Shown here: in pieces, positions 1 to 32,042 of the stretch
How positions within the stretch are numbered: position 1 is the first letter of the stretch
How the letters are laid out: every line of letters begins with the position of its first letter
The notes under the pieces: model-generated
Seen by the model: only the letters and a program-made list of their open reading frames with translations
Databases searched by the model: none
What the model was told of the DNA's origin: nothing
Assembly (NCBI GenBank): GCA_031269875.1
Contig: JAISYM010000128.1
Location: 1 to 32,042 of the forward strand
Direction of reading: 5' to 3'
DNA: 32,042 nt
DNA from: Synergistaceae bacterium
Lineage (GTDB): Bacteria; Synergistota; Synergistia; Synergistales; Synergistaceae
Position numbers and translations under genes: made by a program

Positions 1-2166
1 TCAAACGCCGCCGACATCCTAAAAGCCACGGTCACGGCCGACGCGGAGTTCGCCCAGTGGAAGATCGACGTAAAGCAGATCGCCGCGAAGCAGCAGGTTT
101 ACTCGAACCAGTTCGACCCAACCGCTACAATGGAAACGATCGCCGGCATTACAAGTGACACCAGCTTCAAGATTCGCGTCGGGGCGCAGGTTTCGGAGAT
201 AATAGTTAAAAAAACCGACACGATAAGGACCATCAACCAACAGATCGCGCTCGCGAAGGATCAGAATGGCGACAAACTGCTCGTCACGTCTAAGATCATA
301 GACAACCGCCTCGTCTTCGAGAGCGCCGTGAGCGGCATTGACAACACGGGGGTAAAAGCCAGTGAGACTTTAACCTATGCGGGTGGCGGCACTACCTATC
401 TGCCAAAAGCTGCCAGTGGAACATCATATCCCACAACTATTGCAGACCTCAAGGTAAACGGCAATCCCTATACAAATTTTACTTATGATAATACCAACGG
501 CGAAATAACTTGGATTACGGCTCCGCCTCCGGCTCCATCAGCCGGTGACCTTCTGGAAATCCAATACGACACGACGACTGCTGGTTATAATTACTCCACC
601 GACAACAACGAATTTGTCCTCGACGACGGCGGCAGTAATCTTCTGGAAGATTTGGGGCTTATAGAGATGGTGGAATATCCACCATCATCTGGGATATACA
701 TTAACAATAAAGAGACAAAGGCTTCCAACGCGATAATCAACGTTAACGGCATTGAAGTCACGCGGCCGGACAACGTCATCGAGGATCTCATAGCGGGTGT
801 GAAGCTCGAACTGGTAGGCCTCGGGGACGTGACCATGAACATCACGCAGGACGCGCAGAAGGCAGTCGACGCGGTCCAGGCTTTTACCGACGCCTACAAC
901 GAGGTCCTGACGTGGATAAACGAGAAGCTGGCGGAGAAGTACAGCTCCGCCACAGTGGAGGATGACGACTTCCTCCAGAATCTGCTGGACTCAACCGATA
1001 AATCGACGGTGTTCGGCGTGCTCCACGGCGATCAGCTGCTCTCGAGCATCAAAAACCAGCTGCGGAACATGGTGGCGAACTCGGTAACGTCGACCTCGCT
1101 CGCTCTCGCGACGAGAAAATACGCCTTCACCGACGTTGACCTCGAGCTCTCGGGCCAGTTTTACGTCTATGCGGCCGGACAGGCCCTCAAGATAGATGTC
1201 GTGAACGACGTGAACGGCGTAAACGGCGATTCGCTGGAGGACATAAGGGACAAGATAGCGACATATTTCAGCGTAACGTCGAAGGACGGCTCAACCGCGA
1301 CGGGCGACGACCTCAAGCTGAACGCATTCATTAGGAACGGGCAGTTGGTGGTCGAGTACAACTCCGCCTCGACACTCGAGAGCCCCCGGACGGACGTCAT
1401 CGCGAGGAACCACGCGAATACCGGAACATATGACGTACTTCCGTACACTCCGACTAAGGAGGCGCCGATAAGCGGCAAGTTCACCGTACAGGTGGGCGAA
1501 GCCACGACAGACGCGCTGGGCAATACCGTGCCGCCGACGTATTACCAGGAGGGCGTAGACTTCGAGATCGTAAACGACGATTCGTCGGGCGACAAGATCG
1601 TCAGCAAGATCAATTGGCTCGGCAGCAATAAGCCGGCAGACAACCAGTCGTATAAGGTGACGTACGAGTACAACCCGACGGCGGTAGCGTTCAGCATAAT
1701 CAACGGGGACGACCTCAAGACACTCGACTTTCACACGGACGCGAGCAAGTCGCAGCTCTCCTCGTTCGGCCTCAAGACCACGTCGGTGGACTTCGGCAAG
1801 AGCGGCCTTCTCGAGTTCGACTCGGACACGCTCTTTGCGGCGCTGGCCGCCGACGGGAATACCACGTCCAGCGTGATGACGGGCTTTTTCAGGAGCCTCG
1901 ACACGTACATAGGCAACCTAGTCGACACCTCCCAGGTCATAGTCGCCGGAACCTCCGTGACTAAGGGCCGCGTCGCCAACGCGATGCTCACCATAGACAA
2001 CGAGGTCGATACGCTCACAGCTCAGATCGCGAAGCTCGAAAAACAGCTCGCGGACAGGCAGACGTCGATGTACAAGCAGTATTCAGAAATGGAGACGGCG
2101 ATCCAGAAACTGAACTCGCAGATGTCGAGCCTGAGCCAGTACCTCTCCAGCACCTCGTCCAGCTAG
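1..2166 (+). CDS. fliD: Flagellar hook-associated protein 2 (filament cap), 5'-truncated by the window
   Basis: FliD caps the growing flagellar filament outside the cell and helps flagellin subunits fold into place. The frame is open from base 1, so the start and most of the N-terminal coiled coil lie outside the window; 721 residues are visible. The C-terminal 130 residues are typical FliD: a GRVANAMLTIDNEVDTL stretch, then a heptad-rich helix and a Ser-rich end. The part before residue 45 reads as the end of the N-terminal FliD domain. The variable middle is long and contains two similar beta-type modules (about nt 439-579 and 1456-1686), each with an NG or VG turn, a D-F/Y-x-I strand, and a final Y-x-V/I-x-Y-x-Y/T strand. 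Bases about 361-740 are richer in A+T than the rest of the gene. A hairpin follows 10 bases after the stop codon. Confidence 0.93.
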   Translation, partial: SNAADILKATVTADAEFAQWKIDVKQIAAKQQVYSNQFDPTATMETIAGITSDTSFKIRVGAQVSEIIVKKTDTIRTINQQIALAKDQNGDKLLVTSKIIDNRLVFESAVSGIDNTGVKASETLTYAGGGTTYLPKAASGTSYPTTIADLKVNGNPYTNFTYDNTNGEITWITAPPPAPSAGDLLEIQYDTTTAGYNYSTDNNEFVLDDGGSNLLEDLGLIEMVEYPPSSGIYINNKETKASNAIINVNGIEVTRPDNVIEDLIAGVKLELVGLGDVTMNITQDAQKAVDAVQAFTDAYNEVLTWINEKLAEKYSSATVEDDDFLQNLLDSTDKSTVFGVLHGDQLLSSIKNQLRNMVANSVTSTSLALATRKYAFTDVDLELSGQFYVYAAGQALKIDVVNDVNGVNGDSLEDIRDKIATYFSVTSKDGSTATGDDLKLNAFIRNGQLVVEYNSASTLESPRTDVIARNHANTGTYDVLPYTPTKEAPISGKFTVQVGEATTDALGNTVPPTYYQEGVDFEIVNDDSSGDKIVSKINWLGSNKPADNQSYKVTYEYNPTAVAFSIINGDDLKTLDFHTDASKSQLSSFGLKTTSVDFGKSGLLEFDSDTLFAALAADGNTTSSVMTGFFRSLDTYIGNLVDTSQVIVAGTSVTKGRVANAMLTIDNEVDTLTAQIAKLEKQLADRQTSMYKQYSEMETAIQKLNSQMSSLSQYLSSTSSS

Positions 2167-2175
2167 TTGAACGGT

Positions 2176-2214
2176 AAAGCGAGACCCCGGGAAGATCTCC
2201 CGGGGTCTCGCTTT
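2176..2214. terminator. Bidirectional terminator between fliD and the response regulator
   Basis: There is a perfect 17-bp inverted repeat (2176-2192 and 2198-2214) around a 5-base loop. The stem has a GC-rich core and AAAG/CTTT ends, so it reads as a hairpin on either strand. It lies exactly between two convergent genes. The T tract on each strand is only three bases, so it may act as a Rho-independent terminator of moderate strength or as an mRNA 3' end protector. Confidence 0.85.
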
Positions 2215-2231
2215 ATGCTGACCGGTTATAT

Positions 2232-2897
2232 TCAAAAATTCATCGAGTCCGACGAGGTCTGCACGAGGCCCATCCGCCAGGCCAGCACAGCCGCTTGAGT
2301 GCGGTCGTTCAGGCCGAGTTTTTTCAGGAGGTGGCTCACGTGGTTTTTAACGGTCTTCTCGGAAAGCACCATTTTGGCCGAAATTTCGGCGTTGTTGAAT
2401 CCTTGGGAGAGCCAGAACAGCACCTCTTTTTCGCGCTGCGTCAATAGAAACATCACATCCTGCTCCTCCTTGCGCTTCTGAAAGCTGGATAGGAGCTTAC
2501 CCGCGACTTTCGGGTCGACGTAGGACTCGCCGCCGTTTACCGAGTGAAGGGCGGCGATCAGGTCCGGCATACTGGAGGACTTGAGTATGTATCCGTTTAT
2601 TCCGATAGCGGAGAGCGACGCTAAGTGTTCCTCGTCGTCGTATGCCGTTATCGCGACAAACTTTGTGGGAAGTTTGGCGTTTTTCAGATGCTTTACGACC
2701 TGTCCGCCGTCCATCTTCGGCATATTGATGTCGAGGAGGACTATATCAGGCACGGTTTTTTGAATCATATCGACTGCTTCCGCGCCGTCTTTAGCCTCCC
2801 CGACGACCTCGATGTCGCCCTCCATCTCAAGCAGTCTTCGGAGCCCCTCTCGAAACAAACGGTGGTCGTCGGCGATCGCTACTCTAATTTTATTCAT
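2232..2897 (-). CDS. NarL/LuxR-family response regulator (DegU-like)
   Basis: This is a cytoplasmic response regulator of 221 residues, the usual length for the NarL/FixJ family. Residues 1-120 form a receiver domain: acidic pair D10-D11, phospho-acceptor D56 in VLLDINMPKMDG, a conserved Thr in the ITAYD strand and a Lys in YILKS. A linker leads to a LuxR-type helix-turn-helix from about residue 152 (LTQREKEVLFWLSQG, then EKTVKNHVSHLLKKL). The ATG start overlaps the end of the sensor kinase gene by 8 bases, so the two are co-transcribed and probably translationally coupled. The partner kinase is DegS-like, which supports a DegS/DegU-type pair. The target genes cannot be read from the sequence. 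Confidence 0.93.
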   Translation of the reverse strand: MNKIRVAIADDHRLFREGLRRLLEMEGDIEVVGEAKDGAEAVDMIQKTVPDIVLLDINMPKMDGGQVVKHLKNAKLPTKFVAITAYDDEEHLASLSAIGINGYILKSSSMPDLIAALHSVNGGESYVDPKVAGKLLSSFQKRKEEQDVMFLLTQREKEVLFWLSQGFNNAEISAKMVLSEKTVKNHVSHLLKKLGLNDRTQAAVLAWRMGLVQTSSDSMNF

Positions 2898-4035
2898 TGC
2901 CTTCTCCTCCTAACGGTACCTTGATCGTTATATCCGTCCCCTTGTCTATTTTACTCTCGATTTTAAGATTACCCCTAGCGAACTGAACGCGCTCCGCGAT
3001 ATTCGACAGCCCGAACGAACCCCTCTCCGCGGCGGAGACGCTCTCCGCCTCTATGTCGAAACCGCTTCCGTCGTCCTTGATGGAAAGAAAGAGTTCTTTA
3101 TTCGTGTACTCGTACTTCACGGTTATCTTCTTTGCGCCGCCGTGCCTCAAGGCGTTTGAAGCCGCTTCCTGAACAACTCGGAACAAATTTGAGCGCAGCA
3201 CGGAGGGAAATTGATCCTCCTCCTGCGTAAGCTGGGCCCTGAAATCCACCCCATGTCTCTCCCGATAGCTTTCGGCGAGACGCTTGATAGCTCCGCCAAG
3301 CCCCTTTTCCAAACCGAGCGGCTGCAACTGTATCAAAAAACCTCTGAAATCGCCAAGCGCCTCCCTCTGCTGCTCCTTGACCCTCTGTATCTCTTCCTTA
3401 GCGGCGGACAAATCGCCCTTTGCCACAACGCGTTCCAGGTACTCGAACGACAATATCGACGCCGCGAACTGCTGTATCGGGCCGTCGTGTATCTCTCTCG
3501 CGAGGCGTTTATTTTCTCTCTCCACAAACTGAAGCGCCTTTACAACATTTGCCGTGTTTCCTACGGGACTGGCGGCAATTGTGGAATCGAGCCTGCTCCT
3601 CAGTATCTCCACCGCCAGACGGAGCTTTCCCATCGTGTTGGTGCTATGGGCCATTATGCGCTCCATCCGGATCTTATCGCGTTCCAAGTCGTCCCTGCGC
3701 CGCCGGAGGTAACGCTCGCGTTCCTCGAAGGCGGCGCGCAGACGCATATATCGTTCAGCCTCGGCGTACACCTTGGCCTGTAAGTCGTAGTCGTCAGTCA
3801 TCTCAGCGCTTACAAGCATCCTTCGCGCCTCTTTGTAAGCCTCGGTGATAGAGTCGCTCGCGTCAAGAACCTCGCTGACCTCTTTGCGGACCTGGTTAAG
3901 TTCGTCATATAGGTCTCTCAAACCGTGTACGACGTCGTCCCGAATTCCTCCAACATTATCAATGCTGTATCCGAGAAATTCGTTCGTCCTGTCCAGAACG
4001 GTCTGGAGCTTTTGTTTGAACGACTCGTCGATCAT
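2890..4035 (-). CDS. Soluble DegS-like sensor histidine kinase
   Basis: This is a 381-residue kinase with no membrane-spanning segment, so it should sense a cytoplasmic signal, as DegS does. The first 150 residues are charged and strongly helical, a likely coiled-coil sensor region of the DegS type. A HisKA_3 dimerisation motif follows, with phospho-acceptor H183 in REIHDGPIQQ. The HATPase_c domain shows the N box around N294 (EAASNALRHGGA), a G1 box DDGSGFD at 321-327 and a GLSNI G2 segment near 344. The downstream response regulator overlaps it by 8 bases. A good sigma70-type promoter lies about 30 bases upstream of the start. The length and domain order match DegS rather than membrane NarX-type sensors. 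Confidence 0.92.
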   Translation of the reverse strand: MIDESFKQKLQTVLDRTNEFLGYSIDNVGGIRDDVVHGLRDLYDELNQVRKEVSEVLDASDSITEAYKEARRMLVSAEMTDDYDLQAKVYAEAERYMRLRAAFEERERYLRRRRDDLERDKIRMERIMAHSTNTMGKLRLAVEILRSRLDSTIAASPVGNTANVVKALQFVERENKRLAREIHDGPIQQFAASILSFEYLERVVAKGDLSAAKEEIQRVKEQQREALGDFRGFLIQLQPLGLEKGLGGAIKRLAESYRERHGVDFRAQLTQEEDQFPSVLRSNLFRVVQEAASNALRHGGAKKITVKYEYTNKELFLSIKDDGSGFDIEAESVSAAERGSFGLSNIAERVQFARGNLKIESKIDKGTDITIKVPLGGEGNE

Positions 4036-4067
4036 AATACTGGGTTCTGCCTCCCTATTGTTAAATA

Positions 4068-4096
4068 ATTATATTATACTAAAATTATTATGGCAA
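4068..4096 (-). promoter_or_regulatory. Sigma70-type promoter of the two-component operon
   Basis: On the minus strand TTGCCA (4091-4096) is followed after exactly 17 bases by TATAAT (4068-4073). A second overlapping TATAAT is at 4073-4078. The predicted transcript would start near 4061, leaving a leader of about 25 bases before the kinase ATG at 4035. Confidence 0.7.
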
Positions 4097-4123
4097 TGGG
4101 AGGGGTTTTATTGGGCCGTTATG

Positions 4124-4132
4124 TGCTAATAT
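4124..4132 (+). promoter_or_regulatory. Candidate extended -10 promoter of the PEP-synthase-like gene
   Basis: A TG-n-TAATAT element (TG at 4124-4125, hexamer 4127-4132) fits an extended -10 promoter. No good -35 hexamer is visible at the right distance. It would give a leader of about 55 bases, which ends in a GAGGAGG ribosome-binding site before the ATG at 4195. Confidence 0.4.
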
Positions 4133-4194
4133 CAGTAAAATCAGTATTCCCTTGGGGATGAGAATTATTTGGGAATTATACGAGGAGGACGGTT

Positions 4195-5934
4195 ATGACA
4201 TCGATTGAGGACGTGAGGAAGAGTTACTTCTCTTGGAACCCTTCGGACGACCCTGAATTCAATCCTCTTATAATAGGATCGGGGCCGATAGGCGGAAAGG
4301 GCCGGTCCCTGCTCTTTGCCATTCGCGCGCTCAGGGATTCGGACGACGACGATCTCCGCGCGGTGGTTCTCCCAATGTCGCGCTACATAGGAACGGACGT
4401 CTTCCGGGATTTCATAGCTGGTATCAAAAACCTTCCCGACCTCGTCCAAAACGGCTCCCCGGAGGAGCTGGAGGCGGAATTTTTGAAAGCCGATCTCCCG
4501 GAGGGCGTCACGAAGTCCCTGAGCGGTTACTTAGCGGAGATGAGAGACCCTGTAATCGTCCGAAGCAGCTCTCTCCAGGAGGACTCACTCAAATTCTCCT
4601 TTGCCGGCAAATATATGTCCCCATTTCTGATGAACTCGGAGGAATCACTCAAAGAGCGTGTAAGCGCCGTCGAGCGTGAGATAAAGCGCGTTTACTCCCG
4701 CATATACTTCCCGGCGGCCCTCTCGTACAGAAACAAACACGGGCTTGGGGAGGACATGATGGGCATAGCGATCATGCGAATATCAGGCAGATGGCGAGGC
4801 GGATACTATTACCCCACGACGGCCGGGGTGGGCCTTTCGTATAACGGGCGGCGGTGGACCACAAGGATAAAGCGCGAGGACGGCCTGATTCGCATGGTGT
4901 TCGGCCTCGGAACGATGAGCACGAAACGCGGCTACGCAAGGACATACTCCCTCACAAACCCATTCCTGAGACCAGAAGGTTCAAACGCTTACAACGTGAT
5001 GAAGACCTCACAGGAACGCTTCCACGCCATAGAACGTGAGAGCGGGGAACTCGTAACGGTTGACATAAAAGAGGTATGGCGCGACAAATTCCGATATCAC
5101 CCCGACTTTTCCACTTACGCGAGCCTTTACATGTACGACGAAAACCAGGGATATTTTACGCCGCTCGACAAGTCCTGCATATTCTCACCGGCGGAGGGAA
5201 AGGTCTGTATGCCGTTCGAATCCTTCCCGAGGGTGCACAAGAAATTTTTCGAGACGATGTCGAAACTGATGCCGCTCCTGCAGGAGAAGATGGGGGCATA
5301 CGCCGATATAGAGTTCTCGTATGAACCGCTCGAAAACAGGATAGAACTCCTTCAGGCGCGCCCGCTCTGGATACACGAGATGCAAGGACAGACGCTCCCG
5401 CCCTCGCTGCAGCACTGCGAGACGATCTTGAGCGCCGACCGAATGGTAACGGACGGAAGCCGCGACAACATCAAATACCTCGTGCTGGTCGATCACAGGA
5501 TATACTCGGAGTCCGGCGAATTTAACAAAATAGCGCGGTCGCTCGGGGAGATGAACAAAAAACTTTTCCCTGAAAAGTACATATTGGTCGCGCCCGGCCG
5601 GGTCGGATCGAGCAGCCCTGAGCTCGGTGTGCCTGTCCGTTACGATGAAATAACCGGGGTGGCCTGCATCATAGAGGTGGGGATTCCGAGAACCGGCCAG
5701 ATGCCGGAGCTGTCGTACGGGACGCACTTCTTCTCCGACCTCGAAACCGATGAAGTAATGTACATGCCGGTCTTTCAGGGCGAGAGCAATAACGTATTCA
5801 ACGAGGCCTGGTTTGAGAAGACCCCCTTCGTGTACGGCGAACACAAGGCCATCCGGCTGTATAAGGGAGACTTCCACGTATACATGAACGGCGACCACAA
5901 TATCGGCGTGGTCGCCTGCGGACAGAATATATGA
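4195..5934 (+). CDS. Stand-alone PEP/pyruvate-binding (PPDK N-domain-like) protein
   Basis: The 579-residue protein resembles the ATP-grasp nucleotide-binding domain of PEP synthase and pyruvate phosphate dikinase. Visible motifs are GGKG (33-36), IVRSSSLQED (121-130) with FAGKY close behind, and the ATP-grasp end motif LLQARPLW near residue 385. It has no phosphohistidine swivelling domain and no C-terminal PEP-binding TIM barrel, so it cannot carry out the full PPDK reaction alone. It may phosphorylate another substrate or act with separately encoded partners. A strong GAGGAGG site precedes the ATG. It is transcribed divergently from the two-component operon across a short intergenic region, so joint control is possible. 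The last 180 residues after the ATP-grasp part are not recognised. Confidence 0.75.
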   Translation: MTSIEDVRKSYFSWNPSDDPEFNPLIIGSGPIGGKGRSLLFAIRALRDSDDDDLRAVVLPMSRYIGTDVFRDFIAGIKNLPDLVQNGSPEELEAEFLKADLPEGVTKSLSGYLAEMRDPVIVRSSSLQEDSLKFSFAGKYMSPFLMNSEESLKERVSAVEREIKRVYSRIYFPAALSYRNKHGLGEDMMGIAIMRISGRWRGGYYYPTTAGVGLSYNGRRWTTRIKREDGLIRMVFGLGTMSTKRGYARTYSLTNPFLRPEGSNAYNVMKTSQERFHAIERESGELVTVDIKEVWRDKFRYHPDFSTYASLYMYDENQGYFTPLDKSCIFSPAEGKVCMPFESFPRVHKKFFETMSKLMPLLQEKMGAYADIEFSYEPLENRIELLQARPLWIHEMQGQTLPPSLQHCETILSADRMVTDGSRDNIKYLVLVDHRIYSESGEFNKIARSLGEMNKKLFPEKYILVAPGRVGSSSPELGVPVRYDEITGVACIIEVGIPRTGQMPELSYGTHFFSDLETDEVMYMPVFQGESNNVFNEAWFEKTPFVYGEHKAIRLYKGDFHVYMNGDHNIGVVACGQNI

Positions 5935-6010
5935 CTGCGAAGTCAGGTCATGCAACCGCCAGAGACCCGGTGTTACCGAACAGTCATACTTGAAACATAT
6001 TATTTCGCGA

Positions 6011-7405
6011 TCAGATGCTGATCGACTCCTTCTTTATGCCGGCAAAGTACTTGAACGCCTCGTCTGAGTCGTCCTTGTACGCGCCGCGCCCCATCATGCC
6101 ATACGTGTAGCGTTTTCCCTGCTCCACGCCCGGCTGGTCAAATGGGTTTATCCCGATCAGCCGTCCCGTAACGGCAGTCACGTACTCGTAGAAGAACACC
6201 AGCGCGCCCAGCGTACGCGCGTCGAGCCTGTCTGCCTCTATCCACACCACGGGACGTCCGGCCTTTACTAAGGCGGCGGCAGTGCTCGCGGCTTCGTAAC
6301 CGAGCATCTCTCCGAGTTTATGTCCGCTCAGGTACGAAAGCGGCGCAAGCGATTTCTCGCTCACGGGCGGAATTTCTATATCAGTTCCGCGCTCGAGGAT
6401 ATTTATCAGCGTGTACAGTTTGTCATCCGGCCCCGCGGTGTAAAGCTGAACTTGGGAGTGCTGGTCTATCGCGCCCAAGGCCCTCACGGGGGTCGTGCCG
6501 AAGCCGTCCTTGCCCACGCTCTCGCCCCATAGCTGGGCAAACCACTCCGCAAACGTCTCCAGCCTGTTCGAGTAAGGCATCAACACGGCCATTGGACGGC
6601 CGGCAAGCTCGTGGAACCTGTGAATGGCCGCGAGACAGAGCGCCGGGTTCGTCCGGGCGTCACGATTGGTTGCAAAAAAATCGCGCATTGCGGCCGCGCC
6701 GGACAAGAGCCCTTTCACGTCGCACCCAAGCGCGGCCGCCGTGACCAGGCCGGACGGCGAGAGCCCGGAATACCTGCCGCCCACGGAGGGCGGTATTTCA
6801 AGCGACCTGCACTTCGTCTCGCGGGCGAATGAGCGAAAGACGCCCTCCTCGGGATCCGTAATGACGAGGACGTTATCGTCAGGCTGAGCGCCTGACTCCG
6901 CGATCTTCGAGCGGAACCACAGGAACTGCGACATGGTCTCAGCGGTTGCCCCGGATTTGCTCACGCCGATAAGCGCCGTGCGACGCCCGCGCGCGCGCTC
7001 CCAAATCGCCATTGTCTTCTCCGGGTCCGGGTTGTCGGCAAGATAAAACCTTGGAGTCCCGTCGCCCGGAACCTCGTTGTGGTACATCGGGAGGAGCGCC
7101 TGGTGCAGCATGAGGTTGCCCAGGGACGAACCGCCGATCCCCACGTGAATTATCGCCTCATAGCCCTTGAGCCACAGGGAGGCCGCAAGTACGGAGTCTA
7201 TATTCTGATCGGGCAGGTTATACCAACCGAAGCCGGCCTCCCCGGACGACGCCCCCTCTAGAACCCATTCGGCGGCTTCCGCGAGGGATTTGCCGGAATC
7301 GAGGATAAAGCGGTCGAGCTCAGCTGACCCGGCTGACCCAAAATCCCCGTTCTCTCCGCCTCCGGCCGCGCCGAAGCAAAACGAAATTCCCAAATCCCGG
7401 GACAC
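6011..7405 (-). CDS. pgi: Glucose-6-phosphate isomerase
   Basis: The enzyme interconverts glucose 6-phosphate and fructose 6-phosphate in the cytoplasm. Family motifs are clear: HVGIGGSSLGN, the sugar-phosphate loop GVSKSGATAET, GGRYSGLSPSG, AIDQHSQVQLYTAGP and the C-terminal NPFDQPGVEQGK. The GTG at 7405 is preferred: it lies 4 bases after the TAG of the folB-like gene with an AAGG site upstream. A GTG at 7441 in the same frame would add 12 residues and overlap that gene by 32 bases without a visible ribosome site. From 7405 the protein has 464 residues, within the range of short bacterial PGIs. With the class II FBPase nearby it supports sugar-phosphate interconversion in gluconeogenesis. 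Confidence 0.94.
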   Translation of the reverse strand: MSRDLGISFCFGAAGGGENGDFGSAGSAELDRFILDSGKSLAEAAEWVLEGASSGEAGFGWYNLPDQNIDSVLAASLWLKGYEAIIHVGIGGSSLGNLMLHQALLPMYHNEVPGDGTPRFYLADNPDPEKTMAIWERARGRRTALIGVSKSGATAETMSQFLWFRSKIAESGAQPDDNVLVITDPEEGVFRSFARETKCRSLEIPPSVGGRYSGLSPSGLVTAAALGCDVKGLLSGAAAMRDFFATNRDARTNPALCLAAIHRFHELAGRPMAVLMPYSNRLETFAEWFAQLWGESVGKDGFGTTPVRALGAIDQHSQVQLYTAGPDDKLYTLINILERGTDIEIPPVSEKSLAPLSYLSGHKLGEMLGYEAASTAAALVKAGRPVVWIEADRLDARTLGALVFFYEYVTAVTGRLIGINPFDQPGVEQGKRYTYGMMGRGAYKDDSDEAFKYFAGIKKESISI

Positions 7406-7409
7406 GCCG

Positions 7410-7793
7410 CTAACCTTGCTTTTCGAAGTCCGCGCGGACACAGGAAACGGAGGCCAGTATCTCCCTTACGTCCCCTGCGATAAAAAGCTGCTTGCGCCCG
7501 ACTGTGACCTCAACGTCCGTCACCTGCTTGAAGCGCTCGAACAGCTTCTTTGCCAGCGCCAGCGCCAAACTGAGGTGAGAGTTGAACTTCGTCCCCATTA
7601 TCATGTTTTTCGTAATTTCGTAGACCTCAGAACCCCTCACTTCGGTATTCACAGACGGCAAAGCGTCATTTGCGGAGAGATCCATGGAGAGCGAGACGTC
7701 CACGGAAAACATCTGGCCCAGCTCCCTTTCGACCTCCATCGCGCCGTGAAAAGCGTGGAAATTCATCCCATGTACGATACATTTTCCCTTCAT
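7410..7793 (-). CDS. Dihydroneopterin-aldolase-like protein (FolB family, altered active site)
   Basis: FolB cleaves 7,8-dihydroneopterin in folate synthesis. This protein has the family fold pattern: an N-terminal strand, HAFHGAMEVERELGQ with the conserved Glu, a long helix, and VEVTVGRKQLFIAGD with the conserved Lys. In FolB the helix carries the pterin-anchoring L-I-E-x-L-A motif. Here that stretch reads LSLALALAKKL, so the Glu position is Leu. The protein may therefore bind a different substrate or be catalytically weak. ATG 7793 has a GGGGGTGA site 5 bases upstream; a GTG at 7802 is the alternative start. It sits between glutaredoxin and pgi with no other folate gene in view. Confidence 0.7.
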   Translation of the reverse strand: MKGKCIVHGMNFHAFHGAMEVERELGQMFSVDVSLSMDLSANDALPSVNTEVRGSEVYEITKNMIMGTKFNSHLSLALALAKKLFERFKQVTDVEVTVGRKQLFIAGDVREILASVSCVRADFEKQG

Positions 7794-7810
7794 GCCGCTC
7801 ACCCCCGCTC

Positions 7811-8053
7811 TTAGAGGAGCCCATCTTCTTTCAGCGCCGACTGAATCGCGCCCTGGTCGAAACCGACGATATATCGGGTGCCGACTTTTATTACCGGAAC
7901 GCCGCGCTGCTTTGTCTTTTCCACTATTTCCTTAGCGGCCTCTCTGTCAGAACCGACGTCGATCGACTCATAAGCGATTTTTAAAGTATCCAGATATTCT
8001 TTAGCCTTTACGCACCAAGGGCAGCTTTTCGTCGAATAAACGACAACACTCAT
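7811..8053 (-). CDS. Glutaredoxin / NrdH-like thiol-disulfide oxidoreductase
   Basis: This is a small 80-residue thioredoxin-fold protein. It has a CPWC redox motif at residues 11-14, a GVPVIKVG segment supplying the cis-proline, and a GFDQ end segment typical of glutaredoxin-like proteins. It probably reduces disulfides in cytoplasmic enzymes such as ribonucleotide reductase, but no such partner is nearby. Three start codons lie close together (GTG 8062, ATG 8059, ATG 8053). Only ATG 8053 has the AAGGAG site at the usual 8-base spacing, so it was chosen. A gap of 92 bases separates it from glpX upstream and 17 bases from the folB-like gene downstream. Confidence 0.88.
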   Translation of the reverse strand: MSVVVYSTKSCPWCVKAKEYLDTLKIAYESIDVGSDREAAKEIVEKTKQRGVPVIKVGTRYIVGFDQGAIQSALKEDGLL

Positions 8054-8145
8054 TGCCATCACTCCTTAACAAAATTTACTTAGTCCATCTTAGCGCAACG
8101 CGAAGTCTGCCGTCAATAAGCTAATTGCTTATACGAACTCGCGCC

Positions 8146-9129
8146 TCAATAATTAACGTCCCCCAGCATATCGAGTTTTTTATACTTGTGTTCCGCGTTG
8201 ATATAGCGTATCGTGCCGCTCTTGGAGCGCATCACGAGCGACGAGGTCTTTATCGTGTCCCCGACGTACTTGACGCCGCCGAGCCAGTCGCCCTCCGTAA
8301 CACCGGTCGCGGCGAAGTAAACATTGTTGCTGGACACCAAATCATTCAGGTAAAGAACCTTGTCCAAATCCATGCCCTCGTCCCTGCACCGATTCGCCTC
8401 CTCGTCATTCCTGGGCCAGAGCTTGCACTGCATATTGCCTCCTACGCACTTGATGGCGCAGGCGGTTATGACGGCCTCCGGGGAACCTCCCACACCCACC
8501 ATAAGGTCGATCCCGGACCCCGCCTTGCAGGTAGCGAGCGCCCCTGCCACGTCGCCGTCCATAATGAGCCTGATGCGCGCGCTGACCTCCCTGATATCCC
8601 TTATTATTTTTTCATGCCTCGGTCTGTCCAGAACTATGACGGTGACATCTTCGAGGCGTTTTCCCAGTGCGTTCGCCACGGCGCGGATATTGTCCCCTAT
8701 AGGCGCGTTGATATCTATCACGTCCGCTGCCGCCGGTCCCGTCGCTATCTTGTCCATGTAGAAGATGTGCTTTGGGTTGAACATCGAGCCGCGCTCAGCG
8801 AAGGCCACAACGCTCACAGCGTTCGGAAGCCCCAAGGCGGTCAGCCGCGTCCCGTCTATCGGGTCAACCGCTATGTCGACCTTTGGCTCCCCGCCCAGCC
8901 CGAGCCTTTCGCCGTTAAAGAGCATGGGCGCCTCGTCCTTCTCACCCTCCCCTATAACGACTACCCCCTCCATCGAAACAGTGTTGAGCACATATCGCAT
9001 GGCATGAACAGCCGCTCCGTCCACGCCGTTTTTGTCCCCTCGTCCCATCCACCTGCTCGCCGACATCGCGGCGGCTTCCGTCGCGCGAACCATCTCGAGA
9101 GCGATATTTCTGTCCGGACTCTCCACCAA
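8146..9129 (-). CDS. glpX: Class II fructose-1,6-bisphosphatase
   Basis: The enzyme hydrolyses fructose 1,6-bisphosphate to fructose 6-phosphate, the committed step of gluconeogenesis. The 327-residue length is normal for GlpX. Metal- and phosphate-binding motifs are visible: GEGEKDEAP (60-68) and DPIDGT (89-94), with VGGSPEAVITACAIK and TGVTEGDWL later. The start is taken as TTG at 9129 because a strong GGGAGGGGG site lies about 8 bases upstream; the next codon is a GTG that could also serve. It lies 35 bases downstream of purB and in the same direction as pgi, which uses its product. Confidence 0.95.
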   Translation of the reverse strand: MVESPDRNIALEMVRATEAAAMSASRWMGRGDKNGVDGAAVHAMRYVLNTVSMEGVVVIGEGEKDEAPMLFNGERLGLGGEPKVDIAVDPIDGTRLTALGLPNAVSVVAFAERGSMFNPKHIFYMDKIATGPAAADVIDINAPIGDNIRAVANALGKRLEDVTVIVLDRPRHEKIIRDIREVSARIRLIMDGDVAGALATCKAGSGIDLMVGVGGSPEAVITACAIKCVGGNMQCKLWPRNDEEANRCRDEGMDLDKVLYLNDLVSSNNVYFAATGVTEGDWLGGVKYVGDTIKTSSLVMRSKSGTIRYINAEHKYKKLDMLGDVNY

Positions 9130-9164
9130 AACAACCCCCTCCCTCTTAGTTTTACCGAAGTATC

Positions 9165-10481
9165 TTATATCTTAAAACGCCCGAAGATATCATCCACGTA
9201 CCTGAAATAAAATTTCAGATTAAACAGCTCGTTCAGCCTCGCGTCCCCGTCCCCTTTGAACTCGGCAAGACGCGGGTGCGCCGCCAGCGTATCGCAAAGA
9301 GAAGGCCCGTTCTCGCCGCCCGTAACGCCCTCCCAGCAGCGCATAGCGCACTCCTGAACTATGGCGTAGGCGTCCTCCCTTGAAAAACCGTATTCAACCA
9401 ACGCCAGAAGCACGCGCCCGCTAAAGAGCAGCCCCCGTGTCATTTCGAGGTTCTTTTTCATTTGACCTTCGTTCACGACGAGCCCGTCTATTACCCTTTT
9501 CGCAATGTTCGTCATGTAGTGAGCCAAATGGAAAGCGTCCGGCCAGATAACGCGTTCGACGGACGAGTGGCTGATGTCCCTCTCGTGCCAGAGCGCTATA
9601 TCTTCGAGTGCGGCCGAGGAGAAGCCGCGCAGGAGCCGGGCAATGCCGCTCACGCGCTCTGAAAGTATAGGGTTCTTCTTATGCGGCATGGCGCTCGAAC
9701 CTTTTTGCCCCTTACCGAACGGCTCCAGCGCCTCCATAACCTCAGTCCTCTGCAGATGCCGTATCTCGACCGCGAGGCGCTCCAATCCGCTCGCGTAGAG
9801 CGCGAGCGTCATAATCACGCGAGCGTGCCTGTCGCGCTGTATAACCTGCGAGGAGACGCGATCGGGCTTCAGGCCCAAGGACTTCGCCACTGCCGCCTCT
9901 ATATGGGGCGGACAGTTCGCGTATGTCCCAACCGCTCCCGACAGCTTGCAGACCTTTATTTCTTCCCTGACCTGACTCAGGCGCTCTATGTCGCGCTCTA
10001 TCTCCGAGACGAAACCGAGGAGTTTGAGCCCGAAGGTCGTGGGTTCCGCGTGTATTCCGTGGGAGCGTCCGACGGTGGGCGTGTAACGGTATTTCCACGC
10101 ACGCTCCGCCAACGCTCCCCTGAGCCCGTCCGCCGCGTCGATTATGACGGTGAGTGCCTCCGAGAGGAGCAGAGACGCCGCGGTGTCAATCACATCGCTG
10201 CTTGTGAGGCCTAAGTGGACAAACCTCCCCGACGGCCCAATCTTTTCGGCGACGGAGCTGACGAACGCGATCATATCGTGCTGTGTCACCGCCTCTATCT
10301 CCGCTATCCTGCCGATATCGAACCCGGCCTTCTCCTCTATCCGCGCCATGTCCTCGGCCGGGATCGCGCCTTCCTCACTCCACGCCGAACAGACGGCGAG
10401 TTCGACTTGAAGCCACCTCTTGAACCTGTTTTCGTCGGACCAGATTTTTTTCATCTCTTCGGTGCAATATCTCTCGATCAT
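9165..10481 (-). CDS. purB: Adenylosuccinate lyase
   Basis: PurB removes fumarate from SAICAR and from adenylosuccinate in purine synthesis. The 438-residue protein carries the fumarase/aspartase superfamily signature GSSAMPHKKNP (261-271) with the catalytic serine, plus TSSD (93-96), TQHD (66-69) and the GRSHG catalytic histidine loop (138-142). The length fits the bacterial family. It is 41 bases downstream of a DUF4416 gene and 35 bases upstream of glpX in a leftward gene train. No other purine gene is present. Confidence 0.96.
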   Translation of the reverse strand: MIERYCTEEMKKIWSDENRFKRWLQVELAVCSAWSEEGAIPAEDMARIEEKAGFDIGRIAEIEAVTQHDMIAFVSSVAEKIGPSGRFVHLGLTSSDVIDTAASLLLSEALTVIIDAADGLRGALAERAWKYRYTPTVGRSHGIHAEPTTFGLKLLGFVSEIERDIERLSQVREEIKVCKLSGAVGTYANCPPHIEAAVAKSLGLKPDRVSSQVIQRDRHARVIMTLALYASGLERLAVEIRHLQRTEVMEALEPFGKGQKGSSAMPHKKNPILSERVSGIARLLRGFSSAALEDIALWHERDISHSSVERVIWPDAFHLAHYMTNIAKRVIDGLVVNEGQMKKNLEMTRGLLFSGRVLLALVEYGFSREDAYAIVQECAMRCWEGVTGGENGPSLCDTLAAHPRLAEFKGDGDARLNELFNLKFYFRYVDDIFGRFKI

Positions 10482-10522
10482 CTGCCAAAATCTCCTCTAT
10501 ATAACGTGAAGCACATATTGTC

Positions 10523-11074
10523 CTAAATCGAGCGGCGTCTCTGCTCCCTTATTTGTTTCAGCCAATCCTGCCGGACCGTTTCCAGAAAGGCGTCGTATAT
10601 CCCGCCCGCAAAATCGGGAAACGTGTAAGGGAAGCTCTCCCAGCCGGATTTTCTCCTGCACAGGGTCACCTCCGCGAAAATGCCTTCCCCTATATAAATC
10701 CTGTGAGCGTTGTCCTTCGTTGAGGCCAGCACAAGCCTGGCCCCGTCTATATAACCCGGGTCCGCGTTAATTCGCCGCGAAACGCCGGAATACCCTTCCG
10801 CACTGGACAATTCTAGCGCGACAGCGGCCTTTTTCCACCGTACCAGCTTCGGAACGGTCAAGCTCTCGAACGAAAAAAAACGCCTCGAAAGCTCACGCGA
10901 AATATCTCTGTAATAATCCGTGTAACAAAAGTCGAACGAAGCGCTCTCCCGCTCGATAGGGCCATAAATCCCGGTTAACCCCGCGCGCGCCCACTCCATC
11001 AACTCCGGTTCGCCGCTGGGGTACAGCAGCCCGCATATAAGTTTCACGAGCGGCGCGGCGGCATTATCTTTCAT
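10523..11074 (-). CDS. DUF4416 family protein
   Basis: This 183-residue protein has the family pattern of DUF4416: an N-terminal KLICGLLYPSGEPE segment, YGPIERES followed by FDFCYTDYY, FFSFESL, then INADPGYIDGARLVLASTKD, HRIYIGEGIFAEVTL and a PYTFPDF end motif. The function is unknown. The pattern of a conserved ASTKD, RIYIG and AEVTL suggests a compact enzyme-like fold but no reaction can be assigned. ATG 11074 overlaps the hemerythrin stop by 11 bases and is preferred over a TTG at 11095. The gene is coupled to hemerythrin upstream and lies just before purB. Confidence 0.72.
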   Translation of the reverse strand: MKDNAAAPLVKLICGLLYPSGEPELMEWARAGLTGIYGPIERESASFDFCYTDYYRDISRELSRRFFSFESLTVPKLVRWKKAAVALELSSAEGYSGVSRRINADPGYIDGARLVLASTKDNAHRIYIGEGIFAEVTLCRRKSGWESFPYTFPDFAGGIYDAFLETVRQDWLKQIREQRRRSI

Positions 11075-11477
11075 CTTCGAGCACGGAATGCACAATAGTC
11101 GACGCGAACTTGAAATCGTCCCCCTGTATGTGATTGAGAAGCCAGTTTACTATAGTCGTCGTAACCTTGCCGACAAGCTCTTCCGTGGGCCCTTCCGCAA
11201 GCAGCTGCTTTGTAAGTTCGCGGACGTCCTTTTTAAATTCCTCGTGATACCACCTGTGGCGCTCGAAATCGGAGTACTTGTAAAACCGCATTAATTTTTC
11301 CTCATCCGAAAAGTGTTTTATTATGTAGCTGTTTAAAAATTCAAGCGTGTTTCCCAATTCGTCGGCGCCCCCGTTGCAGGAGTCCAAAAGCCTGTTTACA
11401 GCCGCTATCAGTTGTTTGTGCTGAAAATCTACCTTGCTGTGGCCAGTTTCGAGGCTACTGTCCCATTCGTATGCCGT
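11064..11477 (-). CDS. Bacteriohemerythrin with a non-canonical (ACG) start
   Basis: Hemerythrins bind O2 at a di-iron site and serve anaerobes in oxygen sensing or storage. The frame contains the whole family signature: YEWDSSLETGH, VDFQHKQL, a helix with IIKHFSDEEKLM, then RHRWYHEEF and LLNHIQGDDF, giving the His/Asp/Glu iron ligands. The N-terminal part lies upstream of the first usable canonical start (TTG 11387). In that upstream stretch the frame has no ATG, GTG or TTG between a TGA (11484-11486) and the conserved Trp. An ACG at 11475-11477 is preceded by GAGGTG at 7-base spacing and gives 137 residues, the normal length. It overlaps the unknown upstream gene by 23 bases. A sequencing error or a recent start mutation is the alternative. 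Confidence 0.75.
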   Translation of the reverse strand, partial: TAYEWDSSLETGHSKVDFQHKQLIAAVNRLLDSCNGGADELGNTLEFLNSYIIKHFSDEEKLMRFYKYSDFERHRWYHEEFKKDVRELTKQLLAEGPTEELVGKVTTTIVNWLLNHIQGDDFKFASTIVHSVLEDER

Positions 11478-12426
11478 CTTTTTTCACCTCGCTCTCCGAG
11501 TCTTGCTCCGCGTCTTTCTTATGACTGCCGGTCCCTCCATTCTTGCCGCCGCGTTTACGAACGCTCTGTATTGGGTTTTCCGGCGGAGTCGGTTCATTTG
11601 GGGCGGCAGGGGAGGCCGATTCGATCGGAGGGCTTTCCTCGGGCCCGCTCCGTTCAGGCAGCAATATGGCAAGGCTGCCGATAAGTTCCCCCTCCCAGGA
11701 ACATGGGATGATCTCCGCCGCATCCCGCGGAGGTTCCGCCTGAGGAAAGACGCGCCTGACAGAAAGACCGTTCCTCTCCATTCTGCTGACGAACGCGTTT
11801 CCGATCGCGGCCCACCAGACCAGGTCCTCGACCATCTCGAAGTCGCCGGATACGTCCTCGATTAAAAAAGTTTCATCGTCGAGAGGCGAGAGGGAGAACG
11901 TCCTCTCCGTCCTCTTTTCCTTTATGACAATGATCTTTTCTTCCTTTATTTTCTCCTGCTGTCCGGCAATGGCCTTTACGCCGCCCGGAATGAGCGCCAG
12001 CGCGGCGTCGTTGAGCGATATTCCGCCGCCCTTCATGTGAAGGAGCGGCAGAGGAACACCCCACCACTTTGGGAGCAGTATCATGGCCTCCTGAATCTTA
12101 ATCTCCCTGTATTTCTGGAATGTCGTCCCGTAAAGCTCATCGTTTGAAAAGACGATCAGGGAGGAATCCGGCGGCACGTCCTCCATACCCATCTTGGCTG
12201 AAATCGGCTCAGTCAGGGCAAGGCTCAGCATATCCTCCACAGTGGCGCTCTCCCTGCCCTGTTCCAAGAGCGCTACGAGCTGATCCTTGTGGAGCAGGCG
12301 CTCGTCCTTGCCGATTGCGACCATGATATAGTCCGATCCGTAAAAGTAGAGCGCGCGCAATATCTGCTGCACAGTCGAGCTGAGATTGAGCATATCCTTT
12401 CTGACCTCGGCGTTAGCGGACATCAT
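11455..12426 (-). CDS. Unrecognised 323-residue protein with a disordered tail
   Basis: I do not recognise this protein. Residues 1-70 (ALYFYGSDYIMVAIGKDERL and the following helix) have the spacing of a degenerate CBS-type or small sensory module, but this is weak. Residues about 190-255 look like an alpha/beta sensory domain ending in SLAILL. The last 70 residues are low-complexity, rich in Pro, Ser, Glu and then Lys/Gly, and probably disordered. There is no signal peptide or membrane segment. Its ATG overlaps the ftsY stop by 14 bases, and its 3' end overlaps the hemerythrin frame, so it is part of the same transcript. The long coding frame with GC-rich codon use like its neighbours supports a real gene. 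Confidence 0.6.
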   Translation of the reverse strand: MMSANAEVRKDMLNLSSTVQQILRALYFYGSDYIMVAIGKDERLLHKDQLVALLEQGRESATVEDMLSLALTEPISAKMGMEDVPPDSSLIVFSNDELYGTTFQKYREIKIQEAMILLPKWWGVPLPLLHMKGGGISLNDAALALIPGGVKAIAGQQEKIKEEKIIVIKEKRTERTFSLSPLDDETFLIEDVSGDFEMVEDLVWWAAIGNAFVSRMERNGLSVRRVFPQAEPPRDAAEIIPCSWEGELIGSLAILLPERSGPEESPPIESASPAAPNEPTPPENPIQSVRKRGGKNGGTGSHKKDAEQDSESEVKKDGIRMGQ

Positions 12427-13351
12427 CGGTCACCTCCATATCGAGCAGGGCCGCCGCAAAACCCCTGGGCGAAAACGGCTCGAGGTCGTCTATGCCCTCT
12501 CCCAGGCCGATGTATCTTATCGGAAGGCGAAGCTTCTGAGCAATGCTGATTACAATACCGCCCTTCGCTGTGTTGTCGAACTTAGTCAATATTACCCCTG
12601 AGAGCCCCGCGACCTTGTTAAAGGCCTCCGCCTGGGCAAAACCGTTCTGTCCCATCACGGAATCCAGCACGAGCAGCGACTCGGCGGGGCCGTTTGGAAG
12701 CTCCCTCGCGGTCACCCTGCGGACTTTCGCGAGCTCCTCCATGAGATTGGATTTCGTGTGGAGCCTGCCGGCGGTATCCGCTATCACGACGTTAACGCCG
12801 GACGCCTTCGCCGCCTGGATGGCGTCGAAAACGACGGCGGCCGAATCGCCGCCCTGGCTGGAAGCGATCACGCGAACGCCCGCCCGGTCTCCCCAGACCT
12901 TGAGCTGCTCTATAGCGGCCGCCCTGAACGTATCCGCCGCGGCCAAGATGACCGAACGGCCCTCCCTCAAAAAAATGGAGGCGAGTTTTCCCGCGGTCGT
13001 CGTCTTTCCGCTGCCATTCACCCCGACTAAGAGGATCACTGAAGGAGACGCCGATACGTCTAGAGGCGCGCCCATACCGCCAACCTCCTCCAATTTCCGG
13101 ACGAGCAGGTCGGCGAAAGCGGACTTCAGCTCGGCGGTGTGAGCTATGCGCCCGCTTGTGGCTGTTTCACGCAGGTCGGCAATCAGAGACTCCGCCGTAT
13201 CGACGCCGACGTCCCCTAAGATGAGCTGCTCCTCCAACTCCTCCCAGAACTCATCGGTGATAGGGCTGTCTGAAAAGAGATTGGAGACACCCTGCGACCA
13301 TTTATTCGTAACATTTTTTATTTTGGAGATAAAACCGTCAAAAATGCCCAT
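12413..13351 (-). CDS. ftsY: Signal recognition particle receptor FtsY
   Basis: FtsY is the SRP receptor GTPase that docks ribosome-SRP complexes at the membrane for co-translational insertion. The 312-residue protein lacks the long acidic A domain of E. coli FtsY and starts almost directly with the N domain, as in many Gram-positive-type bacteria. The G domain has a P-loop GVNGSGKTTT (110-119), DTFRAAAIEQL, DTAGR (192-196) and TKFD (256-259; TKLD is the usual form), then GLGEGIDDLEPF. It lies between ricT and an unknown gene, overlapping the latter by 14 bases. Confidence 0.96.
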   Translation of the reverse strand: MGIFDGFISKIKNVTNKWSQGVSNLFSDSPITDEFWEELEEQLILGDVGVDTAESLIADLRETATSGRIAHTAELKSAFADLLVRKLEEVGGMGAPLDVSASPSVILLVGVNGSGKTTTAGKLASIFLREGRSVILAAADTFRAAAIEQLKVWGDRAGVRVIASSQGGDSAAVVFDAIQAAKASGVNVVIADTAGRLHTKSNLMEELAKVRRVTARELPNGPAESLLVLDSVMGQNGFAQAEAFNKVAGLSGVILTKFDNTAKGGIVISIAQKLRLPIRYIGLGEGIDDLEPFSPRGFAAALLDMEVTDDVR

Positions 13352-13372
13352 TATACGCCTCTTCCCTTTTAT

Positions 13373-14740
13373 TTATCCTTCCTTTATCACCGGGCGTTTC
13401 GGACGCCTGCGCCTCGAACGCTTGACGGCGTCGCCCGCGCCCGCGGCGCTCTGCGCCGGCTTTTCAACCTTTTCATCCCGCTCCGTCTTTGCCGGCTTGC
13501 TTCTCGCGCGCTCACGCAATGCAGCCGGGAGCGCTTCAGGGGTCTTCTCCCCGTCCTGAAGCGGAGTGGCAAGGGTGACGCCGTCCCGCGACGGTCTCCT
13601 CCCGGCGCGATGACTCCTTCTGCGATTCGGCCTTTTTTTGGCCTCTTTTTTCGCGGAGTCGACGTAATCATCCATCGGTTGCGCTTTTCTGGGATCCGGC
13701 GCGTCCGCGCGGCGAGGGGTAATCTCAGGGACCGGTTGCTTATGGGGACACGACACCTCTCCGTTTCCGCAGATTCCAGACCGGGAATGACAGAAGGAGC
13801 AGTCTTTCGTGAACTTCACAATCGGCGTATCTTCCTCCGTCACCGGCGCCTCCCACTCCTCGCCGTTCATAACGGCCTGTTTAAAATCGGCAAAGAGCTC
13901 CCTCGGAACCGTGATATCGCCTCCTGAGGGCTTGTGACAGCGGACAGCGTTTCTCGCTATATCCATAGACAAAACGATATAGCTGCCGTTCGGCGTCTTT
14001 ATCTTGCTGCCCGGACCCGGCAGCCCGACCCACATCTCCTTGTATACCTTATGTTCGAACGACATACAGCACATGAGGCGGCCGCAGATTCCGGAAATTT
14101 TGGACGGATTGAGCGCGATGTTCTGCTCCTTCACCATCTTAATGCCGATGGGGGCGAATTGGTTGAGCCAGTAGCTGCAGCAGCACGGAAGCCCGCAGAA
14201 CGATATTCCCTGTATAATGCGCGCCTCGTCGCGCACGCCCATCTGACGAAGTTCTATGCGCGTGCGAAAACGCCTCGCCAAGTCCCTCACCAGTGTGCGG
14301 AAATCCACCCTCTGTTCCGCGGTGAAATAAAAGAACAGCTTTTTCCCATCGAGCAGCATCTCGTCGTCTATGAGCTTTATAGAGAGCTTATGCCACTCCA
14401 CAAGCTCGTGGGCGATGCGCAGATTCTCGCTCTCCTTTTCCGTTTGAGCTTCGTGATTGGCAATATCCTCCTCCGACGGCTGGCGCAGAAAATCCAGATC
14501 CGTCACGACCGGGTCGCCGCCGCGCACTTGACCCTCGCCATGCTCCGATATGGTGCGAAGGTTCCGGTACTCGTTCTCCTGCTCACTGTTTATAGGGCCG
14601 ACGATCTCGGCGAGTTCCTCCCCACGGTGGGAGCAGACGACGATCAGACCGTCCTTCTTTATGGAATCGCGATTTTCGTCGTTTAATTTTACTATTCCAA
14701 GAAACCTAGGCTTCCCGTAGGTCGCCAAATAATTTTTCAT
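13373..14740 (-). CDS. ricT: PSP1-domain protein, RicT/YaaT-like, with extra Cys cluster and basic tail
   Basis: RicT (YaaT) of Bacillus is part of an Fe-S complex that affects RNA processing and developmental phosphorelays. The PSP1 core (residues about 100-290) includes FYFTAEQRVDFR, RIELRQMGVRDEA and the cysteine motifs CGLPCCC (182-188) and CGRLMCC (219-225). A second Cys set (C314, C317, C324, C331) follows the core, and the last 120 residues form a Lys/Arg/Pro-rich tail that is probably disordered and may bind RNA. The 455-residue length is well above the roughly 275 of Bacillus YaaT. GGAAGGAG precedes ATG 14740. The start lies 35 bases inside the end of holB. The tmk-yaaR-holB-ricT order matches Bacillus. 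Confidence 0.88.
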   Translation of the reverse strand: MKNYLATYGKPRFLGIVKLNDENRDSIKKDGLIVVCSHRGEELAEIVGPINSEQENEYRNLRTISEHGEGQVRGGDPVVTDLDFLRQPSEEDIANHEAQTEKESENLRIAHELVEWHKLSIKLIDDEMLLDGKKLFFYFTAEQRVDFRTLVRDLARRFRTRIELRQMGVRDEARIIQGISFCGLPCCCSYWLNQFAPIGIKMVKEQNIALNPSKISGICGRLMCCMSFEHKVYKEMWVGLPGPGSKIKTPNGSYIVLSMDIARNAVRCHKPSGGDITVPRELFADFKQAVMNGEEWEAPVTEEDTPIVKFTKDCSFCHSRSGICGNGEVSCPHKQPVPEITPRRADAPDPRKAQPMDDYVDSAKKEAKKRPNRRRSHRAGRRPSRDGVTLATPLQDGEKTPEALPAALRERARSKPAKTERDEKVEKPAQSAAGAGDAVKRSRRRRPKRPVIKEG

Positions 14741-15497
14741 CGTTTACTCCTTCCATCAGCACCGCAAAGAGCGCGTCCTGAGCCATAGATACAGGAAAGT
14801 GTCTCTTTTTCGCGAGGAAAACGGCGTTTTCGAGAGAGGCCGCGAGTCTCCACTCGCCTCTCCCGCAAAGGTCGAGCGCCCACGCCAGAACCTCGGCGGT
14901 AATATCGTCCAGCGAGCTTTTCCTGGTGTTCCCGAGCCATTCAGCCCACTCCTCAGGACATCTGGGAGGGAATGCCGGCCTGACAGTAACCTGCTCTTTG
15001 CGTTCACCCAGGCCGAACATCCATACGCGGCTGCGGATCGTTGGAATAAACTCGTCCCGCTCCGCCATGAATAAAATCCTGCTTCCCGCCGGGGGCTCCT
15101 CGGTTATCTTGAGCAGCGAGTTCGCCGCCGGCAGAGAGAGACAGTCGGCGGAGGGAATAACCCCAAGGCGGCCCGGAGAGACAACCGGTTTGAGCGACAT
15201 CAGCCATTGAAAATCAAGGCAGTCGGCAATCCCCGGCGGCTCTCCCAATTTCCCCGCGACTATCATATCCGGATGACCGCTTTGCGTCCAAGCGGCGCAG
15301 GAAGCGCAGCCATCGTCACCCGTTCCGGAAAAACATAGAACCAGACGCGCGAAACGATTGATGAAATCATCCCACACCTCCGCCGGAACGACGGCCGCGA
15401 GCGACTGCGGCGCGCCTCCGCACGCCAGCATGCCTTCGAGCTTCCGCCACTCGGCGCTTGCTGTCCAGCCGTTCAGAAGAGGAGAGATATCAGGCAT
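14706..15497 (-). CDS. holB: DNA polymerase III delta-prime-like subunit
   Basis: Delta-prime is the stator subunit of the sliding-clamp loader. The 263-residue protein is short and has no P-loop, as expected for delta-prime. Clamp-loader signatures are present: NSLLKITEEPPAGSRILF (the usual NALLKxLEEPP) and TIRSRVW. The zinc-knuckle region has C55, C64 and C67, but the fourth Cys of the classical motif appears to be Trp70, followed by GHPD. Zinc binding may be lost or altered. The N-terminal part is shorter than in E. coli HolB. It overlaps yaaR by 25 bases upstream and ricT by 35 bases downstream, which suggests tight translational coupling. Confidence 0.82.
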   Translation of the reverse strand: MPDISPLLNGWTASAEWRKLEGMLACGGAPQSLAAVVPAEVWDDFINRFARLVLCFSGTGDDGCASCAAWTQSGHPDMIVAGKLGEPPGIADCLDFQWLMSLKPVVSPGRLGVIPSADCLSLPAANSLLKITEEPPAGSRILFMAERDEFIPTIRSRVWMFGLGERKEQVTVRPAFPPRCPEEWAEWLGNTRKSSLDDITAEVLAWALDLCGRGEWRLAASLENAVFLAKKRHFPVSMAQDALFAVLMEGVNDEKLFGDLREA

Positions 15498-15916
15498 CCC
15501 TTTATCTCCTCCATCAGTGAGAGCATACGCGTCCTGCCACCCTCGCGCAGGAGAGCGTCGTCCATTTCGTCCAGCGCATCTTCAGTTCGCTCTATTACGA
15601 CAAACATCGAGCGCTCCGTGCGCCTCCACTTGAAATCCCGCTTAATGCGCATCCCGCCGCGAACCTTCTCCAGAGCCATTCGAACGAGCTCGCGGTAGCG
15701 AGACAGGAGCGCCGTGGTAGGAAAACGCGAGAGCTGAAGGCCTACGGACTCCAGTTCGTCGATCAACATGCGCGACTCCATGTCGTCCGCGACTTCGGCG
15801 AACGTCTCACTCAACTGGGATACGCCGCTTACCGCTCTGTTTGCTCCGCCCTTGCCTCCGCCGGAGAGAAACGCCGTTTCGCCGGTCTTGGCTTTCGGAA
15901 TGCCGGATGTTTTCAC
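15473..15916 (-). CDS. yaaR: YaaR (DUF327) family protein
   Basis: This 147-residue protein has the DUF327 pattern: a flexible Gly-rich N terminus, then a helical body with LIDELESVGLQLSRFPTTALLSRYRELVRMAL and the end segment LLREGGRTRMLSLMEEIKGCLISLLF. The biochemical function is unknown. The gene is conserved between tmk and holB in Bacillus and many other bacteria, which matches the arrangement here. The GTG start overlaps the tmk stop (GTGA arrangement). Confidence 0.85.
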   Translation of the reverse strand: MKTSGIPKAKTGETAFLSGGGKGGANRAVSGVSQLSETFAEVADDMESRMLIDELESVGLQLSRFPTTALLSRYRELVRMALEKVRGGMRIKRDFKWRRTERSMFVVIERTEDALDEMDDALLREGGRTRMLSLMEEIKGCLISLLF

Positions 15917-16545
15917 TCTGACCTCACCGCGAGCATCGACAAAATTTCGGCCTCGATATCGCGGAACACGAGATCTTCATCGCGCGAAGCGTCGATCTCC
16001 ACCCATTTGCCTGACCACGAGGCCATCGTCCTCTTGTATCCGGCGCTGACGCTCTTGTAATATTCGAGCCCGCGGCCGTCAAAACGATCCTTTATGCCTC
16101 GCTTGGCAAGGCGCCGTGACGCGATATCGGGAGACACGTCCAGAAAAAACACGGCGTCAGGGACGGGCAGCCCGATCATATCTCCGAGGCGAGATGCGTA
16201 CTCCGCGGTTTCGCTGTCTATAGCCGGATTGCTGAAGATCTGATAGGCCAGGGTGGAGGGGGTATAGCGATCGGACAGGACTATCTTGCCGGCGGAAAGA
16301 GCCGGCCTGATCACGCGTTCAACATGTTCGCACCTGTCGAGCATAAAGAAAAAGAACTCTCCCCACAGGCTCGCGAGTCCGCCGTCCAGGACAAATTTTC
16401 GCGCGGCGGCGGCGCCTTCCCAACCGCCCGGTTCGCGAGTACGAACCAATTCATCTCGCCCGCTCTTGCTCTTTAACATTCCTTCAAGGCGATCGGTCTG
16501 TGTCGTCTTACCGCTTCCGTCGATACCCTCAAGTACAAAAAACAT
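15913..16545 (-). CDS. tmk: Thymidylate kinase
   Basis: Tmk phosphorylates dTMP to dTDP. The 210-residue protein carries the P-loop EGIDGSGKTTQ (6-16), an R-T-R-E-P-G-G motif, DRYTPSTLAYQ for dTMP binding and a LID region with RLAKRGIKDRFDG. GGAGG lies about 10 bases upstream of ATG 16545. It is the first gene of the long leftward train and has its own promoter in the gap shared with hisH. The gene order tmk-yaaR-holB-ricT is a known conserved cluster. Confidence 0.95.
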   Translation of the reverse strand: MFFVLEGIDGSGKTTQTDRLEGMLKSKSGRDELVRTREPGGWEGAAAARKFVLDGGLASLWGEFFFFMLDRCEHVERVIRPALSAGKIVLSDRYTPSTLAYQIFSNPAIDSETAEYASRLGDMIGLPVPDAVFFLDVSPDIASRRLAKRGIKDRFDGRGLEYYKSVSAGYKRTMASWSGKWVEIDASRDEDLVFRDIEAEILSMLAVRSE

Positions 16546-16578
16546 TCATCAACAGCCTCCGCTTGAACATCTGTACAC

Positions 16579-16608
16579 ATTATAACTGTTCCTCATTTGT
16601 GCTACAAT
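16579..16608. promoter_or_regulatory. Overlapping bidirectional promoter of tmk and hisH
   Basis: Leftward: TTGTAG (minus strand, 16602-16607), 17 bases, TATAAT (16579-16584), reading into tmk. Rightward: TTATAA (16580-16585), 17 bases, TACAAT (16603-16608) preceded by TG-n as an extended -10, reading into hisHF. Each -10 sits on the other strand's -35, so the same 30 bp can serve both directions. The elements are seen; activity is inferred. Confidence 0.6.
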
Positions 16609-16643
16609 CCTCGCGTGTTTTTTCCTTGCTATTAAAAACGCGT

Positions 16644-17339
16644 ATGGGGGGAATTTTTTTGACCTTTTTGACCGCAAGCGATGACAGGCCGGCAACCGTA
16701 GGCGTCGTGAACTTCGGCGCGGGGAACATCGGCAACGTGCAGCGCGCGCTGGCGAAGCTGGATATCAAGCACGAGACGCTCGCGTCGCCCGGCGGCATAG
16801 AGGGTCTCAGGCCGACGCTGCTGCTCCTGCCCGGCGTCGGCGCCTTCAAGCCGGCAATGGACAGGCTCATATCCTCAGGATGGAGGGACGCGCTGATCGA
16901 TTGGGTCCGAAGCGGCAGACCGCTCATCGGAATATGCCTTGGAATGCAGCTTCTCTGTTCCTCCAGCTCGGAGGATGGGCAAACGGCCGGACTTGGTCTC
17001 ATCGAGGGGGACGTGCTGAAGCTTTCCGGCGTCAAAAAAATTCCTCACATGGGCTGGAACGGCATAATTCCGCAAGGCGGAGAATTTCCCGGCAACTGCC
17101 TGATTCACGAGGGTCAAAATTTTTACTTCGTACACAGTTTCGCCGTATCCGGTTCGCCGCACTGCGCCGCTAAGGCCGAGGTCGACGGCGTCGTCTTCGA
17201 CTCGGTACTCGAAAGAGAAAACGCGGCCGGTTTTCAGTTTCACCCGGAGCGAAGCGGGCCGGATGGCGTCTCGTTTCTGGGGCGGGCCATTTCACATATG
17301 AACGCGAAATACTGGAGCGGGAGGCCGCGCGGATGCTGA
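16644..17339 (+). CDS. hisH: Imidazole glycerol phosphate synthase, glutaminase subunit
   Basis: HisH releases ammonia from glutamine and channels it to HisF to form the imidazole ring of histidine and AICAR. The class I amidotransferase triad is visible: nucleophile in GICLGMQLL (C98 from this start), and the His/Glu pair in FQFHPERSG. FVHSF and PHMGWN are HisH-typical. ATG 16644 gives 231 residues but has no clear ribosome site. TTG 16659, with a GGGGGGA stretch about 7 bases upstream, is an equally plausible start. It overlaps hisF by 7 bases, so the two subunits are made together. No other his gene is in the window. Confidence 0.92.
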   Translation: MGGIFLTFLTASDDRPATVGVVNFGAGNIGNVQRALAKLDIKHETLASPGGIEGLRPTLLLLPGVGAFKPAMDRLISSGWRDALIDWVRSGRPLIGICLGMQLLCSSSSEDGQTAGLGLIEGDVLKLSGVKKIPHMGWNGIIPQGGEFPGNCLIHEGQNFYFVHSFAVSGSPHCAAKAEVDGVVFDSVLERENAAGFQFHPERSGPDGVSFLGRAISHMNAKYWSGRPRGC

Positions 17340-18085
17340 AAAAAAGAATCATACCATGCCTCGACGTGAAGAACGGAAGGGTCGTAAAGGGGATAAACTT
17401 CGTCAATCTGAGGGACGCCGGAGACCCCGCGACGCTTGCCGGGACGTATATGAACGAGGGAGCGGACGAGCTCACGTTTTTGGATATCACCGCCTCGAAC
17501 GAGCGCCGCGCGACGATGCTCGACTGGGTAAAGGTGGTCGCGGACGCTATCTCCATACCGTTCACGGTGGGGGGCGGCATATCCAGCGCCAAGGACGCGG
17601 TCGCCACGGTCGCGCTCGGAGCGGACAAGATATCCCTCAACACGGCCGCCGTCCGCCGCGGACGACTGATTACGGAGTGCGCGGAAGCCCTCGGCAGTCA
17701 GGCGGTCGTCGTCGCCGTAGACGTGAAGCGGGACGGGGATAAATGGCGCGTCTTTGTAGAGGGCGGCAGGACGCCCACCACCCTGGACGGATTCGAATGG
17801 TGCCTCGAAGCGGAGTCGCTGGGCGCGGGAGAACTCCTTATAACCTCTATGGATCGGGACGGCACGAAAGAAGGCTACGACGTGGAGTTCCTGAAACTCG
17901 TCTCAGACAGCGTCAAGATTCCCATAATAGCGTCCGGCGGCGCGGGACAGATGCAGCACGCGCTCGAAGCGTTCGACGCGGGCGCGGACGCCGCACTTTT
18001 GGCCTCGCTGCTCCACTTTGGCGAGATTCGCATCAGGGACCTGAAAAATTACCTCACCCTGCGCGGCGTCCCGATGCGGCTTTGA
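17333..18085 (+). CDS. hisF: Imidazole glycerol phosphate synthase, cyclase subunit
   Basis: HisF is the TIM-barrel cyclase partner of HisH. The 250-residue protein is full-length. Catalytic D11 (RIIPCLDVKNGRVVKG) and D130 (VVVAVDVKRDG) are both at the canonical positions. Phosphate-binding loops FTVGGGI and IIASGGAG and the DKISLNTAAV strand are present. It overlaps hisH by 7 bases. It is the last gene of the GC-rich block; base composition falls just downstream. Confidence 0.95.
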   Translation: MLKKRIIPCLDVKNGRVVKGINFVNLRDAGDPATLAGTYMNEGADELTFLDITASNERRATMLDWVKVVADAISIPFTVGGGISSAKDAVATVALGADKISLNTAAVRRGRLITECAEALGSQAVVVAVDVKRDGDKWRVFVEGGRTPTTLDGFEWCLEAESLGAGELLITSMDRDGTKEGYDVEFLKLVSDSVKIPIIASGGAGQMQHALEAFDAGADAALLASLLHFGEIRIRDLKNYLTLRGVPMRL

Positions 18086-18127
18086 GAAGGCGGATTTTGT
18101 TGTTGAAAGAGCCCCTTTTTTTAGTTT

Positions 18128-18137
18128 GTGCCATAAT
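18128..18137 (+). promoter_or_regulatory. Candidate extended -10 promoter of the LpdD-like gene
   Basis: A TG-n-CATAAT element (TG at 18129-18130, hexamer 18132-18137) resembles the extended -10 elements before hisH and the PEP-synthase-like gene. A -35 is not clear. It predicts a start near 18144 and a 30-base leader ending in GGAGGAAG before ATG 18174. Confidence 0.35.
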
Positions 18138-18173
18138 TATAGCCTAATATCTTTTTAATCTGGAGGAAGCGCT

Positions 18174-18551
18174 ATGATTGAGATTAACGAAGGCTCTGGG
18201 CGCTGCAAGGTAAGTTTTATCTGCTTTTTGACGGGAAATGGGGTGATCGGGCATCTCGTTGGCGGAGAAAAACCGCACGTCGGAGGGGTTGTCCTGTCGT
18301 CACCACGGCAAAGTCTAACCGGCGATGGCATTGGATGCGATAGTTGGGTGATTCCATTGCCAGGGCATAAAGACGTTATCGTCGGGCAAAAAATGGCTGA
18401 GACATTATGCATGGGTTTGAATCAACCCGTCTCACTAACAGCCGGGATTCACATTGATGCCGCCACAAGCAGCGATATTGCCGAAATTTCCAAGAATTGC
18501 GATGAAATTACGCAGCGAGCACTGGAAGTTATTCGTAAGGGAAGCGCGTAA
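18174..18551 (+). CDS. LpdD-like prenylated-flavin chaperone family protein
   Basis: The 125-residue protein resembles LpdD, the small third component of the Lactiplantibacillus gallate decarboxylase. Shared blocks, as I recall that family, are GGEKPHVGGVV (30-40), GHKD (64-67) followed by a helix with KMAETL, and SLTAGIHIDAATSSDIAEI (87-105). LpdD-type proteins are linked to supplying prenylated FMN to UbiD decarboxylases. That fits the ubiD and ubiX genes 8 and 13 kb downstream. It has GGAGGAAG at a good distance from ATG. It lies 88 bases after hisF and converges with lysR, so it is outside the main operon. Two of its nearest neighbours are housekeeping genes, so the functional link is inference from the family. 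Confidence 0.72.
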   Translation: MIEINEGSGRCKVSFICFLTGNGVIGHLVGGEKPHVGGVVLSSPRQSLTGDGIGCDSWVIPLPGHKDVIVGQKMAETLCMGLNQPVSLTAGIHIDAATSSDIAEISKNCDEITQRALEVIRKGSA

Positions 18552-18600
18552 TGGTTTACAACTTCACCCTTTAGGCCCATAACAATAAATCAGCCTTTCC

Positions 18601-19485
18601 TTAAATTTGGAAATCCTTTATATATTCATACAGTTTCTGTTCGAAAAACCGTATACTCGGAATGCTTGACGCGACGGGAAATCTATGCGTTAACTTGTAG
18701 CATACTCTATCCGGTGGCATATCTATAAGGGCACATGTTTTGAGCGGTACTGTTTGTTGGCATTTCCTTATTACAGAGTGCGGTAAAATTGACCAATACT
18801 CTCCATCTATGAGAAAATCCAACAGGATAGCCACGTTATCCACTTGAATTGCCGGTGATACGTCTGGGGTACACCACCTATCATGCCATTGCGAAAATTC
18901 TGGTCCCCAGTTTAGAAGTATTTCCTGTTTGAAATTTAAATCACGCGGATGCACAGCTTTACTGGGGGGATTTATACGCTGAGAAAAAACCGCGGCCATT
19001 TTTTCTTTGAACAGCGGTTGCGCTATAACATTGCGGTAGTTGCTCTGTCTCAAAACTAAACCGATATCCACTAAGCGATTCTCAACCTGCTCATAAATTT
19101 CATTAGACTGATGTGTGAGAATGCGTAAATTTATAGGGCTATTCACGTCTTTTATTTTTTTATAAAACGGTGCAAAGCAGTACAAGTTCAAGCTATCTAC
19201 GCAACTCACCGATAAACTTAATTTATCCTCGTACCGGAGGGCGTAGGCCTCTTTGAAGATCTGTATCAACCTTTCAGCTATTGGAATGAAATCACGTCCT
19301 TTCTGAGTTAATTCCAATTGCCTTTTCCCCTTATGTCGTTCGAACAACGTAATGCCCAACTCATTTTCGAGTGTTTTTATTTGCAGACTTACCGTAGATT
19401 GCGCAAGAAATAAGTTATATGCCGCTTTGGCGATGTTTTTTGTGCGGGAAATTTCTAAAAAAGTATTTATAGAAGATAAATTCAA
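18601..19485 (-). CDS. LysR-family transcriptional regulator
   Basis: The 294-residue protein has an N-terminal winged helix-turn-helix (INTFLEISRTKNIAKAAYNLFLAQSTVSLQIKTLE split over two helices, then LGITLFERHKG) and a periplasmic-binding-protein-like effector domain. It probably controls the divergent gene train starting at 19897. The longest frame starts at ATG 19587, but TTG 19485 puts LNLSSINTFLEI at the usual LysR N terminus and has GAGAGGGG 8 bases upstream. The sequence around that TTG is nearly identical (20 of 21 bases) to the start region of the first rraA-like gene, which supports it. The effector is likely an organic acid of the imported pathway; this is inference. AT-rich coding unlike the genes to its left. 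Confidence 0.88.
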   Translation of the reverse strand: MNLSSINTFLEISRTKNIAKAAYNLFLAQSTVSLQIKTLENELGITLFERHKGKRQLELTQKGRDFIPIAERLIQIFKEAYALRYEDKLSLSVSCVDSLNLYCFAPFYKKIKDVNSPINLRILTHQSNEIYEQVENRLVDIGLVLRQSNYRNVIAQPLFKEKMAAVFSQRINPPSKAVHPRDLNFKQEILLNWGPEFSQWHDRWCTPDVSPAIQVDNVAILLDFLIDGEYWSILPHSVIRKCQQTVPLKTCALIDMPPDRVCYKLTHRFPVASSIPSIRFFEQKLYEYIKDFQI

Positions 19486-19896
19486 AAAAACACCCCTCTC
19501 TATATCTGCGCCGACCAACCCAAACATGCAATATACGCGATAATAACAGGCATCAATAGAATTCGTAAATTCACCAGCTTGGCACAACGCTCAAATCGCA
19601 TCGATTCGCGTACTGCCTTGATTTCTTGACATTAATATTGAACAGATTTTGAAGATTTGTGTACTCGAGTAAATATTGTGTTTTCCGATATTATATATAA
19701 AATATATTGTCTATTCAAGTATTAATATCTATGATATATTTCTTTCGCAAATTCTTAAAACAATAGTTTTCCTTTTGGCTTTATTAATTATAATTTTCGG
19801 TTGCTGACCAGAAATTGCTATTGTTTTATTGTGGAATAAGAATAAATACCGACGTTAATGTCGATAATCAACTGAAATACAGGGGAGGAATGTTCA
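19486..19896. promoter_or_regulatory. AT-rich divergent control region between lysR and the catabolic operon
   Basis: This 411-base gap holds no gene. It is strongly AT-rich, especially 19680-19800. A perfect 10-bp palindrome TACTCGAGTA lies at 19662-19671. A TATAAT at 19789-19794 could be the -10 of the rightward operon, with only a poor -35 about 17 bases upstream, which would fit dependence on an activator. Two related ATTAATAT stretches (near 19632 and 19721) could be parts of LysR sites, but no consensus is established. GGGGAGG precedes the ATG at 19897. Confidence 0.45.
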
Positions 19897-21099
19897 ATGG
19901 CTAATTTGGAAGTCGCAGCAGCGGGGGTTGTTTTCCCAAATCCGATCATCGTGGGATCGGCGTCGCCATCAATGGATTGGATCGGTACCAAGAAAGGGAT
20001 TGACGGAGGGGCGGGAGGGGTTATCGTAAAATCGCTTTTCAGCGAAAAAGGCAAACTGGGGCGCAATTTTCCGCGTCCTCGTTTTAAGTTGTATGACTAT
20101 AAAAATTACCCAGGATATCCCAATGTGTTACCGCACGCTTTCACCTTGAACTCACTCGAAGAATGTTCTCATTTCGGATATAAGGAATATATGGAAGACG
20201 TAAACAAAGCTAAGGACGCAATCGGCGATAAAGGTATAGTCATGGCGAGTCTTTCCGGAGTCTCGCTTGATGAATGGATTGAAATGTGCCAGCTCGTAAA
20301 CGAAACGACGGCTGATTGGGTAGAGTTGAATGTTTCTTGTCCCTTCGCTGCGGATATGGGCGTGAAAATGGGAGCGGGAGCGGTTGAAATGACCGCCGAA
20401 GTGGTAAAAACCTGCAAGAACCTTCTCAAGATTCCGTTCAGCGTAAAAATTTCCCCTCAGACAGTCGATCAATCGGTTGTTGCGCTTGCTTGTCAGGAAG
20501 CCGGGGCAATGGCTGTCAATATTTCCGCTCGTTTCTCCGGCTACGACTTGGATATCGAGACTGCTCGACCAATTGGCCCTGGAGCGCAGGGCGGTTGGGG
20601 CGGGCCTTACCTCATCGGCTATGGCCTCAAAAACGCCGCTATCACAGCGCGTAAAGTCAATATACCAATAATAGCTGGTCTGGGAGTGTGGGATTGGAAA
20701 GACATAATTAAGTATACCATGGTCGGGGCAACGCTGGTGCAATCCGGGATAGGCATTATGCTGAAAGGTTATGACGTAAGCAAAAGATGGGCCGAAAGCA
20801 TAAATCTTTGGCTGGAAGCGAAGGGGTATAAGTCCATAGACGAGATTCGCGGTATAGCCCTGTCAAACATACTCAAGACGTCTGAAGTTGAGCGCCAGCC
20901 AGTTGGTGTTTACGCCAAAATCGACACAGACAAATGCACTAAGTGCGGTATATGCAAGCGTAGTTGCTTCTACGACGCCATATCTCTTACGAAAATCGGA
21001 GCGATTATCGATAGCAAGAAATGTGACGGATGCGGGATGTGTGTCGAAGTATGCCCCGCTAACGCGGTTTCCATAGCGCGCCCCCAGGTACGTGTTTAA
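19897..21099 (+). CDS. PreA/dihydroorotate-dehydrogenase-like FMN enzyme fused to a 2[4Fe-4S] ferredoxin domain
   Basis: Residues about 1-320 form an FMN-binding TIM barrel like the C-terminal part of dihydropyrimidine dehydrogenase and class 1 DHODH: ELNVSCPFAADMG, FSVKISP and IPIIAGLGVW. Residues 338-400 carry two 4Fe-4S motifs (C347, C350, C353, C357; C376, C379, C382, C386). In dihydropyrimidine dehydrogenase the catalytic Cys follows the NxSCP block. Here the matching segment is MGAGAVEM with no Cys, and the later pyrimidine-contact Asn-Thr pair also appears changed (VNISARFSG). The substrate is therefore probably not a pyrimidine. It likely passes electrons between ferredoxin and an unknown acid. 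It is the first gene of the operon; the next gene encodes another flavoprotein. Confidence 0.8.
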   Translation: MANLEVAAAGVVFPNPIIVGSASPSMDWIGTKKGIDGGAGGVIVKSLFSEKGKLGRNFPRPRFKLYDYKNYPGYPNVLPHAFTLNSLEECSHFGYKEYMEDVNKAKDAIGDKGIVMASLSGVSLDEWIEMCQLVNETTADWVELNVSCPFAADMGVKMGAGAVEMTAEVVKTCKNLLKIPFSVKISPQTVDQSVVALACQEAGAMAVNISARFSGYDLDIETARPIGPGAQGGWGGPYLIGYGLKNAAITARKVNIPIIAGLGVWDWKDIIKYTMVGATLVQSGIGIMLKGYDVSKRWAESINLWLEAKGYKSIDEIRGIALSNILKTSEVERQPVGVYAKIDTDKCTKCGICKRSCFYDAISLTKIGAIIDSKKCDGCGMCVEVCPANAVSIARPQVRV

Positions 21100-21146
21100 G
21101 CGCCTGGTAGGGGCTTAGCATTGTCCATTGCTGAAGAGGGGTTGAA

Positions 21147-22775
21147 ATGGAAAGAATCGATTGCGATGTTTTGATAGTCGGTGGGGCAGCCGCGGGGATC
21201 CGGGCAGCACTGGAGGTCTCAGCAGTCCGTCCGGATCTTTACGTCCTAATGGTGGCGGATTCCCGATGCGAAGTTGGCGGCAGTACGAATATGGTTGCCT
21301 CCGAGGCTTTGGGGATCAACGCCCCATTCGACTATGAACACGATGGGGATACGGTAGAAATTTTCGAGAATGACATGATTCAGACCGGTGGAGGATTGGC
21401 CGAGCCAAAATTATGCGGGCTAATCGCGCGAGAATCTGCTGATCGCGTTCTGGAACTTATGGATATGGGACTAGTTTTCCATAGTTCTAACGGAAGACCG
21501 CACCAGAAAAAACTGTCTGGATGTACAAAGGCCAGAAGTTTGACGTGCGGTGGTGATACGGGACGTGAAATTGTGCGTGTTTTGAAGATGGCTGCTATTC
21601 AAAATGGAGTAAAAATACTTGAAAACATAAAGATTATAAGCCTGTTCACTGATGAAAACGGTGCCGTGAGCGGGGCGTATGGGATAATTTTGCAGCAAAG
21701 CCGCGTTGTATTTATCTCCACTTGCGCGGTTGTGCTGGCGACTGGCGGTTCTCCCGGGATGTTCCGTCTCAACGTCTCATCGCCTACGCAGACTGGCGAT
21801 GGGTGGGCAATGGCGTATGGTGTTGGTTGCAAATTTGTAAATATGGAGTTTTTCCAATGCGGCCCGGCTGTAGCGAAACAAGGCTTGAAATTTATCATTC
21901 ACAGCCATATTTGGAGCTTTAAACCGAGGCTCACGAATTCAAACGGCATCGATTTCTTGGAAAGTTATTGCGGAAGCAAAGCGCTGGCGGCAAAAGCGTT
22001 GGAGCTAAAGGCTATGTCATACCCGTTTTCGGTGCGGACAGACTCAAAGTACGTTGATATTGCGATTTTCAAAGAAATTGAGGAGGGAAGGGCCACTCCA
22101 AACGGAGGAGTCTGGTTTGATGTGACTCACATACCAAAGGAAAAGCTTCGGCAACGCGTACCCATTACTTACGATACGCTGCTTGGATGTGGGATTGACC
22201 TTGCCGTGCACCCTATCGAACTGCAAATCGCCGTTCAGAATTTTAACGGGGGTATCCTAATAGACGAAGATGGGTTTACGGGAATCGAAGGTTTGTACGC
22301 GGCGGGCGAAGTAAGCGGCGGGGTACATGGCGCGGACAGGCCCGGGGGTAATAATCTCACAGATACGCAGGTTTTTGGGTACAGAGCGGGACAGGCTGCG
22401 GCGCTTCGTACGCGTTTTGGCAATAAAAACACCAGAGCGAAAGATATGGATATCGCCAGCATGCTCGCATCTGAAGATGAACTGAAAATTATTAAAGAAA
22501 GCGAAAAAATTTATTTTCGCTACATGACAATCATAAGAAATAAAGCAGGTATTCAAAAGGTCTTTGATTTTATAGATGAACATGATAAAAAAGCAGTTTC
22601 AGTTCAGTTAAAAAACAGATTGACCGTTGGCCGCATTTTGGCACAGGCGATACTTATCCGAGAGGAAAGCCGTGGAACCCATTACCGTGAAGACTATCCA
22701 GATAACGACGACAGGTGGTGCAGACGCATCGTCCTCAGCAAAGGATCGGATGGTTTTCCTATTGAATCCAGTTAA
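21147..22775 (+). CDS. Fumarate-reductase/L-aspartate-oxidase-type FAD flavoprotein
   Basis: The 542-residue protein has the N-terminal FAD-binding motif VLIVGGAAAGIRAALE (8-23), a GGS-N covalent-flavin-region loop, a second dinucleotide segment ALATGGSP-like (VVLATGGSPGMF), and the C-terminal GLYAAGEVSGGVHGADRPGGNNL of the succinate dehydrogenase/fumarate reductase family. The family's catalytic His before the GGI strand seems to be Gln (IAVQNFNGGI), so simple fumarate reduction is doubtful. It has no signal peptide and no membrane partner, so it should be cytoplasmic. It lies 47 bases after the ferredoxin-fused enzyme and may form a redox complex with it, oxidising or reducing a C-C bond of the pathway intermediate. 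Confidence 0.78.
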   Translation: MERIDCDVLIVGGAAAGIRAALEVSAVRPDLYVLMVADSRCEVGGSTNMVASEALGINAPFDYEHDGDTVEIFENDMIQTGGGLAEPKLCGLIARESADRVLELMDMGLVFHSSNGRPHQKKLSGCTKARSLTCGGDTGREIVRVLKMAAIQNGVKILENIKIISLFTDENGAVSGAYGIILQQSRVVFISTCAVVLATGGSPGMFRLNVSSPTQTGDGWAMAYGVGCKFVNMEFFQCGPAVAKQGLKFIIHSHIWSFKPRLTNSNGIDFLESYCGSKALAAKALELKAMSYPFSVRTDSKYVDIAIFKEIEEGRATPNGGVWFDVTHIPKEKLRQRVPITYDTLLGCGIDLAVHPIELQIAVQNFNGGILIDEDGFTGIEGLYAAGEVSGGVHGADRPGGNNLTDTQVFGYRAGQAAALRTRFGNKNTRAKDMDIASMLASEDELKIIKESEKIYFRYMTIIRNKAGIQKVFDFIDEHDKKAVSVQLKNRLTVGRILAQAILIREESRGTHYREDYPDNDDRWCRRIVLSKGSDGFPIESS

Positions 22776-22796
22776 TTAACGAAGAGGGGTGTTTTT

Positions 22797-23462
22797 ATGA
22801 ATTCGTTCGACGAGAAATACCGATCCAAGTTCGATGACCTGTCCACTACAAATATATCCGACGCATTGGACGCATTAAATTTAAGAGGAGCCACATACGG
22901 TATCCGCCCGATGTGGCACACGATGACGAAAGTTTTGGGAGAAGCCGTTACATTGAAAATGACGGCGGCAGGTCTTACAAAAGGGAAAAACCACCTCGGA
23001 GTCAAAGCTATAGATGCCGCGTCAGCGGGGAACGTAATAGTTATAGATAACGGCGGACGTTTGGACACATCATGTTGGGGCGGCATACTAGCCAATGGGG
23101 CGAAGATGAAAGGCGTTAACGGAGTAGTGATAGACGGTGCCTGCCGTGATATCGACGACTGCGTCGAATGCGGTTTCAACGTATATGCGAGAGGCGCCGT
23201 AGTCGCCACGGCACGCGGCCGCGTTATGGAAGAATCGACCAACACGATGGTTCAATTCGGCGGAGTACAGGTTCGGCCGGGTGATATTGTCTTTGGAGAC
23301 AAAAGCGGGGTTGTGATAATACCGATTGAACGCCTTGACGATGTGATGGGTAAGGCGTTGGAACTATATAAAAAGGAAGAAGATATGATAAAGGAAATAA
23401 AGTCAGGGAGACCCATGATAGATGTGGATGAAAAGTATAACTATGAAAAAATGCTGAAATAG
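22797..23462 (+). CDS. RraA-like / HMG-aldolase family protein, copy 1
   Basis: This 221-residue member of the RraA family is related to 4-hydroxy-4-methyl-2-oxoglutarate (HMG) aldolase and oxaloacetate decarboxylase. The metal/substrate motif G-x(about 20)-R-D is present: NGGRLD at 85-90 and CRDIDD with R117-D118. SGVVIIP near the end is typical. It is a likely Mg-dependent retro-aldolase or beta-keto-acid decarboxylase acting in the cytoplasm. The family is trimeric, with active sites between subunits. Its start has GAAGAGGGG upstream. It is the first of three consecutive paralogues, 21 bases after the flavoprotein. Confidence 0.85.
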   Translation: MNSFDEKYRSKFDDLSTTNISDALDALNLRGATYGIRPMWHTMTKVLGEAVTLKMTAAGLTKGKNHLGVKAIDAASAGNVIVIDNGGRLDTSCWGGILANGAKMKGVNGVVIDGACRDIDDCVECGFNVYARGAVVATARGRVMEESTNTMVQFGGVQVRPGDIVFGDKSGVVIIPIERLDDVMGKALELYKKEEDMIKEIKSGRPMIDVDEKYNYEKMLK

Positions 23463-23483
23463 AACAGAGGGAGCATTTGGCAG

Positions 23484-24101
23484 ATGAAGAAATTGACAGA
23501 AGCTTTCAAAGTATTGCCGTTAGGGAATATATGTGACGCAAACGGTAAGTGTGGCAATATGGACGTAGGCATCAAACCGATAGACCCTCTTTGCAAAATG
23601 GCGGGGCTTGCTTTTACTGTAAAAGGGCACCCAGGGGACAATGCAGCCATCCATAAAGCTATTTACGAGGCTCCCGAGGGTTCCATTTTGGTGGTTGACG
23701 TAGACGATTACTGTCGTGGAGGGCACTTTGGAGAGATTATGGCAACTGCGTGTATGTGTCGCGGCATAGCTGGGCTTGTCATAGATGGCACGGTCAGGGA
23801 TGCTAACGAAATTCAAGAGCTGGGTTTTCCCGTATTCTGCCGTGGCTTTGCATCAGGCGGCACACAAAAAGAGGTAATAGGCGTTAGTGGAATCAGTATA
23901 GTCTGTGGCGGTGTCATGGTGAATAACGGCGATATCGTTGTCGGCAACCGCGACGGGGTTGTGGTGGTGGGGAAAGATGTTGCTGAAGAGGTTCTCGTAA
24001 ACGCGCAGGCAATTGCCAAGAAAGAAATAGAGGTTTTGAAACTGCTGAACGAAGGGAAGTCGACCATCGAAATTTACCGGTTTAAGAAACTAATTCAATA
24101 A
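23484..24101 (+). CDS. RraA-like family protein, copy 2 (divergent)
   Basis: This 205-residue paralogue is the most different of the three. It keeps the R-D motif (TVRDANE, R105-D106) and, unlike copies 1 and 3, has Glu in the GGHFGEIMAT block, the form usual in HMG aldolases. Its N terminus is shorter (KVLPLGNICDANGKCGNMD) with several Cys. The final strand NRDGVVVV is family-like. It has a GAGGGAG site 12 or so bases before ATG. It sits 21 bases after copy 1 and 34 before copy 3. Confidence 0.82.
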   Translation: MKKLTEAFKVLPLGNICDANGKCGNMDVGIKPIDPLCKMAGLAFTVKGHPGDNAAIHKAIYEAPEGSILVVDVDDYCRGGHFGEIMATACMCRGIAGLVIDGTVRDANEIQELGFPVFCRGFASGGTQKEVIGVSGISIVCGGVMVNNGDIVVGNRDGVVVVGKDVAEEVLVNAQAIAKKEIEVLKLLNEGKSTIEIYRFKKLIQ

Positions 24102-24135
24102 TAATAAGGATGTCTAACTCTGTGAGGTGAATATA

Positions 24136-24801
24136 ATGTCGAAAATCTTTGACGAAATAATAAAGGAGCGGCTTCTTAAATACGGCACTTGCTCTGTTTC
24201 CGATGCGATGGACAGGATGGGCATAGCGTGTGGTCTGCTCAATATCAAGCAGGTTGTCAGATGCAGGTCTATTTGCGGGCCGGCGTTCACGGTTCACTAC
24301 GTGCCGTGTGGGGTGGAACACGGGACTGTTGGTGACTTTCTTGACGATGTAAAATCGGGAGAGGTCGTCGTCATCGACAACGCGGGACGTAATTATTGCA
24401 CAGTTTGGGGAGGCCTTATGTCTCAATCTTCCAGTTTGCGCGGGATTGAGGGGACTGTCATCGACGGAGTATGCCGTGATGTTGGCGTCATCCACGAGTA
24501 CAGCTACCCTATTTTCACAAAGGGTTGCTATATGGTGACAGGCAAGGACAGAGTTGAGGTCGACGCCACGAACGTCAAGGTGTCGGTATCGGGAGTTCAG
24601 GTTAAACCGGGCGATATCGTACTCGGAGACGACAGCGGTGTTATCGTCATACCAGCAGAGCGCTTGGAGCAGTTATTACAGATAGCTGAAGAAATATTTG
24701 AGAAGGAAGAGGCTATATCAAATAAGATAGCACAAGGAGTATCTTTGCGGGACGCAAGGTCTTCGGTTTCTTATCACAGCTTGCAGACTAGGTCAGACTG
24801 A
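24136..24801 (+). CDS. RraA-like / HMG-aldolase family protein, copy 3
   Basis: This 221-residue protein is closest to copy 1. Family features are VSDAMDRMGI, DNAGRNYCTVWGG (81-93), CRDVG with R114-D115 and GDDSGVIVIP. ATG 24136 is chosen over GTG 24127 because GAGGTG sits 6 bases before the ATG and itself includes that GTG. It probably cleaves or decarboxylates a 2-oxo acid. It ends 17 bases before the aconitase-X large subunit. Confidence 0.84.
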   Translation: MSKIFDEIIKERLLKYGTCSVSDAMDRMGIACGLLNIKQVVRCRSICGPAFTVHYVPCGVEHGTVGDFLDDVKSGEVVVIDNAGRNYCTVWGGLMSQSSSLRGIEGTVIDGVCRDVGVIHEYSYPIFTKGCYMVTGKDRVEVDATNVKVSVSGVQVKPGDIVLGDDSGVIVIPAERLEQLLQIAEEIFEKEEAISNKIAQGVSLRDARSSVSYHSLQTRSD

Positions 24802-24818
24802 ATTAGGAGGCAATAAGG

Positions 24819-26033
24819 ATGCGTCTCTCTGATGAAGAACAACGCATGCTGGACGGAGTTTACGGTGAAATGACCCGGAAGAACATGAAAGTATTGGTGA
24901 CATTGGGTAAGATTTTCGGCGCTGAAAGGATGATAAAGATAAACAACGTCCATACTCCGGGCGTTTCTTATCGCGTCACTGGGGACGCCGGGCTGAATTA
25001 CGTCAAAGAAGCCAGCCAGAGCGTGAAATTTAAGATTCCGGCGACGCTCAACACGATTGGCATTGATTATGAAAACTGGGAAAATGTTGGCTTCCCAGCG
25101 GAGTTTTCCAACAAGCAAATGGAATTGTGTGAATGTTACAAAAAAATGGGCGCGATCACTACAAACACCTGCACTCCCTATTTTGTCGGCAGCGTTCCAT
25201 CGTTTGGGGAGCATATTGCATGGGGAGAATCATCGGCAATCGTATTTGCCAATTCTGTTTTAGGTGCTCGCACCAATCGAGAAGGAGGCCCTACTGCGCT
25301 TGCCGCCGCAATAACTGGTAGAGTTCCCGAATACGGCCTCCATCTCGACGAGAATCGTAAGGGTACGCATCTGATAAGGGTTGAAAAGCAGCCCGAAACG
25401 GATAAAGATTACGCGGTATTGGGATATTTCGCAGGACTTTTAGTGGGACAAGATATTCCTGTTTTCGAGGGGATTAAATCGCGCCCGTCTATTGAAAATC
25501 TCAAGGCTCTCGGTGCCGCATTGGCTTCATCCGGCGCTGCTGCGCTGTTCCATATGATAGGCATCACCCCCGAAGCCTCGCGAAAAAGCGACGTCGTAAG
25601 GAGCAACGTCGATGCTGTCATGTTTGGTCAAGACGAACATGACAGAGTTTGCGAAAAATTTTACCTTACTGGTGCCATTGATTTTGTGGTTTTAGGTTGT
25701 CCACATACGTCAATAATTGAAATACGCGACATCGCAAAAATGATCGCTGGCAAAAAAATTAAAACAGGTTTGTGGGTATGTGCTTCCAGGCAGGTTAAAT
25801 CACTGGCGGACACAATGGGTTACAGCAAGATGATCACAGATGCAGGAGGAGAGATCATCTGCGATACATGTCCCGTACTCTGTGCTACGCTGACTGAGCG
25901 CAAATACCAGACTGTCGCCACTAATTCCGGGAAAATGGCTCACTACGCTCCTGGCTTGTGGAATATGCAACCTCTGCTGCTCGATACTAGCGACTGCATA
26001 AAATCTGCCGTAAGCGGCGAGTGGAGAGGTTGA
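24819..26033 (+). CDS. Aconitase X catalytic (large) subunit
   Basis: Aconitase X enzymes are Fe-S dehydratases of hydroxy acids: cis-3-hydroxy-L-proline dehydratase and mevalonate-5-phosphate dehydratase are known. The 404-residue protein shows the AcnX catalytic pattern: YFVGSVPSFGEHIAWGESSAIVFANSVLGARTN (in 121-153) and three Cys at family positions, C118 (TNTCTPY), C294 (VLGCPH) and C351 (CDTCPVL). The small subunit is a separate gene 3 bases downstream, as in two-subunit types. AGGAGG precedes ATG. No proline racemase or ornithine cyclodeaminase gene is nearby, which argues against hydroxyproline use. Neighbouring ubiD and ubiX make a dehydration-decarboxylation module likely. Confidence 0.88.
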   Translation: MRLSDEEQRMLDGVYGEMTRKNMKVLVTLGKIFGAERMIKINNVHTPGVSYRVTGDAGLNYVKEASQSVKFKIPATLNTIGIDYENWENVGFPAEFSNKQMELCECYKKMGAITTNTCTPYFVGSVPSFGEHIAWGESSAIVFANSVLGARTNREGGPTALAAAITGRVPEYGLHLDENRKGTHLIRVEKQPETDKDYAVLGYFAGLLVGQDIPVFEGIKSRPSIENLKALGAALASSGAAALFHMIGITPEASRKSDVVRSNVDAVMFGQDEHDRVCEKFYLTGAIDFVVLGCPHTSIIEIRDIAKMIAGKKIKTGLWVCASRQVKSLADTMGYSKMITDAGGEIICDTCPVLCATLTERKYQTVATNSGKMAHYAPGLWNMQPLLLDTSDCIKSAVSGEWRG

Positions 26034-26036
26034 AAA

Positions 26037-26441
26037 ATGTCCGAAAAAACGCTGAAAGGCCGCTGTATAGTAGAAGGCGAAACAGAAGGTGAGGCTATTG
26101 TCACGAAAGATCCGATCTCTTTTATGGGCACAGTAAACCCTAAAACCGGCGTAATTATCGAACGCAAACATGAGATTGAAGGTTCGTGTCTCAAGGGAAA
26201 AATCTTGGTATTCCCGCACTCAAAGGGTTCGACCGGCGGATCATACATGCTGTACGACGCAGTAAAAAATTGCGTCGGGCCGGTTGGGATCATCAACAGA
26301 GCGGCTGAGTCGGTAGTCACTATCGGAGCTATTGTGGCCGAACTGCCAATGGTGGATCAAGTAGACATAAGTCAGATAAAAACGGGAGATTATGTTTATC
26401 TGAACGCAACCGAAGGCGTCGTCAGGGTAGTGTCGAAGTAA
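26037..26441 (+). CDS. Aconitase X swivelling (small) subunit
   Basis: This 134-residue protein is the swivel domain (DUF126 type) that closes over the AcnX large subunit. The diagnostic stretch is PHSKGSTGGSYMLYDA (60-75) with the conserved Ser (S65), followed by RAAESVVTIGAIVAELPMVDQVD. The N-terminal GRCIVEGETEGEAIVTKDPISF matches the family. GAGAGG lies just upstream of ATG. It is 3 bases after the large subunit, so the two are made stoichiometrically. After it comes a 119-base gap with a stem-loop, then ubiD. Confidence 0.87.
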   Translation: MSEKTLKGRCIVEGETEGEAIVTKDPISFMGTVNPKTGVIIERKHEIEGSCLKGKILVFPHSKGSTGGSYMLYDAVKNCVGPVGIINRAAESVVTIGAIVAELPMVDQVDISQIKTGDYVYLNATEGVVRVVSK

Positions 26442-26475
26442 AAAACTAATGGTGGAGGTGGTGTGATTAAGGGTG

Positions 26476-26532
26476 ATCTCTCAAGAGGATATCGAGACAG
26501 AATGTTGGTGCTGACCATTAGAGAGATTTTTT
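26476..26532 (+). terminator. Stem-loop with T tract between acnX small subunit and ubiD
   Basis: An inverted repeat (ATCTCTCAA at 26476-26484, TTAGAGAGAT at 26518-26527) is followed directly by a run of six T (26527-26532). The loop is about 33 bases, so the hairpin is modest. It could be a weak terminator or attenuator inside the operon that lowers ubiD expression relative to the genes before it. Confidence 0.4.
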
Positions 26533-26560
26533 AGATTGATTTTTTAAAGGAGGAATTCCG

Positions 26561-27907
26561 ATGATAGACTTAAAATCATTTCTGGAAAGTATTAAAGCAG
26601 ACAAGAATCATTTTTTGACTGTCAAGCGCGAGGTGGATGCAAAATTTGAAGCGTCAGCAGTACTCGAAAAGTTGCAGCACGAAAATCGTTATCCCGCCGT
26701 ATATTACGAAAAGGTAAAGGGTTATGATTTCCCCGTGGTGAGCAATGTTTTTGCGGATAGAGACCGTATCGCAATTGCTTTCGGTGTCGACAGTAAAAAC
26801 CTTAACCGTACCATTCGCGAACTTGAAGTGAACCCCATAGCCCCGGTTATGGTAAGTGACGCGGCTGTTCAGGAAGTCGTATATACTGGAAATGAGGTTG
26901 ACCTTACAAAATTTCCTGTTTTCACGCATAACGCGGAAGAAGTGGGGCCGTACATTTCCTGCGGAATGCTTGTCGGGAAAGATCCAGAGACAGGCATACG
27001 CAATGTCGGGATGTACAGGCACCTCGTCCAGTCAAAAAACCAAATCGGCGTTCATTTCGCGGAAACGGGTCACGGGCGCCTACTGTTCGATAAGTGGCAG
27101 GCAAAGGGAGAAAAAATGCCGGTAGCAATTACTATAGGGCATCACCCACTGGTATATTTGGGTGCGCTCAGCTTTGTACCATTCGGCATTGATGAATATA
27201 CGATAATGGGCAGCTTTATAAAAGAACCGTTACGTTTGGTCAAATGTAAAACAGTCGACCTAGAAGTTCCAGCTGAAGCGGAAATAGTCTTGGAGGGTTA
27301 TGTGGAGACGCAAGAGACTACATTGGACGGTCCCATCGGTGAATATACAACTGTTTACGGAAAACAACGCCAGAATCCGTTTATAAAAATAACTGCAATA
27401 ACTATGCGCAAAAATCCGATATATTTTGACTGCTTCAACGGCCATATTGATCATATGCTCCTTGGTGGTACACCACGCCTTGGATCTATATATCGCGCTG
27501 TGAAAACCGCTTGCCCGACTGTAGTAGATGTGTACATGCCTCCATCCGGCACGTGCCGTTTCGCATGTTACATCAGCATCAAAAAAAGACACGAAGGAGA
27601 GGCAAAGAATGCCATCTGCGCGGCGATTGGGGCTGACCCGTTCATCAAGCTCTGCATAGTGGTCGATGATGATGTGGATATATTCAACGATTCGAAGATG
27701 TTACTGGCTATAAACACAAGAATGCGGCCTAGGGATAATCTATTCATGATCCCTGGAGCTAAAACCAACGCCCTTGACCCGACTGTCGAAAATGAACTCC
27801 TCGTGACAAAAATAGGGATCGATGCGACTAAGCCGCTTGTTGGATTCCCTAATACGGTGAGTGTTCCGGGCGCAAGGGAGCTTGACTTGTCGAAGTATAT
27901 AGGTTGA
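26561..27907 (+). CDS. UbiD-family prFMN-dependent decarboxylase
   Basis: UbiD enzymes (de)carboxylate alpha,beta-unsaturated or aromatic acids using prenylated FMN. The 448-residue length is normal. The cofactor-binding pattern is clear: N148 and R153 in NVGMYRHL, H165, GHHPLVYL at 193-200, a DEY (E212) and DGPIGEY (D256 and E261). In Fdc1 the corresponding pair is Glu and Glu; the first is Asp here. It is in the same operon as a UbiX (prFMN synthase) and the AcnX dehydratase, which makes unsaturated acids. It probably removes CO2 from the dehydration product. A strong AAAGGAGG site precedes ATG. The substrate cannot be read from the sequence. Confidence 0.9.
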   Translation: MIDLKSFLESIKADKNHFLTVKREVDAKFEASAVLEKLQHENRYPAVYYEKVKGYDFPVVSNVFADRDRIAIAFGVDSKNLNRTIRELEVNPIAPVMVSDAAVQEVVYTGNEVDLTKFPVFTHNAEEVGPYISCGMLVGKDPETGIRNVGMYRHLVQSKNQIGVHFAETGHGRLLFDKWQAKGEKMPVAITIGHHPLVYLGALSFVPFGIDEYTIMGSFIKEPLRLVKCKTVDLEVPAEAEIVLEGYVETQETTLDGPIGEYTTVYGKQRQNPFIKITAITMRKNPIYFDCFNGHIDHMLLGGTPRLGSIYRAVKTACPTVVDVYMPPSGTCRFACYISIKKRHEGEAKNAICAAIGADPFIKLCIVVDDDVDIFNDSKMLLAINTRMRPRDNLFMIPGAKTNALDPTVENELLVTKIGIDATKPLVGFPNTVSVPGARELDLSKYIG

Positions 27908-27945
27908 CGGACAAATTCAAAAAACAATTAATCTTGTGGTTGGCA

Positions 27946-28004
27946 CAAGGCCAAAATCCACTAGCGATACATATATTTAATTATATAGTGTGTTTTGGCC
28001 CTTG
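27946..28004 (+). other. Long imperfect stem-loop upstream of dctP
   Basis: Arms 27946-27963 and 27986-28004 are complementary except for a one-base bulge and two mismatches (CAAGG-CCAAAA-CACTA against TAGTG-TTTTGG-CCCTTG). The 22-base loop is almost all A and T. It lies in the 125-base gap between ubiD and dctP with no T tract after it, so it looks like an mRNA processing or stability structure, not a terminator. Confidence 0.5.
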
Positions 28005-28032
28005 CTTTACAAACGATTGGGAGGTAGCAGTT

Positions 28033-29037
28033 ATGAATTTACTGAGGAAAATAGCTATTTTCGCTTCGCTGTCGATAATGTTGTGCGCCTTAAGTGGTGG
28101 TATCGCTCAAGCTGCGTCACCCGCTAAAATCGTCATGAGAGTAGGCACCCCTACAACGATCAAAGACATACAGTACTATGAAATGGAACAATTTAAGAAG
28201 CTGCTGGAAGAGAAAATTGGCGACAAGATTTCGGTAGAATTATACCCAGCGGGCCAACTAGGGAGCAATGCTCAGATGCTTCAAGGCATTCAGGCAGGGG
28301 CCGTCCATGGTTTGCTTGAACCGACAGCCTTCCTAGGAGGGTTCTGTAGCGTAGCAAATGTCGTAGACCTGCCATATATGTTCAAAGACGTTTGGAGCGC
28401 GACGGAGATTTTAAATACGAAGGATGGTGATCAATTGCGCGATTATCTGGCAACGCGCGAGGTGTTCACCGCGAGCTTTTACCCTCACGGTGACAGGATT
28501 ACGCTTATAAACGCTCCAATAAATTCGATTAAAGATTTGGCAGGTAAAAAAATACGTGTGATGGGTGCAAAGGTACTGCAGGATCAATACGCTTCGTGGG
28601 GCGCGACTGGGATCCCTATGGACGTGCCAGAACTTTACACCGCGTTACAGCAAGGGACAATAGATGGTTTAGAAAGTTCGCCGACATTCTGTCAGCAAGG
28701 GAAGTATTTCGAGGTCGCAAAAAATCTCTTTTACGAACCAAAAGGTGCCGAAGTGACTATTTTTATGCTCAGCAAAGTATGGTTCGATAAGCTGCCTGAA
28801 GACATCAAATCAGCAATCATTGAAACGGCCAAGGAAGTTCAACCGCTGGCTGATAAACAGTCGAGAGTGATGCAGGAAGAGTCTATAAAGATTATGAAAG
28901 ATGCCGGAGTAAATGTGATCATAACCTCACCGGAATTCCATGACGAACTTGTTAAGAGAGCGCTATCAGTACACGATATATTTCTTAAAGATAATCCAGA
29001 GGCTAAGCCCATATACGATCACTTTAAAAGCTTATGA
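28033..29037 (+). CDS. dctP: TRAP transporter substrate-binding protein
   Basis: DctP-type proteins bind an organic acid in the periplasm and hand it to the DctQM membrane part. From ATG 28033 (GGGAGG upstream) the 334-residue protein begins with a signal peptide: KIAIFASLSIMLCALSGGIAQA, cleavage probably after A27. The mature protein has the DctP pattern: VELYPAGQLGSNAQMLQGIQAGAVHG and the conserved Arg/Asn region DLAGKKIRVMGAKV, then AVQQGTIDG-like ALQQGTIDGLE. A carboxylate substrate is expected from the conserved RVM Arg. The longer frame from 27904 is not used. It is flanked on both sides by large stem-loops, which may raise its mRNA level. Confidence 0.93.
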   Translation: MNLLRKIAIFASLSIMLCALSGGIAQAASPAKIVMRVGTPTTIKDIQYYEMEQFKKLLEEKIGDKISVELYPAGQLGSNAQMLQGIQAGAVHGLLEPTAFLGGFCSVANVVDLPYMFKDVWSATEILNTKDGDQLRDYLATREVFTASFYPHGDRITLINAPINSIKDLAGKKIRVMGAKVLQDQYASWGATGIPMDVPELYTALQQGTIDGLESSPTFCQQGKYFEVAKNLFYEPKGAEVTIFMLSKVWFDKLPEDIKSAIIETAKEVQPLADKQSRVMQEESIKIMKDAGVNVIITSPEFHDELVKRALSVHDIFLKDNPEAKPIYDHFKSL

Positions 29038-29089
29038 ACCAAAAGAAACGCGCGATATTTGACCTAGTTTGCCGGAAACACTAAATTTT

Positions 29090-29180
29090 GCGTTGCTAAG
29101 CTTCTAGGGTATGGGCGAGCTCTAAGTTAAACAAACAGCATTCGATTGAATGATTTTGATACCCTAGAACTTGGCAACGC
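29090..29180 (+). other. Long imperfect inverted repeat downstream of dctP
   Basis: Arms 29090-29112 and 29159-29180 pair over about 22 bases (GCGTTGC..AAG..TTCTAGGGTAT against ATACCCTAGAA..CTT..GCAACGC) with few mismatches. The 46-base loop contains a smaller hairpin (CATTC 29139-29143, GAATG 29148-29152). It occupies most of the 203-base dctP-dctQ gap. It may protect dctP mRNA ends or be a degenerate small mobile element; no target duplication was seen. Confidence 0.5.
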
Positions 29181-29240
29181 CTTTATGCAGACACTGATAA
29201 TCAAATAGCCCAAACGAGGTTTAATGCGAGGAGTGATTCG

Positions 29241-29768
29241 ATGATTAATGCGATACGAAAATACGTTAATAAATTAAATGGGGCTATAAATTCGCTCTCT
29301 ATAATAGCCATGGTGATCTGTGTATCGTCTGCGACTCTAAACACCGCTATGAGATATTTATTAAATCATCCATTGCGATGGAGCGAGGAAGTTTGCGTCA
29401 TTTCGCTTGTATGGGTGGTCTATTGTTCGCTTCCTCTATTGGAGGAGCACCGAGAACATCTCAATATGACTGCAATCTATAATCTTTTCCCGGAAAAATT
29501 CAAAAGTTTTGTCGATTTAATATGTAAGCTCACAATTGTTATTATTGCACTGTATATCGCAAAGATAAGCCTGGACATAATGTTGCGCAACTATGACCTC
29601 AAAATTAACACACAGGTTTTGGATTTGCCTTATTGGACTATATACCTCGTGATTCTGATAAGTTTCGTTTTGATTGCCATGACCAGTATACTCGCCTTAT
29701 TTCCGGAAACTAAATTGGAAAATGAAGGAAACTCCACGATTGAAGAACAAGGAGCTGATACGAAATGA
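29241..29768 (+). CDS. dctQ: TRAP transporter small permease subunit
   Basis: DctQ is the small membrane subunit of the tripartite importer. The 175-residue protein has four hydrophobic segments (about 18-40, 51-72, 88-110 and 130-152). The conserved MRYLLNHPLRWSEEVCVISLVWVVYCSLPLLEEHREHL block with its Arg, Trp and Glu pair is present between segments 1 and 3. GCGAGGAG lies upstream of ATG 29241. Its stop overlaps the dctM start by 4 bases. The 203-base gap before it holds a large inverted repeat. Confidence 0.9.
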   Translation: MINAIRKYVNKLNGAINSLSIIAMVICVSSATLNTAMRYLLNHPLRWSEEVCVISLVWVVYCSLPLLEEHREHLNMTAIYNLFPEKFKSFVDLICKLTIVIIALYIAKISLDIMLRNYDLKINTQVLDLPYWTIYLVILISFVLIAMTSILALFPETKLENEGNSTIEEQGADTK

Positions 29769-31003
29769 TAACCTTACTGTTTTTATTCGTTCCCCTGATG
29801 CTTGGCTTTCCAATCTACACCGGTCTCCTGCTGAGCGGTGGGTATCTCCTCATCTTTGGTTATGGCGTTCCTGCGGATATGTTGGTAACAAGTATGTTTG
29901 ATGGTGTAGCTAAATTTAGCCTAAGCGCGGTTCCATTTTTTCTCTTTGCCGGGTGTGTTATGGAACGCACCAGCATAGCTGCAAGACTTGTCGGGTGTTT
30001 TACCCCGTGGTTGATTCGCGCGCGCGGCGGGATAAGCATTGCAGCCGTATGCGCTAATGAGGTTTTCGGCGCGATGTCCGGTTCCGCCCCTGCCGCCGCT
30101 GGGACAATAGGCAAAGCGATGTTTCCGATAGTAAGCAAAGATTCTGGGGAGAGTTTTGCACTTGGTTTATTTGCTTCATGCGGAGCGCTCGCGATTATAA
30201 TGCCTCCGAGCATTAATATGATCATTTTCGCTACATCGACTAACGTCTCGATAAGCAGGCTGTTCAAGGCCGGAATCATTCCAGCGCTGATTATAGGTTT
30301 ATTTCTCTCTGCGTATCTCGTAAAAAAGAGTAAGCCGGTATCGCCTGACAATAAATTCGATATTAATTACGCAATGAAATCGCTCTGGCGCGGATTGCCA
30401 GCGCTATCATTGCCGGTTCTGATTTTGGGTGGTATCTACGGAGGGATTTTCACTCCTAGCGAAGCTGGGGCTATCTCAGCTGTTTACGCATTGATAGTAG
30501 CAAAGTTTATATTCAACGAGATAAATTGGAAAATAATCATCGCATGCTTGCGGGATACGGTAAAATTGACCGGTCAAATATTTATATTAATTGCAGCGAG
30601 CACGGTTTTTTCACAAGCCTTAGCTATAGCGCAAGTACCTGCCATGCTTGGAAATGCTTTGAGCGGTCTGAGTGAAGTATCTTTCCTCGTGTTGATGAAT
30701 ATAGTGCTTTTAATCGCTGGGGCGTTTTTCGATCCGACATCGGCGATACTAATCCTTGCTCCTGTTTTCATACCAATATCCGCTACGCACGGAATAGATC
30801 CAATTCACGCGGGGATTATTTTCACAATAAATCTCGCCATAGGGATGTTTACCCCTCCTTTCGGGTTGAATTTATTCGTAATCCAGGGTATCTTTAATAA
30901 ACCTATGGAAGTCATAGCAAAATCAATTGTACCGTTCTTCTTTGTGTATCTGGTATGTTTAGTCATATTTACTTTTTGTCCACAACTCTACATGTGGTTA
31001 TGA
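29765..31003 (+). CDS. dctM: TRAP transporter large permease subunit
   Basis: DctM is the ion-coupled transport subunit. The 412-residue protein is hydrophobic throughout, with about 11-12 membrane segments. Family motifs: PFFLFAGCVMERTSIAARLV, GSAPAAAGTIGKAMFPI, PPSINMIIFATSTNVS, GGIYGGIFTPSEAGAISAVYAL and the C-terminal MFTPPFGLNLFVIQG. The start overlaps dctQ by 4 bases (ATGA). It is 20 bases before ubiX, which shows that the transporter belongs to the UbiD/UbiX system and is not a separate unit. Confidence 0.94.
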   Translation: MITLLFLFVPLMLGFPIYTGLLLSGGYLLIFGYGVPADMLVTSMFDGVAKFSLSAVPFFLFAGCVMERTSIAARLVGCFTPWLIRARGGISIAAVCANEVFGAMSGSAPAAAGTIGKAMFPIVSKDSGESFALGLFASCGALAIIMPPSINMIIFATSTNVSISRLFKAGIIPALIIGLFLSAYLVKKSKPVSPDNKFDINYAMKSLWRGLPALSLPVLILGGIYGGIFTPSEAGAISAVYALIVAKFIFNEINWKIIIACLRDTVKLTGQIFILIAASTVFSQALAIAQVPAMLGNALSGLSEVSFLVLMNIVLLIAGAFFDPTSAILILAPVFIPISATHGIDPIHAGIIFTINLAIGMFTPPFGLNLFVIQGIFNKPMEVIAKSIVPFFFVYLVCLVIFTFCPQLYMWL

Positions 31004-31023
31004 TTTTACGAGGGGGGACCCTT

Positions 31024-31593
31024 ATGAAAAAACGTATTATAGTAGCCATTTCTGGTGCTACGGGTGTCGTCTACGGTATACGTTTGCTAGAAATCCTAAG
31101 GGAAACAGGTGATTTTGAAGTTCATTTGATATTGAGCGAGTGGGCTTGCAAAAATATAGAGATAGAGAGCGAGAAGTCCGTTGATTATATTAAGGGACTG
31201 TGTGATTTTTATTATGACAACAATCAGTTAGATGCCTGTATTTCGAGCGGATCTTTTCTCGTGCTCGGAATGCTGATCGTTCCTTGCAGTATGAAGACGC
31301 TCTCGGCCATTGCCAATGGTTACGCGGATTCATTGATATCCCGTTGTGCGGATGTCTCACTCAAGGAACAGCGCCCGCTGATTATTGCCCCTCGCGAGAC
31401 GCCACTAAGTACGATTCACCTTGAAAATATGTTGAAGTTGTCAAAAATGGGGGTCTGTATAATTCCCCCAATGCCTTCCTTTTATAATAAACCACAGACG
31501 ATTGACGACATTATCAATCATTTTTGCGGCAGGCTCCTCGATAAATTCGGAATCACGAATGGATATTCAAGGCGATGGAACGGTACGGTTTGA
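31024..31593 (+). CDS. ubiX: UbiX-type flavin prenyltransferase
   Basis: UbiX joins dimethylallyl (pyro)phosphate to FMN to make the prFMN used by UbiD. The 189-residue protein has GATG (11-14), SSGS (74-77), PCS (87-89), LKEQRPL (113-119) and PRETPL (123-128), all family signatures. ATG 31024 has GAGGGGGGA just upstream; the frame is open further back into dctM but that part is not used. It is the last gene of the locus. It supplies the cofactor for the decarboxylase 3 kb upstream. A second copy elsewhere in the genome cannot be excluded. Confidence 0.94.
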   Translation: MKKRIIVAISGATGVVYGIRLLEILRETGDFEVHLILSEWACKNIEIESEKSVDYIKGLCDFYYDNNQLDACISSGSFLVLGMLIVPCSMKTLSAIANGYADSLISRCADVSLKEQRPLIIAPRETPLSTIHLENMLKLSKMGVCIIPPMPSFYNKPQTIDDIINHFCGRLLDKFGITNGYSRRWNGTV

Positions 31594-31673
31594 GAAACAC
31601 ACAGCTTGATTGTTTGGGGTTTACGCGGCATTGAGAGTTCTGGTTGTGTCCGTTACGAAGTAAATACCCATAT

Positions 31674-31930
31674 TCAATTATTATGCGGCTTCTTTGCGCT
31701 TAAGGATACGCCGCAGTTCCGATGCAAGCACCAGAGATCCGGGTTTTTCACGACCCAGTGGCGGGTCTTGGCTGAGCCTACGCGCTCAACCATCTCAAGT
31801 TTTTTCAATCCGTCAATGTTCTTCTGCACTCCTGTTCTTCTGCACTCCGCGAGATGACATCACAATTTTCTCTGATATTGTCTTGGCACTGATTCGCGGT
31901 TGCTCCGTAAGCGTCAAATAGGGCGTCACC
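31674..31930 (-). pseudogene. Remnant of a winged-helix C-terminal domain, frameshifted
   Basis: On the minus strand one frame reads YLTLTEQPRISAKTISEKI-MSSRGVQKN, then after the duplication the neighbouring frame reads IDGLKKLEMVERVGSAKTRHWVVKN before a stop at 31674. Joined, they form a helix-turn-helix/winged-helix of the kind found at the C terminus of Fic- or AAA_4 (Schlafen-like)-type DNA-associated proteins. The frame is broken by an exact 16-bp tandem duplication at 31817-31848. No ATP-binding domain is present upstream, so it is a truncated remnant. The exact parent family is uncertain. Confidence 0.6.
31817..31848. repeat. Exact 16-bp tandem duplication
   Basis: The unit TGTTCTTCTGCACTCC occurs twice in direct tandem at 31817-31832 and 31833-31848. 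Sixteen bases is not a multiple of three. Removing one copy restores a continuous winged-helix frame on the minus strand, so the duplication is the likely inactivating event or one of them. Confidence 0.9.
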
Positions 31931-31995
31931 TGTAAAGGCGGAGCGAAAAGCGATAGACTGCCTCTCTGTGAAAGTGAAGAATGGAGGGGTTTGTA

Positions 31996-32042
31996 TTGGG
32001 TATGACAGCGCATCGTCCGAAAGAAGAACGTAACCGCCTCGT
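31996..32042 (+). CDS. Possible start of a gene running off the window
   Basis: A GGAGGGG site (31983-31989) is followed by TTG 31996 and ATG 32002 in one open frame that reaches the window end (MTAHRPKEERN from the ATG). An ATG at 31981 is in the same frame. Only about 15 codons are visible, so neither the product nor the reality of the gene can be judged. Confidence 0.25.
   Translation, partial: MGMTAHRPKEERNRL

Follow-up and report, generated by a model that had tools for sequence, protein, structure and literature searches.

Proteins of the RraA family have diverse or unknown functions, and the characterised member to which one of the proteins described here is closest is the HMG/CHA aldolase of the LigK/GalC type (PDB 3noj). 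An RraA-type aldolase also acts with oxalomesaconate hydratase in the lower pathway of gallate and protocatechuate degradation. Among UbiD-family decarboxylases, the solved structure closest to ours is HmfF, a 2,5-furandicarboxylate decarboxylase (PDB 6h6v), whose specificity residue His296 corresponds to H297 in the numbering of PMC7976604. The aconitase X (AcnX) family has two known functions, namely hydroxyproline dehydratase and the archaeal phosphomevalonate dehydratase (AcnX type IIb; A. pernix and T. kodakarensis; PDB 7cnr/7cns), a two-subunit enzyme in which phosphate is bound by the main chain of a G48-V49-S50 stretch and by the Asn53 side chain. The function of the bacterial types IIc to IIf is unknown according to the literature (PMC8184944, PMC10040528).

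Relatives of these enzymes are found together in a Synergistaceae bacterium, in a window (the whole stretch of DNA analysed) of 32,042 nucleotides. A row of plus-strand genes spans positions 19897-31593 behind a divergent LysR gene, and all named genes are intact ORFs at the following positions:

18601-19587, minus strand: LysR-type regulator, divergent from the operon and its probable regulator (PF00126 and PF03466)
19897-21099, plus strand: PreA/dihydroorotate-dehydrogenase-like FMN protein with two [4Fe-4S] motifs (PF01180 and Fer4; PRK08318 at 194 bits, below the cut-off of 335)
21147-22775, plus strand: FrdA/SdhA/NadB-like flavoprotein without an FrdB partner (PF00890/PF02910; alignment to 7d6v and 1chu)
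22797-23462, plus strand: RraA1, RraA-family lyase (PF03737; alignment)
23484-24101, plus strand: RraA2, closest to 4-hydroxy-4-methyl-2-oxoglutarate/4-carboxy-4-hydroxy-2-oxoadipate aldolase (PDB 3noj, 130 bits; PRK09262)
24127-24801, plus strand: RraA3, RraA-family lyase (PF03737; alignment)
24819-26033, plus strand: AcnX large subunit, two-subunit type (PF04412, 494 bits; 7cnr, 326 bits)
26037-26441, plus strand: AcnX small subunit (swivel domain) with the catalytic Ser-Thr in KGSTG (PF01989, 105 bits; 7cnr_B, 123 bits)
26561-27907, plus strand: UbiD-family prFMN-dependent decarboxylase, HmfF-like (PF01977/PF20695/PF20696; TIGR00148 at 373 bits, above the cut-off of 245; 6h6v, 289 bits)
28033-29037, plus strand: DctP, TRAP solute-binding protein, start corrected (PF03480; NF037995, 177 bits, above the cut-off of 50)
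29241-29768, plus strand: DctQ, TRAP small permease (PF04290)
29765-31003, plus strand: DctM, TRAP large permease (PF06808)
31024-31593, plus strand: UbiX flavin prenyltransferase, start corrected (TIGR00421 at 243 bits, above the cut-off of 109; PRK06029, above cut-off; PF02441)

The gene unit is larger than the 24819-31593 interval of the first-pass annotation: it starts at 19897 with the PreA-like and fumarate-reductase-like genes and takes in three RraA genes. The two-subunit AcnX, UbiD, UbiX, importer, aldolases and LysR gene that this annotation listed were all recovered with family profile matches, its "aldolases" being the three RraA-like proteins (all PF03737) at 22797-24801. Two listed ORF starts were too early. 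The likely ATG of DctP is at 28033 instead of 27904, judging from the upstream sequence and the ORF translation, and the translation likewise places that of UbiX at 31024 instead of 30955. UbiX is predicted to supply prFMN to the UbiD of this operon. An Rfam search of the window gave no match. Promoter-like sites were moderately above shuffled sequences and terminator-like sites were not, and neither was taken as evidence.

Residues and relatives of the cluster enzymes

In an alignment with the archaeal phosphomevalonate dehydratase as reference, the window AcnX kept the cluster ligands Cys110, Cys283 and Cys342, the catalytic Glu129, Ser130, Lys361 and Tyr365 of the large subunit and Ser62-Thr63 of the small one, as well as the G48-V49-S50 stretch. 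Unlike the archaeal enzyme, it has Arg for Lys52, Gly for Val64 of the small subunit and Val for the phosphate-binding Asn53, the last change being common to all RraA-linked AcnX. The anion-site loop reads P-G-V-S-Y-R-V in all six close orthologues. Alignment thus indicates an enzyme with the archaeal catalytic residues and an altered anion pocket. Each tree contained one archaeal sequence only: in that of 64 rows, whose branches were long, AcnX was sister to the archaeal enzyme (92/81), and the tree of 35 rows did not resolve their branching. A position nearer to the archaeal two-subunit type than to the hydroxyproline dehydratases is supported. The window protein also resembles types IIc to IIf (PMC8184944, PMC10040528) as a two-subunit bacterial AcnX lacking the landmark residues of both known functions.

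RraA2 aligned with the HMG/CHA aldolase over its full length. Arg123, Asp124 and Glu199 of 3noj, which we take to be metal and substrate residues, were kept in all three RraA proteins. Where the characterised aldolase has Asp102, Gly was found in RraA1 of all orthologues and in the window RraA3, and Glu in RraA2. RraA2 further differs from that aldolase in having two paralogues alongside and in scoring just under the NCBI cut-off of one equivalog model (PRK09262, 166 bits against 179) and well below that of another (TIGR02798, 144 against 304).

The window UbiD is approximately 36% identical to HmfF. Both His296 and Arg304 of HmfF were kept in this protein and in the UbiD of a related locus (L032), whereas in the UbiD of another (L034) the His is replaced by Gln and the Arg is kept. 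Unlike HmfF, the enzyme lies in an operon with no recognised furan-catabolic genes. The three UbiD proteins are orthologous, with 52-57% identity to that of the window against at most 37% for the other UbiD proteins compared. The first-pass annotation had named an aromatic acid decarboxylase identity as evidence against its own reading, and with HmfF as nearest solved structure and the specificity His in place, the UbiD half leans that way. A role in menaquinone or ubiquinone synthesis is disfavoured, as the menaquinone decarboxylase and ubiD models scored far under their cut-offs and the genome's sole UbiD sits in the operon.

Orthologues of the PreA-like protein in L034, L036 and L089 were 76-83% identical. 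This protein is probably a C=C oxidoreductase or the electron partner of the flavoprotein. Alignment of the latter to 7d6v and 1chu revealed that the Arg residues of its pocket are kept and that both His residues (in HPT and HYxxGG) are replaced, the corresponding motifs being FFQCGPA and QNFNGG. We presume these Arg and His positions to be the dicarboxylate-pocket residues of fumarate reductase, succinate dehydrogenase and aspartate oxidase. The loss of both His disfavours a fumarate reductase role.

Genome context and related loci

The host genome encodes IspG of the MEP route, while HMG-CoA reductase gave no match in it although five control searches scored, and the window holds the genome's only AcnX and only UbiD. 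Because of this gene content, an isoprenoid role of the cluster was ruled out; the look for an isoprenoid route that the first-pass annotation had proposed therefore bears out the catabolic setting it had assumed. Compared with the archaeal system, the host uses the MEP route and AcnX is partnered by RraA proteins, not by mevalonate enzymes. Third-position GC was 0.41-0.55 across the cluster versus 0.69-0.77 upstream, a base composition that points to horizontal acquisition. RraA1 was not found in same-genus genomes. In broader surveys of two orders, with 394 genomes from each, RraA1 was matched in the seed genome only, as was AcnX among 392 genomes of a third order.

AcnX and RraA1-3 occurred together in all nine loci of this AcnX group (the window, L031, L032, L033, L034, L036, L092, L094 and L110), which had been retrieved by AcnX searches without RraA as a query, and none of 36 further AcnX loci contained RraA. 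The AcnX of this group is invariably accompanied by the RraA triad. UbiD and UbiX were found in three of the nine (the window, L032 and L034), always with the PreA/flavoprotein pair, itself present in four. AcnX-UbiD was rejected as a conserved pair on this comparison. No UbiD match at all was obtained in genomes G103, G105 and G022, though several related loci come from draft or metagenome-assembled genomes in which absences, such as that of UbiD in G105, may be assembly gaps. Because the UbiD carriers are nested within the PreA carriers, the distribution suggests that these modules are peripheral entry steps. The triad itself is not dedicated to AcnX, since one further locus (L105) carries it without a nearby AcnX.

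Several related clusters have GntR-type-looking regulator genes in place of LysR. Neighbouring genes include homoaconitase-like LeuC/LeuD, a homoisocitrate-dehydrogenase-like gene and an OadA-like gene at L033, a DASS carrier adjoining the L031 cluster, TctC-looking proteins at L094 and L110, and a PrpD-like gene at L110. These neighbours point to di- or tricarboxylates. The tertiary-hydroxy acid suggested as substrate in the first-pass annotation is, if given a second anionic group, a reasonable class in view of the conserved active-site residues and of the dicarboxylate/tricarboxylate-type importers near several clusters. The RraA-AcnX partnership is compact and repeated in anaerobes and in Cupriavidus, and the combination is described nowhere in the literature searched.

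A candidate catabolic route and its alternatives

We lean towards reading the operon as a horizontally acquired catabolic set that acts on a polycarboxylic acid taken up by the cell, probably a tertiary-hydroxy or an unsaturated one, and that has AcnX and three RraA proteins as its conserved lower pathway. With a similarly modest preference, we regard it as a case in which a relative of an archaeal isoprenoid enzyme is paired with three aldolase-like proteins, and not as a borrowed isoprenoid pathway. The proposal starts from the genes present, the catalytic residues that are kept, the recurrence of the same gene sets, a base composition that points to horizontal origin and the lack of any sign of a mevalonate pathway. 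The TRAP importer would bring in the acid, and UbiD with UbiX-made prFMN and the PreA/flavoprotein pair, as optional modules most likely upstream of AcnX, would decarboxylate and oxidise or reduce it. AcnX, with its [4Fe-4S] cluster, would add or remove water beside a carboxylate, after which RraA2 may cleave a 4-hydroxy-2-oxo acid, releasing pyruvate together with another oxo acid, either oxaloacetate or again pyruvate. RraA1 and RraA3 could catalyse related oxo-acid steps, e.g., decarboxylation, tautomerisation or a second cleavage. We infer the direction and order of the steps, the products and the polycarboxylate substrate; the order UbiD, PreA/flavoprotein, AcnX is drawn solely from the nested distribution in few clusters. 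Against this reading stand the Gly of RraA1 and of the window RraA3 at the Asp102 position, the score of RraA2 just under the curated aldolase cut-off, the diverse or unknown functions of the RraA family and the triad without AcnX at L105.

It is unlikely, though worth weighing, that the operon puts the steps of the archaeal modified mevalonate pathway to catabolic use, with AcnX dehydrating a tertiary-hydroxy acid (e.g., 3-hydroxy-3-methylglutarate) and UbiD directly decarboxylating the unsaturated product. AcnX, UbiD and UbiX are adjacent in the window and again in L032 and L034 with orthologous UbiD proteins, and AcnX is more like the archaeal enzyme than the hydroxyproline enzymes. However, six of the nine clusters have no nearby UbiD, UbiD shares the two HmfF residues, and the scheme accounts for neither the PreA/flavoprotein pair nor the RraA triad found in every cluster. 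The archaeal-toolkit reading of the first-pass annotation thus kept its catabolic setting and its archaeal-like AcnX, but dehydration followed by UbiD decarboxylation was not supported as the organising logic.

More doubtful is a specific version of the polycarboxylate reading, a C7 oxo-tricarboxylate route of the 4-oxalomesaconate/4-carboxy-4-hydroxy-2-oxoadipate type (e.g., from 2-pyrone-4,6-dicarboxylate), in which AcnX would replace oxalomesaconate hydratase and RraA2 would be the 4-carboxy-4-hydroxy-2-oxoadipate aldolase yielding pyruvate and oxaloacetate. The succession of a hydratase and an RraA-type aldolase would match the logic of the gallate/protocatechuate lower pathway, with the difference that the hydratase here would be an iron-sulphur enzyme of another family and that ring-cleavage genes are lacking. 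RraA2 matches that aldolase, OadA/B-like genes lie beside the L033 cluster, and a heteroaromatic dicarboxylate would be a fitting substrate for an HmfF-like UbiD. A different AcnX (L111) is clustered with homoaconitase-like genes and a PrpF protein best matching 4-oxalomesaconate tautomerase, but this match is under the cut-off (316 bits against 440) and the L111 AcnX sits on a long branch. Moreover, known pathways to such compounds need oxygenases, and the operon has no ring-opening lactonase.

A shuffled island rather than a single pathway, in which UbiD/UbiX and AcnX/RraA are regulated together but act on different substrates, would fit the varying optional modules, the differing importers and the 120-base gap between the AcnX small subunit gene and UbiD, but is improbable given that three distant genomes that differ in gene order all combine UbiD/UbiX with PreA/flavoprotein and AcnX/RraA. 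Finally, a hydroxyproline dehydratase identity of AcnX is scarcely credible and was rejected on residues and tree, the comparison for which the first-pass annotation had called: the family and general catalytic residues are shared and the NCBIfam model matched at 316 bits, but far under its cut-off of 700, all six orthologues have Pro in place of the Asp that binds the ring nitrogen, the CxC cluster site is missing, the characterised enzyme belongs to a clade that does not include AcnX of the window, and no proline or hydroxyproline genes were recognisable in the operon.

The polycarboxylate reading leads to a tentative but serious suggestion, namely that the aconitase X family has a third physiological role. 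Within a widely scattered, undescribed AcnX-RraA catabolic module, an acyclic di- or tricarboxylate may be hydrated or dehydrated by a two-subunit AcnX of bacteria that is possibly nearer to the archaeal isoprenoid enzyme than any other bacterial relative. The AcnX-RraA partnership brings a small, testable gene set to the puzzle of the bacterial types IIc to IIf (PMC8184944, PMC10040528). Should this AcnX prove to hydrate polycarboxylates, the archaeal isoprenoid and hydroxyproline enzymes would be relatives of a family that also serves bacterial carboxylate catabolism.

Gene row and origin of the cluster

The named ORFs proved intact at the coordinates of the first-pass annotation, and family searches upheld their families. 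Its genes stand, but its interval was too short: the unit begins at 19897 with the PreA-like and flavoprotein genes. The DctP and UbiX starts were too early in the automatic ORF list and were revised.

Features of the unit in the window
ahead of 19897, divergent: LysR gene
19897-21099: PreA-like FMN/iron-sulphur protein, first gene of the unit
21147-22775: fumarate-reductase-like flavoprotein, near the 5' end
22797-23462, 23484-24101 and 24127-24801, + strand: three RraA-like proteins, RraA1 to RraA3 (family search)
24819-26033: aconitase X (AcnX) large subunit (family search)
26037-26441: AcnX small subunit (family search)
26561-27907: UbiD (family search)
from 28033 (DctP start): DctPQM TRAP importer (family search)
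from 31024: UbiX (family search)

On sequence evidence, the cluster is a horizontal acquisition. Its third-codon-position GC is 0.41-0.55, whereas housekeeping genes lying upstream on this contig have 0.69-0.77. A close RraA1 was absent from the three same-genus genomes searched, whose sole AcnX is 33% identical, and a survey of two orders with RraA1 (394 genomes each, E <= 1e-60) matched only the seed genome. Close relatives of the cluster occur in Clostridium sp., an Oscillospiraceae bacterium and Spirochaetaceae, Desulfosporosinus and Treponema MAGs. The island, where third-position GC drops sharply (18601-31593), adjoins a HisF-like gene. Past UbiX (31594-32042), no intact gene was found; a short minus-strand ORF (31674-31829) resembles a gene remnant, and decayed sequence may thus mark the end of the island.

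AcnX and its conserved partners

An isoprenoid role for AcnX and UbiD was rejected, since the genome search found IspG, no match to HMG-CoA reductase, and a single AcnX and a single UbiD, both inside the window. The top solved AcnX relative was the Thermococcus kodakarensis phosphomevalonate dehydratase (7cnr, 326 bits), with hydroxyproline dehydratase at 221 bits. In a 64-row tree, the window AcnX and five orthologues formed a clade (support 100/99) with the T. kodakarensis enzyme nearby on a long branch (92/81) and the hydroxyproline enzyme in a different clade. When further RraA-linked members were included in a smaller tree, the T. kodakarensis enzyme had no firm position.

Using residues mapped from the published structure (PMC8184944), we found all three cluster cysteines (110, 283, 342), Glu129, Ser130, Ser131, Asn79, Lys361, Tyr365 and small-subunit Ser62-Thr63. 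The main-chain Gly-Val-Ser stretch that binds phosphate in the archaeal enzyme is present in all six close orthologues, whereas Asn53, Lys52 and small-subunit Val64 are replaced by Val, Arg and Gly, and the Asp binding the proline nitrogen in hydroxyproline dehydratase is Pro. These residues point to an intact [4Fe-4S] (de)hydratase acting on an acid that bears another anionic group, probably not phosphate. A separate, mostly alphaproteobacterial subtype (L044-L063) probably has a different reaction or cluster type; the four aligned members (L044, L045, L052, L057) carry Glu129Asp, Ser130Thr, Ser131Gly and site-1 Cys283Ala.

Scanning AcnX loci for relatives of the window proteins, we found three RraA genes close to AcnX in all nine sufficiently complete loci of its group (the window, L031, L032, L033, L034, L036, L092, L110 and L094, from a Cupriavidus necator plasmid). 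None occurred in the 36 other AcnX loci scanned, some on short contigs; in two (L056 and L093, 44-47% identity to the window), RraA genes could be missing because the contigs are cut at the AcnX gene. Four of these loci (window, L032, L034, L036) also have PreA and the flavoprotein, and the three that have UbiD and UbiX (window, L032, L034) all carry PreA as well; UbiD had no match in the draft or MAG assemblies of L033, L036 and L092. Such nesting would be expected if PreA/flavoprotein and UbiD were entry modules that lead into one shared lower pathway. The importer also varies (DctPQM, fused TRAP with a TAXI-looking protein, Liv-type ABC, SSS-looking, DASS, TctC-looking), several names being assigned by eye from sequence. 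Neighbours include homoaconitase-like LeuC/LeuD, homoisocitrate-dehydrogenase-like and OadA-like genes (L033), a PrpD-like gene (L110) and sarcosine-oxidase-like genes (L092).

In the Desulfosporosinus MAG, a frameshift or assembly error breaks the PreA gene of L034 (1846-2998) into two ORFs that overlap. A different AcnX (L111, G1430:C50) shares its cluster with homoaconitase-like and homocitrate-synthase-like genes, genes of HpaI-type aldolase, two that look like MmgE/PrpD, and a PrpF protein whose best match is 4-oxalomesaconate tautomerase.

UbiD, the flavoprotein and the RraA triad

UbiD (TIGR00148) and UbiX both scored above their family cut-offs. The top solved UbiD relative was 6h6v, Pelotomaculum thermopropionicum HmfF (PMC8988006), which shares His296 and Arg304; this His (H297 numbering) is key to furan specificity (PMC7976604). 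The likeness is suggestive only, because the L034 UbiD has Gln there. The flavoprotein retains the two Arg of its relatives' dicarboxylate pocket but both His are replaced, and an ordinary fumarate reductase role is therefore disfavoured.

RraA2 aligned over its length with 3noj, an HMG/CHA aldolase (130 bits), narrowly missing the NCBI equivalog cut-off (166 vs 179). Arg123, Asp124 and Glu199 are present in all three paralogue groups, while the counterpart of Asp102 varies: all RraA1 proteins have Gly, RraA2 has Asp/Glu, and RraA3 has either Asp or Gly. Each group retains its own signature across phyla, and distinct roles are therefore probable. Without AcnX nearby, an RraA1-RraA3-RraA2 triad of 35-43% identity (L105, G041:C28, 2502-4616) is flanked by oligopeptide-type ABC transporter and indolepyruvate:ferredoxin oxidoreductase-like genes. 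The second RraA1 of genome G022 (L104, C2, ~6793-14087; 68% identity) stands alone among genes resembling 5-oxoprolinase subunits (PxpABC) and DUF1445 proteins, a context that hints at a wider role for RraA1.

A proposed pathway

Gene content, residues, co-occurrence and the lack of HMG-CoA reductase are seen in the sequences; from them we infer, as the best reading, the following order, direction and products. The acid would be imported, UbiD and PreA/flavoprotein would prepare an intermediate, and AcnX would move water at the carbon adjoining the carboxylate-bearing carbon. RraA2 would then split a 4-hydroxy-2-oxo acid, releasing pyruvate together with another oxo acid, and related oxo-acid steps would fall to the remaining RraA proteins. 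Dehydration by AcnX before decarboxylation by UbiD, proposed earlier by analogy with the archaeal modified mevalonate pathway, would be possible in the three UbiD-bearing clusters but is not a constant feature. Among AcnX types, only I, IIa and IIb have a published function (PMC8184944, PMC10040528), and the literature searched contained no AcnX-RraA link. The enzymes belong to known families; the AcnX-RraA module they form is undescribed, as its reaction probably is.
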